A stretch of 64,000 bases of DNA from Caldicellulosiruptor bescii DSM 6725 (lineage in GTDB: Bacteria > Bacillota > Thermoanaerobacteria > Caldicellulosiruptorales > Caldicellulosiruptoraceae): the NCBI RefSeq assembly GCF_000022325.1, contig NC_012034.1, forward strand, positions 124,001-188,000, written 5' to 3'. How positions within the stretch are numbered: the stretch's first letter is position 1; every line of letters starts with the position of its first letter. The translations under genes and the position numbers were made by a program. The notes below the pieces were generated by a model, which made no database searches, was not told the origin of the DNA, and was given only the letters and a program-made list of their open reading frames with translations. Below, in pieces: positions 1 to 64,000 of the stretch.

Positions 1-1328
1 TAATATGGGTTAAAGTTAAAAGTTGAGCTTATCTGTGAAAGTGTAATTTCCTCACTGTAGTTTTGGTTTATAAATTCTATTGCTTTGTTAATCGAATCAT
101 TGTTTATAATCTGTTCATGCTTGGTTTTTGCCTTGCTAAAAAGTGAAAGCACAGCTTTTTTAAATATTTCTACAATCTGTTCATAAGAAGAATTAAGTAT
201 TTGCGAAATTAATTTTTCTACATCAATAGACTCATCGCTTGTTGCTATTCCAGTTTCAAGCAATAACATTATAATAAGTTTTATCACTTTGTATTTTAGG
301 TTATTTTCCCCAAAAAGTTCAATGTATAATTTGCAAAGCTGGGTTATATAGTTTTCTATCATTGGAATTTGTGTTGGGTTGTTGATAGAATGAATCAGTT
401 TTGCTTCTAAATTTTCTGTCAATAGAAGGAGATGCTCATTTTCTTCATTTTCTTCTGGGAATTCCAAGTCAAGGGTTGAATAGTATGCCTCCCAGAATGC
501 ATTTTCATATCCTTCTTCTAAGTAATAAAGGTCACTAAATCCAATTTTGATACTATTCCAGTAAGGTTTTTGTTTTAGAATTTCTTGAATTTTTTCTTGC
601 AAAACCTCTGCTTCTTTCTGTGATTGAGACGGGAAAAAACAAATAAGATACTCACCCATGCCAATTGATGTTAAAGCTTTGTGTTCAAATGAGATTTTTA
701 TGTCTTTTCGGATATTGTCAAGTTCTTTGAAGCTTGAGACCAAATCACTTTTGTCTTTGAGTGTCAAAACCATTAAAAACCCGCTTTTAAGATTTATTCC
801 AAAGATTTTTTCATATTGATTTACATCAACAATATCGAATGCATTTTTGAATATTAAGGTAGGTATAAAACTGTTTTCAAGCAAGTTTCTCATCACAATC
901 AGCTGTGCATTTTTTTCTATGTTCTCTTTTGTCCTTGCCAAAATGCTATCTACTTGAGCTATTGCAGAGTGCATAGTTGAGATTATATCTTCTATTGAAT
1001 ACGGTTTTAGGATATATGCAAATGCCTTTTCCTTTATTGCTTTTTTGGCAAACTCAAACCTGTCGTATGCAGAAACAATAATAAAAATTGGAAACTCTGA
1101 ATTTTTCATTTTTCTGTACTCTTCTATAAGTTCAAGTCCATCTAAGTCTGGCATTTTAATGTCTATAAAAGCTATATGGTAAGAATAAAAAAGCAAGTTT
1201 TCAAGTGCTTCTCTACCTGATGTAAATATAGAAATTTCAAAATCTGTATTCAGATTATTTTCAAGTATAAATTTAATAGAATCCACAACTATTTTTTCAT
1301 CGTCAGCAATTAAAACTTTATACGTCAT
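1..1328 (-). CDS. yesN: YesN-like response regulator (3' end outside window)
   Basis: N-terminal receiver domain: acidic pair at residues 9-10 (IADDEK) and phospho-acceptor Asp in FIDIKMPDLDG near residue 56, then a lysine in ILKPYS. A long middle region follows, and the reading frame leaves the window as an AraC-type helix-turn-helix begins (EEITLSQIS). It should be a DNA-binding regulator phosphorylated by the kinase encoded just upstream. The start ATG at 1328 overlaps the kinase stop in an ATGA, so the two are translationally coupled. With the sugar-binding gene further upstream this forms a three-gene sensor facing xylFGH. In Clostridium the equivalent XylFII-LytS/YesN set activates xylFGH; the same role here is inferred from arrangement. 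About 442 codons are visible; family members are usually about 500 residues. Confidence 0.85.
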   Translation of the reverse strand, partial: MTYKVLIADDEKIVVDSIKFILENNLNTDFEISIFTSGREALENLLFYSYHIAFIDIKMPDLDGLELIEEYRKMKNSEFPIFIIVSAYDRFEFAKKAIKEKAFAYILKPYSIEDIISTMHSAIAQVDSILARTKENIEKNAQLIVMRNLLENSFIPTLIFKNAFDIVDVNQYEKIFGINLKSGFLMVLTLKDKSDLVSSFKELDNIRKDIKISFEHKALTSIGMGEYLICFFPSQSQKEAEVLQEKIQEILKQKPYWNSIKIGFSDLYYLEEGYENAFWEAYYSTLDLEFPEENEENEHLLLLTENLEAKLIHSINNPTQIPMIENYITQLCKLYIELFGENNLKYKVIKLIIMLLLETGIATSDESIDVEKLISQILNSSYEQIVEIFKKAVLSLFSKAKTKHEQIINNDSINKAIEFINQNYSEEITLSQISSTFNFNPY

Positions 1329-2812
1329 AAAGTATTCACCTCATTTTTTGGAAGCTTTGAGTAATCTGTTATAAATGGTACTTTTATTATGACTTTTGTT
1401 CCACCTTCAACATTTGATTCTATATATAAAGGTCTTTCAACACCGTAAAAATACGAAAGACGTTTTGCGATGTTATTAAGCCCTATCCCAGTTGTTTTAT
1501 TGTCTTCAAATGAAAAGTTTTTCAAGTCTTCAAGTATCTTTTCTTCGATGCCCCTTCCATTGTCCCACACAACAATCTCTGCGTTTTCTTCAACTTTGCG
1601 TGCTACAATCTTGATAAGTCCGCTTTCTTTTTCTTTGAATCCATGCACAATAGCATTTTCAACAAGTGGCTGAAGTATCATGCAAGGCATAAGTAAAAGT
1701 TTTGTCTCATCTTCAACATCAATTTCAAGAGTTATCTTGTTACCAAATCTCATGCGATATATATACATGTAATTATTGACATTTTCTATTTCATCTTCTA
1801 ACCTTACAGTCCTGTTTATATTATGAACAACGTATCTTAAGTAACTTGAGGTTCTGAGCAAAATTTCATATGTCTGCTTTGCATTTTCAAACATGGCTAT
1901 CTGAAGAATTGTGTTTAAAGTGTTAAATAAAAAGTGAGGGTTTATCTGAGCTTGCAGGTTCTTAAGCTCTGCTTCTTGCAATGCCTGCCTATATTTTATC
2001 GCTTCAATCTTTTGTTGGGCATACATTCTTTCAATTTCAGCTTTTTCCTCAAGTTTTTTAACCATATCTTTTATGTTTGAAATCATGTTAGAAAAAGACT
2101 GGTACAAAACTGCAACTTCGTCGTTAGAAGAATATTGTGGAAGCTGAGCTTCTAAGTTACCATGTGCTATCTTATTTGCCACCTTTGAGAGATTAATAAT
2201 TGGTGTTGTAAAACTGTTGCTGAAAACTATGCTCAGTAATGAGGCAAATAATGTCCATATAAGTATTACCAGTGTATTGATTCTTCTTATGTCATTTAAC
2301 TGTTTTTGTGATCTATGATGAATCTGCATTGTGAATTTTATCTTCTGTTCGCTAAATTTTTCAAGATAAACATTTAAAAATTTTGAGAAATCAAGATATT
2401 CAGAATAAGTTTTGGAAAGTGGCAAATTTCCTTTCTTGTAAATTACAAGTCGTTCGGTTAGCTTGCTAAGGTGTTCAAATATGGTGATTAAGTTTGTATA
2501 GTATAGATATTCTTCTTTTGTTGTAATTTTGTTTTCAAGAGCTGTTAGTTTTTCGTCAATTGCGTTAAGAGAACCATAGACAGAGAGCATAGAATCAGAG
2601 TCTCCAGAGATTAAATATCTTTGAAGATTAGAATTTAGCAAAGATATTTCTTCTTTGGTTGTATTGATTGTATTTATTGTTTCAAATGTTTCGTTTACCA
2701 GACTTACAATGTAACTATTGTTGTACTGGATTAAAATGTCGATTGCAAGCAATGACAAGATTATTATAAAGAAAAATGCAAGAAGCTTGCTCTGCACAGA
2801 AAAAAACTTCAT
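1325..2812 (-). CDS. lytS: LytS/YesM-type sensor histidine kinase
   Basis: 495 residues. One membrane segment at about 9-27, an extracellular sensing region to about 177, a second membrane segment at about 178-199, then HAMP and a coiled stretch. The His_kinase box NPHFLFNTLN lies near residue 292, and the ATPase domain shows LVENAIVHGF, DNGRGIEE and TGIGLNNIAKRL. Intramembrane-kinase class paired with YesN regulators. It sits 12 bases after the sugar-binding gene and overlaps the regulator by 4 bases, so all three are probably one transcript. Likely job: take the sugar-bound signal from the anchored binding protein and phosphorylate the downstream regulator. The sugar is not shown by sequence; xylose is inferred from the divergent xylFGH genes. 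Confidence 0.88.
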   Translation of the reverse strand: MKFFSVQSKLLAFFFIIILSLLAIDILIQYNNSYIVSLVNETFETINTINTTKEEISLLNSNLQRYLISGDSDSMLSVYGSLNAIDEKLTALENKITTKEEYLYYTNLITIFEHLSKLTERLVIYKKGNLPLSKTYSEYLDFSKFLNVYLEKFSEQKIKFTMQIHHRSQKQLNDIRRINTLVILIWTLFASLLSIVFSNSFTTPIINLSKVANKIAHGNLEAQLPQYSSNDEVAVLYQSFSNMISNIKDMVKKLEEKAEIERMYAQQKIEAIKYRQALQEAELKNLQAQINPHFLFNTLNTILQIAMFENAKQTYEILLRTSSYLRYVVHNINRTVRLEDEIENVNNYMYIYRMRFGNKITLEIDVEDETKLLLMPCMILQPLVENAIVHGFKEKESGLIKIVARKVEENAEIVVWDNGRGIEEKILEDLKNFSFEDNKTTGIGLNNIAKRLSYFYGVERPLYIESNVEGGTKVIIKVPFITDYSKLPKNEVNTL

Positions 2813-2824
2813 TTTTAATCACCT

Positions 2825-3799
2825 TTATTCGATAACGTTAAAATTTGTTGAAATATGAGAAGATGCATGACCAAACTTTTTCCAGCTAAGTATTGCCTCG
2901 CAAAGCTTTTGGGCAATCAAATCTCCTTTGTCATTTATAATTCCATTGATTATCTTTTCTTTAACATATTTTTGAAGTTTTTCATTTGTACCAGCACCAA
3001 TTACAATGAATTTGTCAAGCTTATTAAAGGTTATAATATTTTGAGCAATTGTAAGTGTGTCTGTTTCACTTCCAATATAAATTACATTGAATTTCTGTTT
3101 GTCTTCTAAAATGAGCTGTCTTGCAACCTCCTCAGATGGGAATGCAGGGTATTCAAAATTAAAGTTTTTTATGCTAATTTCTTTTATACCTTTGGATTTT
3201 AAAAAGTCAGTAAGCCCTTTTACCTCAAGCGTTCCGCCAATTGTTGTATATAACGGATTGATAATTGCAATTCTTAAGTCTTTAGGTATACTGTTTTTTT
3301 CATTTAAAACTTTATATATAATCTTTCCAGCTATCTTGCCTTTATAATAATAATCAATTCCTACAAAAACATCTTCGTATCTAAAGAGCATATCATTAAA
3401 TAGGGATACAATAAAAATATTATTGCTTTTAATAATTGGCAACATTTGAGCAATTTCTTTTGAATTATATATATTGCACATAACAATTGCATCTGGTTTT
3501 GTCACAGTTGCCAATTTCAAATATTTATATGCTTCTTCAGAGGTGTTATAAAATACAATATCACTTATAATTCCCTGCTTTTCAGAGATATCTTTATATT
3601 TTTCCAAAAACCAGTTCCAGTATGTCTGGTTTTGAGGTAGTATCATCATTATTCTTACTGAATTTCTAAAGTTTGTTTTTTTATCTGTTACATTTATAAA
3701 TCTTATATTATAAATATCATACAATGCAATGGCTACAAAGATAATTGCGCTGAAAAAAGCTATCAATCTAAAGCTCAAATTTTGCATTCTTTTTCGCAT
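2825..3799 (-). CDS. membrane-anchored periplasmic-type sugar-binding sensor protein (XylFII-like)
   Basis: 324 residues from the ATG at 3799, which follows a good site (GAGGGAGGAAAAACAAAG). A longer frame back to 3922 exists but has no such site. Residues about 9-27 are a hydrophobic anchor; the rest is a Peripla_BP_4 sugar-binding fold (VRIMMILPQNQTYWNW at the start, IYIGSETDTLTIAQ in the second lobe). It is anchored and immediately upstream of a LytS-like kinase, so it is more likely the ligand-sensing partner of the kinase than a transport component. XylFII of Clostridium beijerinckii works this way. Residues after the anchor have only modest similarity by eye to the transporter's own binding protein at 4013. 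Confidence 0.75.
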   Translation of the reverse strand: MRKRMQNLSFRLIAFFSAIIFVAIALYDIYNIRFINVTDKKTNFRNSVRIMMILPQNQTYWNWFLEKYKDISEKQGIISDIVFYNTSEEAYKYLKLATVTKPDAIVMCNIYNSKEIAQMLPIIKSNNIFIVSLFNDMLFRYEDVFVGIDYYYKGKIAGKIIYKVLNEKNSIPKDLRIAIINPLYTTIGGTLEVKGLTDFLKSKGIKEISIKNFNFEYPAFPSEEVARQLILEDKQKFNVIYIGSETDTLTIAQNIITFNKLDKFIVIGAGTNEKLQKYVKEKIINGIINDKGDLIAQKLCEAILSWKKFGHASSHISTNFNVIE

Positions 3800-3942
3800 C
3801 TTTGTTTTTCCTCCCTCAACAACCATTATAGCATTTTTGACACACAGCACCCTATAGTAATTTTTTGATTTCAAAAAAGTGCTATTCGTTTTGTAATGAA
3901 AATTTAATAATTCCACCAACACGTCAAAAAATAATAGTGTAT

Positions 3943-3971
3943 TTGAAAATGTTTATTGTTAAAATGATATT
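3943..3971 (+). promoter_or_regulatory. candidate sigma-A promoter of xylFGH
   Basis: TTGAAA at 3943-3948, 17 bases, then GATATT at 3966-3971. The -10 is a weak match, which would fit an activator-dependent promoter. It lies 42 bases before the xylF start, in the gap between the divergent sensor and transporter genes. Not tested; other AT-rich matches exist nearby. Confidence 0.35.
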
Positions 3972-4012
3972 GCAAATCAAACAAAAAAATTTGATAAGGA
4001 GGTTTAATTGTA

Positions 4013-5068
4013 ATGAAAAAATCACTATTAAGAATTGTTGCCATTTTTGTTGCGGTTGTCTTCATAGTTGGTATTGGCTATGCAGTTGTTCCAAAATATG
4101 CAAGCGCAAAATCTTCTAAAAAGCAAATCAAAATTGGGTTGTCCTTAGCTACTTTGCAGGAGGAAAGATGGCACAAAGACAGAGATGAATTTGTAAAAGC
4201 AGCTCAAAAGCTTGGTGCAAAAGTTTTAGTTCAGGCTGCTAATATGGACGATGTAAAGCAAAAAGAACAGTGTGAGAATTTAATTAGCCAGGGTGTAGAT
4301 GTTCTTGTTATAGTTCCAAACAATGCAGAAGTTTTCACATCCATAATTGAAGAAGCTCACAAGGCAAAAATACCAGTAATTTCATACGACAGATTAATTA
4401 AAAACGCAAATGTTGATCTTTACATCTCATTTGACAATATAAAAGTTGGTGAACTTCAGGGTAAATACTTAACATCAAAGGTTCCAAAGGGCAACTACTT
4501 TGTATTCAGAGGCGCTCCAACAGACAACAACGCAACACTCTTCTATCAAGGTGCTATGAAGTATATCCAGCCACTTGTAAAGAGCGGAAAAGTAAAAGTT
4601 CTCTTTGACCAGCCAGTAAAAGACTGGAAACCAGAAGAGGCTTTGAGACTTTGTGAAAATGCTCTTACTGCAGCAAAGAACAACGTTCAAGGAATCTTGG
4701 CACCAAACGATGGAACAGCTGGCGGAATCATTCAGGCTCTCAAAGCACAGGGGCTTGCTGGTAAGGTTGTTGTAACAGGTCAGGATGCAGACCTTGCAGC
4801 TGTTAAGAGAATTGTTGAGGGTACACAGACAATGACAGTGTTCAAAGATGTAAGACTTTTAGCTAAAAAAGCTGCTGAGGTTGCAGTTGAGCTTGCAAAA
4901 GGCAAGAAGGTTTCTCAGCTCAAAGATGTAAACGGCAAGGTTTACAATGGTAAGATAAATGTACCATCAATACTTTTGACACCAGTTGCAGTTGATAAGT
5001 CTAACATTGACAAGGTACTTATCCAGAGCGGTTGGTTCACAAAAGAACAGGTTTATGGCAAGAAGTAA
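4013..5068 (+). CDS. xylF: D-xylose-type ABC transporter substrate-binding protein
   Basis: 351 residues with an N-terminal hydrophobic export segment (about 5-25) and no lipobox cysteine that I can see. The mature part reads as XylF: KIGLSLATLQEERWHKD at the start, then VPKGNYFVFRGAPTDNNA and GQDADLAAVKRIVEGTQ. These belong to the XylF branch of the Peripla_BP_4 family. The start is preceded by AAGGAGG (3996-4002). It captures sugar outside the cell and hands it to the XylGH importer encoded just downstream. A stable hairpin follows the gene, which would fit higher expression of the binding protein than of the membrane parts. The xylose assignment rests on family resemblance; some relatives take other monosaccharides. 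Confidence 0.88.
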   Translation: MKKSLLRIVAIFVAVVFIVGIGYAVVPKYASAKSSKKQIKIGLSLATLQEERWHKDRDEFVKAAQKLGAKVLVQAANMDDVKQKEQCENLISQGVDVLVIVPNNAEVFTSIIEEAHKAKIPVISYDRLIKNANVDLYISFDNIKVGELQGKYLTSKVPKGNYFVFRGAPTDNNATLFYQGAMKYIQPLVKSGKVKVLFDQPVKDWKPEEALRLCENALTAAKNNVQGILAPNDGTAGGIIQALKAQGLAGKVVVTGQDADLAAVKRIVEGTQTMTVFKDVRLLAKKAAEVAVELAKGKKVSQLKDVNGKVYNGKINVPSILLTPVAVDKSNIDKVLIQSGWFTKEQVYGKK

Positions 5069-5103
5069 TTTTGGAGTTTTTGGACAAAAAATTTGACTTT
5101 AAT

Positions 5104-5137
5104 TTCTGGGAAGGGGTTGATTTGCCCCTTCTCAGAA
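5104..5137 (+). promoter_or_regulatory. stem-loop between xylF and xylG
   Basis: Arms 5104-5116 and 5125-5137 pair over 13 positions (one G-U) around an 8-base loop. Only a poor T-run follows, so this is more likely a partial terminator or a 3' stabiliser of the xylF message than a full stop. Hairpins in this place are common between binding-protein and membrane genes. Confidence 0.55.
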
Positions 5138-5171
5138 TTTAATTTTGAAGGGGTGAAGGTGGTATTTTAAG

Positions 5172-6689
5172 ATGAGCGAATATATTCTTGAGATGGTGCA
5201 CATAACAAAAGAATTTCCAGGTGTCAAAGCGCTTGATGATGTAACTTTTAAGGTTAAAAAAGGTGAAATCCACGCTCTTGTTGGTGAAAATGGTGCAGGA
5301 AAATCCACTTTGATGAAGATTTTAAGCGGTGTGTATCCGTATGGCACATACAGCGGCGATATTTTCATTGAAGGCAAGAAGCAGCATTTTAGAAATATTA
5401 AAGACAGCGAACATGCAGGTGTTGCAATAATTTACCAGGAGCTGACCCTTGTTAAAGGCATGACTGTAGGCGAGAATATCTTTCTTGGCAGAGAGCCTGT
5501 TGTAAACGGGATTATAAACTGGAATAAGGTCTATGCTGATTCTAAAAAACTTTTTGAAAAGCTAAACATTGAGATAGATGTTTATGAAAAAGTTGAAAAT
5601 TTAGGAATAGGCCAACAGCAGATGGTTGAGATTGCAAAGGCTATTTCAAAAGATAGCAAGATTTTAATTCTTGATGAGCCAACAGCAGCATTAACAGAGA
5701 GTGAAACAAGGCAGCTTTTCAGAATTTTAAAAGACCTCAAAAACCACGGGGTTACCTGCATATATATCTCTCACAGACTTGAAGAAATATTTGAGATAGC
5801 AGATACAGTAACAGTTTTAAGAGATGGTAAAACAATTTCAACAGACCCAATATCAAATCTCACTGAAGATGAGATAATAAAAAGAATGGTTGGGCGAGAA
5901 CTTACTCAAAGGTATCCAAAAGTGCCACACAAAGCAAAAAGAACAATTATGGAAGTTAGAAACTTTTCTGTTTATGACAAAGATAATCCAGAAAAGAAGA
6001 TAATAGATAATGTAAGCTTTGAGATAAAAGAAGGAGAAATTTTGGGTATATCAGGACTTATGGGGGCTGGCAGAACAGAACTTTTTATGAGCATATTTGG
6101 AGCATATCCAGGAAGAAAAGAAGGAGAAATTTGGCTTGAAGGGAAGAAAATAAGTATAAATAACCCCAGAGAGGCAATAGAACACGGGATATGTTATCTT
6201 TCAGAAGACAGAAAACGATATGGGCTTGTGCTCATGATGGATATAAAAGACAACATATTGCTTCCAAACTACCAGAAGTTTGCAAACGGTGGGATAATAA
6301 ATATTCCAAAGTCACTCAGCACAGCTTTGGATTATGTTGGTAAGCTCAGAATTAAAATAGCTTCACCTTTCCAGCAGGTTATGAATTTAAGCGGTGGTAA
6401 CCAGCAAAAGGTTATTATTGCTAAATGGCTTTTAGCAAATCCAAAAATATTAATTCTGGATGAGCCTACAAGAGGTATTGACGTTGGTGCAAAGTATGAA
6501 ATTTATAACCTTATGAACCAGTTTGTTGACCAGGGTGTAGGAATTGTTATGATTTCATCAGAACTTCCTGAGATTTTGGGTATGTCAGATAGAATACTTG
6601 TTATGCAAAAGGGCAAAATTGCAGGTGAGCTCATGGCCGAAGATGCAACTCAAGAAAAGATTATGACTTTAGCAACAGGAGGAAGATAG
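5172..6689 (+). CDS. xylG: sugar ABC transporter ATP-binding protein, duplicated domains
   Basis: 505 residues, the usual length for XylG/RbsA-type ATPases. First domain: Walker A GENGAGKST, Walker B ILILDEPTAAL, with a signature replaced by LGIGQQQMVEIAKA. Second domain: altered Walker A GLMGAGRTEL, intact signature NLSGGNQQKV and Walker B LILDEPTRGID. This asymmetry is normal for the family. It drives uptake through XylH using substrate from XylF. The start at 5172 follows GGTGAAGGTGG. The gap to xylH is 3 bases, so the two are co-translated. Confidence 0.93.
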   Translation: MSEYILEMVHITKEFPGVKALDDVTFKVKKGEIHALVGENGAGKSTLMKILSGVYPYGTYSGDIFIEGKKQHFRNIKDSEHAGVAIIYQELTLVKGMTVGENIFLGREPVVNGIINWNKVYADSKKLFEKLNIEIDVYEKVENLGIGQQQMVEIAKAISKDSKILILDEPTAALTESETRQLFRILKDLKNHGVTCIYISHRLEEIFEIADTVTVLRDGKTISTDPISNLTEDEIIKRMVGRELTQRYPKVPHKAKRTIMEVRNFSVYDKDNPEKKIIDNVSFEIKEGEILGISGLMGAGRTELFMSIFGAYPGRKEGEIWLEGKKISINNPREAIEHGICYLSEDRKRYGLVLMMDIKDNILLPNYQKFANGGIINIPKSLSTALDYVGKLRIKIASPFQQVMNLSGGNQQKVIIAKWLLANPKILILDEPTRGIDVGAKYEIYNLMNQFVDQGVGIVMISSELPEILGMSDRILVMQKGKIAGELMAEDATQEKIMTLATGGR

Positions 6690-6692
6690 GTT

Positions 6693-7814
6693 ATGAATTT
6701 GAAAAAAAACTTGCGAACTTACACTCTCATAATTGCAATTCTCCTTATATGGACAATATTTACAGTACTTACTGATGGGAATTTTCTAACACCAAGAAAT
6801 CTTTCAATGCTTGCAAGACAGATGGCAATCACAGCTCTTGTTGCAATTGGTATGGTATTTGTAATTGTTGCAGGGCACATTGACCTTTCGGTTGGTTCTG
6901 TTGTCGGATTTACTGGTGCTATTGCTGGTGTTTTGCAGGTTTGGAATGGGTGGTCAACTCCTGCTACAGTTATTGCAGTTTTGATAGTTGGTATTATAAT
7001 TGGTATATGGCAAGGATACTGGGTTGCATACAGGGGCGTTCCAGCATTCATTGTTACGCTGGCAGGAATGCTTGTGTTCAGAGGCGGTGTGCTTTTAGCA
7101 AGCAAGGGTATCACAATATCACCTTTTAAAGATAGTTTTAGATTTATCGGGCAAGGATATTTGAATAAAGCTTTGAGCATTGCATTTGGGGCTGTTTTAA
7201 TTGTTGGGTATCTTCTTTTAACAATTAGCCAGAGAAATAGAAGGAAAAAATACAACTTAGAAGTTTTGCCAATGGGCTTGGAGATTGCAAAAGCTGCAGT
7301 TGTAATTGCTCTTATTGTTGCATTTACGGGCGTTATGATAAGCTATGAGGGAATTTCTATTCCTGTTCTGATACTTGTTGTGTTTACAATCCTGCTAACA
7401 TTTGTTTCTCAGAACACAACATTTGGAAAATATGTGTATGCAATAGGTGGAAACAAAGAAGCAGCAAGTCTTTCGGGTATAAACATTAGAAATGTGACAA
7501 TGAAGATTTTCATTCTCATGGGATTTTTATCGGCACTGGCAGGAATTGTATTAACATCAAGACTTGACGCTGCAACATCTGGTGCTGGAACAAATATGGA
7601 GCTTGATGCAATTGCTGCTGCAATCCTCGGTGGAACAAGCACACTTGGCGGTGAAGGAACAGTTCCGGGTGCTATCATAGGTGCTTTAATTATGGCAAGC
7701 ATAGACAACGGTATGAGCCTTTTGAACTTGGAATATTCATATCAGCTGATTGTAAAAGGACTTGTTCTTGTATTTGCAGTTTGGCTTGATATTATGTCAA
7801 GAAAGAAAGCATAA
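6693..7814 (+). CDS. xylH: sugar ABC transporter permease
   Basis: 373 residues, almost entirely hydrophobic segments, BPD_transp_2 family as in RbsC/XylH. Visible family motifs are GHIDLSVGSVVGFTGA and AILGGTSTLGGEGTVPGAIIGA, near residues 65-80 and 310-330. It forms the membrane channel for the sugar, with XylG supplying ATP hydrolysis on the inside. It starts 3 bases after the xylG stop with GGAGGAAGATAGG as the ribosome binding site. A strong terminator lies about 55 bases downstream. Nothing looks damaged. Confidence 0.92.
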   Translation: MNLKKNLRTYTLIIAILLIWTIFTVLTDGNFLTPRNLSMLARQMAITALVAIGMVFVIVAGHIDLSVGSVVGFTGAIAGVLQVWNGWSTPATVIAVLIVGIIIGIWQGYWVAYRGVPAFIVTLAGMLVFRGGVLLASKGITISPFKDSFRFIGQGYLNKALSIAFGAVLIVGYLLLTISQRNRRKKYNLEVLPMGLEIAKAAVVIALIVAFTGVMISYEGISIPVLILVVFTILLTFVSQNTTFGKYVYAIGGNKEAASLSGINIRNVTMKIFILMGFLSALAGIVLTSRLDAATSGAGTNMELDAIAAAILGGTSTLGGEGTVPGAIIGALIMASIDNGMSLLNLEYSYQLIVKGLVLVFAVWLDIMSRKKA

Positions 7815-7868
7815 AAATATACATCAGTAAGCTAAGAAAAAATATAGGTTTGTCCTTTTGAAAATAAC

Positions 7869-7905
7869 AAGGGGCTGGCTTTGTTTGAACATCAACCAGC
7901 CCCTT
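7869..7905. terminator. intrinsic terminator between convergent xylH and YIP1 gene
   Basis: A 10-base stem, AAGGGGCTGG (7869-7878) with CCAGCCCCTT (7896-7905), and a 17-base loop. AT-rich tails on both sides let it work in both directions, as expected between convergent genes. Confidence 0.8.
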
Positions 7906-7937
7906 AAATATTTAATTTATGCTTATTTATCACTTCA

Positions 7938-8600
7938 TTAGACTTTTCCTACAAGCAATGAGATGCCAGCAAGCAAAAGATTAATAACAGCTACTACCAA
8001 AGAGCATATTACACTTTTTGCTTTGCTCAGACCTGCGACTACATATACTCCAATTCCAAGTAATACAAGATACCAAATTTCAAAGATATTAAAGGTCTTT
8101 GCTAAAACTTGTGCAAAAGAAGTATCCTTTGCTGCTAAAAAATCAACAGGGCTTTTGTGAGTAATAAGAAAAATTGCAATGTGCAGAATGTACTGGAGTA
8201 TAGTAATAAGAATTGCTGTTGACACAAGCGCAAAGGACTTTTTGAAGTTTATATTACCTTTCAAAATTTTGACTATTACCAAAACAACAAGACTGAAAAT
8301 AACTATTACCAAACCAGCGCCGAACAAGCTTGAAAATGCCCTTACAGCCGGGGAGAGAGAAAACTGCATTGTCTTTACGGTCATCTCAAGATTCTGAGTA
8401 GGAGGATTTTTCATGTTCTCCCTAACCCAACTCTCAATTTGTTCTTTTGAAGGTGAGGGAAGAATTAGCTGATAGACAAATGTAGCAATTACGTATAGAA
8501 GAAATTGTTCCAAAAATACGCCTTTTTCTTTTACTATTTCAAATACTCTGGAGGGGCGAATAATAAGGTATAAGAGATTTTTTGGTTTTAAAACTTCCAT
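7938..8600 (-). CDS. YIP1-family membrane protein
   Basis: 220 residues with about five hydrophobic segments. The N-terminus reads PKNLLYLIIRPSRVFEIVKE, typical of Yip1/DUF1282 proteins, and the body fits that family. Function in bacteria is not settled. It is the last gene of a minus-strand set that begins with an ABC ATPase at 11451, 23 bases after the FtsX-like permease. A link to that exporter is suggested only by position. Confidence 0.7.
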   Translation of the reverse strand: MEVLKPKNLLYLIIRPSRVFEIVKEKGVFLEQFLLYVIATFVYQLILPSPSKEQIESWVRENMKNPPTQNLEMTVKTMQFSLSPAVRAFSSLFGAGLVIVIFSLVVLVIVKILKGNINFKKSFALVSTAILITILQYILHIAIFLITHKSPVDFLAAKDTSFAQVLAKTFNIFEIWYLVLLGIGVYVVAGLSKAKSVICSLVVAVINLLLAGISLLVGKV

Positions 8601-8623
8601 TTGTCAAAACCTCCCCTTTTATT

Positions 8624-9883
8624 TTATTCTTCTTTCAATGCAGAGATTACTTCAATCGAGACTGCTTTTTTAGCAGGGTAAATCCCGGCAATAATGCCAA
8701 CTAGGGTTGAAATGCATAAAACAAACAAGGCAAGTGGAATGTTAAAACCGATACTAAAGTCGTTTATGGCTGGGAAGCGTGCCCTTAGCACAAGACCTAT
8801 CAAAAAATTCAATGCAAATCCAGCTATTACAGAAAAAACACCGCCCAAAAAACCCAGAAAGCCTGATTCAAAAAGAAACAAAAGCAAGATGTTTTTAGAA
8901 CTTGCACCTAATACTTTAAATATCCCAATTTCTTTTCGCCTCTCTAAAATTGCCATTATCATTGTATTTGCAATACCAAAAGCTGCAACAACCAGTGATA
9001 TTGCTCCAATTCCGCCAACTATGATTTTTACCGCATTTAAAAACTTTTCGATAACCTCTTGCTGTTCTTTGATTGAGGTATAGTAGTATTTTTCTCTTTC
9101 TAAGAATTTTTCCACCTCAGGTATGTGCGAAGGACTGTCTACAACTAAAAATGTATAGGTATATCCAGTCTTTTTGATAAAATCCTGCTGAGAATATCTC
9201 CAGTCTTCAATCTTATCCATAGCTTTCATTGGCAGAATTATAGAAGAATCAAAATTAAAATCACTCTTTGCAATTCCTCTTATTTTAAATGAAAACTCTT
9301 TTGTTTCTTCTTCACCTGCCTGATTGATTCTTTTGCTCTCAATCTTTATAGCCTTGTTCACAAGCTTTTTAACCTCATTTTCATCTGCAAAACCTCCTTT
9401 AGAAGGATTGGCAATCAGTTTTGCAATCCCATAACCAAGTATGCATCCGCTTTCATTATCATCTTTCGGGAACCTGCCAAACTGCAGAGTGTATTTTTTT
9501 GAAAATTCTTTGACAGATGTTGCAACAAGTGTTACTGTGCCTTCAAATTTCTTAAATTTCAGGTTTCCATTAGTAAAATAAAAAGGAATGACAAACTTTA
9601 CATGTCTGAGTTTTTCAAGTTTTTTTATGTCTTTGTCGTGAATTTCAGTTTTCAACTTTTCAAGAGTATACCCTGCATTGGTGTTAGGCATAACATATAT
9701 GACATCAGCATTTCCCAAGCTTGAAATGCCTTTTACTATATAATCCTTAAAAGATGTACTGATTGACACAACAACAAAAAGTCCCAAACTTCCAATAAAT
9801 ATTCCCATAACGGTAAGCGCAGTACGAAGTTTTCTTCTTTTTATGTTTGTCACAATCAAAGAAAGTATGTCTGAAAACTTCAT
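8624..9883 (-). CDS. MacB/FtsX-family ABC transporter permease
   Basis: 419 residues with the MacB layout: one membrane segment at about 21-45 after RRKLRTALTVMGIFIGSLG, a large extracellular domain of roughly 240 residues, then three membrane segments containing ALISLVV-like and GIYPAKKAVSIEVISALKEE ends. Such permeases act as mechanotransmitters for export of peptides, lipids or antibiotics and pair with a LolD-type ATPase. The partner is the ATPase at 10738-11451, with an exported accessory protein gene between them. Substrate not predictable. Confidence 0.85.
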   Translation of the reverse strand: MKFSDILSLIVTNIKRRKLRTALTVMGIFIGSLGLFVVVSISTSFKDYIVKGISSLGNADVIYVMPNTNAGYTLEKLKTEIHDKDIKKLEKLRHVKFVIPFYFTNGNLKFKKFEGTVTLVATSVKEFSKKYTLQFGRFPKDDNESGCILGYGIAKLIANPSKGGFADENEVKKLVNKAIKIESKRINQAGEEETKEFSFKIRGIAKSDFNFDSSIILPMKAMDKIEDWRYSQQDFIKKTGYTYTFLVVDSPSHIPEVEKFLEREKYYYTSIKEQQEVIEKFLNAVKIIVGGIGAISLVVAAFGIANTMIMAILERRKEIGIFKVLGASSKNILLLFLFESGFLGFLGGVFSVIAGFALNFLIGLVLRARFPAINDFSIGFNIPLALFVLCISTLVGIIAGIYPAKKAVSIEVISALKEE

Positions 9884-9888
9884 TTTCT

Positions 9889-10704
9889 CTAATCACCCAA
9901 TCCTAAAAAGCTTTTAAGTAAACTACCTTTATTTTTGGTCTTTGAGCTGGATTTTGGCTGTGTGGATGGAGCTTTTAGAATTTTTGTAATCGTAAATTTT
10001 TTATTGAACTGGTCATTATATGATATTACAACTTTGACATTCTTTTGTTTTTTTGCCTCAACAACAATAGATTCCTGATAGTCATCTCCATTTTCCAGTG
10101 TACCAACAAATGAGCTTGTTTTACTGTCAGCAAACGCTTCAATTAAAACATTTTCAAGAGTACACTTGCCAATATTTACAATCTTCAAGTTAAGTTTTCC
10201 TGTTGTTTGGTCAAACTTCAATGTCTGAACCAAAAGCTGAGGATTGTACCCGACAACAACTCCGACAATTTTAGTCGAGGTAATTAAAACTTTGTCTTCT
10301 TTGAAACTAACAGATAAAACAAGGTTATAAACACCAGTTTTTAACTCTACGTCTGCAATCATGTTGAGTGACAATCTTTTTTTCTCACCCTTTTGAAGCT
10401 TTTTAAGATATATTTCATTTGTGGTTCCAATTGGGGAAAAGCCAGACAATGTCTGCCTTCCTTCAATTGACAGAAGTTTTATTGTTATGTCATATAAACT
10501 CTTTTCAGAGTTATTGAAAAGTTCAAAATTCAGTGCAAATTTAGTTCCAGGTACTACTCTTGATGGTTCTGTCCACACCTTTTGGATTATTAAACTATTC
10601 TGGTCAGCAAAAGTTTTGGGTTTAAAACTTAGAACAACAACTAAAGTAAACACTATAGCAAGTGCAAATGTTATTATTTTTTTCCTCATCTTAAGAAATC
10701 TCAC
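9889..10704 (-). CDS. exported protein with CARDB/NEW3-like beta domains
   Basis: 271 residues at most. An N-terminal hydrophobic segment (IITFALAIVFTLVVVLSFKP) directs it across the membrane. Two beta-rich repeats follow (about 35-140 and 150-245) with the look of CARDB/NEW3 adhesion-type domains: WTEPSRVVPGTKFALNFEL, then YNPQLLVQTLKFDQTTG. The C-terminus is low-complexity (PKSSSKTKNKGS). The GTG at 10704 is nearly on top of the best ribosome binding site, so the ATG at 10689 may be the real start. It sits between an FtsX-like permease and its ATPase, so I infer an extracytoplasmic accessory subunit of that system. Confidence 0.65.
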   Translation of the reverse strand: MRFLKMRKKIITFALAIVFTLVVVLSFKPKTFADQNSLIIQKVWTEPSRVVPGTKFALNFELFNNSEKSLYDITIKLLSIEGRQTLSGFSPIGTTNEIYLKKLQKGEKKRLSLNMIADVELKTGVYNLVLSVSFKEDKVLITSTKIVGVVVGYNPQLLVQTLKFDQTTGKLNLKIVNIGKCTLENVLIEAFADSKTSSFVGTLENGDDYQESIVVEAKKQKNVKVVISYNDQFNKKFTITKILKAPSTQPKSSSKTKNKGSLLKSFLGLGD

Positions 10705-10737
10705 CTTCCTTTATTTTAATTTTTTATTGTCTTTTAC

Positions 10738-11451
10738 TTAAGTTCCAATTATTAGTCCATCAGCAATTTTTATCACTCTTGAAGCAGTTTTGCTCACAAC
10801 TTGAGAGTGGGTTACAACAACAAGTGTAATATTTTCATTTTTGTTAAGCTGAAGCATAAGGTCAAGAATCTCCTGACCATTTTTGCTATCAAGATTTCCT
10901 GTTGGCTCATCAGCAAGAATTATTTTAGGGGATGTTACAAGCGCCCTTGCAATTGCAACTCTTTGCTGCTGCCCGCCAGAAAGTTCAGCAGGTTTGTGAA
11001 AAAGTCTATCTTTTAAACCTACCTTTTCAAGCATAAAAGCAGCCATCTCACGACGCTTCTTTTTACTAATTCCTTTGAACATAAGCGGAATTTCCACATT
11101 CTCAACCGCCGTAAAATGAGGTATAAGGTTATATGACTGAAAAACAAATCCTATATTTTCTCTTCTAAAAATGGCAAGCTGATTTTCGCTCATGGCTGTA
11201 ATGTCTTTGCTGGCAATCACAACACTTCCCTCAGAAGGTCTTAAAAGCCCACCAATGATGTTTAGTAGTGTTGTTTTGCCTGAACCTGACTCACCAACAA
11301 TCGCAACAAACTCACCTTGGTAGATTTCTAAACTGATTCCTCTTAAGACTTCCACACTGTTTGTTCCTATTTTAAAGGATTTTTTCACATTTTCAACTTT
11401 TATTAGAGCTTCATTTGCAGACAAATTGTCATCTTCACCTCTCTTTCCCAT
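10738..11451 (-). CDS. LolD/MacB-type ABC transporter ATP-binding protein
   Basis: 237 residues. Walker [11 protein letters not shown]-loop in [18 protein letters not shown], signature [16 protein letters not shown] and Walker [13 protein letters not shown] are all intact, and the LIPHFT region is typical of the LolD/MacB/FtsE branch. It should energise the FtsX-like permease encoded two genes downstream. First gene of a four-gene minus-strand unit (ATPase, exported protein, permease, YIP1). Confidence 0.9.
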
Positions 11452-11542
11452 TTACTCAGTTTTTTAGATTTTTGAGCAACTTATTGATTAGTAAAGTTGA
11501 TTAGTAGAATTTCAAATGAGATTGTAAGTTGCATTTTTGCTT

Positions 11543-12754
11543 TCAGCTTCTGAACAGCACCTTCTCATTCTCAAACATCTTTGAGGCGAATATAATAGAG
11601 GCAACAAGATATACGGTTGAAGAAACTATGAATAATAACAAGTGCTGAATATTTATGATTCCATATATTAGCTCTTTGAATATTGCAAGTGAATTGATAA
11701 GCGGTATGATAAAGTAAGAATCTACCAAGTCATTTGGAGTTTTATACATTGTGAAGTAAGCGGGGATTAGCACCAAAAAGGTAATAGGTGTAAGATAAGT
11801 TTGAGCCTCTTTGAACGACCTTGCATATGAGGCAATGGCAACTTCAACTGCACTGAAAATTATAGCTGTCAACACCACAACAATAAACATTACAAAGTAA
11901 ACAGATGCAGGAAGTGCAAGAGCTGCTATATCCCCCAATTCTTTTGTTGCATCTTTTCCAAGGACCAATGGCAAAAGCCAAAATGTGAGTCCAAGCCCTA
12001 TCAGTGAGGTAACTCCGCTTATTATTGCCATTATTGAAACTGAGATATATTTGCCTGTTACAAGTGAGATGCGTGATGCAGCAGTTGTCAACAGTGGTTC
12101 AAGAGTTCCTCTTTCCTTTTCACCAGCTGTTATGTCAATAGCAGCATTCATGCCACCAAGTGAGGTATTGAGCACTACAAACATAGGGACAAGTATTGCC
12201 AGCAAAAACAATGCCATTTTGCGAGGAGGTGCAACATTTTCTTTTATAATTACAATGGGTTCAATAATTTCAGGATTAATATTTTTTGCCAGAAGCCTTT
12301 GCTTTGTTATGTTTTTTGCAAAGTTACTTATAATTTCATTTAAGATTGAACCAACATTTGATGATTTTGAATCAGATCCATCAACTAAAATCTTTATATT
12401 AACCTGCTTTTCTTTTGAAAGGTGGTCCAAAAAATTTTGTGGAATTTCAATCACTGCCTTAATTTTCCCATCTTGCAAATCCTTCTTTGGATTTGAAGAT
12501 TGAACAATATCAAACTGGGAGCTTTTAATTATGTCAACAAGTTGTTTTGCATATTGCTCACCTATGATACAAATCTTTGTTTTTTCAGGTTTAACCTCAA
12601 ACGCAGACTTAGATGCATAAATTATCACAAGAAATATAAGAGGAGTTGTAAGTATGGGCAAGATGAAGTTCATAAAAAGAGCACGTCTGTCTCTGAAAGC
12701 ATCCTTGAGCTCTTTTTTAAACACAATCCACACATGTTTCATATTTATCTTCAT
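11543..12754 (-). CDS. ABC-2 type transporter permease (NatB-like)
   Basis: 403 residues. One membrane segment at about 28-50, an extracellular domain to about 185, then five or six membrane segments. The family stretch GEKERGTLEPLLTTAASR is present at about 215-232, as in NatB and other ABC-2 permeases with a large N-terminal loop. Its start overlaps the stop of the ATPase gene by 4 bases, so the two form a NatAB-like exporter. NatB exports sodium in Bacillus; substrate here is open. Confidence 0.85.
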   Translation of the reverse strand: MKINMKHVWIVFKKELKDAFRDRRALFMNFILPILTTPLIFLVIIYASKSAFEVKPEKTKICIIGEQYAKQLVDIIKSSQFDIVQSSNPKKDLQDGKIKAVIEIPQNFLDHLSKEKQVNIKILVDGSDSKSSNVGSILNEIISNFAKNITKQRLLAKNINPEIIEPIVIIKENVAPPRKMALFLLAILVPMFVVLNTSLGGMNAAIDITAGEKERGTLEPLLTTAASRISLVTGKYISVSIMAIISGVTSLIGLGLTFWLLPLVLGKDATKELGDIAALALPASVYFVMFIVVVLTAIIFSAVEVAIASYARSFKEAQTYLTPITFLVLIPAYFTMYKTPNDLVDSYFIIPLINSLAIFKELIYGIINIQHLLLFIVSSTVYLVASIIFASKMFENEKVLFRS

Positions 12755-13482
12755 TTGCTATCACCCACCAATCTGATAAATACATCTTCAAAGCTGTGAC
12801 CAGAGAATCTTTGCTTTATCTCATCAATTGATCCAAGTACTACAAGCTTTCCTTTGTGAATAATTGCAACCCTGTCACACAGCTTTTCAACCTCACTCAT
12901 TGAATGGCTTGAAAATATGATTGTTCTTCCTTCCTGTTTGCAAAGCCTTATAAAGTCATGTACCTCTTTTGCACTTGATACATCCAAAGAGTTTGTCGGC
13001 TCATCAAAGAGCATCACTTCTGGATTATGAATTATTGACCTTAAAAAGCACACCTTCTGCTTCATACCTTTTGAAAATGTTCCGGCAGGCTTGTCGATAT
13101 AATCTTGCATACCAAACCTTTCAGATAGCTCATCAATCCTCTTTTTAATCTCATCCTTCTTCATATCGTGCAAAAGTCCAAAATATTCAATGTTCTCCCG
13201 GGCTGTAAGCCTTGCATAAAGCCCACTTTCGCTTCCAAACAAAATTCCTATCTTTCTTCTTACCTTTTCTGGTTCTTTTGTAATGTCAAGCCCTGAGATA
13301 ATAGCTGTGCCAGATGTCGGTTTTAGCATTGTTGCAAGCATCCTTAAAGTTGTTGTCTTGCCCGCGCCGTTTTCACCAAGGAGCCCGAAAATTTCGCCTT
13401 TGTTAATGGTAAAAGATAGCCTGTCAACCGCCCTGACCTTGCCAAAGTCTTTGGTAAGTTCAATAAGTTCAATCATACACAA
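12751..13482 (-). CDS. ABC transporter ATP-binding protein (NatA-like)
   Basis: 243 residues with Walker A GENGAGKTT, Q-loop region GILFGSESGLYARL, signature TFSKGMKQKV and Walker B VMLFDEPTNSLD, then the H-loop in IIFSSHSMSEVEKL. The signature LSGGQ is replaced by FSKGM, which is normal in the NatA/CcmA branch. It is coupled by a 4-base overlap to the NatB-like permease. An A/T-rich 67-base gap separates it from the unrelated membrane gene upstream. Confidence 0.9.
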   Translation of the reverse strand: MCMIELIELTKDFGKVRAVDRLSFTINKGEIFGLLGENGAGKTTTLRMLATMLKPTSGTAIISGLDITKEPEKVRRKIGILFGSESGLYARLTARENIEYFGLLHDMKKDEIKKRIDELSERFGMQDYIDKPAGTFSKGMKQKVCFLRSIIHNPEVMLFDEPTNSLDVSSAKEVHDFIRLCKQEGRTIIFSSHSMSEVEKLCDRVAIIHKGKLVVLGSIDEIKQRFSGHSFEDVFIRLVGDSK

Positions 13483-13549
13483 AGCAGCCTCCTTTTCACA
13501 TATTTTTGTTAATTAGTATTTATAATTTTAAAATTTCCTTCTTTGTATA

Positions 13550-14287
13550 TCACCCCTCCTGTCTGTAGAATGAAGCAGAAACAGCGATGTATGAACTAAT
13601 GAGCAAAATTATCGAAATCAGCAAATATATTGGTGACCAGAGACTATTTTTGTACAGATTCACAATAGATGCTATTAAATTGTCGTTTGATACTGTTGCA
13701 GTTTTTGCTAAAGCTAATACTGTTATAAGAATAATCAAGAGAAAGAAAGGTAATAGTCCATACAACAATTTTGATAATGATTTTAACATTTTGTTTTTAA
13801 CAAAATGTGGAAAAGAATAAAGTAATGAAAACAATGAAATAAATAATAAGTTAGTAGCAAGTGGTGAAACGAAAAACAAAAATATATTAAGTTCAATCCT
13901 ATTTGGTTTGCTAAAAATTGCAAACAAGCTTGAGATAAAAAAGACAGAACAGTATAAGAATGAGAAAATAATATCATTGGTAAATATCCAAAAAGCAATT
14001 GTTTTTCTTTTTACAGGCAACAAAAAGTAAAATTTTAAAACAGAATCCAATATATAACTAGATTTTACATAACTTTTATCAAAAAATAAAGCTATTTTAA
14101 AAGTTACAAAAACTACTGGAATAAGAAGAGAGAATGCAATTACAAATGCAGAATATGCATTTCTATCAAAATTATTGCTATTAACATTTAACAAAAGTAA
14201 ATTTAAACAAAACCAAAGAACTGAAAAAAATCCGGTAATTAAAAGGTGCATTTTTATTTCACTGGGATGAGGTTTAAATTTATGCAA
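13550..14287 (-). CDS. small multi-pass membrane protein, ABC-2 permease-like
   Basis: 245 residues from a TTG at 14287 that follows GAGGTGAAG; an ATG 12 codons in is the alternative. About six hydrophobic segments and the motif LLPVKRKTIAFWIFTND, which recurs in the two permease-like genes upstream (FLLPIKRNKIVTLEFILD and LLLPIKKWQIIISRFLKD). The shared motif says these three are paralogous ABC-2 half permeases working with the ATPase at 15731-16609. Last gene of the GntR-led unit. No conserved name could be assigned. Confidence 0.6.
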   Translation of the reverse strand: MHKFKPHPSEIKMHLLITGFFSVLWFCLNLLLLNVNSNNFDRNAYSAFVIAFSLLIPVVFVTFKIALFFDKSYVKSSYILDSVLKFYFLLPVKRKTIAFWIFTNDIIFSFLYCSVFFISSLFAIFSKPNRIELNIFLFFVSPLATNLLFISLFSLLYSFPHFVKNKMLKSLSKLLYGLLPFFLLIILITVLALAKTATVSNDNLIASIVNLYKNSLWSPIYLLISIILLISSYIAVSASFYRQEG

Positions 14288-14342
14288 TTACTTCACCTCA
14301 CTCTACATATCACTTTAACGCTGTATATTTATAAAAAGCAGT

Positions 14343-15056
14343 TTAGATTTCTCGCCTGTAAATTGCAGCTTTGTTTACAATGAATGAAATTAAAAACAGT
14401 ATTATTGATACAAATAAGACTATTAAAGCACTTTTATGGTTTGTATATAAATTTGTAATAAATTTTTCCTCTCTTTTATGAATTTCTGAAAGACGAAGAC
14501 CAAACCAGAAAGGTATGTAAGCAGCTAATATTATTATAAAGTTTACAATAGTGTTATAGATTGTTTGGAAAGCTGAATTTTTAATAAAGTAGAGCAGTGA
14601 ATATAGGATAGTACAGATAGAATACCATACAAGTACAATAGAGAAAATCCAGAAGAAAGATAAAATGAAAATGTATGAGTGGGTTAAATTAAACACTTTT
14701 AAGATTAACATTCCGATGTTAAGAAAGAGAATATATATCAAGATTATAATAACATCTAAAATAAACTCCAAAGTAACAATCTTATTTCTTTTAATAGGCA
14801 GTAAAAAAAGCAGAGAAGTATAAGATATACTGCCATATAGTTCACGTAGTTTTGTACTTTGAACGAAAAAGCTTGATTTTATTGCAAACAACATAAACAG
14901 AATAAAGGTGGTATAGATAGTTCCAATAAAGAGAGAAAGATCAATCTTGCCTGTTTTTCTCACAGGCTGGGATATACACAAAAGAAAAATAAGAAATACG
15001 ATACCTGAAATAATCTTATTTTCAACCCTTTTAAGCAATTTAATGTAAGCAAACAT
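14343..15056 (-). CDS. small multi-pass membrane protein, ABC-2 permease-like
   Basis: 237 residues from the ATG at 15056, chosen because AGGAGCGAGG lies just upstream; a longer frame to 15095 would overlap the previous gene with no site. Six hydrophobic segments, with LLPIKRNKIVTLE after the second, the same motif as its two neighbours. Probably one of several membrane subunits of the YtrBCD-like transporter. Function otherwise unknown. Confidence 0.6.
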   Translation of the reverse strand: MFAYIKLLKRVENKIISGIVFLIFLLCISQPVRKTGKIDLSLFIGTIYTTFILFMLFAIKSSFFVQSTKLRELYGSISYTSLLFLLPIKRNKIVTLEFILDVIIILIYILFLNIGMLILKVFNLTHSYIFILSFFWIFSIVLVWYSICTILYSLLYFIKNSAFQTIYNTIVNFIIILAAYIPFWFGLRLSEIHKREEKFITNLYTNHKSALIVLFVSIILFLISFIVNKAAIYRREI

Positions 15057-15084
15057 TTTTAACCTCGCTCCTTTAGGATTTATC

Positions 15085-15762
15085 TTAAAAATCATTGTTT
15101 GAAAGAATTTTGTATGAAATAATATATGAAATAACCATTAAAACAACAATATATGCAAGCGAAACAGCTGTCATTATGTATATTGATTCAAAAATTTTAA
15201 TTTTATGATACAAAATTTGCAAAGGTTCAGCAAAAACAAAAGGTACTCCAAAGTAAAAACAAAACAGAAGAAGTACTGTATACAAGTTTTTTTGAGTTGA
15301 TTTTCTAAATGCAATAAAAACAGGCTGAAGAACTGTTATCATAACAAATTCTGTAAATATATATGACAAAAGTTTGCTGTTAAACTCAAGTATAAGATAA
15401 GAAGAATCAATATTAACTATAAATAAATATCCAATCATACTAATAAATTGAAATATTAGCAATAAAAATCCATCTTTTAAAAATCGACTAATTATAATTT
15501 GCCATTTTTTAATAGGCAAGAGCAAACTCAAAGATATTTCATACGAAAAACTATTTGAGGTAAAAGGGTTATTTAACATGGTAAATGTAAGAAAAATAGC
15601 TACAAAAAAGTAAGATAAATATTCTTCCCAGAATATAGTAGCAGATGCTGGTGGATTTAATAGGTTACCAACTATCCAAAGAACAATAATGTATAGAAAG
15701 AAATACAAAACTGATGTATATATACTTTTCCTATAGAACTTCCAAAACTTCATCCTTTTCAT
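15085..15762 (-). CDS. small multi-pass membrane protein, ABC-2 permease-like
   Basis: 225 residues, or 222 from the ATG at 15753, which has the better spacing to GAAGGG. Six hydrophobic segments; LLLPIKKWQIIIS after the second matches the motif in the next two genes. It overlaps the end of the ATPase gene by about 30 bases, indicating tight coupling. Likely membrane half of the exporter energised by that ATPase. Confidence 0.65.
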   Translation of the reverse strand: MKRMKFWKFYRKSIYTSVLYFFLYIIVLWIVGNLLNPPASATIFWEEYLSYFFVAIFLTFTMLNNPFTSNSFSYEISLSLLLPIKKWQIIISRFLKDGFLLLIFQFISMIGYLFIVNIDSSYLILEFNSKLLSYIFTEFVMITVLQPVFIAFRKSTQKNLYTVLLLFCFYFGVPFVFAEPLQILYHKIKIFESIYIMTAVSLAYIVVLMVISYIISYKILSNNDF

Positions 15763-16609
15763 CCCTTCTCACAAGCATTACATAGAACTTTTCAATTGAT
15801 GGTTTTTCAACAACAAAGCCTGGCTGCATACAATTTTCAATTTCATTCTTTTTGCAAAGAGCTTCAAACGAAAATGAACCTTTTTTACAAGATAAAACTA
15901 TACTTTGTGGGATTTTGTTACTCTCTGAAGAAGGTCCTTTTACTATACAATAATCCTCTTCAATGCTTTCACGCGATGAAGAAAAGATGATTTTGCCATT
16001 ATCTATGATTGTCACAAAGTCTGCAACATTCTCAATATCAGAGACTATATGAGTTGAGTAAAACACAGCTTTTTCTTCAGACTGGACAAAACTCTGCAGA
16101 ATCTCAACAAACTGATTTCTTGCAACAGGGTCAAGCCCAGATGTTGGTTCATCTAAAATCAAAAAGTCAGGTCTTATAGATAGAGCTAAAGCAATAGACA
16201 GTTTCATCACAGTTCCTTTTGAGAGATGAAATATCTTTTTGTTCTGGTCAATTTCAAAAAGGTCACAGAGCTTGTTGTAAAGCCTGTCATCCCAATTTTT
16301 GTAAAATGACTTCATTATCTCTTTTACATCTTTTGGTTTTAACTGACCTGGCAAAATTGGAGTTTCTAATACAACTCCAAGCCTTTGTTTTATCTCGGTT
16401 TCATCACAGTTAAAAGGCTTTTCGAATATGAAAACCTCTCCACTTTCCTTTTTTGCAAGGTCAAGTATACACTTTATCAAAGTAGTTTTTCCAGCACCGT
16501 TTTTCCCCAAAAGTCCCATGATATAGCCACTTTCTAAGGTAAGTTCTGGTATTTCAAGCCTAAAGTTTTTGTACGATTTTGTAAGGTTTTTTACTTTCAA
16601 GGCAATCAT
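15731..16609 (-). CDS. ABC transporter ATP-binding protein (YtrB-like)
   Basis: 292 residues. Walker A GKNGAGKTT, Q-loop in GVVLETPILPGQL, signature HLSKGTVMKLSIALAL (a degenerate LSGGQ), Walker B FLILDEPTSGLD and H-loop AVFYSTHIVSD. The C-terminal 80 residues are the extra domain seen in YtrB/BcrA relatives. Its start overlaps the GntR gene by 4 bases. In Bacillus, ytr units of this form respond to cell-wall antibiotics; that role here is an inference. Confidence 0.85.
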   Translation of the reverse strand: MIALKVKNLTKSYKNFRLEIPELTLESGYIMGLLGKNGAGKTTLIKCILDLAKKESGEVFIFEKPFNCDETEIKQRLGVVLETPILPGQLKPKDVKEIMKSFYKNWDDRLYNKLCDLFEIDQNKKIFHLSKGTVMKLSIALALSIRPDFLILDEPTSGLDPVARNQFVEILQSFVQSEEKAVFYSTHIVSDIENVADFVTIIDNGKIIFSSSRESIEEDYCIVKGPSSESNKIPQSIVLSCKKGSFSFEALCKKNEIENCMQPGFVVEKPSIEKFYVMLVRRDEKDEVLEVL

Positions 16610-16995
16610 CTTTGACCTTCCTCTCCTTTATACAATCTTTCAATTGTTTCTAAAAGCTTTTTTAGGTCAACTCCAAGTATTTTTGCTTTCTGAACAATAG
16701 CTTTCAAATCATTTTCAATTTCTTGAACGCCCAAAGTAGAAATCTTTTCTTTATCAATGTCAGCAACAAATGTGCCTCTGGCAGGGACTGTTACAATAAA
16801 TCCTTCTTTTTCAAGTTCTTCATAAGCTCTTTTGGTTGTAATAACACTGACATTTAGCTCTTTTGCCAAGACCCTGATTGATGGAAGACTATTTCCTGCC
16901 TTAAGACTTCCTTCTATTATCTGCTTCTTTATTTGATTTTTGATTTGTTCATATATGGGCTGGTTTGACGTTTGCGAAATCACAAGCTTTAACAC
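16606..16995 (-). CDS. GntR-family repressor (YtrA-like)
   Basis: 129 residues: winged helix-turn-helix at about 8-75 (PIYEQIKNQIKKQIIEGSL, then LAKELNVSVITTKRAYEELE) and only a short C-terminal helical tail, so YtrA subfamily rather than one with a ligand domain. First gene of the ABC unit and probably its repressor. A 16-base perfect palindrome with an overlapping second half lies 22 bases upstream of the start, the natural operator. Confidence 0.88.
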   Translation of the reverse strand: MLKLVISQTSNQPIYEQIKNQIKKQIIEGSLKAGNSLPSIRVLAKELNVSVITTKRAYEELEKEGFIVTVPARGTFVADIDKEKISTLGVQEIENDLKAIVQKAKILGVDLKKLLETIERLYKGEEGQR

Positions 16996-17017
16996 ATTTT
17001 CCTTTCTCCTTTTGCAT

Positions 17018-17043
17018 ACTGTATATATACAGTATATACAGTT
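17018..17043 (-). promoter_or_regulatory. operator for the GntR/YtrA-like repressor
   Basis: Perfect 16-base palindrome ACTGTATATATACAGT at 17018-17033, followed by an overlapping ACAGTATATACAGT to 17043. It lies directly upstream of the GntR gene and contains TATA stretches that could be the -10 box, so bound repressor would block transcription. Palindromes of this kind are the usual YtrA sites. Confidence 0.7.
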
Positions 17044-17261
17044 TTAATTGGGTTGTCAATATTTTTCGCAAAACATATTGAAATGATAGAAAAATTATGT
17101 GAAAATAGTATCAGGGTGTGTAGTCAAATGACAATTAAGAAGATAGTTTGAGATTATACAAAAAGTTGTTATCAGATGTGAGTTTCATTTAAATATTGTA
17201 ATTTTTTTAATTTAGTAGTAGATTTAACTCTCAGTTTAATATAAAGAAGAGGAGTTGCAAA

Positions 17262-17849
17262 ATGGAAAAGAAAACTTTTGAAAATCCCTTTTTGATGGCA
17301 TTTGTAGTGTATCTGGTTATAAGCTTGGTTGTTATTTTTATTTTTATTGCTAAAATAAACAGATTAGAAGTATTCAAGACAAACTATAATGCCAAAATAC
17401 CCAATATCTTCTTTGCTGAATATTCGTACAAGCTCTCTGATGCAAAGGATATCCTAAAGCATCTTGTAGAAGACCAAAATATTGATTTTTCGTACTTGAG
17501 AGGGAGAGCAGAAGAATATTTTTTAAACAATACATTGACAATGTCAATTGCAAAAGAACCTGATATCTTTGAGGAAAAGGATATTAGCAGGATAATGAAT
17601 GAAAGGTATGGTCTTGTTGTTAAGGTGAGAGATTTTGTAAGAAAGATAAACGAAAGGATAATTGTGCCCAAAGACAGAAATCTTGCGCTGCAGATTAAAC
17701 CCGATATTGAAAAGATAATTTTTTTGCTTGACGCTTTGAATGAAGACTTGCAGTCGTTCAGAGATTCTAATACGAAAAAGGTATATAAGGAGTATGAAAA
17801 GGAGCTTTTGGAGTATTTTAAAAAGGTTGAGAAGAAAATTTTGCAATAA
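17262..17849 (+). CDS. hypothetical single-pass membrane protein
   Basis: 195 residues. One membrane segment at about 10-29 (LMAFVVYLVISLVVIFIFIA), then a charged, helical, coiled-coil-like region to the end (KRIVEKKILQ-type repeats of E and K). I do not recognise a family. It has a sound ribosome binding site (AGAGGAG, 17249-17255) and its own terminator, so it looks like a single-gene transcript. Position between an exporter unit and the CRISPR locus suggests nothing specific. Confidence 0.65.
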   Translation: MEKKTFENPFLMAFVVYLVISLVVIFIFIAKINRLEVFKTNYNAKIPNIFFAEYSYKLSDAKDILKHLVEDQNIDFSYLRGRAEEYFLNNTLTMSIAKEPDIFEEKDISRIMNERYGLVVKVRDFVRKINERIIVPKDRNLALQIKPDIEKIIFLLDALNEDLQSFRDSNTKKVYKEYEKELLEYFKKVEKKILQ

Positions 17850-17887
17850 AGTCAAGGGTAAATTGTACTAATATAAATCAATTCAAG

Positions 17888-17913
17888 GCTGCCTCGATAT
17901 GGCAGCTTTTTTT
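17888..17913 (+). terminator. intrinsic terminator
   Basis: GCTGCC (17888-17893), a 7-base loop, GGCAGC (17901-17906) and seven T residues. It ends the hypothetical membrane gene. Confidence 0.8.
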
Positions 17914-18060
17914 ATTATCTCTTGAAACATTAGATTATTTTTAAACACCAAAAAATTTTAAGTTTTTTCAAAAAGAAAGAAGGATTTTAGCAATTAATGC
18001 CGAAATATAATAATCAATGCAAATTGATGCTAATGTTAAAGAAAAAGGTGGGATATTTAC

Positions 18061-18768
18061 ATGAGAGCAAAATTTATCTTTGAAGTATCTGAAAAACAAG
18101 GACAGGTTCATGAACTTCCTATCTATTACAGAACCATTTTTATGAGTTTTTTAAAAAGAGCACTATCACTTTACAATCAAGAATATTTCAACAGGCTTTA
18201 CTGGTGGGAAGATAAAAAGAATAAATGGCAAAAGCCTTTTGTCTTTGCAGTAAATCTTCCCAATATGAACTTTCAAGATGATACCGTTTCTTTCAAAGGA
18301 GATATTTTGCTTAATCTTTCCACATCTGACTATGAGTTTTTTGTAAACATGTACAATAGCTTACTCAACAATCGTCTCTATCCATACCCTTTAACAGATA
18401 GTTGCAAGATTGCGCTTAAGCGAACGTATTTGGTAAGAGAGCCAGAAAAGTTTGACTCAAAAATGACCTTCAAAACGTTTGCTACAATTTTGATTGAAAA
18501 AAAAGAAGGCAAAAAAAAGGTGCCAGTTTTGCCTTTTGATGAAGGGTTTGAAGAGATTTTCAACGATGTTGTTGACTTTGAGATAAGAAATATTCGTATT
18601 TTGAGAGGACAAAACAAAGGACTGCAAAAAAGGTTTTATCTGAACTATAAGGGATGTAAACGATTGATACAATTTCTAGAGCTTTCGTTGTTTTTATACA
18701 GTCTTATCTGGATTATGGAGCTATTATTTGAAATAAATCAAATTTTCTCGGTCCTCTTCTCCTATTAA
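18061..18768 (+). pseudogene. truncated cas6 copy, 3' end replaced by a CRISPR repeat
   Basis: Residues 1-190 closely follow the intact Cas6 encoded at 18983 (shared blocks include LYWWEDKKNKWQKPF and LSTSDYEFFVN). Homology stops at LRGQNKGLQKR, exactly where a CRISPR repeat begins (18633). The frame then runs through the repeat (FYLNYKGCKR) and AT-rich sequence to a stop at 18768. About 70 C-terminal residues are lost, including the Gly-rich loop GLGFRRGQGFGF, so RNA cleavage is unlikely. Upstream DNA is also duplicated: both copies have GAAATATAATA about 50-60 bases before the start. So a promoter-cas6 unit was duplicated in tandem and the first copy was broken. A dominant or regulatory role of the remaining N-terminal RAMP fold cannot be excluded. 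Confidence 0.85.
18633..18729 (+). CRISPR. isolated CRISPR repeat-spacer-degenerate repeat inside the cas6 copy
   Basis: 18633-18661 matches the 29-base array repeat at 28 of 29 positions (GTTTTATCTG start, GGATGTAAAC end, one G to A in the middle). After 39 bases, GTCTTATCTGGATTATG at 18701-18717 matches 14 of the first 17 repeat positions. The 39-base interval is normal spacer length for this locus. It has the same orientation as the main array nine kilobases away. Confidence 0.75.
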
Positions 18769-18860
18769 GTTTCTTCTTCTCAGTTAGTATTTCAGTAATC
18801 TTTTTATCACGTAATACAACTTTAAAAATTTTTTATTTTGAGCTTGGATAGTTTAGTCAT
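18713..18860 (-). pseudogene. decayed minus-strand reading frame, family unknown
   Basis: On the minus strand an AGGAGG (18875-18870) precedes an ATG at 18860 encoding MTKLSKLKIKNF and then a stop. In another frame the sequence continues as VVLRDKKITEILTEKKK and KLNRRRGPRKFDLFQIIAP to a stop at 18713. This reads like a frameshifted remnant of a small basic protein. I do not recognise it. It occupies the gap between the broken and the intact cas6. Confidence 0.3.
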
Positions 18861-18982
18861 ATTCTTTGTCCTCCTTTAAAAATTTTATTTTGAAAAAGAA
18901 GGATTTATACAGTTAATGTCGAAATATAATAAACAATACAGTTTAACACAAGAATTTGTTAAAAAAGGAGAGATTGTTTGAG

Positions 18983-19768
18983 ATGAGAGCAAAATTTATA
19001 TTTGAAGTACATAATGGGTTTAATGAAACCAAGGAACTCCCAGTTTACTATAGAACCTTATTTATGGCTTTTTTAAAAAAAGCGCTATCATCATACAATG
19101 AGGAATATTTCAAAAGGCTTTATTGGTGGGAGGATAAAAAGAATAAGTGGCAAAAGCCGTTCGTTTATGCGGTAAATTTGCCCAACATGAATTTTTCAGA
19201 CGATAAAGTGCTGTTCAGGGGAGATATAGTTTTAAACCTTTCAACTTCCGATTATGAGTTTTTTGTCAATATCTACAATAGTTTAATCAGCAGCAAACTA
19301 TATCCTCATAAATTGGCTAATAACTGTGGAATCAAGCTCAAGAGGGCATACCTTATAAAAGAACCAGAACAATTTTCTTCAACTATGACTTTCAAAACCT
19401 TTTCACCTGTGCTGATTGAGAAAAAAGAGGGAGATGAGAAAATTCCAGTTTTGCCCTATGATGAAGGATTTGAAGAGGTTTTGAACGAAGTAATTGACTT
19501 TGAAATTAGAAATCTCAGAATTTTGCGAGGGCAAAATAGAGGACTTCATAAAAGAATTAGTTTCAGGCCAATAAATATCAAAAAGATTGTTGTAAAGCAT
19601 AAAATTTCTGAGTTTGTAGAAAACACCGGCAAAGAGATTATGTATCTTACAGGCTTTGGCGGTATATTTGAACTATCAGGACATCCTGATGATTTAAAAG
19701 AGATTTATCAAAATGGTCTTGGATTTAGAAGAGGGCAAGGATTTGGTTTTATTGAAGTGGTGAGGTAA
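18983..19768 (+). CDS. cas6: Cas6 CRISPR RNA endoribonuclease
   Basis: 261 residues from the ATG at 18983, which follows AAGGAGAG; the longer frame from 18956 is unlikely. Two RAMP-type ferredoxin folds, ending in the family Gly-rich loop GLGFRRGQGFGFIEV at about 243-257. A histidine at about residue 18-28 typical of catalysis is not obvious by eye, so I do not name the active residue. It cuts the long CRISPR transcript within each repeat and gives crRNAs for Cascade, and very probably for the type III-D complex too, which has no cas6 of its own here. First intact gene of the I-B operon. Confidence 0.9.
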   Translation: MRAKFIFEVHNGFNETKELPVYYRTLFMAFLKKALSSYNEEYFKRLYWWEDKKNKWQKPFVYAVNLPNMNFSDDKVLFRGDIVLNLSTSDYEFFVNIYNSLISSKLYPHKLANNCGIKLKRAYLIKEPEQFSSTMTFKTFSPVLIEKKEGDEKIPVLPYDEGFEEVLNEVIDFEIRNLRILRGQNRGLHKRISFRPINIKKIVVKHKISEFVENTGKEIMYLTGFGGIFELSGHPDDLKEIYQNGLGFRRGQGFGFIEVVR

Positions 19769-19800
19769 TAATATGAAAAATAAAAGGGGAATAGGAAAAA

Positions 19801-21441
19801 ATGAAGGAGAGGGTTTATTTAGGTGACTGGGCTTATAATGCAGGGATTATAGGCTTTATTGAGATTATGCTGGATGGAGAAGATATAGATTCTCAAAACA
19901 TTATAACTATTGGACTAAATTACATTGAATTTGAAAGAGAAAGTTTGCGAGGGTTTTCCGACAAGTTTTTTAAGAAAGCTTATCAGAGGTATCCAAGGAC
20001 AGATGAGATTATAAATGAAGGAAAGGATTTACTGGAACAACTAAATAACCGAAGTGATATAGATGAACAGCAGAGAGAGAGAATAAGAAAGTTTAAAGAC
20101 AGAGTTAATGGTTTTGCAAAACTGAGCAGGCTTGCGAAAGAATATGGATGCAGTTTGAATAAAAAGTTTAATAAAAATGAAGCAGTAGATTTTGTAAACA
20201 CGATAATAAAAATTTTGGAAGATAGAAAACAGGAGTTTATGGAAAACGATGTAAAGGTTTATTTGAACAGTGTTAGCTCAGTATATGGTGAAGCAAGCTT
20301 TCTAAATAGGCAAATTACAGAAAACCTAAAAGAAAAGTTTTACAACGACTTTGAAAAACCTATAATAGAGAAGGCCAATGAAGAGGACAAGAAGTATCCC
20401 TGTATATTTTGCGGTGAGAGAAAAGCTAAAAAAGGTGCAATGTTTAACACAGGGATTGTGAATTTTCTTGGAGCAAACAAAGATAACAAGAATTTCTTCT
20501 GGAACTTTAAGCCTCAGCTGCCTATATGCGAAATCTGTGAGCTTATGTATTTCTGTATTTTTGCGGCCCTGACTGAATTTAGAGTTGGACAAACCAAAAG
20601 GTTTTACTTTGTAGATAAAAGTACTTCTGTTTTGGAGCTATATCAAGCAAATAAATTGTTTATGGAAATAATGTCAAAAGAAGAAAATTTACTCAAAGAC
20701 AAAGGAATTTTGAACTTCATAAATGATTACTTATTGTTAAAACTGAGGGAAGAAAGCAAGTTTGCCCTAACTAACGTTCTTTTTGTTGAAATAGATCTCT
20801 CTTCAGTTGCTCCAAAGGTTTATGGCTTCAATATATCCAAGCAAAAGGCTGAATTTGTAACCTCCAATTATGAATTTTTTGAAAATGTTGTGGGAACCAA
20901 AATAACTGTGAAAGACAATACCTTGTATCCTTTCCACGAGCTTTTGCAGAGGTTTTTAAATAATACGCTAAGCTTTCAGTTTGTATCATTTTTAGAAAGT
21001 CAGTTTATAAGCTCTAAAAAAGTGAATTCAAAAATTAAAACAAACCTTTCACCCTATAGGCTTCAAATGTTTAACATTATCACATATAAATTTCTAAAAA
21101 GCATAAAAAGAGGTGAAATGTTGATGGATGAAAAAAGTTTGTGGAGGATGTACTTTTTTGGACAGGAGTTAAAGAAAACATTCTTAAAATCAGGTGCAGA
21201 AAACAAGATAACGAGCCTTGCATATCGTTTGATTTCAGCACTTAGAATTGGTGACATAAACACCTTTATGAATTTAGTTATTAGAACTTATATGAACTAT
21301 AACATGGAAGTACCGGCTTTATTTGTTTCGTGTATAAATGATAAAGACAATTTTTGCGCATTAGGATATAGCTTTGTAAACGGGCTTTTGGGAAGTGAAA
21401 GAGATGAAAGATTAGAAAATGAGGAGGATGAGGAGAAATGA
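19801..21441 (+). CDS. cst1: Cas8 large Cascade subunit (Cst1 type, CXXC-CXXC)
   Basis: 546 residues. The two zinc-binding pairs that define the Cst1/Cas8 CXXC-CXXC family are visible: CIFCGERKAKKG near residue 201 and CEICELMYFC near 242. The rest is poorly conserved, as usual for Cas8. It recognises the PAM and holds the complex together. It lies 32 bases after cas6 and overlaps cas7 by 4 bases. With Cst2 and Cas5t downstream this sets the subtype as I-B (formerly Tneap). Confidence 0.88.
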   Translation: MKERVYLGDWAYNAGIIGFIEIMLDGEDIDSQNIITIGLNYIEFERESLRGFSDKFFKKAYQRYPRTDEIINEGKDLLEQLNNRSDIDEQQRERIRKFKDRVNGFAKLSRLAKEYGCSLNKKFNKNEAVDFVNTIIKILEDRKQEFMENDVKVYLNSVSSVYGEASFLNRQITENLKEKFYNDFEKPIIEKANEEDKKYPCIFCGERKAKKGAMFNTGIVNFLGANKDNKNFFWNFKPQLPICEICELMYFCIFAALTEFRVGQTKRFYFVDKSTSVLELYQANKLFMEIMSKEENLLKDKGILNFINDYLLLKLREESKFALTNVLFVEIDLSSVAPKVYGFNISKQKAEFVTSNYEFFENVVGTKITVKDNTLYPFHELLQRFLNNTLSFQFVSFLESQFISSKKVNSKIKTNLSPYRLQMFNIITYKFLKSIKRGEMLMDEKSLWRMYFFGQELKKTFLKSGAENKITSLAYRLISALRIGDINTFMNLVIRTYMNYNMEVPALFVSCINDKDNFCALGYSFVNGLLGSERDERLENEEDEEK

Positions 21442-22367
21442 GTAAAAATGCAGGTATCACGATTACAGTTGTGTTTGAAGCGATGAGCTTGAATTATGGA
21501 GAGAGCGTAGGGAATATCTCTGAACTTAAAAAACTTACAAGAGAAAATAAAGTGTATACTTACATGTCAAGACAGGCATTGAGATATGAAAAACACAAAT
21601 TTATGCTGGAAAATTCAGAGTACAGGGAAGCGCCTGTAACAGGAGATGAGCAGGTTGTGCAGTTTACAAAAGAAGCAACAATCACACAATACCCCGAAAT
21701 AGATTTATTCGGTTATATGAAAACATCTGGGCAGGGGCAGGGTGCACAGACAAGGACGACAGTTGTCAAAATAACACCTGCTGTCTCTTTAGAAGAGTAT
21801 AAAAACGACATAGAATTTGCAACCAATTTAAATTTAGCAAAAAGAGCAAATACCAATCCAAACCCTTATCAGCTTGAACAGCATAAGTCTCTTTACACCT
21901 ATACTATTTCAGTTGATTTGGATAGATTAGGTAGAGACTTTGATGAGAAGGGAAATGTCATTGAAGAGGTGCCTATTGAAGAAAGACTGAAAAGACTTAA
22001 TACCCTCTTTGATGCAATAAAGTTTTTGAGCAGAGAAATCAAGGGAAGAAGAGAGAATTTAAGTCCACTTTTTGTAATAGGCGGACTTTATCCAGTTAAA
22101 AATTCCTTTTTCTTGAACAGAATTAAGATCATAAAAGATGACGTTGGCTATGCAATTGATGCAAGGTTACTTAATAGTACATGCGAGCTGACTCTTCCAA
22201 ATGGTAAGAAGGTTTATGATTATACTTTATTAGGATTGATAGAAGGATTTTTTGTAAATGAAGAACAACTCAAGAAACTTTTGCCGGATTCAAGTGGAAC
22301 AATTGATTACTTCTTTGAAACTTTAAAAGAGAAAGCACAGAAATATTATAAAGAGGGGACAGTTTGA
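21438..22367 (+). CDS. cas7: Cas7 backbone subunit (Cst2/DevR)
   Basis: 309 residues with the Cst2/DevR opening ITITVVFEAMSLNYGES and the block LYTYTISVDLDRLGRDFDE near residue 155. It forms the helical backbone along the crRNA in Cascade. Starts within the cas8 stop (4-base overlap) and ends overlapping the cas5 start, so translation is coupled across all three. Confidence 0.92.
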   Translation: MSKNAGITITVVFEAMSLNYGESVGNISELKKLTRENKVYTYMSRQALRYEKHKFMLENSEYREAPVTGDEQVVQFTKEATITQYPEIDLFGYMKTSGQGQGAQTRTTVVKITPAVSLEEYKNDIEFATNLNLAKRANTNPNPYQLEQHKSLYTYTISVDLDRLGRDFDEKGNVIEEVPIEERLKRLNTLFDAIKFLSREIKGRRENLSPLFVIGGLYPVKNSFFLNRIKIIKDDVGYAIDARLLNSTCELTLPNGKKVYDYTLLGLIEGFFVNEEQLKKLLPDSSGTIDYFFETLKEKAQKYYKEGTV

Positions 22368-23119
22368 AGATGTCTCAAAAACTTCTGAAGATTAAACTTT
22401 ATCAGCCTTTTGCAAACTTCAGAAAACCTTTTTCATATGGAATAGTAGATTCTTACCCTCTGCCTCCGCCTTCCACTGTAAAGGGTTGGCTTCACAATAT
22501 CTTGGGGGCAAAAAATGGAGAATATTACAAAATGGCTGTTTCTATTTGTGGAAAGTTTAATTCCATCGTTTATGACATTCAAAGAATCATAAAATTTGAC
22601 AGATTAAGAAAAGAAGATTCCTCTGCTCCAATTTTAAAAGATGTCTCAGCGAGGGTATTAAATGGCATTATATATGTGACCAACCTTGTTGATGTAGAGC
22701 TATGTATTCATGTAAATGCAGAACAAGAGGTTTTAAAAGGGATTTCTCTTGATATCTTTAATTCTTACTGGGGACTTGGAAGAAAAGAAGACTTGTTGAG
22801 AGTGGATGAAGTGAAGTTCTTTGAACCTCAAGTTGTAGAGTATAGGGAGTATGTAAAGCACAAACTTCCTGACATAGGGATGTATCTAAAGACAAGTACT
22901 GCGGAGAAGTTGAGGGTTGATGGAATTAGGTTCAGATTGAATAATCGTTATATAAAAACCAAAGATGGTCTTAGGATATTTACGGATAAAAAGGATGTAG
23001 TGTATTTTGAAAATCTTCAACATTTAAACCCTATAATGTCTGTTAGTGATAAGCTGTTAGTAGATGATGAAAATATTCTTATTGATTTAATAGGTGATGA
23101 TGAGTATGAAAGCCTATGA
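22364..23119 (+). CDS. cas5: Cas5 subunit (Cas5t)
   Basis: 251 residues from a TTG at 22364, or 249 from the ATG at 22370; GAGGGG at 22353-22358 is better spaced for the TTG. The N-terminus KIKLYQPFANFRKPFSYG with YPLPPPSTVKGWLHNILGA is the classical Cas5 RAMP pattern. It caps the 5' end of the crRNA in Cascade. Overlaps cas7 by 4 bases and the cas3 frame by about 14-26 bases. Confidence 0.92.
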   Translation: MKMSQKLLKIKLYQPFANFRKPFSYGIVDSYPLPPPSTVKGWLHNILGAKNGEYYKMAVSICGKFNSIVYDIQRIIKFDRLRKEDSSAPILKDVSARVLNGIIYVTNLVDVELCIHVNAEQEVLKGISLDIFNSYWGLGRKEDLLRVDEVKFFEPQVVEYREYVKHKLPDIGMYLKTSTAEKLRVDGIRFRLNNRYIKTKDGLRIFTDKKDVVYFENLQHLNPIMSVSDKLLVDDENILIDLIGDDEYESL

Positions 23120-25433
23120 GGATATAGATCTTTACGCAAAGAGATTTAAAACTGAGAAAGGTTATGAATACCAGACAATATACGAACATACAATGACACT
23201 ACTGCAGAATATGGAAAAATTATTCAAAGAGTATAGAGAGGAGATCGAAGAAGGTTTCCAAAAACTTCAGATTGACCTTGAGATGTTTAAATATTTGCTA
23301 AAATTAGCAATAATATATCATGATTTGGGCAAGGCGAATTCAAACTTTCAAAGAAAGATAAGAGACAAGACAAAATCAAATGAGGTACCTCAAGTAAAGT
23401 GCTTGTCTGTGGAGGTACCTCATAACTTTATCTCAATAGCTTTTGTGGCTTTGGAAGATGAGATAGACAAGGGGAATATCAGCCCAGAAGATTTTGAAAA
23501 TTTGCTTTTTGCTATTGCATTTTCGCATGACAGGGGTTTTGATTTCAACTACCAATATTTTGAAAAATACATTTGTGAGGATGTTTCAAAGTATTTAACT
23601 AATAAGACATTACTTCCTTTGTTTAAAGAACTTCCTTCATTTCCTACCAAAGATGAAATAGAGAAGAGTTCAAACTATGTATATAGAACTATTGACTGGT
23701 TGAAAGAGGTCATGCTCAAAAGTTATACCGACCTTTACAATAAAAACACAATTATGAGAATTCTTTTGAAAGGTTTTCTTCATAGACTTGATCATTCAAG
23801 TTCTGCAGGAATTAGTACAGAAGAAGGAAAGATTACAGATTTTTCTCATAAGGTTGAGAGCTACTTGAAAGAAAAGGGGAATTTCGTTGGTTTTAAAGAA
23901 TTTCAGCTAAAAGCTTTAGATTTCTCAAACCAGAATGTTATTTTATTTGCTCCCACAGGCAGTGGTAAGACAGAGTTTGGCTTAAACTGGGCAGGCAGAA
24001 GCAAATTAATTTACACTCTTCCAATTCGTGTTTCAATCAACGCAATGTACGAAAGACTGGCGAAAATTTTTGGTAGTAATAAGGTTGGAATATTGCATTC
24101 TGACAGTATGATTTATCTGCTTGAAAAGTATTCACAATCAGCTGAAGATGTCCAAGAGTTAGAATCCTTATTTGACAATGTAAACCTTGCGAGGAATTTA
24201 AGTTTTCCGATAATTGTAACAACCGGCGACCAGATTTTTACATCTGCTTTAAAATGGCCCGGTTTTGAGAAAATATATTCGTTATTCTTATACTCAAAGA
24301 TTATAATTGATGAGCCACAAAGCTATTCTCCAGAGTCTTTGGCAATTATAATAAAGACCTTAGAAGAAATAGTAAATTTAAATGGACGATTCTGCTTGAT
24401 GAGTGCCACTGTAAATCCTCTTGTACTAAAGTATCTTGGAGATATTTCTGAATATTTACAGGCATATTCAGATGAAGAATTAAAAAAATGCTGGTCGCAT
24501 GTTGTTTCGGTCAAACCACTTTCTATTTTAGATTGTGTAGATGAAATTGTAAATTGTGGGAAGCAACAAAATGTACTTGTAATATGCAACACAGTAAGAA
24601 GGTCACAGGAAGTTTATAAGGCTATAAAAGAAAGCATAGGAAATTCTGATGATGTCCCGGTTGAACTTTTGCATTCAAGATTTTTGGAAGGGCAAAGAAG
24701 GCAAAAAGAACATTTTATTCTTTCAAACCAGAGAAAAAATAGTATTGTAATTTCAACCCAGCTTGTAGAAGCGTCACTTGACATAGATTATGACGTTTTG
24801 TTTACGGAACTGGCTTCTGCAGATTCATTGCTGCAGCGAATGGGGAGAGTATACAGGAAAAGACCATATGAGGGGCAAAAACCAAATGTTATTATCCTAA
24901 CAAAGGAACCAAGCGGAATTGGAAGAGTTTATCAGAAAGAAATTGTTACTAGAACAGAAGAGTTTTTGAAAAGGTTTGACGGAAGAAAAATTACAGAATA
25001 TGACAAAAAAGAGCTAAATGAATATGCCTACGATGTTGAGGTACTTTCAAACACTAATTTCATGAAGAGTTTCAAAAAAGCATATGAACTTTTGAAGTTA
25101 GGATTTAAAGCAGATAGAAAGATTGAAGCTCAAAAGATTTTTAGGGATGTAGTTACAGTTGAAGGTATACCGAGGAAGGTATTCGAGGTAAATGAAGAAA
25201 CAATCAGAGAGTGCCTGAAGAGAATAGGTTCAAAATCTTTAAGCCCTATTGAGAAACTGCAGCTAATTTCAGATGTTCGAAAGTACACAGTTACAGTTCC
25301 GGTGTACTTTTTCGCAAAAGGTGGAGCGAGTGAGTATAGCAAAAAGCTGGGTATATTCATTTTAAATTGTGATTATGACGACGAGTTGGGCTTGTTACCA
25401 CCTAAGGAATCAGAAAAAGATGATATATGGTAA
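23094..25433 (+). CDS. cas3: Cas3 nuclease-helicase
   Basis: Up to 779 residues; four starts lie within 12 bases (GTG 23094, ATG 23097, 23100, 23106) and AGGTGAT favours 23106. HD nuclease domain with H32, YHDLGK near 76, a further His in EVPHNF near 107 and SHDRG near 142. Superfamily 2 helicase with APTGSGKT near 285, IIDEPQSY near 403, MSATVN near 434 and QRMGRVYRKRP near 580. All catalytic motifs are present. It degrades DNA marked by Cascade. Unlike some I-B loci, HD and helicase are one chain. Confidence 0.95.
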   Translation: MMMSMKAYEDIDLYAKRFKTEKGYEYQTIYEHTMTLLQNMEKLFKEYREEIEEGFQKLQIDLEMFKYLLKLAIIYHDLGKANSNFQRKIRDKTKSNEVPQVKCLSVEVPHNFISIAFVALEDEIDKGNISPEDFENLLFAIAFSHDRGFDFNYQYFEKYICEDVSKYLTNKTLLPLFKELPSFPTKDEIEKSSNYVYRTIDWLKEVMLKSYTDLYNKNTIMRILLKGFLHRLDHSSSAGISTEEGKITDFSHKVESYLKEKGNFVGFKEFQLKALDFSNQNVILFAPTGSGKTEFGLNWAGRSKLIYTLPIRVSINAMYERLAKIFGSNKVGILHSDSMIYLLEKYSQSAEDVQELESLFDNVNLARNLSFPIIVTTGDQIFTSALKWPGFEKIYSLFLYSKIIIDEPQSYSPESLAIIIKTLEEIVNLNGRFCLMSATVNPLVLKYLGDISEYLQAYSDEELKKCWSHVVSVKPLSILDCVDEIVNCGKQQNVLVICNTVRRSQEVYKAIKESIGNSDDVPVELLHSRFLEGQRRQKEHFILSNQRKNSIVISTQLVEASLDIDYDVLFTELASADSLLQRMGRVYRKRPYEGQKPNVIILTKEPSGIGRVYQKEIVTRTEEFLKRFDGRKITEYDKKELNEYAYDVEVLSNTNFMKSFKKAYELLKLGFKADRKIEAQKIFRDVVTVEGIPRKVFEVNEETIRECLKRIGSKSLSPIEKLQLISDVRKYTVTVPVYFFAKGGASEYSKKLGIFILNCDYDDELGLLPPKESEKDDIW

Positions 25434-25462
25434 AAACTACAAAAAGAGAGTGAGCTTTCAAA

Positions 25463-25978
25463 ATGTCAGAAGAAATTCAAGAACTGCAAGACCTCAAATT
25501 CCAAGGCATTAAAATCAACTACTTTTATGTTTGCAAAAGAAAACTTTGGCTATTTAGCAAAAACATCACATTTGAAAATCAATCAGACAAAGTATTGCTT
25601 GGCAGGATTTTGCATGAGTATTCTTATCCCAAGGAAAAGACAAAAGAGGTCTTAATAGACAATCTTATAATGATTGACATTCTTTCTGACGGGGCAGTAA
25701 GAGAGGTAAAATACAGCAGCAGAATGAAAGAGGCAGATATAATGCAGGTTATGTATTATCTTTACTATCTAAAACAAAAAGGGATAGAAAAGCAAGGTAT
25801 AATCAACTATCCAAAAGAACGCAGGAAAGAAATCTTACAGCTTACACCTGAATATGAACAAAAAGTAAAACAGGCGCTAAGTGAGATAGAAAAAATAACT
25901 TCTCAAGCAACTCCACCGCCGGCTACAAAGCAAAAAATATGCAAATCTTGTGCGTACCTTGAGTTTTGCTGGGGGTAA
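25463..25978 (+). CDS. cas4: Cas4 exonuclease
   Basis: 171 residues, standard length. Cysteines C24 and the C-terminal cluster C160, C163, C169 (CKSCAYLEFC) form the iron-sulfur site. RecB-type nuclease residues fall in GRILHEYSYP, IDILSDG and REVKYSSRMK, so the E-V-K motif is intact. It trims prespacers and helps choose their PAM and orientation. Sits between cas3 and cas1, overlapping the long cas1 frame. Confidence 0.93.
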   Translation: MSEEIQELQDLKFQGIKINYFYVCKRKLWLFSKNITFENQSDKVLLGRILHEYSYPKEKTKEVLIDNLIMIDILSDGAVREVKYSSRMKEADIMQVMYYLYYLKQKGIEKQGIINYPKERRKEILQLTPEYEQKVKQALSEIEKITSQATPPPATKQKICKSCAYLEFCWG

Positions 25979-25983
25979 AAGCT

Positions 25984-26964
25984 ATGCAAAAAACACTTTA
26001 CATTACCTCAAACGGAAGACTCAGAAGAAAAAACAATACCTTGTACTTTGAGACAGAGACTGAAAAAAGGTCAATTGATATCGAAAACATTGAACAAATT
26101 CACATCTTTGGTGAAGTCGATTTGAATACCAAGACTTTGAATTATATCTCTCAATACGGCATAGTTCTTCACTTTTACAACTATTACGGATTTTATTTGG
26201 GGAGTTTTCTGCCTCGAAAGAAAAACATTTCAGGAGATGTTGTTGTTCGGCAAGCACTTCATTATCTTGATAGGGAAAAGAGAATCTTCTTGGCATACTG
26301 TTTTGTCGAATCAGCGGTTTATCATATGATGAGAAATTTAAGAGAAAGAAAAAAAACAGAGGCTTTTTTGAATGCAATTGAAGATGAATGGGAAAATGGC
26401 AGGTTTAATATTTCAAGCATATCAGAGCTTATGGGGCTTGAGGGAAGAGTGAGGAATATTTACTATTCGTCTTTCAATCAGTTTTTGCCAGAAGACTTTT
26501 ACATGGAAAAGCGTGAAAAAAGACCACCGACAAATCCGATAAATGCTTTGATTTCATTAGGAAATAGCCTAATTTATAGCACAGTTTTAACAGAGATTTA
26601 CCATACTCAGCTTGACCCAAGCATAAGTTTTTTGCATGAACCAAGTGAAAAGAGGTTTTCATTAAGTCTTGATATATCTGAAATTTTCAAACCTCTGATT
26701 GTGGATAGTGTAATTTTCAAGCTTTTGAATAATCATCAGCTTACACTTGAACACTTCGATGAGGATTTGAATTATTGCTACTTGAATCAAGATGGAAAAA
26801 AGATTTTTATCAATGAACTAAAAAACAAGCTTGAGACAACAGTTCGTCACAGACAGCTAAATAGAAATGTTTCCTATAAGGGATTTATAAGACTTGAGTG
26901 TTACAAGCTGATAAAACATTTTATAGGCGATCAGGTTTACTCGCCACTTAAGGCGTGGTGGTAA
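25984..26964 (+). CDS. cas1: Cas1 integrase
   Basis: 326 residues from the ATG at 25984, which follows GGGGGT; a longer in-frame start at 25966 sits inside cas4. Beta-sandwich N-terminus (KTLYITSNGRLRRKNNTLYF), then the helical catalytic domain with Glu in SELMGLEGRVRN, His in ISFLHEPSEKR and Asp in SLSLDISEIFKP, the metal site for spacer integration. Works with Cas2 and Cas4. An unusual gap of about 190 bases separates it from cas2. Confidence 0.95.
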   Translation: MQKTLYITSNGRLRRKNNTLYFETETEKRSIDIENIEQIHIFGEVDLNTKTLNYISQYGIVLHFYNYYGFYLGSFLPRKKNISGDVVVRQALHYLDREKRIFLAYCFVESAVYHMMRNLRERKKTEAFLNAIEDEWENGRFNISSISELMGLEGRVRNIYYSSFNQFLPEDFYMEKREKRPPTNPINALISLGNSLIYSTVLTEIYHTQLDPSISFLHEPSEKRFSLSLDISEIFKPLIVDSVIFKLLNNHQLTLEHFDEDLNYCYLNQDGKKIFINELKNKLETTVRHRQLNRNVSYKGFIRLECYKLIKHFIGDQVYSPLKAWW

Positions 26965-27152
26965 AAGTTGGTTAAGGAATGGTCAGGTAAACCTCTTTGT
27001 CAGTCGTCGAAAGCGTTGAGGAGTGCAGTGCCAATGAAAAGATAGTGCCTATTGGCAGACATTTGTTTCTGTAAGACATCGGTACACACGGACCCAGCAA
27101 ACATATTTTAAACAAATATATTATAAGTTTTTGCCCAAAGGAGTGATTAAAG
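26965..27152 (+). other. structured gap between cas1 and cas2
   Basis: 188 bases with no open frame and a visibly higher GC content than its neighbours. It contains a hairpin, TGCCAAT (27029-27035) with ATTGGCA (27051-27057), and a weaker CAGA/TCTG stem just after. cas1 and cas2 usually touch or overlap, so this is inserted or acquired sequence, or a small RNA. Its last part carries AAAGGAGTG (27137-27145), the ribosome binding site for cas2. Confidence 0.5.
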
Positions 27153-27416
27153 ATATTTGTAATAGTCACATATGATGTCAATGAAAAAAGAGTCAACAAG
27201 GTAAGAAAGATTTTGAAAAAATACTTCACATGGGTTCAAAACTCAGTATTCGAAGGTGAAATCACATTGGGCAAGCTTGAAAAATGCAAACGTGAACTTT
27301 TATCGGTTATAGAGAAGAATGAAGATTCAGTGTATTTTTATGAGATGGAATATAAACTTGTGTGCAATAAAAAGGTTTTAGGACAAGAAAAGAACTATGA
27401 TTCTATTATAATTTGA
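27153..27416 (+). CDS. cas2: Cas2, apparent ATA start codon
   Basis: The Cas2 fold begins IFVIVTYDV with the expected catalytic-site Tyr-Asp at residues 7-8, followed by NEKRVNKVRKILKKYFTWV and ending NYDSIII: 87 residues, normal length. No ATG, GTG or TTG precedes the Tyr-Asp in this frame; a TGA lies at 27144. The codon at the right distance (7 bases) after AAAGGAGTG is ATA at 27153. The first standard start, TTG at 27213, would remove the first strand and the Asp. Either an ATA start is used, or a base was gained in the stretch after the GTG at 27143 (removing one A would give GTG-ATT-AAG-ATA in frame). Partner of Cas1 in spacer integration. Confidence 0.75.
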   Translation: MFVIVTYDVNEKRVNKVRKILKKYFTWVQNSVFEGEITLGKLEKCKRELLSVIEKNEDSVYFYEMEYKLVCNKKVLGQEKNYDSIII

Positions 27417-27561
27417 AGATTTTGAAATGAATCCATTGATGAATAAGTATTTCCGAAACTAACCATTTTGCAGCGAGGCTTATAACTATTTTAAAGTTTC
27501 TGTCTTCTTTTCCTACAAGGCTTTCAAGACTCTTTACCATCTCCTTACAAAACCCAACCAT
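27406..27561 (-). other. short minus-strand open frame in the leader-proximal region
   Basis: 51 codons from an ATG at 27561, open further upstream in the same frame, convergent with cas2 and overlapping its last bases. Composition is protein-like (VKSLESLVGKEDRNFKIVIS). The pattern N-x-x-EGM-x-x-F ... GKE resembles the N-terminal part of the IS110 transposase fragment at 41643, so this may be a decayed IS110 relic. That match is weak and was made by eye. It could also be chance. Confidence 0.25.
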
Positions 27562-27574
27562 CCCCTCGCTGCAA
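27468..27574. repeat. 11-base inverted repeat upstream of the CRISPR leader promoter
   Basis: TTGCAGCGAGG (27468-27478) and its exact complement CCTCGCTGCAA (27564-27574) flank 85 bases. The second arm lies 11 bases before the -35 box of the array promoter. It could be the ends of a small inserted element or a regulatory structure. Confidence 0.5.
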
Positions 27575-27584
27575 TTTATTTTTG

Positions 27585-27613
27585 TTGTGAAAAATTTGTT
27601 AATAGGTTATAAT
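27585..27613 (+). promoter_or_regulatory. CRISPR leader promoter
   Basis: TTGTGA (27585-27590), exactly 17 bases, TATAAT (27608-27613). Transcription would begin near 27620, about 35 bases before the first repeat, so this should drive the pre-crRNA. The stretch between 27614 and 27653 is AT-rich leader DNA where new spacers are inserted. Confidence 0.7.
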
Positions 27614-27653
27614 ATAGATGTAGCATAGAAAAGATGATATTTATTATTAATGG

Positions 27654-30600
27654 GTTTTATCTGAACTATGAGGGATGTAAACTAAAGAAAGAGGGAAAGT
27701 AAATGGCTTTGATAGATTGTTTTATCTGAACTATGAGGGATGTAAACCGCATTAAGCCACTGCAAGGTAGAATTTGACCAATTGTTTTATCTGAACTATG
27801 AGGGATGTAAACTGTATTTGGACTTTAAAATTGTCATTTGCAATATCAGTTTTATCTGAACTATGAGGGATGTAAACGTATGATACAAATGGTAATGAGA
27901 TTAGATTGTATCTGTTTTATCTGAACTATGAGGGATGTAAACCAATATCCATATTTGCGAGGTGTAGATGGTGTCGAGTTTTATCTGAACTATGAGGGAT
28001 GTAAACACACTTAAAAAACTTAATGTAGCATTCATTGGTGGAGTTTTATCTGAACTATGAGGGATGTAAACTTTTATTTTCCTTGTTCGTGTATTAAAAT
28101 CATATTCAGTTTTATCTGAACTATGAGGGATGTAAACATTGAAAGCAAACCACAGATTGTGAATGCTGACCAATGTTTTATCTGAACTATGAGGGATGTA
28201 AACTAAAATTTCTATATCGCTAAATATAACAAGCATATAGTTTTATCTGAACTATGAGGGATGTAAACACGCTTCTAACGCAACTGTTTATGACGTTCAT
28301 AGGTGGTTTTATCTGAACTATGAGGGATGTAAACTCAGTTAATCATTTTAAGCGCTTGGAGCCTTTTTGATGTTTTATCTGAACTATGAGGGATGTAAAC
28401 TTGAGAACTTTTATATTAACTCTATCAACTAACCCAGGTTTTATCTGAACTATGAGGGATGTAAACTTAAACCAACTAAGTATGCTAAATCAAAAGGCAG
28501 CGAGTTTTATCTGAACTATGAGGGATGTAAACACAATCTTGTTGGAATATTTTCAAACAGAGCAACTGTTTTATCTGAACTATGAGGGATGTAAACAAGA
28601 TGATGTAGCACCATATGTCGCACTTGGCTTTAGGTTTTATCTGAACTATGAGGGATGTAAACTGAAAACAAGAAAGATTTTAATATCAAGCCACTGGACG
28701 TTTTATCTGAACTATGAGGGATGTAAACTCAACAATTTTATAGCCAAGTGGTGGAATTCCACCAGTTTTATCTGAACTATGAGGGATGTAAACCTATGAT
28801 TATTATAACAAAATGTTCTGTTCCTTAAAGTTTTATCTGAACTATGAGGGATGTAAACCGTGTATCCCAAGTTTAACGCACATCTCATTCACCTTGTTTT
28901 ATCTGAACTATGAGGGATGTAAACTTGATAATATATTTGACTTTGCTCATCACTTTACAGGTTTTATCTGAACTATGAGGGATGTAAACGCACCAAACAA
29001 GCTCAAAATAGGTATTGCCTGCCTTAGTTTTATCTGAACTATGAGGGATGTAAACAGTGATTTCTTTATTGAGTTCCTTTTCTATTTCTGCGTTTTATCT
29101 GAACTATGAGGGATGTAAACACAAAAATGGTAGAAAACAACAGAAAGTATAAATTGTGTTTTATCTGAACTATGAGGGATGTAAACCTTTGCAAAGATAA
29201 AAAATGCTGGTTGTGTGGAGGTGTTTTATCTGAACTATGAGGGATGTAAACCCTTTCTTTTTTTTTCTAACAGACCAGCCCTACTCGGGTTTTATCTGAA
29301 CTATGAGGGATGTAAACGTTGTCAATGAAAATTGGTGCTGAGAAGTTGTAATATTGTTTTATCTGAACTATGAGGGATGTAAACGATTTCTGATGGAAAT
29401 CAGGATATTAGCCTCTGGTAGTTTTATCTGAACTATGAGGGATGTAAACTGTCTGTTTCAAGGCGTCTTATAAGCTTATCTTCTGGTTTTATCTGAACTA
29501 TGAGGGATGTAAACCTTTTTCTGTGCAGCATTGTAAGCCTGCATTACAATTGTTTTATCTGAACTATGAGGGATGTAAACGCTAAACCACCAGCTAATAA
29601 TGTTGCTGTTGCCACATGTTTTATCTGAACTATGAGGGATGTAAACGTGCATGTGCATGAGCCGATTCAGAAGGGTTAATCCCTGTTTTATCTGAACTAT
29701 GAGGGATGTAAACTGAATTTCATGTATCATCAAATAATGTCTCAAATAAGTTTTATCTGAACTATGAGGGATGTAAACCTGGAAGCACAAGGGATTATAA
29801 AATACGAAATTGATAATGTTTTATCTGAACTATGAGGGATGTAAACATTCGCATTGATGAGATTAACAGAACAATGATAGCAGGTTTTATCTGAACTATG
29901 AGGGATGTAAACGTCGAATACTCTAAATCTTCAACTGTATTATAAAACCGTTTTATCTGAACTATGAGGGATGTAAACATTCGCATTGATGAGATTAACA
30001 GAACAATGATAGCAGGTTTTATCTGAACTATGAGGGATGTAAACGTCGAATACTCTAAATCTTCAACTGTATTATAAAACCGTTTTATCTGAACTATGAG
30101 GGATGTAAACCAATTATATGCTTGTTATATTTAGCGATATAGAGTTTTATCTGAACTATGAGGGATGTAAACGCTTGAACTATAAACTGTTTTGTCGCTG
30201 GTGAAAGTGGTTTTATCTGAACTATGAGGGATGTAAACAATAATCAGTAGGGCCCATTATTTTTTCGCCAAAAGTTTTATCTGAACTATGAGGGATGTAA
30301 ACCTCTATTTTTTTATTTTTAGAAGGGGGAGTAGTGATGGTTTTATCTGAACTATGAGGGATGTAAACCTTGCTAAAACTGTAGTTTTTTTGCTTGTAGG
30401 TGACTGTTTTATCTGAACTATGAGGGATGTAAACCAGGTAGGATATTTCCCTTTGTATGCTGCAGGTTATAGTTTTATCTGAACTATGAGGGATGTAAAC
30501 TTAATTCAAGCAGTTTTTTAGAATTCTGTTCAAGCGGTTTTATCTGAACTATGAGGGATGTAAACTTTATAGAAAGCGCTATCATATCGATTGCGTGCAA

Positions 30601-33600
30601 AGTTTTATCTGAACTATGAGGGATGTAAACGCAGTCTTTGTCAAAAACTTTTATAAACATCTTCATGTTTTATCTGAACTATGAGGGATGTAAACACGGC
30701 AACTGAAGCAAAAGCAAGATATGATGAGTATGTTTTATCTGAACTATGAGGGATGTAAACTTTTACTGTTTGATAATGTGCAAATATTCTGTATATGGTT
30801 TTATCTGAACTATGAGGGATGTAAACCGGAAAACAAATTTGTACTTCCAATCATTCTGCGGAGTTTTATCTGAACTATGAGGGATGTAAACCACAGATAT
30901 TGTTGAACTTCTGGGAATTCTTTTGCTGTTTTATCTGAACTATGAGGGATGTAAACTCAGGTAAATTCGGAATTGTACCCATATCATAATCCGTTTTATC
31001 TGAACTATGAGGGATGTAAACGAAATATCCCTAAAACCATGTCAGAACTCTTCATTGGTTTTATCTGAACTATGAGGGATGTAAACCAAGAATCTTTATC
31101 TGCTCTAGTAGGAAGCTTTGCTGTTTTATCTGAACTATGAGGGATGTAAACCAAGAATCTTTATCTGCTCTAGTAGGAAGCTTTGCTGTTTTATCTGAAC
31201 TATGAGGGATGTAAACGCTTTATCCGGGCAACTGGGATACTCAAACGATTGAAGTTTTATCTGAACTATGAGGGATGTAAACGCGAAAGTTTTGATTGAT
31301 AAAGAAGGTACTTTATGGGTTTTATCTGAACTATGAGGGATGTAAACTGTTTCAATAATATTCGTTCCTGTCGTATCATAGTAAGTTTTATCTGAACTAT
31401 GAGGGATGTAAACTCTATACCTTCTATTGAAATTAACATATTGTGACCTGTTTTATCTGAACTATGAGGGATGTAAACTGGTGGGTGGCATAATGATACT
31501 ATAGTTACTGTTGAAGGTTTTATCTGAACTATGAGGGATGTAAACATTGCAAAGTGTAACGTTAGTTTAAAAATATGTGAATGTTTTATCTGAACTATGA
31601 GGGATGTAAACGGAGGTAAGACAGTTCAAGCTAGAAGACATTCAGGTAGTTTTATCTGAACTATGAGGGATGTAAACCTTTTTTCTTGCAATCTTCATAT
31701 GTTGAGCTTTGGTAAGTTTTATCTGAACTATGAGGGATGTAAACCTTTTTTCTTGCAATCTTCATATGTTGAGCTTTGGTAAGTTTTATCTGAACTATGA
31801 GGGATGTAAACTTCGGACCAGTTGCCGAGCTGGAACGACATAGCAGAGTTTTATCTGAACTATGAGGGATGTAAACTAAGTTTTCTTGAATTCATTGCTT
31901 CACCACCTTTCTTGTTTTATCTGAACTATGAGGGATGTAAACAAACAAAGGAGATTCAGCAACAGATTGAAGTAGTAAGTTTTATCTGAACTATGAGGGA
32001 TGTAAACGTGAAAGGCCGAAACAAACGTCAACGAATTGACCCTGGTTTTATCTGAACTATGAGGGATGTAAACCACTTTTGCTAAAACACCGTCAATGGT
32101 CAGGTAGCCGTTTTATCTGAACTATGAGGGATGTAAACGGTTTTCCCCAGAACAACAAACCGACATTCTTTTCTGTTTTATCTGAACTATGAGGGATGTA
32201 AACAATATGGGAAGAGGTAGGTACAGAGAAAATAATTAAGTTTTATCTGAACTATGAGGGATGTAAACAAAGGTTGGGTATTTACTTGGCTTGCCTTTAA
32301 CGATAGTTTTATCTGAACTATGAGGGATGTAAACTGTGCTTATTCGTCGTCAACCTGATGTGCCTTCTAAGTTTTATCTGAACTATGAGGGATGTAAACT
32401 TTCTTTTTAGAAATATTAAAAATATGGATTGACTTGTTTTATCTGAACTATGAGGGATGTAAACTCAACCCATGGCTGAACCAATCGCTTACCAATAGCA
32501 GGTTTTATCTGAACTATGAGGGATGTAAACTAGACGCCCAAACATAATAAAGTGCTTCAGGTATTTCGTTTTATCTGAACTATGAGGGATGTAAACTATT
32601 CTGCCGAGTTCATGTTGTATCACCATCTGCTGGTTTTATCTGAACTATGAGGGATGTAAACTTCTTGTTCAGTTGCTACTATTCTTACTACATTACCTGT
32701 TTTATCTGAACTATGAGGGATGTAAACAAAAAGTTTGCAAGTTTAATTTTAATGTCATCAGGTGTTTTATCTGAACTATGAGGGATGTAAACAATATGGA
32801 ATGGTCAGAGGGTATCAAGAGTATATTAGTTTTATCTGAACTATGAGGGATGTAAACTTTTTATACTAAAATTTTGCACAGAAATAGGGCAAAGTTTTAT
32901 CTGAACTATGAGGGATGTAAACGAAATACAGCGCAATAATAACTATATCCTCTGCTTTTGTTTTATCTGAACTATGAGGGATGTAAACGATTTCTGATGG
33001 AAATCAGGATATTAGCCTCTGGCAGGTTTTATCTGAACTATGAGGGATGTAAACTTGAACTTGTATTTTAGATAATAAGTGTCTGTTGCATGTTTTATCT
33101 GAACTATGAGGGATGTAAACAAAGATATAAAAAAATTTAAAGACAAAGCATACTTCGTTTTATCTGAACTATGAGGGATGTAAACTGTTCAACCTACTTT
33201 CTTTTGTGAGTATATCTCTATTGTTTTATCTGAACTATGAGGGATGTAAACCAGAGCCTGCGGGGGAGGTCTGGAGGGGGAAAGCCTGTTTTATCTGAAC
33301 TATGAGGGATGTAAACTCTTGAGTAGGTCCCATTATCTTTTCCCCAAAATCGTTTTATCTGAACTATGAGGGATGTAAACACCAAAAGTAATTCCTCATA
33401 TTAATGTGTTTCACTTGTTTTATCTGAACTATGAGGGATGTAAACCGAAATCATGAACAGGATAAAAATAATTAATATAGCTGTTTTATCTGAACTATGA
33501 GGGATGTAAACTTTTTCAATTAATTTATCTTGGTCACCTAATTTATCGTTTTATCTGAACTATGAGGGATGTAAACGTCATTTACATTGAACTTTTTCAA

Positions 33601-36445
33601 CCAGTCATTGGTGGTTTTATCTGAACTATGAGGGATGTAAACAGGAAAGTAGTTTTGTATGTGCTTCCTGCAGATGCAGTTTTATCTGAACTATGAGGGA
33701 TGTAAACGATCTTATACGATTATAATTGAAAAAAAGTATAATAGTTTTATCTGAACTATGAGGGATGTAAACGTACTCTAAATATTCAGCTAATGACATT
33801 TCTGTATCAGTTTTATCTGAACTATGAGGGATGTAAACAAATGCAGCAAAGCAAGCTGACCTTGACGCCCACATGTTTTATCTGAACTATGAGGGATGTA
33901 AACTCTTCATGGAATCATATAAAAAAACAATATGTTGCAAGTTTTATCTGAACTATGAGGGATGTAAACGAAATCAAGAAAAAGCCAGCTTCTTTAATAC
34001 AGCAGGTTTTATCTGAACTATGAGGGATGTAAACGCCGACCCAGATGGATATGGGCATCTGAATATGGCAGTTTTATCTGAACTATGAGGGATGTAAACT
34101 CTTTGTCTTTGTCTTGAATCAAAAGTTTTTTGATAGTTTTATCTGAACTATGAGGGATGTAAACGCAAAAACGCGAGCGGGTAATGTATTTGATACAGAT
34201 TGTTTTATCTGAACTATGAGGGATGTAAACTACAGACCCAGTTAGTTACTTTAAAAAATTTGGCAAGGTTTTATCTGAACTATGAGGGATGTAAACAAGA
34301 TTAGTTTCTATGTTCTGTTTGTTCAGCTTTCAGTTTTATCTGAACTATGAGGGTTGTAAACCACACTGAAAAAGAAATCAATACATAAAGATATAAATGT
34401 TTTATCTGAACTATGAGGGATGTAAACGTTGATGGTGTAACGTCAGTGACAAATTTGCAAGCGGTTTTATCTGAACTATGAGGGATGTAAACAAAGTGAA
34501 GGCGGTTCAAAAAGTATAACACAATTCAGTTTTATCTGAACTATGAGGGATGTAAACATTGAACGCAGAGGTGAAGGTGATGACTGGTATTATGGTTTTA
34601 TCTGAACTATGAGGGATGTAAACAAGATTCAACTTCTACTAACACAAAATGCTCATAAAAGTTTTATCTGAACTATGAGGGATGTAAACACTACCGCCCG
34701 CTGACACTGGAGACTGGGGTGATAAGTTTTATCTGAACTATGAGGGATGTAAACTCTAAACCACCCGAACTAATTTGCTCTGAATAGCTAAGTTTTATCT
34801 GAACTATGAGGGATGTAAACATATACTGCTAAATAATAAAACCTTACGTACAACAGGTTTTATCTGAACTATGAGGGATGTAAACGTTGACGACAAAGGA
34901 AATATCAAAGTTGGTACAACTGTTTTATCTGAACTATGAGGGATGTAAACGATATTTTTGTTTGTTCTAGTTCATAACTATACCCATCGTTTTATCTGAA
35001 CTATGAGGGATGTAAACTTTGAAAAGGAAGAAGGTGATAAAGGAGAAAAAACAGTTTTATCTGAACTATGAGGGATGTAAACAAAAGTTGTTGTTACACA
35101 AGAATTAGGCAGACAATACGTTTTATCTGAACTATGAGGGATGTAAACTCGAGTTTGTTGTTGACGACGACGGCACAGGGGAAAGTTTTATCTGAACTAT
35201 GAGGGATGTAAACCTGGTAAGTATTAAAAGGGTAAGTCGTCATCGTTGCTTGGTTTTATCTGAACTATGAGGGATGTAAACCAGGATGGTATGGTCGATT
35301 TGGAAAAGATTAAAGACGTTTTATCTGAACTATGAGGGATGTAAACTTGTTTTGTTGCTTGTAAAGGCGTTGTAGAAATTCTGGTTTTATCTGAACTATG
35401 AGGGATGTAAACGCGGTTTTTTTACTATAAACTCTTGAAAAATTTTTAGTTTTATCTGAACTATGAGGGATGTAAACTTTTTAGTTGTTCGTTGGTGGTT
35501 TTATTTACACACACAGTTTTATCTGAACTATGAGGGATGTAAACACGTTGCCTGATGGGTCATACAAACTAATTGTGACTGTTTTATCTGAACTATGAGG
35601 GATGTAAACTTCTCTTTGCTACCCCATTGATAGTGCGGGCATTTCTCGTTTTATCTGAACTATGAGGGATGTAAACTTCTTTCATTACTTCATCAAGAGA
35701 AGAATGCATTGAAGTTTTATCTGAACTATGAGGGATGTAAACTATTCTTTCAAGCTCCGCCTGTACGTCCGTTACCCAGTTTTATCTGAACTATGAGGGA
35801 TGTAAACTCAAGTTTTAAAAGCTGAGATTTAACAGAATCATTCAGTTTTATCTGAACTATGAGGGATGTAAACACAATGGTATATACAATATAAATCCGA
35901 ATGCTTGCATGTTTTATCTGAACTATGAGGGATGTAAACAGGAGTAGGGATGTTATGTTTGGATAAGGGGTGTAGAGTTTTATCTGAACTATGAGGGATG
36001 TAAACCATAGTACCGTCTGATGCACCAGATTTGCCACATGTTGTTTTATCTGAACTATGAGGGATGTAAACAGGAATAATCTGTATTATTTCATTCCAGT
36101 CAACAAACGGTTTTATCTGAACTATGAGGGATGTAAACTTACATTGTCAAAAGTGGGTAAGCCACCCTTGGTAAGGTTTTATCTGAACTATGAGGGATGT
36201 AAACGTTAGATTTTTAATTGTTACCCAATCTCCTGCTGAGTTTTATCTGAACTATGAGGGATGTAAACGCCTTTCATTACAAGAAGGGAATTTGGTCTAT
36301 GAATAGTTTTATCTGAACTATGAGGGATGTAAACCGTAAAGGTTGCGGTCTTTGATTGCGTGAAGCTCATCGTTTTATCTGAACTATGAGGGATGTAAAC
36401 CTTCAACTGCATTTTCAATATAACCTTTTATCACAGTTTTATCTG
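27654..36445 (+). CRISPR. main CRISPR array, 134 complete repeats plus a 10-base partial repeat
   Basis: I counted 134 full 29-base repeats (GTTTTATCTG...GGATGTAAAC) starting at 27654, 27719, 27784 and so on to 36372, spaced 64-68 bases, so spacers are about 33-39 bases. The only internal change I saw is at 34333 (A to T at repeat position 22). The last spacer (36401-36435) runs into GTTTTATCTG at 36436-36445, the first 10 bases of a repeat, where foreign DNA begins. The leader and cas2 lie on the left, so newest spacers are left. Several spacers are duplicated: 29847/29979, 29913/30045, 31087/31152, 31678/31745. The repeat is AT-rich with no strong internal stem. Confidence 0.98.
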
Positions 36446-36591
36446 TTAGCACGAAAATAGATTGCATTCAAAAATGATTTTGAACATAAACAATAGAAGA
36501 TTCTCAATCATTTAATAAGAAAAAAAGACAATAACAAACTAACCGATGCTAAAAAGGCATCAGCTGGAATTATTATAAATTTAATCAAGAT

Positions 36592-37838
36592 TTAAACTGA
36601 TTGGGGGCTTATAACTTCTAAACCAAACTTTTTTGCTTCGCTGATAAGTCGATTAAAACGAATTATCTCTTGTTTCTTTCGAACTTCACTAAAAACTTTT
36701 TCATCATAGTCAGTGTCATTCTTAAGCATATTATAGATTATAACCAGTAATTTTCTAGCAAGAGCTACTATTGCTTTCTTTGCCCCTCGGCGCTGCTTTA
36801 CTTTCCAATACCACGTAGCAAGGTATGAATCTCTTACGCGAGTTAGACTCCATGCAACTTCACACAGTATCCTCTTGATGTAGGTATTACCCTTTGTTAC
36901 TCGAGTGGACTTTTTTTTCCTGCACTTTCATTATTGCCAGGACTTAATCCTGCCCATGAACAAATATGTTCTGCAGTTTTAAATTTGCTCATATCTATGC
37001 CAATTTCAGCAATTATTGCAGCAGCCGCCGTTTTATCTATACCTGGTATGCTATCCAATTGCTCAATCTGCCTTTTAAATTTTTCAAGTTCAAAATTAAT
37101 ATTTCCTTCTATTTCACTAAGATGTTCATATGTCTCATCTAAATGCTTAAGCAGAAGCCTTAAAAATTCACGCTGATGTCTGTTCATCCTGCCATTTACC
37201 GACAGTTTTATCTCTTGTAATTTATTGCGTGCTCTTGTTTTTACATAACTTTCAACTTCTTCTGCGGTTATACTGCCATGTTCTGCTATGTGGTTTATTA
37301 TTGCTCTTCCAGATACACCAAATATATCTGTGAGAAAATTTGAAAGTTTAAAACCACAGCTTTGAAGATGGTTTTCAATGCGGTTTTTCTGTGATGATAG
37401 TTCTTCTATTATGCTTTTACGATATCTTGTAAGGTCTCTTAATTCTCTTATTGTTTGCGCTGGAATAAAACTCCCATTTAAAAGTCCTGCCCTCAAAAGA
37501 GTTGCAATTTATTTTGCATCTTTCATATCAGTCTTTTTGCCAGGAACATTTTTCATATGCCTTGCATTGGCAACTATAACTACCATAGTGCCGTCCAAAG
37601 CACTTTCCAAAATATTATAAACAGGTTGCCAGTAGACTCCTGTGCTTTCCATTGCAACATGACGGCAGTTTTCTGATTCAAGCCATGCTTTTAATTCTTC
37701 AAGCCCTGGCAGTAAAGTGGAAAATGTTCTTATTGTTTTTTGGGGTTTATCGTCATGGACAGAGCCTTTAAGCAAGCAGGCTACAACAGTTTCTTTGTGA
37801 ACATCCAATCCACAACAAATCTCAAGTAAATCTTGCAT
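36592..37838 (-). pseudogene. IS110-family transposase, two disabling mutations
   Basis: N-terminal RuvC-like DEDD domain from 37838: CCGLDVHKETVVACLL, VAMESTGVYWQPV and KTDMKDAK. An in-frame TAA at 37511-37509 stands where a Trp codon is normal. The frame continues through the Transposase_20 domain (GIDKTAAAAIIAEIG, HICSWAGLSPGNNESAGKK). At 36911-36918 a run of eight A residues on the coding strand shifts the frame: nine A would give KKKSTRVTKGNTYIKR and continue to a stop at 36592. So the full chain would be about 415 residues, with one nonsense and one frameshift change. No longer active unless recoded. Confidence 0.88.
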
Positions 37839-38030
37839 ATTATTATCTCCTATTCTGAATTTATTACAGGGATGATTACCTGAGAAAATAAGAAGTTTAG
37901 CACCCGTGCTGTTCCCATATCAGGATAATATGGGGCGACAATTGGCTGGGCTCAAAGGTAATCAGGTTAGGTTAATGATCGAGGTATTATATCCATCAAC
38001 AATAAATCAACCTTTGCCCTGTTAACTTTA
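37839..38030 (-). ncRNA. candidate IS110 bridge RNA region
   Basis: About 190 non-coding bases upstream of the transposase start, on its strand, where IS110-group elements encode their bridge RNA. Nested pairing is visible: outer arms GATTACC (37874-37880) and GGTAATC (37957-37963), and an inner hairpin CCCATAT (37914-37920) with ATATGGG (37928-37934) around a 7-base loop. The coding-strand loop region reads TTATCCTGA, near the TTATCTGAA of the invaded CRISPR repeat; this similarity is suggestive only. Confidence 0.4.
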
Positions 38031-38207
38031 GTTTAACAAAAAACAAATCTTTTGCAACCTTTTCTTAAGTCTATTTTCATCAATGGTTGTGCTTTCCTAA
38101 GCATGATGGTTAATGATAAAATAAAAATGTACTGAAAGTGGAATATAATGATGTACAAAATTGTACATTGATATGATATCCTTTCTCATAGTGAAGAGGG
38201 ATATCAA

Positions 38208-39410
38208 ATGCAGAACTTAACAGCACATTTAAACATGATAAGGGCGATGAAAATGAAACCTAACTTTTCAGAACTTGCAAGAATATATGGGATGGATAGA
38301 AGAACAGTTAAAAAATATTATGAGGGTTATGAAGGAAAACCTAAGAATAGAAATAAACCAAGTAAATTGGACAAATACTATGATGAGATAAAATCAAAGC
38401 TTGCTATCAAAGGAGTTACAGTCAAGGGTGTTTATGAGTATTTAAAATCAAAAGATGAGACAATAGGAACATATTCAAACTTCAATAAGTATGTTAAGAA
38501 AAAAGGATTAAAGCCAGAGAAGAAAATAAAAGGTCACCCAAGATTTGAGACAGATCCAGGTGAGCAAGCGCAAGTTGATTGGAAAGAGAATATAAAGCTT
38601 GTCTCAAGAAATGGAGAGGAGTTTATCATTAATGTTCTTGATTTTAAATTAGGTTATTCAAGGTATTGCTGCTTTGAGATAAACAGGACAAAAACTCAAG
38701 AAGAATTAATAGAAACTCTAATAAGAATATTCAAAGATATAGGCGGAGTACCGAGAGAGATTTTATTTGACAATACAGCAGCAGTTGTTGATATAACAGG
38801 TGAGAAAATTAAAGTAAATTCAAGATTTAAAAGTTTTGCAAAAGACTTTGGGTTTGAAGTGAAACTGTGCAAACCAAGACATTCGTACACAAAAGGAAAA
38901 GTTGAAGCAGCAAACAAGTTCATAGATTGGATACTGCCATATCAGGGTGAATTTGAAACAGAAGAGGACTTAGTAAGGATAATAAAAGAGATAAACGCAA
39001 AGGTCAATATGCAGCCAAATCAAACAACCCAAGTTCCACCTGCTCTTCTGTTTCAAAAAGAAAAAGAGTATTTACAACCCTTGCCAGACAAAAGGTTAAT
39101 AGACAGTTACCTAAATTCCTACAAGTCAGTTAAAGTCCAAAAGGACTCTCTGATTTACTACAAGGGAAGTAAATACTCTGTTCCACCCGAATACATAGGA
39201 AAGACAGTCCAAGTAAAGGAGGTGGAAAACAAAATTTATATTTATTATAACACAAACCTGTTAAGGATACATGTTATTGATGAAAAAAATATCAATTATC
39301 ACGATGAAGATTACAAGCAGCTAATGCTAATGAGAGTTGGTCAAAGAGAAGAGCTTAACAAGATATGTGAGGAAAACCTAAAGAAATTTGATAATCTGTT
39401 GAAAACCTAA
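38208..39410 (+). CDS. istA: IS21 transposase IstA
   Basis: 400 residues. N-terminal helix-turn-helix (FSELARIYGMDRRTVKKYYE), then an rve integrase core with the DDE residues in EQAQVDWKEN, REILFDNTAAVV and YTKGKVEAANKFID. A Mu-type C-terminal domain follows (VPPEYIGKTVQVKEVENK). It appears complete. It performs strand cutting and joining, assisted by IstB encoded 20 bases downstream. Confidence 0.93.
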   Translation: MQNLTAHLNMIRAMKMKPNFSELARIYGMDRRTVKKYYEGYEGKPKNRNKPSKLDKYYDEIKSKLAIKGVTVKGVYEYLKSKDETIGTYSNFNKYVKKKGLKPEKKIKGHPRFETDPGEQAQVDWKENIKLVSRNGEEFIINVLDFKLGYSRYCCFEINRTKTQEELIETLIRIFKDIGGVPREILFDNTAAVVDITGEKIKVNSRFKSFAKDFGFEVKLCKPRHSYTKGKVEAANKFIDWILPYQGEFETEEDLVRIIKEINAKVNMQPNQTTQVPPALLFQKEKEYLQPLPDKRLIDSYLNSYKSVKVQKDSLIYYKGSKYSVPPEYIGKTVQVKEVENKIYIYYNTNLLRIHVIDEKNINYHDEDYKQLMLMRVGQREELNKICEENLKKFDNLLKT

Positions 39411-39430
39411 AGAAAGGAGAAAATCTAAAA

Positions 39431-40195
39431 ATGAGCAACTATGTGAAACTACTTAACAACTTAGAAGAGTTAGGTCTTCACAACATAAAGAATAACCTTG
39501 ACAAATACTTAGATTTAGTGGCAAGCGGAGAAAAAAGTATGACAGATGCATTATATGAACTTAGTAATTTAGAGATAAAAGCCAAAGAAGAAAGGGCGAT
39601 ATTAGGATGTGTGAGGGTGGCAAATTTCCCATTTATAAAAGGTATAGAAGATTTTGATTTTTCATTTCAGCCAAGTATAAACAAGCAACAGATAATGGAC
39701 TTAATGAGTTTGAGATTTTTAGAGGGTAATGAAAATATACTATTTGTCGGAACACCAGGGGTAGGGAAAACGCATCTAGCCACAGCAATAGGTATAGAGT
39801 GTGCAAAACGAAGGTATTCAACATATTTTATACATTTTCAAGAGTTAATAGCCCAGCTAAAGAAAGTATTATTGGAGAACAGATTAGAGTACAGACTTAA
39901 GCATTTTTCGAAATACAAAGTTTTAATAATAGATGAGATAGGTTATTTGCCAATAGACAATGATGGAGCAAATTTATTTTTCCAGCTAATATCGAGCAGA
40001 TATGAGAAGAGCAGTACAATAATAACAACTAATGTTGTATTCTCAGAATGGGGAGAGATATTTGGTGGAGCGACAATAGCAAATGCAATTTTAGATAGGC
40101 TACTGCATCATTCTTACGTGATTTTCATAAAAGGTCCTTCATACAGATTGCAGTCAAAAACAGCATATTTTAGCAATACAAACCAGCAAAGTTAA
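39431..40195 (+). CDS. istB: IS21 helper ATPase IstB
   Basis: 254 residues with Walker A GTPGVGKTHLA near residue 109, Walker B VLIIDEIGYLP near 168 and sensor IITTNVVFSEWGE. The C-terminal LLHHSYVIFIKGPSYRL is the usual IstB ending. DnaA/DnaC-like AAA+ protein that directs IstA to target DNA. Intact, with AAAGGAG before the start, so this IS21 copy may be active. Confidence 0.93.
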   Translation: MSNYVKLLNNLEELGLHNIKNNLDKYLDLVASGEKSMTDALYELSNLEIKAKEERAILGCVRVANFPFIKGIEDFDFSFQPSINKQQIMDLMSLRFLEGNENILFVGTPGVGKTHLATAIGIECAKRRYSTYFIHFQELIAQLKKVLLENRLEYRLKHFSKYKVLIIDEIGYLPIDNDGANLFFQLISSRYEKSSTIITTNVVFSEWGEIFGGATIANAILDRLLHHSYVIFIKGPSYRLQSKTAYFSNTNQQS

Positions 40196-40255
40196 GTTTA
40201 TTTTTTGTACATTTTTATTTTCGATTTTTTGTTCATTTTGATATTGACATTTACA

Positions 40256-41508
40256 CTATGAGGGATGTAAACGTCATCTTTCATTTCAAACATTGAACGT
40301 TTTTTGTGACGTTTTATCTGAACTATGAGGGATGTAAACGTCATCTTTCATTTCAAACATTGAACGTTTTTTGTGACGTTTTATCTGAACTATGAGGGAT
40401 GTAAACGTCCCAATCTTTTGTTATATTGTAAGTTGGTATAGGTTTTATCTGAACTATGAGGGATGTAAACTTTAAAATCATTATGATATGCTAAGGCATA
40501 GTAGATGGTTTTATCTGAACTATGAGGGATGTAAACGACATCTTTGTTAAAACTGTGGTAGACAGCGTTCGCAAGTTTTATCTGAACTATGAGGGATGTA
40601 AACTGAGGATTATGCGAGAAAAGTTGCTAAAGCAAGTTTGGTTTTATCTGAACTATGAGGGATGTAAACAAAAACATACTATACAATCAATAAGAATTTT
40701 TATCATGTTTTATCTGAACTATGAGGGATGTAAACCTTAAAGGGCTTGAAAACTTAACTGTTGCTCAGCAGGTTTTATCTGAACTATGAGGGATGTAAAC
40801 AACATATCTTGCATACGCTTTTTTAGATTCACATCTTGTTTTATCTGAACTATGAGGGATGTAAACTTGAAGCTGTACAAAGAGAAATGAAAAGAAGAGC
40901 TCGTTTTATCTGAACTATGAGGGATGTAAACCTTCACAAGACATGTATCAAAATATTTACAACCTTGGTTTTATCTGAACTATGAGGGATGTAAACAATT
41001 CAAAAATGGATTATAGCAAAAATCAGCTTCAAGTTTTATCTGAACTATGAGGGATGTAAACGGCAAGAAGAATAAGGCAGGCAATACCTGTTTTGAGGTT
41101 TTATCTGAACTATGAGGGATGTAAACCGGGATTAAGATAGGCGTTCAAGCAAACACAACAGGGTTTTATCTGAACTATGAGGGATGTAAACATGAAAGAG
41201 CTGAAAGCAGATTTAATGAGCAAGAAAGGTTTTATCTGAACTATGAGGGATGTAAACGGCTCTGGTTTAAATTGAGAAATAAATCCATTGCCTGTTTTAT
41301 CTGAACTATGAGGGATGTAAACGGTGAAATATTTAATAATGTGTTAGGATAAGGAACAGTTTTATCTAAACTATGAGGGATGTAAACAGTTTTTATCAAG
41401 AATTTTTTCTTTTGTTATGCTGGTTTTATCTGAACTATGAGGGATGTAAACTTGAATCTAACGCAGCAACGCCTCCGCTTTTTTGTATAGTTTTATCTGA
41501 ACTATGAG
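40256..41508 (+). CRISPR. second piece of the CRISPR array, 18 complete repeats
   Basis: Starts with the last 17 bases of a repeat (CTATGAGGGATGTAAAC, 40256-40272), then complete repeats at 40311, 40378, 40442 and on to 41423, then the first 19 bases of a repeat at 41490-41508 where foreign DNA starts again. Same repeat and orientation as the main array. The first spacer (40273-40310) is repeated exactly at 40340-40377. The repeat at 41359 has G10 to A. There is no leader, so this is the older end of the main array, cut off by the IS block. Confidence 0.96.
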
Positions 41509-41567
41509 CATTCCTGTAATGAACGAAAATGAGTGAAAATGAAGTGAAATGAGATTTGAAAAAGAAA

Positions 41568-41639
41568 AGGTACCTCCTGATAAAATATAGTTAAGTAAGT
41601 TCTAGAACTTACGAGAAATCATCACAAAAGGAGGTACCT
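41568..41639 (+). promoter_or_regulatory. concentric palindrome over the transposase ribosome binding site
   Basis: AGGTACCTCC (41568-41577) pairs exactly with GGAGGTACCT (41630-41639). Centred between them is an 18-base perfect palindrome, GTAAGTTCTAGAACTTAC (41595-41612), with 17 unpaired bases on each side. The right arm holds the GGAGG used by the transposase start at 41643, so read-through RNA would fold and hide it. Confidence 0.7.
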
Positions 41640-41642
41640 ACC

Positions 41643-41927
41643 TTGAAGTATACACAAAATGAGAAGATATTACAAGTCACAGAGAAAACATTAGTTGTAG
41701 GAGTAGATATAGCAAAGGAAAGGCATGTTGGCAGAGCATTTGATTTTAGAGGAGTGGAGCTTGGCAAGAGAATAGAGTTTGAGAATAGAAAAGAAGGTAT
41801 GGAAAAATTTTTGGATTGGGCAAATAAGATAATGAAAGCAAATGGCAAAGAGAACGTGATGAGACTTGTCAAGAATTTTGTGTTTCCAATTTATAACGCA
41901 AATTGTAGAGTTGGGTTATGTTGTTAA
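41643..41927 (+). pseudogene. IS110-family transposase, N-terminal fragment
   Basis: Starts at a TTG 7 bases after GGAGGT. The first 73 residues are an IS110 N-terminus (LVVGVDIAKERHVGRAFDF, with the first catalytic Asp, then NRKEGMEKFLDW and ANGKENVM). Homology stops near 41860, where the end of an IS256-type element begins; the last 20 residues are read from that element. A different IS110 lineage from the one at 36592. Not functional. Confidence 0.8.
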
Positions 41928-41935
41928 TGCATTTT

Positions 41936-43113
41936 CTAATGCTGGGAACTCCATTTTTCCATTTTGTACGGCGTAAGTTCTCTTCTTGTTAAGTAAATAT
42001 TAATTTCTAAGACTTTGGCAGCCTTAAAAGTATCCACCTGAATTTACTTCTTACCTTTTCAATCATGCTGTTTACACGCAAGGCGGCGTCTGTAGCAAAG
42101 AATCTGCTTCCTTAATTCCTCAGGGTATTTCATATGAACAGAATAAAACTCTGCTTTTTCTGATATTGCAGCAATAAAATCGAGGATATTTTGAAAGGTA
42201 TCCATTACAAAGTTCTTTAAATTTCAGTACAGCTTCGTCAAAATCGGAGGAAGAAATTCTAAGTCTGTCTAAACTCTTGTTAAAAGCTGAAAGCTTTATC
42301 CTTTGTCATATGTTTTCTGCTATTTCATTGGAGGTGGACAAAAGCAAGCTCAAGGTCAGCAAGAGGATAAGCAAGTTTGACAGCATCTATAATACCAGGG
42401 AAGTCATCACTTATGACAATTAGAATCTCTTTTAGCCCTCTTGTAATTAAGTCTTCAAAAACTTTCATCCAATCAGCCTTATTTTCTTTGCCGAAGAAAG
42501 TGTAGACACCGAAAATGTCTTTTTTACCTTTCTTGAGTCGATACCGAGGCTGGCATTGCAAGTAGCTTGTTTAACCTTAGAATTGTCCTTAACTTCACTT
42601 CTGAATAACCATCGATGATGAGAGCAAAAGCACTTGTTGGTAGTTCTCTTTGTTTGAATAACTGAAGCTCATTTTTAAGGTCTTCTTTGATTTTTAGTAT
42701 TTCATTTTCGGAATATGGAAGATTCAAAGCTTTCAAAGTCTGGACAAGGGAACGCTCAAGAATAACCATTGATGTACTTGCGACATAAGAAGGGAAGTAG
42801 ATAAGCTATCAACTCTTTTGTAGCGGAAAGAAGAGGATAGAAGGTCGGAAATTCTAAGGGCGTGTGCGAGGGACAGAGATTTCAAGACGTTAGGCAGGTG
42901 TTGCAAGTTTTCTTTCATAGAAGCCATTGCCTTTGTCGTTTTCGTTTTTAGCAAGGTAAACAGTTCTTTCTGATAACATAAAGCAATCGAGCAAGTTTTA
43001 CTTTTAGCTGTTTTAGAGCTGGGCGAGTAGGATCATCACAGGAAGCAATACATATTTAGCACTTGTTCGATAGCCATATTTTTAGCGGTCTCAAAAATTT
43101 CATTTTTCTCCAT
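41936..43113 (-). pseudogene. IS256 (mutator-type) transposase, heavily decayed
   Basis: Fragments in several frames in correct order from 43113: MEKNEIFETAKNMAIEQVL, YKRVDSLSTSLLMS, SLVQTLKALNLPYSE, LPTSAFALIIDGYSE (first Asp), KKDIFGVYTFFGKENKADW, VISDDFPGIIDAVK (second Asp), then RVNSMIEKVRS and KAAKVLEINIYL, ending at 41936. Stops and frameshifts separate the pieces. The family is clear from the order and the motifs; the protein cannot be made. Confidence 0.85.
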
Positions 43114-43121
43114 AATCGTGA

Positions 43122-43182
43122 ACCCCCTTTGGTGATTATTTCAATACTCATTATACAGTGGACACAATTTTATTTTAACTCC
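43122..43182. repeat. 61-base direct repeat, copy 1
   Basis: Matches 44084-44144 at 58 of 61 bases, same orientation (starts ACCCCCTTTG, ends TTTTAACTCC). It is the outer end of the IS256-type element. The truncated IS21 lies between the two copies. Confidence 0.85.
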
Positions 43183-43187
43183 CTCTT

Positions 43188-43967
43188 TTGTTGGGGAAGC
43201 TAAAGGATTTGAAATTATCTGGGATAATAAAGAGTTTTGATTTAAGGGTAGAGGAAGCTATTAAGAATAACTTTTCGTATCAAGAGTTTTTTGAGATATT
43301 GATAAATGATGAAGTGAGTAACAGGAGAATAAACAGTAATCAAAAGAGGATAAGCAAAGCGAGGTTTCCATGGCACAAGACATTAGAAGAATACAATTTT
43401 AGTTATCAGCCTTCAATTAATAAGAGGTTTATATACAATTTGGCGACCTGTGAATTTGTCCGCAAGAAAGAAAATGTGGCCTTCATAGGACCGCCAGGAA
43501 CGGGAAAAACACATCTTGCAATAGCGATAGGACTTAAAGCCGTAGCACTTGGATATAGAGTTTTGTTTACCACAGCAAATGAGATGTTAGAAGAGTTGTA
43601 TATTTCAAGAGCGGATAATTCGTATCAACAAAAGTTAAAAAACTATGTTAATGTGGATTTGTTAATAATAGATGAGCTGGGCTTAAGGAAATTTAATCAA
43701 AGCAGTGTAGATGATTTTTATGAGATAATATCAAAGAGGTATGAGAGAGGATCGATAATAATAACTACAAACAAGGTATTTGAAGAGTGGCCGACGATAT
43801 TTTATGATCCAGTTTTAGCGACAGCGATTTTAGATAGATTTGTACATCACTGTCATTTTGTAGTTATCAAAGGTGAAAGTTATAGGATGAAGCAAAGGGA
43901 GGGTGCTATAAAAGCTTTAACAGATGATTCCAAGAATGAGTCAAATCAGTTAAATAATGATAATTAA
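43188..43967 (+). CDS. istB: solo IstB-like ATPase of a truncated IS21 element
   Basis: 259 residues from a TTG. Walker A GPPGTGKTHLA near residue 105, Walker B LLIIDELGLRKF near 162, sensor IITTNKVFEEW and ending HHCHFVVIKGESYRMK. It differs from the other IstB (39431), so it comes from a different IS21 type. No istA precedes it: the sequence upstream is an IS256 end. The right end at 44036-44057 is identical to that of the intact IS21. Frame intact, but without IstA the element is immobile. The N-terminus may be clipped. Confidence 0.85.
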   Translation: MLGKLKDLKLSGIIKSFDLRVEEAIKNNFSYQEFFEILINDEVSNRRINSNQKRISKARFPWHKTLEEYNFSYQPSINKRFIYNLATCEFVRKKENVAFIGPPGTGKTHLAIAIGLKAVALGYRVLFTTANEMLEELYISRADNSYQQKLKNYVNVDLLIIDELGLRKFNQSSVDDFYEIISKRYERGSIIITTNKVFEEWPTIFYDPVLATAILDRFVHHCHFVVIKGESYRMKQREGAIKALTDDSKNESNQLNNDN

Positions 43968-44083
43968 ATTTTTTTGAAAACAGGTGGGGAAAAAAAGTTA
44001 TCAAAAGTGGGGAAAAGGTATTGACAATAACAAACCATTTTGATATTGACATTTACATATTTCGTTTTTATTTATTCTCAGTG

Positions 44084-44144
44084 ACCCCCTTTGATGATTA
44101 TTTCAATACTAATTATGCAGTGGACACAATTTTATTTTAACTCC
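44084..44144. repeat. 61-base direct repeat, copy 2
   Basis: Second copy of the IS256-type end at 43122-43182. It has no transposase next to it, so it is the remnant of another copy or of a duplication. Confidence 0.85.
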
Positions 44145-44456
44145 ATCCCCATACGGGCGAAGACCCTGCATACGAGCATAGCTGACGTCCACGCTATGGT
44201 AGATGGGACGAAGGAATTGAGGGCAAGGGAGAAAAGACCCTGAGAGACATGAGAGGGTAAACGCCATGGTTATTGTGGATAGATACCCGCCGCAATATAG
44301 TAGAATAACAAAATAAATACAGTAGAGAGGCTAAATCTAAGTTTAGTATGGTAGAATAAAGCAATAATAACAATATCAAGAATAAGATTGTTTGTTTCGG
44401 TAGAGAAATTTAAAGAAATCGCGAGATATTTTGAGAAAATCAAAGGTATATTGAGA
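44145..44456. other. gene-free stretch, unidentified IS debris
   Basis: 312 bases with no credible frame. The first 130 (for example AGACCCTGCATACGAGCATA, near 44160) are visibly richer in G and C than the flanks and look like an IS end or structured RNA; the rest is purine-rich and AT-rich. I could not assign it. Confidence 0.4.
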
Positions 44457-44526
44457 GAGGGATGTAAACATTTCAGTAGAAGAAAAAATTGCTTGAAGGG
44501 GTGGTTTGATTTATCTGAACTATGAA
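44457..44526 (+). CRISPR. terminal remnant of the CRISPR array
   Basis: GAGGGATGTAAAC at 44457-44469 is the last 13 bases of a repeat. A 38-base spacer follows, then GATTTATCTGAACTATGA at 44508-44525, the first 18 bases of a repeat with one change. Orientation and spacing fit the array, so this is its original distal end beyond the second IS block. Confidence 0.85.
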
Positions 44527-44760
44527 GTAAGGGAGAGTTTGACAATAACAAAAGAAACAAGAAAGATTAAACTTCTTAAAGTTAATTATTACTTTTGTCT
44601 ATGTGTGAGATTAATCTTGCAAATAAACATTTAAAATTATTAATCTTAAAGAAGGAATTCTAGAACTATTTGTCGAATAATAGTAATATTTACTACTCAG
44701 AAATAAGAATAGAATAACAAAAAGACAAAAATTATGCTGTATTTTGGGAGGTTATGTAAA

Positions 44761-46152
44761 GTGGGGGAAAATATATTGGTTGTTACTGTTGGTACAAGTC
44801 CTTTGCCTGAGTACATTGCAACTAAATATTTTTTAAGATATTTGCCTAATAAATGTAGCGCAGAAAAATATAACTATGTCTTTTTTATATGTTCAGAAGA
44901 AACTATTCGGCAGAAAAGTACAGCTTCATATGCCGAAAAATTAGAAGAGGTGTTGGGTAGAGATAATGTTAAAGTATTTTATATTTTACTATCAGATGTG
45001 TCAGATCCAGAAACAATTTACAACGACCTAAATGAATATTTTTCTTCTCGCCAGGAATTTTCAAAAGAAAAGGTGAATAAAGTACATTTACATTATAGTG
45101 GTGGAACAAAGGCAATGGCCGTGTATATTTATGATTTTTTCAAAACTAAATATGGTGAAAAATTTGAATCGTCTTATTTGGATGCAAGAGATAAAAGAAT
45201 GATAGTTAGTAATCCTCATTCCAAAAATAAAATAAAAACTCTAGCTTCAGATGACTTAAGAAATGTTGATGAGGTCTCAATTGATATAGACACACTTTTA
45301 AGAATTCATTTGTATGAAAAAAAAGAAGAAAATGAATCATGGGGAAATAAGTTTTGTAGCAACAATTTCATCATAATAATGCGTCAAATAGAAGACATCA
45401 TTAAGACGCCCGAAAAAATAAAAATATTTATTGCATGGCTTGATGATCAATTTAGAAGGTTATTTAAGTCTTCGGGAAAATTCATAGAGAAGACGGAAGA
45501 ATTTTGTAATGTAGTTAAAAACAATGAAAATATTGTGAATCAGTTTAATGAACAACTCAGCAAATATGAGTTTATAAAAAGTCTATTGCTGAGTTTTCCA
45601 GAAGAAAAAAGGATAATCAATGAAGATGGGAAGTTGTGGATTCCGCCGGAAGATCTAAGCTCAAAGAAGTTCAAAGAGAAAATTTTCGAAACTGTCAAGT
45701 TTCTGGATGGCAAATGGTTAGAGTACTACGTTTACAATGAACTAAAAAATAAACTTCTTGAGAGAGGATTGAAAGAAGGAAGTCATTTTGGTTTATCTCT
45801 TAAAGCTAAAAAGAAAGAAGGTTCAAATAATTCAAAAGGATTTGAATTAGATATATTTGTTATTAGAGGATATCAACTGATAGGAATTAGCATAACAACT
45901 TCTTTGAAAACAGGAGAATGTAAATTTAAAGGGTTTGAAGTTATTCATAGAGTAAACCAAATAGGAGGAGAAGAAAGTAAAGCTATTTTAATAACTGCTA
46001 TAGATAGAAATGGTAAAGACAGTAATCCTGAATCTTTGAAAGAGGACTTGGCATATGAGACTGGTTCTCACGAAGAAAAGATAGTTGTATTTGGAATAGA
46101 TGATTGGGCTGACATAGGAGATAAAATTGTTGAGGAGGTTTTTGATGAATGA
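44761..46152 (+). CDS. CARF-domain protein with C-terminal PD-(D/E)XK-like domain (Card1/Can2-like)
   Basis: 463 residues from a GTG at 44761 after GGGAGG; an ATG nine codons earlier lies before that site. N-terminal CARF domain: ILVVTVGTSPLPEYIA, then LHYSGGTKAMAVYIYDF near 110-126, the ring-oligonucleotide binding loop. The C-terminal third is nuclease-like: GKWLEYYVYNEL near 316, GFELDIFVI near 360, then GISITTSLKTGECK near 376 and FEVIHRVNQIGGEESKA. Glu and Asp of the PD-(D/E)XK site are there, but the usual E-x-K is I-S-I-T. It should be a cyclic-oligoadenylate-activated effector of the type III system whose Cas10 gene overlaps its end by 4 bases. Nuclease activity is uncertain. Confidence 0.75.
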   Translation: MGENILVVTVGTSPLPEYIATKYFLRYLPNKCSAEKYNYVFFICSEETIRQKSTASYAEKLEEVLGRDNVKVFYILLSDVSDPETIYNDLNEYFSSRQEFSKEKVNKVHLHYSGGTKAMAVYIYDFFKTKYGEKFESSYLDARDKRMIVSNPHSKNKIKTLASDDLRNVDEVSIDIDTLLRIHLYEKKEENESWGNKFCSNNFIIIMRQIEDIIKTPEKIKIFIAWLDDQFRRLFKSSGKFIEKTEEFCNVVKNNENIVNQFNEQLSKYEFIKSLLLSFPEEKRIINEDGKLWIPPEDLSSKKFKEKIFETVKFLDGKWLEYYVYNELKNKLLERGLKEGSHFGLSLKAKKKEGSNNSKGFELDIFVIRGYQLIGISITTSLKTGECKFKGFEVIHRVNQIGGEESKAILITAIDRNGKDSNPESLKEDLAYETGSHEEKIVVFGIDDWADIGDKIVEEVFDE

Positions 46153-47723
46153 ATAACTGCGTAGCAGTTTTAATTGATACAGTTTCTATTCAGGAATACA
46201 TTTTTTCGAGCAATAAGTTAAAGGACAATATAGGAGCTTCATTTATTGTAGATAACATTTATAAAGACCAACTAAAAAGAGCTCTTGAAATAGTATTTAA
46301 GGCTTCAAACATAAATATTAATACATGGAGAGAAAACCCTGACATTATACAAATAACTCAGAATAAAGTGGAATTTGAAGTTGGTTATATTGGTGGAGGT
46401 AATGCTTTGATACTTTTCAAAGAAGGTGAAAGATATAATAGAGTAGAAAAGGCTAAGGAATTTGTTAGAACATTTACAAAAATGTTATTGGAAGAGGTAC
46501 CTGGGGTAAAAACTGCTTTTGGGATAGCAGCTGACTTTAATTTGGACAAGTTTGAAGATTCAATGAAAAAACTTCATAAAGAATTACAAATGAATAAAAA
46601 CAAATTTTTTTCTTTAGTTACTCTTCAGAAGCATGGTTTTACTTTAGACTGTCCAAGAACTGATGAAAGTGCAGAATTTGATAAGAAAGATGAAGAAGAA
46701 AGTTTTATTTCTGCAGTGGCAAAAGCGAAAATTGAAGTAAGCAAAAAGGCCAGAGAGAGGATGAAAGAGTGTTATTTGAAAAATTATGAAAATGAATATT
46801 TATTTACAGACGAAATTGATAAACTTGGGCAGCAGAAAAACTCCAAAAACTACATTGCCATTGTTCATATAGATGGAAATAAAATTGGTGAGAAATTCAA
46901 AAAATGTGAAAGTCTCCAGGAAATTAGAAAGCTTTCTATTGACGTAGAAAATGCATCTCAAAGTTCTTTTAAAAGAATAATTGAAGAAGTTGTTGATAAG
47001 ATTAAAAAGAAAATCATTTCAAAAGAAAATGGTTTTTATTTATCTTCCGAGGATGAAAAAACTGTTTTACCTCTTATTCCAGTTCTTATAGCCGGGGATG
47101 AAGTAACATTTGTGTGTGAAGGTAGGTTGGGGATTTGGCTTGCTGAAAAGTATATTAAAGAGCTTATGAACTATAAAATACAGAATTCCGTTTTCTCTGC
47201 TTGTGCGGGTGTAAGTATTGTAAAAAGTAAATATCCATTTTACAGAGCATATTTGATAGCCGAAGGATTACTTTCAAGAGCCAAAAGGAAATCCCGAGAA
47301 AATGGCAATTCTTCTTATTTAGACTTTTTTGTATCTTCAGGTGGTTGTAGTGGCGAAATAGATGATATATTAGAAAAACATTTTTCAACAATAAATGGCA
47401 ATTTACATTTTGGTCCATACAAGGTAGATTCAGATTGTGACACTAATTGTTATAATGATGATTCATTGAAATATCTTAAAGAAAACATCAAAGGACTTCT
47501 CAAGTTTCCCAGAAATAAACTGATGAGACTAAGAGAAGCGTTATTTGAAGAGAAGGAGATTAGGAAGTTGATTCTTGAAGAGTTTAGTGTGAAGGATTTA
47601 AATTTACCGAAGCTACCTTTTAAAAAAGATTATATTACCGATTTATGGGAAAACAAAAAAACTCCATATTTTGATGCAATTGAAGCAATTGATTTTTATC
47701 CGGAGGGATTGTTGAATGAATAG
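46149..47723 (+). CDS. cas10: Cas10 of type III-D, no HD domain
   Basis: 524 residues, short for Cas10. No N-terminal HD nuclease; it opens with VAVLIDTVSIQEYIFSSNKL, a palm-like domain start. A Cys-Pro-Arg patch (TLDCPRTDESAE) is near 185. Second palm: IVHIDGNKIGEKF near 240 and IPVLIAGDEVTFVC near 312, where the GGDD motif reads AGDE. The first Asp is kept, so cyclic oligoadenylate synthesis is possible, but the changed Gly and Asp need testing. It would give the signal read by the CARF protein upstream. Overlaps both neighbours, so co-translated. Confidence 0.85.
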   Translation: MNNCVAVLIDTVSIQEYIFSSNKLKDNIGASFIVDNIYKDQLKRALEIVFKASNININTWRENPDIIQITQNKVEFEVGYIGGGNALILFKEGERYNRVEKAKEFVRTFTKMLLEEVPGVKTAFGIAADFNLDKFEDSMKKLHKELQMNKNKFFSLVTLQKHGFTLDCPRTDESAEFDKKDEEESFISAVAKAKIEVSKKARERMKECYLKNYENEYLFTDEIDKLGQQKNSKNYIAIVHIDGNKIGEKFKKCESLQEIRKLSIDVENASQSSFKRIIEEVVDKIKKKIISKENGFYLSSEDEKTVLPLIPVLIAGDEVTFVCEGRLGIWLAEKYIKELMNYKIQNSVFSACAGVSIVKSKYPFYRAYLIAEGLLSRAKRKSRENGNSSYLDFFVSSGGCSGEIDDILEKHFSTINGNLHFGPYKVDSDCDTNCYNDDSLKYLKENIKGLLKFPRNKLMRLREALFEEKEIRKLILEEFSVKDLNLPKLPFKKDYITDLWENKKTPYFDAIEAIDFYPEGLLNE

Positions 47724-49989
47724 TATAAAAATTTTTCTAAAAACTTTGTCATATACTTTAGTTGGTTGTGGGGAAAGCAAAGGAATGGTAGACAACGATA
47801 TAGTTTACGATAGTTTAGGTCTTCCTTATATACCCTCAAGGCGCATAAAAGGGCTTTTCAAAGAAAGCGCTACAGAAGTGTGTGAAATGCTGGGAATATC
47901 AATTGAGTTGGTGGATTCTTTATTTGGTAGAGATGGCTTTAACCCTGCCAAAATTTATATAGACAACTTATATGTGACTAATTATAAGGAGATAAAAAGG
48001 GAAATTGAAAAACTCAAGGAAGAAGAATATTATAAACATTTTCTTTATCCAGAGAAAATAATTTCTTGTTATACAGTTGAGCGCTACCAAACAGCAATTG
48101 ATGCTGAAAATGGAACAGCAAAAGAAAATTCTTTAAGAACATCAAGAGTTTTGAAGCCGAACATAGAATTTGAAGGTGCAATATTTGAATTAAAACCTCT
48201 TTCAGAAAAAGAAAAAGCTTTGCTTTATCTTGCTTCTATAAATTTGAGAAGAATTGGCACGTTAAGAAACAGAGGGTTTGGTCAAGTAAGATGTTGGATA
48301 GAAGGTATTGATTTCAAAAATGTTGTTGAAGCAATAGAAAAGTTAAAATGTGAAGAAGAGAGTTTTTCAGAGGTAAATAAGTCAATAAAAGAATTCAAGT
48401 GTACGGGGACAGAGGATAGAACATTAGCAAAGCTTGTCTATACAATAAAGACATTGTCACCAATAGTGATAGCAAGTCCAAGAGGGGAACAAAACACTGT
48501 CTACACTAAAACATACATCCCGGCTCTCACTGTTAAGGGATTAATAGTTAATCAATTTATAAGACTTATGGATTTGGGAGAAAATGCCCATCAAAATGAT
48601 TATTTTTACAAGATGTTTCTAAAAGGAGAAATAATTTTTACTCCAGCTTATCCTGCTAAAGAGAATAGAATATTTGAACCAATTCCACTTTGTCTTCAAC
48701 CTGAAAAAGGGAGCGAACCTGATGTTTTGTATAATCTATTTGACCCTACAAATGAATCAAGAAATACCAAACCAATGAAAAAATTTTGGTACTTTACAGA
48801 AGATAAAGTAGATAATGGAAATTGTGTATATGAGTTGTATGAACCAGAGACAATTTTCTATTTTCACAATTCAAGGGATAGACAAAAAGGACATAGTGTA
48901 GGTGAGGGTATTTTCTATTATGAAGCAATAGATTCTGAGCAAGAATTCAAAGGTGAGATAGTAGGACCCAGGAATTATCTTTTGCAACTCAAGGAACTAA
49001 TTGGTTCATTTGAAGGATTTATAGGCAGGTCCAAAACTGCTCAGTATGGTTTGGTAAAGTTTGATTTTGGAGAAATTAAAGATATAGAAACTCAGGAAGA
49101 TATTGATGACGAATATATCATTTATGCTTTGTCTCCTATAATAGTTTACAATTGCTATGGTTTTACAGAGCCTTCGGAAAGGGTTTTAAAATCTTACTTG
49201 GCAAAAATTTTAGAATGTAAAGAAGAAGATATAGAAATCATGAGCTCTGCTGCAAAGGTTGAACGATTAGAAAATTTTGTTGGAGTATGGAAAATGAAAA
49301 GCAGTTCTGAAATAGCTTATGCTGCGGGTTCTTGTTTTAGAATTAAATTAAGATGTCAAATTAGGGATTTTAAAGATAAAATAAATGAAATTCTTATTAA
49401 TGGTATAGGTGAGAAGACGCAAAATGGTTATGGTAGGGTAAAAATTTATTTTGATTTAGCTAAGAAATATCAAAAAAGAGATTCTAAAGAGGAACATAAA
49501 GAAAAAGTTATAATTAATAAAAGTGTTAATCTCATTGAGGATATAGTGAAGTCAGATTTATTTATGTGGGCTAAAATTAAAGGCTTTGAAAAAGCCAGAG
49601 AGTTTGACAAGAAAAAAGAAATTTCTAGCCATTTAATAGGCAGGTTAGAGAATTTATTGTCAGATTCTAAAAATTTAGACACATGGAAAAAAGGTCTTTC
49701 AAAATTTAGCGACAAACAAGCAGGAAAAAAATTAAAAAAAGTTAGATTGTGGGATGAATTGTTTGATGAAAATAGCAAAGTGGATATCACTGTTAAATTA
49801 TATAATTCTCTTGCTGAAGAAAGGGACTTTAATAAATATTTTCATAAAAGTATTTTCGGAAATCTAAAGTGGAATATAGAGCAAGATACAGATTTTCTTT
49901 GGGAATTTTTCAAAGCATATTGGCTTTCTTTTCTGCGATATTTAAGGTTATTTAAAAAACGGGAGGAAGAAGTTAATGTGCAAAATTAA
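47716..49989 (+). CDS. csx10: Csx10-type RAMP protein (type III-D Cas5-like)
   Basis: 757 residues, large for the family. The N-terminal RAMP domain has the Csx10 pattern: LVGCGESKGMVDNDIVYDS, then LPYIPSRRIKGLFKESATEV, with GTLRNRGFGQVRCWIEG near 180. A second RAMP-like part starts near 235 (YTIKTLSPIVIASPRGE, YIPALTVKGLIVNQF), with GFIGRSKTAQYGLV near 435 and GIGEKTQNGYGRVK near 560, plus a helical C-terminus. Csx10 marks subtype III-D and caps the crRNA. The extra domains may be a fusion with a further RAMP. Confidence 0.75.
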   Translation: MNSIKIFLKTLSYTLVGCGESKGMVDNDIVYDSLGLPYIPSRRIKGLFKESATEVCEMLGISIELVDSLFGRDGFNPAKIYIDNLYVTNYKEIKREIEKLKEEEYYKHFLYPEKIISCYTVERYQTAIDAENGTAKENSLRTSRVLKPNIEFEGAIFELKPLSEKEKALLYLASINLRRIGTLRNRGFGQVRCWIEGIDFKNVVEAIEKLKCEEESFSEVNKSIKEFKCTGTEDRTLAKLVYTIKTLSPIVIASPRGEQNTVYTKTYIPALTVKGLIVNQFIRLMDLGENAHQNDYFYKMFLKGEIIFTPAYPAKENRIFEPIPLCLQPEKGSEPDVLYNLFDPTNESRNTKPMKKFWYFTEDKVDNGNCVYELYEPETIFYFHNSRDRQKGHSVGEGIFYYEAIDSEQEFKGEIVGPRNYLLQLKELIGSFEGFIGRSKTAQYGLVKFDFGEIKDIETQEDIDDEYIIYALSPIIVYNCYGFTEPSERVLKSYLAKILECKEEDIEIMSSAAKVERLENFVGVWKMKSSSEIAYAAGSCFRIKLRCQIRDFKDKINEILINGIGEKTQNGYGRVKIYFDLAKKYQKRDSKEEHKEKVIINKSVNLIEDIVKSDLFMWAKIKGFEKAREFDKKKEISSHLIGRLENLLSDSKNLDTWKKGLSKFSDKQAGKKLKKVRLWDELFDENSKVDITVKLYNSLAEERDFNKYFHKSIFGNLKWNIEQDTDFLWEFFKAYWLSFLRYLRLFKKREEEVNVQN

Positions 49990-51400
49990 AGGAAGACTAA
50001 TTTTAAAAGGAATTTTGAAAAATGAATCGCCTTTTGTAATTGGTAAGGGTAAAGGGGATTTAATAGACATAGAGATTTTAAAAGGTGAAAAGGGAATGCC
50101 TTATATTCCAGCTACATCATTTATTGGAGTGCTCAAACATCACATTTGCAATGAAAAATTTGACATTGAAGATGAATATACATGGAATTATTTTTGGGGA
50201 GACAATGTAAAAGAAAATGATAATGATTCTAATACAGGCATACAAAGTCATTTTATGGTTAGCGATATAAAATTGGAAGAAGAACAAACTGGGATACTGG
50301 CTATCAGAGATGGTATTGCTATTGATTCAAGATATGGGGTTGCCAAAGAAAAAGCAAAGTATGATTATGAAGTAGTTAATAAAAATCTAACATGGGGCTT
50401 CTGTGCAGAATTAATTTTAAGAGAAGGAGTTAATGAAAATTTGTTTTTTAAGATATTAAACACTGTTTTAAATGAACTAAAACAGGGGCGTGTGAGAATA
50501 GGAGCTTTTACCACTAAGGGTTTTGGGAAATTTAGATTAGTAGATTGTAATGTTTACCTATTTGTGTTCCCTAAAGACGGAGAAAAATATTTAAAGTTTT
50601 TAGCAGATGAGGAAAACGCTTTAAAAGAATTAGAAGAGTTTGATTTAAGCGAATATGGTACTCTTCAAGTTAAAGATAGCGATGACAGAGATTTTGAATT
50701 AAAGGCCAAGTTTACTCTAAAAAGTTCTATTTTAATAAACAGTTATGGCACGAATACTGAAGAGACAGGAAATAAAGAACAAGAAGATGTAGATAAGATT
50801 CATATAAAGTACAATGGTGAGCCTGTATTGCCTGGTACGTCTTTAAAGGGTGCCATTAAAGCAAGATGTGTGAAAATTATAAATACCTTAATTGATAATA
50901 AAAATTACATTTTGCCTGACAAAATTGAAAGTCTTCTTAACGACCTTTTTGGATTTGTGGATAATGAAGGCAAAACAAAACGAAAGCAAAAAAGCAGATT
51001 GATTGTTGAAGAAAGTATCATAGAGGGAGCAGAGGAAAGTGAACAAACAAGAATAAAAATTGACAGGTTTACAGGAGGAGTTATTGAAGGGGCGTTAGTT
51101 AAATCAAAACCTGTATGGCACAAAAATGAAGAAGTAGAAATGTGCATAAAAATTGAAAAAGCCAAAGAATGGGAGATTGGATTAATTTTACTTGTACTTA
51201 AGGATTTATGGTCTGAAGATTTACCAATAGGTGGTGAAAAAAGTATAGGAAGGGGGCTTTTGAGCGGCAAATTAGCTCAAATTAAGTATGGAAATAAAGA
51301 ATATATAATAAAACAGAATGGCAGAAAATTAGAAATCCAAGGCAACAAAGCTGAGCTTGAAAATTTTGTAGAACAACTTTTAAAGGAAATGGGGGTGTAA
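49976..51400 (+). CDS. Csm3-like RAMP protein with two Cas7 domains
   Basis: 474 residues with two similar halves. First: FVIGKGKGDLIDIEILKG, MPYIPATSFIGVLKHHI, then RVRIGAFTTKGFGKFRL near 180. Second: LKSSILINSYGTNT, HIKYNGEPVLPGTSLKGAIK near 285, then LPIGGEKSIGRGLLSG near 420. Each has the P-x-x-P-x-(T/S)S-x-x-G motif and a Gly-rich loop. Csm3/Cmr4 backbone subunits cut target RNA with an Asp before that motif; Asp residues (DIEI, DVDKIHI) lie at about the right place. Fused backbone subunits are known in III-D. Confidence 0.8.
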   Translation: MCKIKGRLILKGILKNESPFVIGKGKGDLIDIEILKGEKGMPYIPATSFIGVLKHHICNEKFDIEDEYTWNYFWGDNVKENDNDSNTGIQSHFMVSDIKLEEEQTGILAIRDGIAIDSRYGVAKEKAKYDYEVVNKNLTWGFCAELILREGVNENLFFKILNTVLNELKQGRVRIGAFTTKGFGKFRLVDCNVYLFVFPKDGEKYLKFLADEENALKELEEFDLSEYGTLQVKDSDDRDFELKAKFTLKSSILINSYGTNTEETGNKEQEDVDKIHIKYNGEPVLPGTSLKGAIKARCVKIINTLIDNKNYILPDKIESLLNDLFGFVDNEGKTKRKQKSRLIVEESIIEGAEESEQTRIKIDRFTGGVIEGALVKSKPVWHKNEEVEMCIKIEKAKEWEIGLILLVLKDLWSEDLPIGGEKSIGRGLLSGKLAQIKYGNKEYIIKQNGRKLEIQGNKAELENFVEQLLKEMGV

Positions 51401-51407
51401 GAAACTG

Positions 51408-52019
51408 ATGATTATGTTAAAGAAAATGTATGAGGTCAAAAAAATATCTTCTTGTGTCAATCTTATAGGTGAAATAGAGAAAGAAAAGATTATAGAAATA
51501 ATTTCTTCATATTTTTTTAATGCTAGCATTGTATTTTGGTTAGATTACGAAGTATTGTTTGGAACATTTGAAAGTGGCAAACTAAGATTTTATAAAGAAC
51601 TTTCCAGGGATTTTGGAAAATATCTTTTGAAGGCAAGAATCTTTGATGAGAATAAAGAATTATATCTTTGGAGGAATAACAATTTGGTGCTAAAAGGAAG
51701 GTTAAGAAAAGATTATGTTGGTGAACATAAAGTAGATGAGCATAAAGTAGAGTATATTGATGTTATTGATGCACAACAGGTGATGTTTGGTAAGAATTTT
51801 TATGACCTTAAAAATGGCTTTGTCGAAGTTTCTGAGCCAAGAGGGATCAAATATATTGTTCCCAAAGAATTTTTACTAGGTGAAAAGTTGACCCAATCTG
51901 ATATGAGATTAATTTTATATACTCGAAACTATATAGGTTACAACGAAATTGGACAAGCTGGATTTATAGATTACCGGTTTGTAAAGATTGAAGCGAGGGG
52001 AGGAGAACAAAATGGATAA
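51408..52019 (+). CDS. csx19: Csx19-like protein of type III-D
   Basis: 203 residues, probably from the ATG at 51417 or a few codons either side. Features I associate with Csx19: a Trp-Leu-Asp-Tyr stretch (VFWLDYEVLFGTF), ELYLWRNNNLVLKGRLRKD in the middle, and RNYIGYNEIGQAGFIDYRFV at the end. Csx19 is a small subunit found only with III-D. The name is from memory of the family pattern; location between two RAMP genes supports it. Its end overlaps the next gene start. Confidence 0.65.
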   Translation: MIMLKKMYEVKKISSCVNLIGEIEKEKIIEIISSYFFNASIVFWLDYEVLFGTFESGKLRFYKELSRDFGKYLLKARIFDENKELYLWRNNNLVLKGRLRKDYVGEHKVDEHKVEYIDVIDAQQVMFGKNFYDLKNGFVEVSEPRGIKYIVPKEFLLGEKLTQSDMRLILYTRNYIGYNEIGQAGFIDYRFVKIEARGGEQNG

Positions 52020-53859
52020 AAGAAACACAGAAGCAAAACCTAACCAACGAATGGCCGCCAAAGCACCTTATAATTTTGTTCCTTTGAACATATGTGTAGT
52101 TAAAGCCCAAGAAGTGCCATCTTTTAGCAAATTTTATAAAGATAGATACTCAGGATATATAGAACTTGAAATAGAGACAATAACACCACTTTTTATAGGA
52201 ACAAAGGAAAAGTGCTCACAATTTTTTTCGCCTGCTGGCAAACCCCGAATTCCTGGAAGTACATTGAGAGGTATGACAAGAACTCTTGTAGAAATTGTAT
52301 CGTATGGGAAGTATGGGTTTTGCGATAAAAGTAGAAGATTATATTACAGAGCAGTTGCAGGTAGTTCAAGTTTAGATAAAAGCTATAGAGAATTATTTGT
52401 GGACAGAAATGATTATTTTAAATATAAGTTTAGTGCAGGAATAATGAGAAAAGAAGGAAATACATACAGAATATATCCGTCAAAATTTTGTGAGAAAACA
52501 CAGATTTATCGAATAGAATTTAACAATCTTCCCGACGAACTTAAAGATAAAAAACCTTATTATTTTGAAGTAGTTTACTATAAACCAGTTTCTGTAAAAG
52601 TTCACAAGCATTCTAAAGTGAATTTGAAGTATGCTAAAATAACTTCTATTTCCTTATCCCAAGACTCTGAGCATCCTCAAAGGGGTTATCTTATTATTTC
52701 GGGTAACGTAGAAAAAAAGAAACATATGCACTGGATTATAAATGAACCAGAAGAACACAACTATATTGTGATTCCTGAAAAAAAGATTGAAGAATACAGA
52801 AATGATGAAAAAAGAGATCCTTCATTTGATATTCTCAAGATACTTAATGAGTGTGGTGAAGTTCCAGTATTTTTTATTACTGACCAAGCAAATAATGTTA
52901 TAGCCTTTGGACATACAGGTTTTTTCCGCTTGTCTTATGATTATACAATTGGAGAGCATATTCCAAAAAATCTACAATCAGATGATGTTATTGATTTTGC
53001 TGAAGCTATTTTTGGGAAAGCAGGCCAAACAAATTCTTTTGCTTCCAGGGTCTTTTTTGAAGATGCGGAATTGATTGAAACTCCAGAAAATTTGGAGAAT
53101 ATATTTTTAACAGAAACCTCACCTAAAATTTTGAGTGCACCGAAACCTACAGCTTTTCAGCATTATTTAGAACAACCAGAAGGTGTTCAGACATCAAAAG
53201 ATAAACTGCATCATTGGAATACGAAGGAAGCTAAAATAAGAGGATATAAACTTTATTGGCACAGGAACACACCTGATGAGCCATACCATGAGCATAGTTG
53301 GAGTGAAGGAAAAATTATAAAAGATTCAGAACAGCATACTGTTATCAAGCCCATAGGCAGAGGAGTGAAATTTAAATCTCGCATCAGATTTGAAAACTTA
53401 TCGAAAGAAGAGCTTGGTTGTTTACTATTTGTTTTGGATTTGCCAGATGGTTACTATCACAAAATTGGAATGGGGAAACCTCTTGGACTTGGAACTATAA
53501 AAATAAAGCCAACATTATTCCTCATAGATAAAAAAATAAGATATAGCTCTCTCTTTCATGAAGATGAATGGGAATTAGGGATTGAAAGGAAAGAAACTTT
53601 GCAAGATTATAAAAGTGATTTTGAAAAATATATTATGCGAAACATTCCAGATGAAGAAAAAGATAACGCAAATTCATTGTGGGAAACTAAGCGCTTGAAG
53701 GAGTTAAAAATATTGCTTTGTTGGGAACACAACAATTGTGTAGGATGGTTAGAAAAAACAAGATACATGACCATAGGTGACAGGGCGAAAAAAATCGAAA
53801 ACGAATTTAGGAAACGAACTGTGCTGCCAAAACCTTCTGAAGTTATTCAAGGAGATTAA
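52012..53859 (+). CDS. large type III RAMP protein (TIGR03986-like)
   Basis: 615 residues from the ATG at 52012, which follows GAGGGGAGGAG; the frame is open further upstream inside csx19. First RAMP domain: IELEIETITPLFIGTKEK, then KPRIPGSTLRGMTRTLVEI near 80. Second: IRFENLSKEELGCLLFVLD and YYHKIGMGKPLGLGTIKIKP near 485-500. A middle region has FGKAGQTNSFASRVFFEDA. This is the pattern of the TIGR03986 family of type III RAMP proteins. Last gene of the III-D operon. As a Cas7-like backbone part it likely contacts target RNA. Confidence 0.75.
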   Translation: MDKRNTEAKPNQRMAAKAPYNFVPLNICVVKAQEVPSFSKFYKDRYSGYIELEIETITPLFIGTKEKCSQFFSPAGKPRIPGSTLRGMTRTLVEIVSYGKYGFCDKSRRLYYRAVAGSSSLDKSYRELFVDRNDYFKYKFSAGIMRKEGNTYRIYPSKFCEKTQIYRIEFNNLPDELKDKKPYYFEVVYYKPVSVKVHKHSKVNLKYAKITSISLSQDSEHPQRGYLIISGNVEKKKHMHWIINEPEEHNYIVIPEKKIEEYRNDEKRDPSFDILKILNECGEVPVFFITDQANNVIAFGHTGFFRLSYDYTIGEHIPKNLQSDDVIDFAEAIFGKAGQTNSFASRVFFEDAELIETPENLENIFLTETSPKILSAPKPTAFQHYLEQPEGVQTSKDKLHHWNTKEAKIRGYKLYWHRNTPDEPYHEHSWSEGKIIKDSEQHTVIKPIGRGVKFKSRIRFENLSKEELGCLLFVLDLPDGYYHKIGMGKPLGLGTIKIKPTLFLIDKKIRYSSLFHEDEWELGIERKETLQDYKSDFEKYIMRNIPDEEKDNANSLWETKRLKELKILLCWEHNNCVGWLEKTRYMTIGDRAKKIENEFRKRTVLPKPSEVIQGD

Positions 53860-53891
53860 AGCAAATACTCATAGAAAAAATATTCTCACAA

Positions 53892-53923
53892 AGGGGCTGC
53901 TATGTTTATATACCAATAGCCCT
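53892..53923 (+). terminator. probable terminator of the III-D operon
   Basis: An imperfect stem pairs AGGGGCT-TAT (53892-53903) with ATAGCCCT (53916-53923), followed by T-rich sequence. The stem has a 2-base bulge. Confidence 0.5.
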
Positions 53924-53934
53924 ATTTATTTTAT

Positions 53935-54116
53935 TTAATTCCAAAACTTCCTCACTTCCTCTTTTGTCAGCTTTGTCAGAAATGTCTGATTTGTTTCTTT
54001 GATGTTGTCAAACAGATCTTTTTTCTTTACTGAATCGCTATTACCTTTTCTTCAATAGAATTTTTGGCAATGATTTAGAATACCTAAACCACATTTTTCT
54101 GACCCAGCCTGTGGAC
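53935..54116 (-). pseudogene. 3' remnant of a SNF2-family helicase gene
   Basis: On the minus strand the frame reads VHRLGQKNVV, stop, VF, stop, IIAKNSIEEKVIAIQ, stop, then after a shift DLFDNIKETNQTFLTKLT and KEEVRKFWN to a stop at 53935. The first part is SNF2 motif VI (R-x-HR-x-GQ-x-x-V) and the rest its typical C-terminus. Three internal stops and one shift: not functional. SNF2 helicases are frequent in defence islands, so this may be what is left of another defence gene. The remaining sequence to 54387 shows no further clear frame. Confidence 0.65.
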
Positions 54117-54387
54117 TTTCATAATTTTTTCCAAGCCTATCTGAACTAGAAACATCTGTTTAATAGCTTTTGCAAATTATACGTTAATTTTTCGCAACAC
54201 TTTGGTGGTCTGCCGCGTTATGATATAGTGAAGCCAAATTCTAAGATTATACTATTGTACAATTAAGCTCATTGTGATAATATAAAAGGAAACAAAAGAA
54301 TTTAAGTTAATATTTGATAGAATCAGGTCGAATTTTGTCGAAATTAAGAGAAAATTGTCAAAAAAGTGAAAGGAGTGGAGATTTCAA

Positions 54388-56409
54388 GTGGGCATATTGC
54401 TTGAAGTTGCTGGTGTGTTAATTTCCATTTATATTTTGCTTAAGCTCATAGGTCTTCGCGTCATTCCAAATGACAAAGTGGGTATTGTCGAAAAATGGTG
54501 GTCTTTCAAAGGTTCACTGGATGAGCAGATTATAGCGCTGCACGGTGAAGCAGGCTTTCAGCCAGAGGTTTTAAGAGGTGGTATTCATTTTAGGACACCG
54601 CTTATGTACAAAGTTCATATTGTTCCGCTTGTTACAATTCCACAGGGTCAAATTGGCTATGTGTTTGCAAGAGATGGGAAACCGCTCGAGCCTACTCAGA
54701 CGCTCGGCAGAGTTGTTCCAGAGTGCAATAATTTCCAAGATGTACGTGCATTTTTAGAAAATGGAGGGCAAAGAGGACCTCAAAGGGCAATACTGAGAGA
54801 AGGAACATATGCTTTTAACCTTGCTCAGTTTATAGTCATCACAGAAGATAAGATTTACTATCTTCCAATGGGCAACAAAGAAGAAAAAGAGATGATAGAG
54901 AAGATGGTCCAGACTTTAAAATCACGAAATGCATTCAGGCCGATTGTAATAACAGAGGACAAGGTTGGGATTGTAACTGTACACGACGGACCATCACTTC
55001 CAAGTGGTGATATTGTCGCACCGACAGTTGGCGATGACCCATCTGACCCTGAGACTTATCACAACAACTTCCAGGATCCTGAAAAATTTTTAAAAGCTGG
55101 GGGATTTCGTGGAAGACAGCTTCAGGTGCTTGTTGAAGGGACATACTTTATAAACCGCCTGTTTGCAACAGTTGAGCTGATTGACAAAACGGTTATTGAA
55201 GTTGGATATGTCGGAGTTGTTGTATCATATGTTGGTCCAAAAGGGCAGGATACATCGGGTGAGGACTACAAACATGGTGAGCTTGTTGAAAAAGGATACA
55301 GAGGTGTTTGGAAAGATCCTCTGATGCCTGGAAAATACGCTTTTAACACATATGCTGGGAAAATTGTAAAGGTTCCCACTACAAACATAATTCTAAAATG
55401 GATAAGTAACCAGACAGGTACGCACCGCTATGACGAAAACCTCAAAGAAGTAAGTTTAATCACAAAAGATGCGTTTGAACCGTCGCTGCCATTAGCAGTT
55501 GTTCTTCACATAGATTACAGGAAAGCTCCTTTGGTTGTCCAGAGATTTGGGGATTTGAAGATGCTTGTTGAGCAGACTCTTGACCCGATGGTATCTGCAT
55601 ACTTTAAAAATATAGGGCAGAAAAAGACCCTCATTGAGCTTATTCAGCAAAGAGATGAGATTCAAAAGATAGCATCAGCTGAGATGAAAGAGAGATTTGC
55701 TCATTACAACTTAGAGCTTGAAGAGGTTTTAATTGGAACACCAATGTCATCTCCAAACGACAACAAGATAGACGCAATCTTAGAGCAGCTTCGCGACAGG
55801 CAAATTGCCCTTGAGCAGATAGAGACGTACTCACGCCAGCAAAAAGCAGCTGAAAAAGAAAGAGAGCTCAGAGAGGCAGAAGCTCGGGCTGCCCAGCAAA
55901 AACTTTTGACAGAGTCTGAGATAAATATTCAGATTCAGACAAACCAAGGAAAGGCAGAATATCAGAGGTCACTTCAAGAAGCTCAGAAGATAAAAGCATT
56001 GGCTGAGGCAGAAGCAGAAAAAGAAGCACGAATTGGTATTGGCCGGGCAATTGCAATAGAAGAACAGGTAAAGGCATACGGCGGACCGCAATATCAAGTT
56101 CTGCAGGATGTCATGGGCAAGTTTACTCAGGCTTTAGAGAAAACTGGTATTGATATAGTTCCTGAGACAGTTGTTTCAATGGGTGAAAAATCATCTTCAG
56201 TTTCATTTAATGCGTTTGAAATGCTACTCACTTTGCTTTTGACAAAAGAACTCGGTGTTGAATTCAAGGCAAAAGAGACAGAGGATGAGAATATAAAGAG
56301 GATAAAGCAAGAAATACTAAATTCAATCCTTCTTGCAAAAGAAAATGAAAAAGAAGAGAAAACTGAACAGGTTTCTCAGGGGTTACAGCAGCAAAATGCA
56401 GTATCTTAA
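54388..56409 (+). CDS. SPFH/flotillin-like membrane protein
   Basis: 673 residues from a GTG after AAAGGAGTGGAG. One membrane segment at residues 3-20, then SPFH (band 7) domain material, partly repeated (VGIVEKWW near 33, VGIVTVHDGPSLPSGD near 190, VGVVVSYVGPKGQDTSG near 278). A long Ala/Glu-rich coiled coil follows at about 455-560 (ALEQIETYSRQQKAAEKERE). The C-terminal 90 residues are charged. Flotillin-type scaffolds organise membrane zones. The duplicated N-terminal units make it longer than a simple flotillin. Single-gene transcript with its own terminator. Confidence 0.8.
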   Translation: MGILLEVAGVLISIYILLKLIGLRVIPNDKVGIVEKWWSFKGSLDEQIIALHGEAGFQPEVLRGGIHFRTPLMYKVHIVPLVTIPQGQIGYVFARDGKPLEPTQTLGRVVPECNNFQDVRAFLENGGQRGPQRAILREGTYAFNLAQFIVITEDKIYYLPMGNKEEKEMIEKMVQTLKSRNAFRPIVITEDKVGIVTVHDGPSLPSGDIVAPTVGDDPSDPETYHNNFQDPEKFLKAGGFRGRQLQVLVEGTYFINRLFATVELIDKTVIEVGYVGVVVSYVGPKGQDTSGEDYKHGELVEKGYRGVWKDPLMPGKYAFNTYAGKIVKVPTTNIILKWISNQTGTHRYDENLKEVSLITKDAFEPSLPLAVVLHIDYRKAPLVVQRFGDLKMLVEQTLDPMVSAYFKNIGQKKTLIELIQQRDEIQKIASAEMKERFAHYNLELEEVLIGTPMSSPNDNKIDAILEQLRDRQIALEQIETYSRQQKAAEKERELREAEARAAQQKLLTESEINIQIQTNQGKAEYQRSLQEAQKIKALAEAEAEKEARIGIGRAIAIEEQVKAYGGPQYQVLQDVMGKFTQALEKTGIDIVPETVVSMGEKSSSVSFNAFEMLLTLLLTKELGVEFKAKETEDENIKRIKQEILNSILLAKENEKEEKTEQVSQGLQQQNAVS

Positions 56410-56443
56410 GCTTTAGAGCATTAAATATACAGTGCATGAAAGT

Positions 56444-56486
56444 GCGGCTCTGGAAAGTAGGATTTTACAAGATGTGCCAGAGCCGC
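56444..56486 (+). terminator. intrinsic terminator after the SPFH gene
   Basis: GCGGCTCTGG (56444-56453) pairs perfectly with CCAGAGCCGC (56477-56486) across a 23-base loop, followed by TTTGCTTTT. Confidence 0.75.
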
Positions 56487-56515
56487 TTTGCTTTTCAGAA
56501 AAGACACTACAAAAT

Positions 56516-56558
56516 TTGAGTTTTGTATGCTAAAATAATATAGATTGCAAACGTTTGC
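56516..56558 (+). promoter_or_regulatory. promoter and LacI-family operator of the GH13 gene
   Basis: TTGAGT (56516-56521), 17 bases, TATAGA (56539-56544). A 12-base perfect palindrome GCAAACGTTTGC (56547-56558) lies over the expected transcription start. The central AACGTT with flanking GC bases is the LacI/GalR-family operator type, so a sugar-responsive repressor or CcpA-like protein probably controls the gene. Confidence 0.7.
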
Positions 56559-56620
56559 TCAAAATAAGCTATGGGTATAAATTAATTAGAACAAATTGAA
56601 AAAGGGGAGAAATAAGAAAG

Positions 56621-58699
56621 ATGTCAGCTTTAAAAAAGCTTGTTGAGATTCTGAATAATAAAGCAAAAGAGTGGGATGGAAAAAACGATTTCAGAGTACC
56701 AAAACTTTGGGATAGTTTCGGCTATGATGGGTTTGAGAAAAAAGAAAACAATGATGGCACAATCTCAGTAAACCCTTATAAGTTTGTTGCACAGGCGATA
56801 GAAAAAGCAATTTTGCCTTGTATGAAAAATAATACTGATTATCTTCAACCACTTTCAGAAATACTTTCTAAAGATAATAGACCTTCAGAAAAAAGTTATA
56901 GCAGCTGGATTGAAAAGAGCAGTGTATATGGTATGCAAATTCGTACATTTTCAGCCTGGGATCATGATGGTTCAAAAGAACTTGAACTTGAAAATAGCTT
57001 CGGTCTAAAAGATACAGGTACATTTGTTAAAACAATTGCACTTTTACCATACATAAAAAGAATGGGCTTTGATGCTATTTATACACTTCCAATTACCAAA
57101 AACAGCACAAAGTATAAAAAAGGTGAGATGGGTTCACCTTATGCAGTCAAGAACTTTTTTGAACTTGACCCAGTGCTTTTTGACCCTATGGCTGATGAAC
57201 TTTCAATAGATGAACAATTTAAAGCTTTGATTGAAGCGTGCCATATTCTTGACATAAGATTTATAATTGATATTATTCCACGCACATCTGCGAGAGATTC
57301 TGATTTCATACTGGAACATCCTGATTGGTTTTACTGGATTAAAGTAGAGGATTTGAAAGACTACGGTCCGCCAAAGCTGACTTTGATAAAAGAGTTTACA
57401 AAGGCAAATGAAGAAAACATTGAGCTTATATACAAAGACCCGGCTGTGCAAAAGCATATTAAAAAGTTTGTACCATCACCTGACAGGTTTGACCCTCAAA
57501 AGTGGCAGAGTATAAAAGAAAGGTGCGAAAAAGACAAAAACCTTGACTTTTTCGAGCTAATTGAAAAAGAGATTGGGATAACTACTGCACCAGCTTTTTC
57601 AGATTGTCTTAATGACCCGCAGCCACCTTGGACAGATGTGACATATTTGAGGCTTTATCTTGACCATCCTGTACAGTCTGCAAAGTATGTAGATGAAAGC
57701 CAGCCGCCGTATATTCTTTTTGATGTTATAAGAGGAAATATCTTCAAAGGTAAAAAGCCAAACAAAAAACTTTGGGAAAAAATCGCAAACATCATTGTAT
57801 ACTACCAGAAGAACTTTGGCATAGATGGTGCAAGGATTGACATGGGTCATGCTCTTCCAAAAGAACTGGAAGACATGATAATTTCAAATGCCAGAAAAGT
57901 AGACACCGAATTTTGCTTTATAGCAGAAGAGCTTTCGATGAATGCGCACAGAAAAGCAAAAGAGTCAGGGTATGACATGATAATAGGTGATCTTTGGGCA
58001 AGAGAACCACGATACTATCAAGGAACGCTGAAAAAGGTTTTGGATATACTTTTGCAGCTTGAAGTCCCTGTTTTTGCGGCATGTGAAATCCCAGACAGTC
58101 CGCGCGCAGCTTCAAGGCTTGGAAAAAGAGAATTTTCACGGTTTGCGACAGTGCTCAATTTCTTTTTACCAAACAGTGTGCCTTTTGTCACGTGCGGGCA
58201 GGAAGTTTATGAAGTTCAGCCAATGAACTTAGGTCTTGACCCGCAACCAGAAGGCAAATTTATGCTTTCTAAATCAGACCCTCTTTATGGGAAACTTGCG
58301 TTTTTTGACAAGTACGCTCTTCACTGGACAAACGAAGGTGCAGATGAAATGATAGCCTTAATTGAAGGAGTAGCTAAGATAAGAAAAGAATATTTGGACT
58401 TTATGAGCAAAGAAAACTTTTTCAAGATTCCTCACAACAGCAAATTTGTCTTGGCATTTGGATACAAACTTTTTTCTGAACATGGGAAGCAGTACCTGAT
58501 TGTAGTTGCAAACGCTGATATTCTGCGAAAAAGAAAAGTCAGTTTGAATTTGATGAAAGCAGGTTTATTTGATGTGGGGAAAGGAAGACAAATTGAGTGT
58601 ATCTACTCTCTAAAAGGAAATAAAAATCATATGTACGATTTTCCACACATTACAGTTGATATGGAAACTCTTGATATAAAAATTTTAAAGGTAAAATAA
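56621..58699 (+). CDS. alpha-amylase family (GH13) protein
   Basis: 692 residues, no signal peptide, so cytoplasmic. The GH13 barrel is visible: YGMQIRTFSAWDHDG near 108, MGFDAIYTLPITKNSTKY near 148, FIIDIIPRTSARDSDF near 212, DGARIDMGHALPKEL with the nucleophile Asp near 405, and CFIAEELS with the acid/base Glu near 432. The last 90 residues fit a small beta domain. Substrate unknown; an internal alpha-glucan or maltodextrin enzyme is likely. Controlled by the palindromic operator upstream. The start follows GGGGAG. Confidence 0.82.
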   Translation: MSALKKLVEILNNKAKEWDGKNDFRVPKLWDSFGYDGFEKKENNDGTISVNPYKFVAQAIEKAILPCMKNNTDYLQPLSEILSKDNRPSEKSYSSWIEKSSVYGMQIRTFSAWDHDGSKELELENSFGLKDTGTFVKTIALLPYIKRMGFDAIYTLPITKNSTKYKKGEMGSPYAVKNFFELDPVLFDPMADELSIDEQFKALIEACHILDIRFIIDIIPRTSARDSDFILEHPDWFYWIKVEDLKDYGPPKLTLIKEFTKANEENIELIYKDPAVQKHIKKFVPSPDRFDPQKWQSIKERCEKDKNLDFFELIEKEIGITTAPAFSDCLNDPQPPWTDVTYLRLYLDHPVQSAKYVDESQPPYILFDVIRGNIFKGKKPNKKLWEKIANIIVYYQKNFGIDGARIDMGHALPKELEDMIISNARKVDTEFCFIAEELSMNAHRKAKESGYDMIIGDLWAREPRYYQGTLKKVLDILLQLEVPVFAACEIPDSPRAASRLGKREFSRFATVLNFFLPNSVPFVTCGQEVYEVQPMNLGLDPQPEGKFMLSKSDPLYGKLAFFDKYALHWTNEGADEMIALIEGVAKIRKEYLDFMSKENFFKIPHNSKFVLAFGYKLFSEHGKQYLIVVANADILRKRKVSLNLMKAGLFDVGKGRQIECIYSLKGNKNHMYDFPHITVDMETLDIKILKVK

Positions 58700-58741
58700 A
58701 AAATTGGCACTTTCCTTGCATGAGCAAAGGGGTAAAATAAA

Positions 58742-59089
58742 TGGAAGGCAACCTGCCACCACAACTACAATCTTTTAAAACTTGCAGAGCAGTTTTTAAG
58801 CTTTTATAAGAAGCAATATCTGTATCTTTTTTATGTCTGGGGACACAGCTATGAGTTTGACAATGACAACAACTGGGATTTAATTGAAGAGTTTTGCAAA
58901 ATGGTGGGTAACCAACCAGATATCTGGTATGCAACAAACATCGAGATTGTTGACTACATAAAAGCCTTGCAAAATCTCAAGTTTTCAGCAAACGGCGACT
59001 TTGTATACAACCCATCTTCAATTGACGTCTGGATTTCTGTAGATGATAAGATTGTTAAGGCTGAAGGTGGGAAGATAACAAAGCTTTGA
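58742..59089 (+). pseudogene. C-terminal fragment of a polysaccharide deacetylase
   Basis: 116 codons open from TGG at 58742 without a start or ribosome binding site at a sensible place: WKATCHHNYNLLKLAEQFL, YLFYVWGHSYEFDNDNNWDL, then IWYATNIEIVDYIKALQNLK to a stop at 59089. The WGHSYEF segment and the tail match NodB-type deacetylases. The catalytic N-terminal half is missing. It follows the GH13 gene by about 40 bases. Confidence 0.7.
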
Positions 59090-59109
59090 TAATAGATAAC
59101 AAGAACATT

Positions 59110-59157
59110 AGAGGGGCTTGGAAGTAAGTAAGTTTTTCCCAAACCCCTCTTTTTTTA
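59110..59157 (+). terminator. intrinsic terminator
   Basis: AGAGGGG (59110-59116) pairs with CCCCTCT (59144-59150), followed by seven T residues. A long 27-base loop includes a second short stem TTGG/CCAA. Confidence 0.75.
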
Positions 59158-59301
59158 TTACCTTATAAAATTGGTAACTACTTTTGGTTCTTTTGCAGGT
59201 TCCAAAACACTGCCTTTTCCATTTTCAACAAGCTTCAAAAGCCAAGCCATATTTTTGCCAAGCACTCTCATAATCTGAACGCCTTCTTCATCCTGCAAAA
59301 C
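59158..59301 (-). pseudogene. 3' fragment of a flavodoxin/NADPH-FMN reductase-like gene
   Basis: The minus strand reads VLQDEEGVQIMRVLGKNMAW, LLKLVENGKGSVLEP, then KEPKVVTNFIR and a stop at 59158. The GKNMAWLLK and TNFIR ending resembles flavodoxin-family reductases. Nothing upstream of 59301 continues it, so only the C-terminus remains. It faces the fructose operon. Confidence 0.5.
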
Positions 59302-59394
59302 TTTATTTTTTCACTTTTCACAATATCATTTTATTATGTATGTGCAAATCAAACAAATTTAGACAAGAAGGCATATATTTTTTGTAAAAGGTGC

Positions 59395-59423
59395 TTGACA
59401 GGGTAGCTTTCATGTTCTATAAT
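59395..59423 (+). promoter_or_regulatory. promoter of the fructose operon
   Basis: TTGACA (59395-59400), exactly 17 bases, TATAAT (59418-59423): a perfect sigma-A consensus. Such a strong promoter needs a repressor, and operator-like repeats follow directly. Confidence 0.88.
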
Positions 59424-59437
59424 GAAATTAATCATAA

Positions 59438-59483
59438 ATGAGCATAAATGATTAAATTCATTCATTAAAATGAGCATAAACGA
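59438..59483 (+). promoter_or_regulatory. paired FruR operator sites
   Basis: ATGAGCATAAATGA (59438-59451) and ATGAGCATAAACGA (59470-59483) are direct repeats 32 bases apart, three helical turns, placed between the promoter and the DeoR-type regulator gene. Likely autoregulatory sites. Confidence 0.65.
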
Positions 59484-59495
59484 AAGGTGAATAAA

Positions 59496-60248
59496 ATGTT
59501 TGCAGAGGAAAGAAAAAGCAGAATTGCGCAGATGATAAAAAGTGGGCAAAGTGTCAAGGTTTCAGAGCTTGCAAAGCTGTTTGGTGTGTCAGAGTCTACC
59601 ATAAGAAGAGATTTGGCGGAGCTTGAAGCTCTGGGGATAATAAAAAGAACCCATGGTGGGGCGGTCAACAATTTTATTACCTCTTTTGAGCCTTCTTTTG
59701 CAGAAAAAGAGGACAAGTTTGCAAAAGAAAAGGAGTATATAGGCAAGCTTGCAGCAAGCTTTATTCACGATGGTGATACCATCATCCTTGACTCTGGAAC
59801 AACAACCCAGTATATTGCAAGAAACATTACTGCAAAAAATATAACCATAATAACCAACTCAGTAAATATAGCATACGAACTTTCTAACAATGATAATCTT
59901 GAAGTAATTGTGACAGGAGGAGTTATAAGGACAAAGACAAAAGCTCTTGTTGGAGATATAACACAAAGCGTTCTCAGGCAATTTAGGGTTGACAAAGCTT
60001 TTGTGGCAGCAAACGGAGTGTCGATAGAGTTTGGAGTGACAACGCCAAGCCATGTTGAGGCTGCTATAAAAAGAGCAATGATAGAAAATGCAAAAGAAGT
60101 TTTTTTGGTTGCAGACAGTTCAAAATTTGGCCAGGTTACTTTTTCACTCATATGTCCTGTGGAAAGGCTTGATTATATTATAACTGATAAGATGGATGAC
60201 AGACAAAGAGCTGAGTATGAAAAACTTAGTGTGAAGGTCATCACGTAA
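59496..60248 (+). CDS. fruR: DeoR-family fructose operon repressor
   Basis: 250 residues from the ATG at 59496 after GAAAGGTG (a GTG at 59487 overlaps that site). N-terminal DeoR helix-turn-helix RKSRIAQMIKSGQSVKVSEL, VSESTIRRDLAELE and THGGAV. The C-terminal sensor domain has IILDSGTTTQYIARNI and VFLVADSSKFGQ, the sugar-phosphate pocket. First gene of the fructose operon; probably released by fructose 1-phosphate. Confidence 0.9.
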   Translation: MFAEERKSRIAQMIKSGQSVKVSELAKLFGVSESTIRRDLAELEALGIIKRTHGGAVNNFITSFEPSFAEKEDKFAKEKEYIGKLAASFIHDGDTIILDSGTTTQYIARNITAKNITIITNSVNIAYELSNNDNLEVIVTGGVIRTKTKALVGDITQSVLRQFRVDKAFVAANGVSIEFGVTTPSHVEAAIKRAMIENAKEVFLVADSSKFGQVTFSLICPVERLDYIITDKMDDRQRAEYEKLSVKVIT

Positions 60249-60275
60249 AATTTTAAATTTCAAGGTGGGATCAAA

Positions 60276-61223
60276 TTGATTTATACAGTTACACTAAATC
60301 CAGCAATAGACATGACAATATACATCGATAGTCTAAAAAAAGGACAGGTAAACAGAAGTTATTGTTGGTTAATGGATGCTGGTGGGAAAGGCATCAATGT
60401 CTCAAAGGTTATAAAAGCATTGGGTGGGCAGTCAATTGCTCTTGGTTTTTTAGGAAATGACAACAAGGATTGGTTTTTGAAATATTTAAAAGACTTGCAA
60501 CTTGATTTTGACTTCATCCTTGTGGATGGTCTTACACGAACAAACATCAAAATTGTTGAGACGGCACAAAAAGTTTATACTGACCTCAATCAAAATGGTT
60601 TTGAAGTGAAGAAGAAAGACATAAACCTTTTGTTTGATAAGATAGATAGAATTGCAAAAACTGATGACATCTTTGTGCTCTCAGGAAGCCTTCCACCTGG
60701 TACAGATGAAGATGTGTATGTAGAGCTTATAAGAATGCTAAAACGAAAAGGTGCAAAGGTTATATATGATGCCGACGGAAAAGCGCTTGAGAGCGGTGTT
60801 TTAGAAAAGCCAGATGTTATAAAGCCTAATATCCATGAATTTAAATGTCTTTTTGATGTCGAGGAAAATGATTTAAATTCTATTGTAAGTTCAGCAAAAA
60901 AACTTATAGAAAATGGGATAAAAAAGGTTTTGATTTCGATGGGATCAAAGGGTGCAGTTTTTGTGACAGAAAACATGGATCTGTTTGCAAAGGCAGCTGA
61001 GGTTAAAGTAAAAAGCACAACAGGCGCAGGCGATTCAATGGTTGCAGCTATTTCTTACGGGCTTTCGCAAAATATGGATGATGTATCTATTTTCAAGCTT
61101 GCTTTAGCCTGTGCAGCGGCAAAAGTCTCAAAGGAAGGTGTAAAGGCGCCTGAGAAAAATGATATTGAGGAGTTTTTAGAAAAAATAAAATTAGAAAGGC
61201 TGGGGGAATTAAAATGGATATAA
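60276..61223 (+). CDS. fruK: 1-phosphofructokinase
   Basis: 315 residues from a TTG with AAGGTGG upstream. PfkB family: TVTLNPAIDMTIYID at the start, DAGGKGINVSKVIKALGG near 36, SGSLPPGT near 137, and the ATP/catalytic motif STTGAGDSMVAAISYG near 248 with the base Asp. Converts fructose 1-phosphate, made by the PTS transporter, to fructose 1,6-bisphosphate. The stop overlaps the IIA start by 10 bases. Confidence 0.94.
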   Translation: MIYTVTLNPAIDMTIYIDSLKKGQVNRSYCWLMDAGGKGINVSKVIKALGGQSIALGFLGNDNKDWFLKYLKDLQLDFDFILVDGLTRTNIKIVETAQKVYTDLNQNGFEVKKKDINLLFDKIDRIAKTDDIFVLSGSLPPGTDEDVYVELIRMLKRKGAKVIYDADGKALESGVLEKPDVIKPNIHEFKCLFDVEENDLNSIVSSAKKLIENGIKKVLISMGSKGAVFVTENMDLFAKAAEVKVKSTTGAGDSMVAAISYGLSQNMDDVSIFKLALACAAAKVSKEGVKAPEKNDIEEFLEKIKLERLGELKWI

Positions 61224-61663
61224 AAGCTTTGTTTTCACCATCAAGAATGAGTTTTGAACTGCAGGCAGAAACAAAGGAAGCAGTTGTTGATGAACTTATA
61301 GAGCTTCTTCATAAAGATGGAAAACTATCTGATAAAGAAAAGTTTAAAAAGGCAGTTATAAAACGTGAAGAAGAATTTTCAACAGGTATAGGTATGGGCA
61401 TTGCAATTCCTCATGGAAAAGATAGTTCAGTTTTAGAGCCTTGTATTGCCTTCGGTGTTTCTAAAAAAGGAGTAGATTTTGATTCTATGGATGGAGAGCC
61501 TGTATATATATTCTTTCTAATTGCAGTTCCCGAAAATGCGGATGATACACATCTTCATGTATTGAGTTTTATATCACGAAAACTTATGCATGAAGATGTG
61601 AGAAAAAAATTATATAATGCTAAGTCTTTTGAAGATGTCATAACTGCTTTTGAAGAAAAATAA
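61214..61663 (+). CDS. fruA: PTS fructose-specific EIIA component
   Basis: 149 residues of the PTS EIIA-2 family. The phosphorylated His lies in GIGMGIAIPHGKDSSVLEP near residue 68. It receives phosphate from HPr and passes it to the IIB domain encoded next. Here IIA is a separate chain rather than fused to IIBC. Confidence 0.92.
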   Translation: MDIKALFSPSRMSFELQAETKEAVVDELIELLHKDGKLSDKEKFKKAVIKREEEFSTGIGMGIAIPHGKDSSVLEPCIAFGVSKKGVDFDSMDGEPVYIFFLIAVPENADDTHLHVLSFISRKLMHEDVRKKLYNAKSFEDVITAFEEK

Positions 61664-61684
61664 AAAATGAGGAGGAATGGGAAG

Positions 61685-63049
61685 ATGAAAAAAATTGTGG
61701 CTGTCACATCTTGCCCCACTGGAATTGCCCACACGTACATGGCGGCAGAGGCACTTCAGATGGCGGCAAAAGAGCTTGGGGTTGAAATCAAGGTCGAAAC
61801 AAGAGGATCTGTCGGTGCAGAAAATGAGATAACTCCAGAGGATTTGAAGCAAGCACATGCGGTAATTTTAGCTTGTGACACCAAGATTGATGAAGATAGG
61901 TTCCAAGGATTGCCAATTGTACGAGCAAGTGTGAAGGATGCTATCAAAGATCCCAAAGGGCTTATTACAAAGGCTATGAACATGGAGAAGAAGGACTATG
62001 TTGATAAGGTCTTTGAGGCCAAAAAAGAAGCAAAAGAAAAAGCAACTGGTGTTTACAAGCATTTGATGACAGGTGTTTCTTATATGATTCCATTTGTTGT
62101 CGCAGGTGGTATTTTAATTGCAATATCTTTTGCATTTGGAATTAAAGCTTTTGAGAAAAAAGGAACACTTGCAGCAGCGCTCATGGACATAGGCGGTGGC
62201 AGTGCATTTTATCTCATGGTTCCAATTCTGGCTGGCTTTATTGCATTTTCGATTGCAGACAGGCCTGGGCTTGTACCAGGAATGATAGGTGGGCTTTTGG
62301 CAAATAAGCTTGGAGCAGGTTTTTTGGGCGGCATTGTTGCAGGGTTTGCAGCCGGGTATTTAGTTGCATGGCTTAAGAAAACCATAAAGTTACCAAAGAC
62401 AATGGAAGGTTTGATACCAGTATTGATACTTCCTGTTTTGTCAACATTGATTATTGGTTTGGGTATGATATATGTTGTAGGTGAACCTGTTGCAGCTTTA
62501 AATAAGGCAATGACTGAATGGCTCAAGAGCATGAGCAGTGGCAGCGCTGTGTTACTTGGAATAATTTTGGGTTTGATGATGGCGTTTGATATGGGTGGAC
62601 CTGTCAACAAAGCTGCATATACATTTGCTGTATCAACTTTGGCGGCAGGTCAGCCATCAACAATAATGGCAGCTGTCATGGCAGCTGGCATGACACCACC
62701 ACTTGGACTTGCGCTTGCCACCTTGATAGCAAAGGATAAATTTACAACAGAAGAAAGAGAAGCAGGAAAGGCGGCATTCTTCCTTGGGATTTCATTTATA
62801 ACTGAAGGGGCTATTCCATTTGCTGCTGCAGATCCACTGAGGGTTATTCCATCTATTATGATTGGATCAGCAGTAACTTCGGCCCTGAGTATTTTGTTCA
62901 AATGTACTTTGGCAGTTCCACATGGCGGGATATTTGTACTGCCGATACCAAACGCTGTAGGAAATTTACTCTTGTATGCGGTGGCTATTGCAATAGGAAC
63001 AGTTGTAACAGCACTTATAGTTTCGGTTTTAAAGCCAAAGAAGGTTTGA
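61685..63049 (+). CDS. fruA: PTS fructose-specific EIIBC component
   Basis: 454 residues from the ATG at 61685 after GAGGAGG (the ATG at 61667 precedes that site). IIB domain first: VAVTSCPTGIAHTYMAAEAL with the phosphorylated Cys near residue 11. Then a multi-pass IIC domain from about 120: GVSYMIPFVVAGGILIAISF, IADRPGLVPGMIGG and FDMGGPVNKAAYTFA. Takes up fructose as fructose 1-phosphate. Followed by a terminator-like hairpin. Confidence 0.94.
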   Translation: MKKIVAVTSCPTGIAHTYMAAEALQMAAKELGVEIKVETRGSVGAENEITPEDLKQAHAVILACDTKIDEDRFQGLPIVRASVKDAIKDPKGLITKAMNMEKKDYVDKVFEAKKEAKEKATGVYKHLMTGVSYMIPFVVAGGILIAISFAFGIKAFEKKGTLAAALMDIGGGSAFYLMVPILAGFIAFSIADRPGLVPGMIGGLLANKLGAGFLGGIVAGFAAGYLVAWLKKTIKLPKTMEGLIPVLILPVLSTLIIGLGMIYVVGEPVAALNKAMTEWLKSMSSGSAVLLGIILGLMMAFDMGGPVNKAAYTFAVSTLAAGQPSTIMAAVMAAGMTPPLGLALATLIAKDKFTTEEREAGKAAFFLGISFITEGAIPFAAADPLRVIPSIMIGSAVTSALSILFKCTLAVPHGGIFVLPIPNAVGNLLLYAVAIAIGTVVTALIVSVLKPKKV

Positions 63050-63062
63050 TAAGAAGCTTTCG

Positions 63063-63090
63063 AGGCAGGTGAGTGCCTGCCTTTTCTTCT
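63063..63090 (+). terminator. terminator-like hairpin between EIIBC and ptsH
   Basis: AGGCAGG (63063-63069), 6-base loop, CCTGCCT (63076-63082) and a T/C-rich tail. It would reduce read-through so that ptsH-ptsI are partly set by their own level. Confidence 0.7.
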
Positions 63091-63128
63091 TTCAAATAAA
63101 CTTATCATATGGCGAAGGAGGATTTTAA

Positions 63129-63389
63129 ATGGTTGAAGCTAAAGTTGTTTTAAAAAATCCAACAGGTCTTCACGCAAGGCCTGCCAGCATATTTGTGACT
63201 GAAGCAGGGAAGTTTAAAAGTGATATTTTTATTATAAAAGACGGGAAGGAAGTAAATGCAAAAAGTATTTTAAACATCTTAGCAATGGGAGCTAAAAAAG
63301 GTGATGAGATTATTCTCAAAGTTGTAGGCGAAGATGAAGACCAAGCTTTAAAACGTTTAGTGGATTTGTTAGAGAATCTAAATGAGTAA
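63129..63389 (+). CDS. ptsH: phosphocarrier protein HPr
   Basis: 86 residues. NPTGLHARPASIF carries the phosphorylated His15, and KSILNILAMGAKKG the regulatory Ser46 used by HPr kinase in low-GC Gram-positive bacteria. Starts after GAAGGAGG. Hands phosphate from enzyme I to EIIA. Confidence 0.96.
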   Translation: MVEAKVVLKNPTGLHARPASIFVTEAGKFKSDIFIIKDGKEVNAKSILNILAMGAKKGDEIILKVVGEDEDQALKRLVDLLENLNE

Positions 63390-63408
63390 GTTGATGGGGG
63401 TAAATAGT

Positions 63409-64000
63409 GTGGTGATAAAAGGCATTCCTGTCTCAGAAGGGATTGGTTTGGGGAGAGCAGTTGTAATCAAAGAAAGTGAATATACAATCAAAAAGACAAA
63501 AATAGAGGATACTGATGCTGAGCTTAGACGCTTTTTGGATAGCATAGAAAAAGCAAAAGAACAGATAAGGAAGATAAAAGCTGCAACTCAGGAAAGTTTG
63601 GGCAAAAAAAATGCAATGATTTTTGATGCCCATCTTTTAATCCTTGATGACCCAGAATTTGTAAATATGGTAAGAGGAAAGATAGAAGAAGGGATAAATG
63701 CTGAGTTTGCCATTGATGAGTCGGCAAGGTTTTTTGAAAATATGCTTTTGAGCTTAGAAGATGAATATATGAGAGAGAGAACAAATGATATAAAAGATGT
63801 AGCTTTGAGACTAATTAAAAATTTGAATGGAGAAGAACAAATAGACCTAAAAAATCTTCCTGAGGACAGTATTTTGATTGCGCATGACCTTACTCCTTCA
63901 CAAACAGCTCAAATAAATAAACAAAATGTGCGGGGATTTGTCACAGAGAAAGGTGGCAAAACTTCTCATACAGCAATAATTGCAAGAACATACGAAATTC
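63409..64000 (+). CDS. ptsI: PTS enzyme I (3' end outside window)
   Basis: 198 residues visible from a GTG at 63409, 8 bases after GGGGG; ATG codons at 63382 and 63394 are in frame alternatives. N-terminal domain KGIPVSEGIGLGRAVVI, the HPr-binding helices, and the active His in TEKGGKTSHTAIIART near residue 187. Uses phosphoenolpyruvate to phosphorylate HPr. The catalytic C-terminal half lies beyond 64000. Confidence 0.94.
   Translation, partial: MVIKGIPVSEGIGLGRAVVIKESEYTIKKTKIEDTDAELRRFLDSIEKAKEQIRKIKAATQESLGKKNAMIFDAHLLILDDPEFVNMVRGKIEEGINAEFAIDESARFFENMLLSLEDEYMRERTNDIKDVALRLIKNLNGEEQIDLKNLPEDSILIAHDLTPSQTAQINKQNVRGFVTEKGGKTSHTAIIARTYEI

Follow-up and report, generated by a model that had tools for sequence, protein, structure and literature searches.

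The window analysed here, a 64,000-nucleotide stretch of the Caldicellulosiruptor bescii DSM 6725 genome, carries a type I-B CRISPR-cas locus with two adjacent copies of cas6. The first copy (cas6') is truncated and is followed by a single CRISPR repeat, a spacer, a second repeat that is degenerate, and an insertion-sequence (IS) relic; the second is intact and precedes the effector genes, cas4, cas1 and the resident CRISPR array (Table 1). The locus was compared with the cas6 loci of 11 other congeneric genomes, one genome per species, in which two lineages of cas6, denoted A and B, are distinguished.

Table 1. Features of the cas6-cas1 region and the resident array, with positions counted from the first nucleotide of the window
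Feature	Position	Strand	Remarks
Uncharacterised ORF, native left flank	17262-17849	+	Compared by tblastn
Upstream/promoter region of cas6'	17976-18060	+	TATAAT-like box; native-lineage match runs through the region
cas6'	18061-18632	+	N-terminal ~190 codons of native B-lineage cas6; frame reads through the repeat to 18768 (235 aa ORF)
Left joint	18631-18635		5-bp microhomology AGGTT common to native cas6 and donor array; exact joint ambiguous over these bases
CRISPR repeat	18633-18661	+	28/29 to the resident consensus GTTTTATCTGAACTATGAGGGATGTAAAC; 29/29 to the G002 terminal repeat
Trailer-end spacer of donor array	18662-18700	+	39 nt; 38/39 to G002 and 35/39 to G011, same place
Truncated terminal repeat of donor array	18701-18718	+	14/18 here; 15/18 in G002 and G011
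Insertion-sequence relic	18719-~18876		Multi-copy elements of G002, G005, G006, G009 and G000 are ~75% identical
Promoter/leader of donor-type cas6	18877-18982	+	Kept 5' of cas6 in all compared genomes
Intact cas6, donor lineage A	18983-19768	+	TIGR01877 above cutoff, full length
cas8b, cas7, cas5, cas3 (type I-B effector genes)	19801-25433	+	Family names from profile matches
cas4 and cas1	25463-26964	+	Donor type to ~26,821, native type beyond
Right crossover, homologous	26822-26862		In the 3' end of cas1; from diagnostic sites
Resident CRISPR array	27654-41451	+	Interrupted by insertion sequences; A at position 17 in none of its full repeats

The cas6' reading frame aligns with the intact Cas6 up to about residue 190, as stated in a preliminary description of this DNA, and the similarity between the two genes at the DNA level ends at 18632. 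The TIGR01877 profile matches cas6' at profile positions 4-119 of 200 alone, with a score below the cutoff, and no Cas6_C domain was found in a search of the fragment, which, judging by its sequence, is probably inactive. The upstream regions of the two copies are also alike, in agreement with the earlier observation (17976-18021 versus 18895-18940, 85% over 46 nt). A tandem duplication of cas6, after which recombination with the resident array disrupted one copy, would account for two adjacent copies with similar upstream DNA, and an array with the same repeat indeed lies 9 kb away. The two copies, however, come from different lineages. They share 67% amino acid identity with each other but 94% and 96-97%, respectively, with proteins from different genomes. 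At the sites where the lineages differ consistently, cas6' carries the B state at 19 of 21 (1 A, 1 other), and the intact gene carries the A state at 29 of 30 (no B, 1 other). In the maximum-likelihood tree of cas6, cas6' groups with G001 inside the B lineage and the intact cas6 groups with G002 and G011, the split between A and B having a support of 100. Furthermore, as described below, the repeat next to cas6' has the variant base of a donor array and continues into 8 kb of donor sequence. Duplication is therefore highly improbable as the origin of the pair.

The DNA on the two sides of the cas6' break has correspondingly different affinities. On the native side, the sequence is 95% identical to G001 over 17328-18635 and 99% identical over the tile 18001-18500; the uncharacterised ORF upstream of cas6' has 82% amino acid identity to the ORF that immediately precedes native-type cas6 in G001 and G009, and no homologue of it was found by tblastn beside donor-type cas6. 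From 18631 to ~26,840, the window is 89-99% identical to G011 (91-99%, mostly 95-99%, in the tiles covering 18631-25500, and 89-93% in cas4-cas1), and G002 has the two ends of this block in common with it, with 96% identity over 18631-19761. The products of cas8b, cas7, cas5 and cas3 are 94-99% identical to those of G011 and 69-84% identical to the same-type homologues in B genomes. Outside the block, the left outer flank (5172-7814) shows 98% identity to G006, 94% to G005 and 83% to G011, the values for B genomes being 98, 94 and 92%; the right outer flank (59000-63900) shows 96% identity to G006, G005 and G001, and 78% to G002 and G011. A native B-type cas6 occupies this site in G001, G005, G006, G009 and G010. 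Because the flanks and cas6' are of the B type and the block is of the A type, the block is foreign and cas6' is the remnant of the native gene. Of the two copies, therefore, the truncated one is native and belongs to a lineage other than that of the intact gene, which arrived with the block.

The preliminary description placed a switch from cas6 to a 28/29 match to the array repeat at 18633, followed by a 39-base interval of spacer length and a degenerate second repeat. All these elements are confirmed, with the joint refined to an ambiguity over the bases AGGTT (18631-18635) and the second repeat ending at 18718, where the IS relic starts. Outside arrays, the next-best matches to the repeat in the window are partial (20-22/29) and lie at or near the resident array. 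The sole mismatch of the window repeat to the resident consensus is a G-to-A change at position 17, which is also present in the terminal repeat of G002 and in none of the 152 resident repeats. The end of this repeat runs into GATTGATAC. The resident spacers are mostly 35-38 nt long, and two of them have 39 nt, as this spacer does. The second repeat matches in 15 of its first 20 nt and in 17 of 29 overall; when the local sequence is shuffled, a score of 15/20 at the distance of a spacer turns up in approximately 1 of 10,000 trials. In the IS relic, the left-hand sequence of the related multi-copy elements is missing, and the second repeat is degenerate because the terminal repeat had already been cut at 18718 by this relic. 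An Rfam search yielded a sub-threshold CRISPR repeat match alone, on the opposite strand.

The entire string consisting of the repeat, the 39-nt spacer, the truncated repeat, the IS relic and the cas6 promoter is found directly 5' of cas6 in both G002 and G011. In G002, the repeat of this string is the last full one in an array of 8 repeats, and in G011, it ends an array of 4 repeats (3 variant repeats and this one). Given the shared string and the variant base of G002, the window repeat was brought in at the left margin of the donor block: it is the trailer-end unit of an array of the donor lineage and was not inserted into cas6. The earlier proposal that the break reflects recombination with an array rather than random decay is right; however, cas6' did not arise by duplication and decay of its neighbour, and the array is that of the donor. 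Off-target spacer integration by Cas1-Cas2, which would have put the repeat into cas6, would explain why there is a repeat at the joint but neither the 8 kb of donor sequence nor the shared terminal spacer. Integration outside an array duplicates the target site, not a CRISPR repeat. The probability of this route is practically negligible; it is already contradicted, as duplication is by the diagnostic sites and the tree. As suggested in the preliminary description, the spacer was searched against array spacers and phages, and no convincing match emerged: against phages, plasmids and viral contigs, there were either no matches or matches with E values of at least 1, and the array spacers showed no resemblance, with 21-22 matching positions at best.

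The two ends of the block differ in kind. At the left joint, the sequence is CTGCAAAAAAGGTTGACTTT in the native cas6 of G005, TTGTTCAGGTTTTATCTGAAC in the G002 array and CTGCAAAAAAGGTTTTATCTGAAC in the window, such that the G005 gene matches through 18635 and the G002 array from 18631 on. About 1% of random joints would be expected to show microhomology of at least 5 bp; the 5 bp assume a G002-like preceding donor spacer, and with the array sequence of G011 the microhomology falls to 3 bp. A repeat-like sequence that could have guided recombination inside cas6 was sought, and the best candidates matched at 15-18/29, which is the chance level, away from the joint. The cut at the first bases of the repeat thus follows from the microhomology, and special targeting of repeats is not needed. 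At the right end, the diagnostic sites of cas1 are of the A type up to 26821, of the B type from 26822 with few exceptions, and clearly of the B type from 26862.

Taken together, these data make it very probable that the cas module was replaced horizontally, by in situ exchange, and that the seam between cas6' and the repeat is the left end of this replacement, formed illegitimately. The two parentages, the left joint and the origin of the repeat in the array tail are direct observations; that both ends of the block were made in one event, with uptake by transformation-like recombination, is what we infer from them. Under this scenario, an ancestor with a native B-type cas6 at the site would have taken up A-type DNA, G011-like in general and G002-like at its left end, that comprised the array end followed by cas6, cas8b, cas7, cas5, cas3, cas4 and cas1. 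The right end would have been resolved by ordinary homologous recombination inside cas1, at ~26,822-26,862; at the left end, AGGTT would have joined the native cas6, at about codon 191, to the donor array where its last full repeat begins. This would have cost the native cas6 its final quarter and left, of the donor array, one repeat, one spacer and the already IS-truncated terminal repeat. A later, second deletion that trimmed the donor array to the joint may also have occurred.

A two-step history differs from this scenario in the order of steps alone: the whole donor array and cas block would have been inserted beside a native cas6 that was still intact, and both the end of this cas6 and the array would have been deleted afterwards. 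Shrinkage of CRISPR arrays through deletion is common, and the donor relatives have full arrays 5' of cas6. This history is otherwise uncontradicted but requires an extra event, and no intermediate, such as a longer donor array behind the native cas6, was found among the compared genomes; we consider it a realistic possibility, although less probable than replacement in a single event. Alignment of related genomes, proposed earlier as the way to find the ancestral state, shows either a full native cas6 or an array followed by the foreign cas6, and never the hybrid; the joint of cas6' with the repeat is present in 1 of the 12 genomes, the one studied here. A cas6 copy that ends in unrelated sequence was not seen in the relatives.

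A different reading assigns a function to the unit as a CreR-type modulatory mini-CRISPR, whose RNA would be made from the cas6' promoter, be cut by Cas6 and direct the type I-B complex to the cas6 promoter, repressing it. Such regulation by CreR has been described for type I-B, I-E and V-A systems (PMC12737573, PMC13131331). The layout fits, with a solo full repeat and a degenerate second repeat located just 5' of the promoter of the cas operon; the unit has in common with CreR mini-CRISPRs and CreA (PMC12737573, PMC9458426) an ectopic repeat and a degenerate repeat beside a type I-B cas operon. Furthermore, the cas6 promoter contains, at 18902, the sequence GATTTATACAGTT, with which the start of the spacer (GATTGATACAATT) agrees in 11 of 13 bases. 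In a null set of 1586 array spacers, however, 2.1% match the cas6 promoter at the level of 11/13 or better, and a mismatch at position 5 of the seed leaves an unbroken seed of 4 nt. In G002 and G011, which hold the unit, the match drops to 9/13, a level that 54-58% of the array spacers reach, so that promoter complementarity in these relatives is at the chance level. Unlike the known CreR and CreA, the unit is the trailer end of a real, longer array in G002 and G011, where it is quite ordinary, and its promoter complementarity is imperfect and not conserved. Tested against the null set and the two phylogenetic controls, CreR regulation is not supported, and we regard it as very unlikely. We attach a similarly low probability to the variant in which the last repeat unit of the donor, stranded between two cas6 promoters, would have been co-opted as a CreR-like guide, with the dead native cas6 promoter driving its expression and the incoming cas operon being repressed. 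One base of the target promoter, A here versus T in G002 and G011, does improve the match to the spacer in this genome. The stranded unit might, in principle, be the source of a single crRNA-like RNA. Most likely, the cas6' fragment and the relic repeat unit have no function.

The resident array downstream of cas1 has a history of its own. It is split within one repeat, the first 10 nt of which (GTTTTATCTG) lie at 36437-36446 and the last ~18 nt of which end at 40272; between the two halves are an IS110-type transposase in two ORFs on the minus strand (36897-37838) and an IS21-type istA/istB pair (38208-40195). A partial repeat at 41490 that retains the first 19 nt looks like the truncated trailer-end repeat of this array, and a lone 21/29 copy is located 3 kb beyond it, at 44508. 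After the array, a 472-aa protein (44734-46152) contains a Card1-type CARF domain (PF23400, E 1.5e-5), which suggests that an accessory effector of type III is encoded close to the type I-B locus.

The preliminary description knew of no standard process that puts a whole repeat inside a cas gene. At the present locus, the repeat is the edge of an incoming block, and the processes involved are known: the shuffling in situ of CRISPR effector modules, for which cas6, cas1, cas2 and cas4 serve as attractor genes and which has been reviewed in work on CRISPR evolution (PMC6452270), and homology-facilitated illegitimate recombination, which uses 3-10 bp of microhomology (PMC6382021). As in the former process, effector genes were replaced at a fixed site: the flanks and the module have different closest relatives, the breakpoints are in cas6 (18631-18635) and cas1 (~26,822-26,862), and cas8-cas7-cas5-cas3 genes of clearly different types are present at the same site in the relatives. 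The difference is that here cas6, cas4 and most of cas1 were swapped too, and a fragment of the native cas6 was fused to the end of the donor array. The likeness to the latter process consists in one homologous end, in cas1, and another with microhomology in the 3-10 bp range; homology-facilitated illegitimate recombination is one RecA-dependent event in the course of DNA uptake, and the present case differs in being a natural scar, read from the end state of the sequence.

Across the genus, in genomes G001 to G011, the interval between the conserved cas6 and cas4-cas1 genes holds effector genes of several clearly different types, which indicates that modules are often exchanged at this site; the cas6-cas4 interval looks like a hot spot of such exchange. 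In G011, a second cas6, of the B type, is present at another locus (C1:333395-334178), with a broken reading frame and followed by a different cas7-cas5-cas3-cas4 set of its own. Swaps of cas modules are already known, and this locus is an unusually clear but ordinary example. It shows, at the level of single bases and with the two breakpoints resolved, how a type I-B cas module passed from one lineage to another within a genus, and it calls for caution: a repeat found against a truncated cas gene can stem from the end of a donor's array and not be a new kind of regulatory or recombination element.
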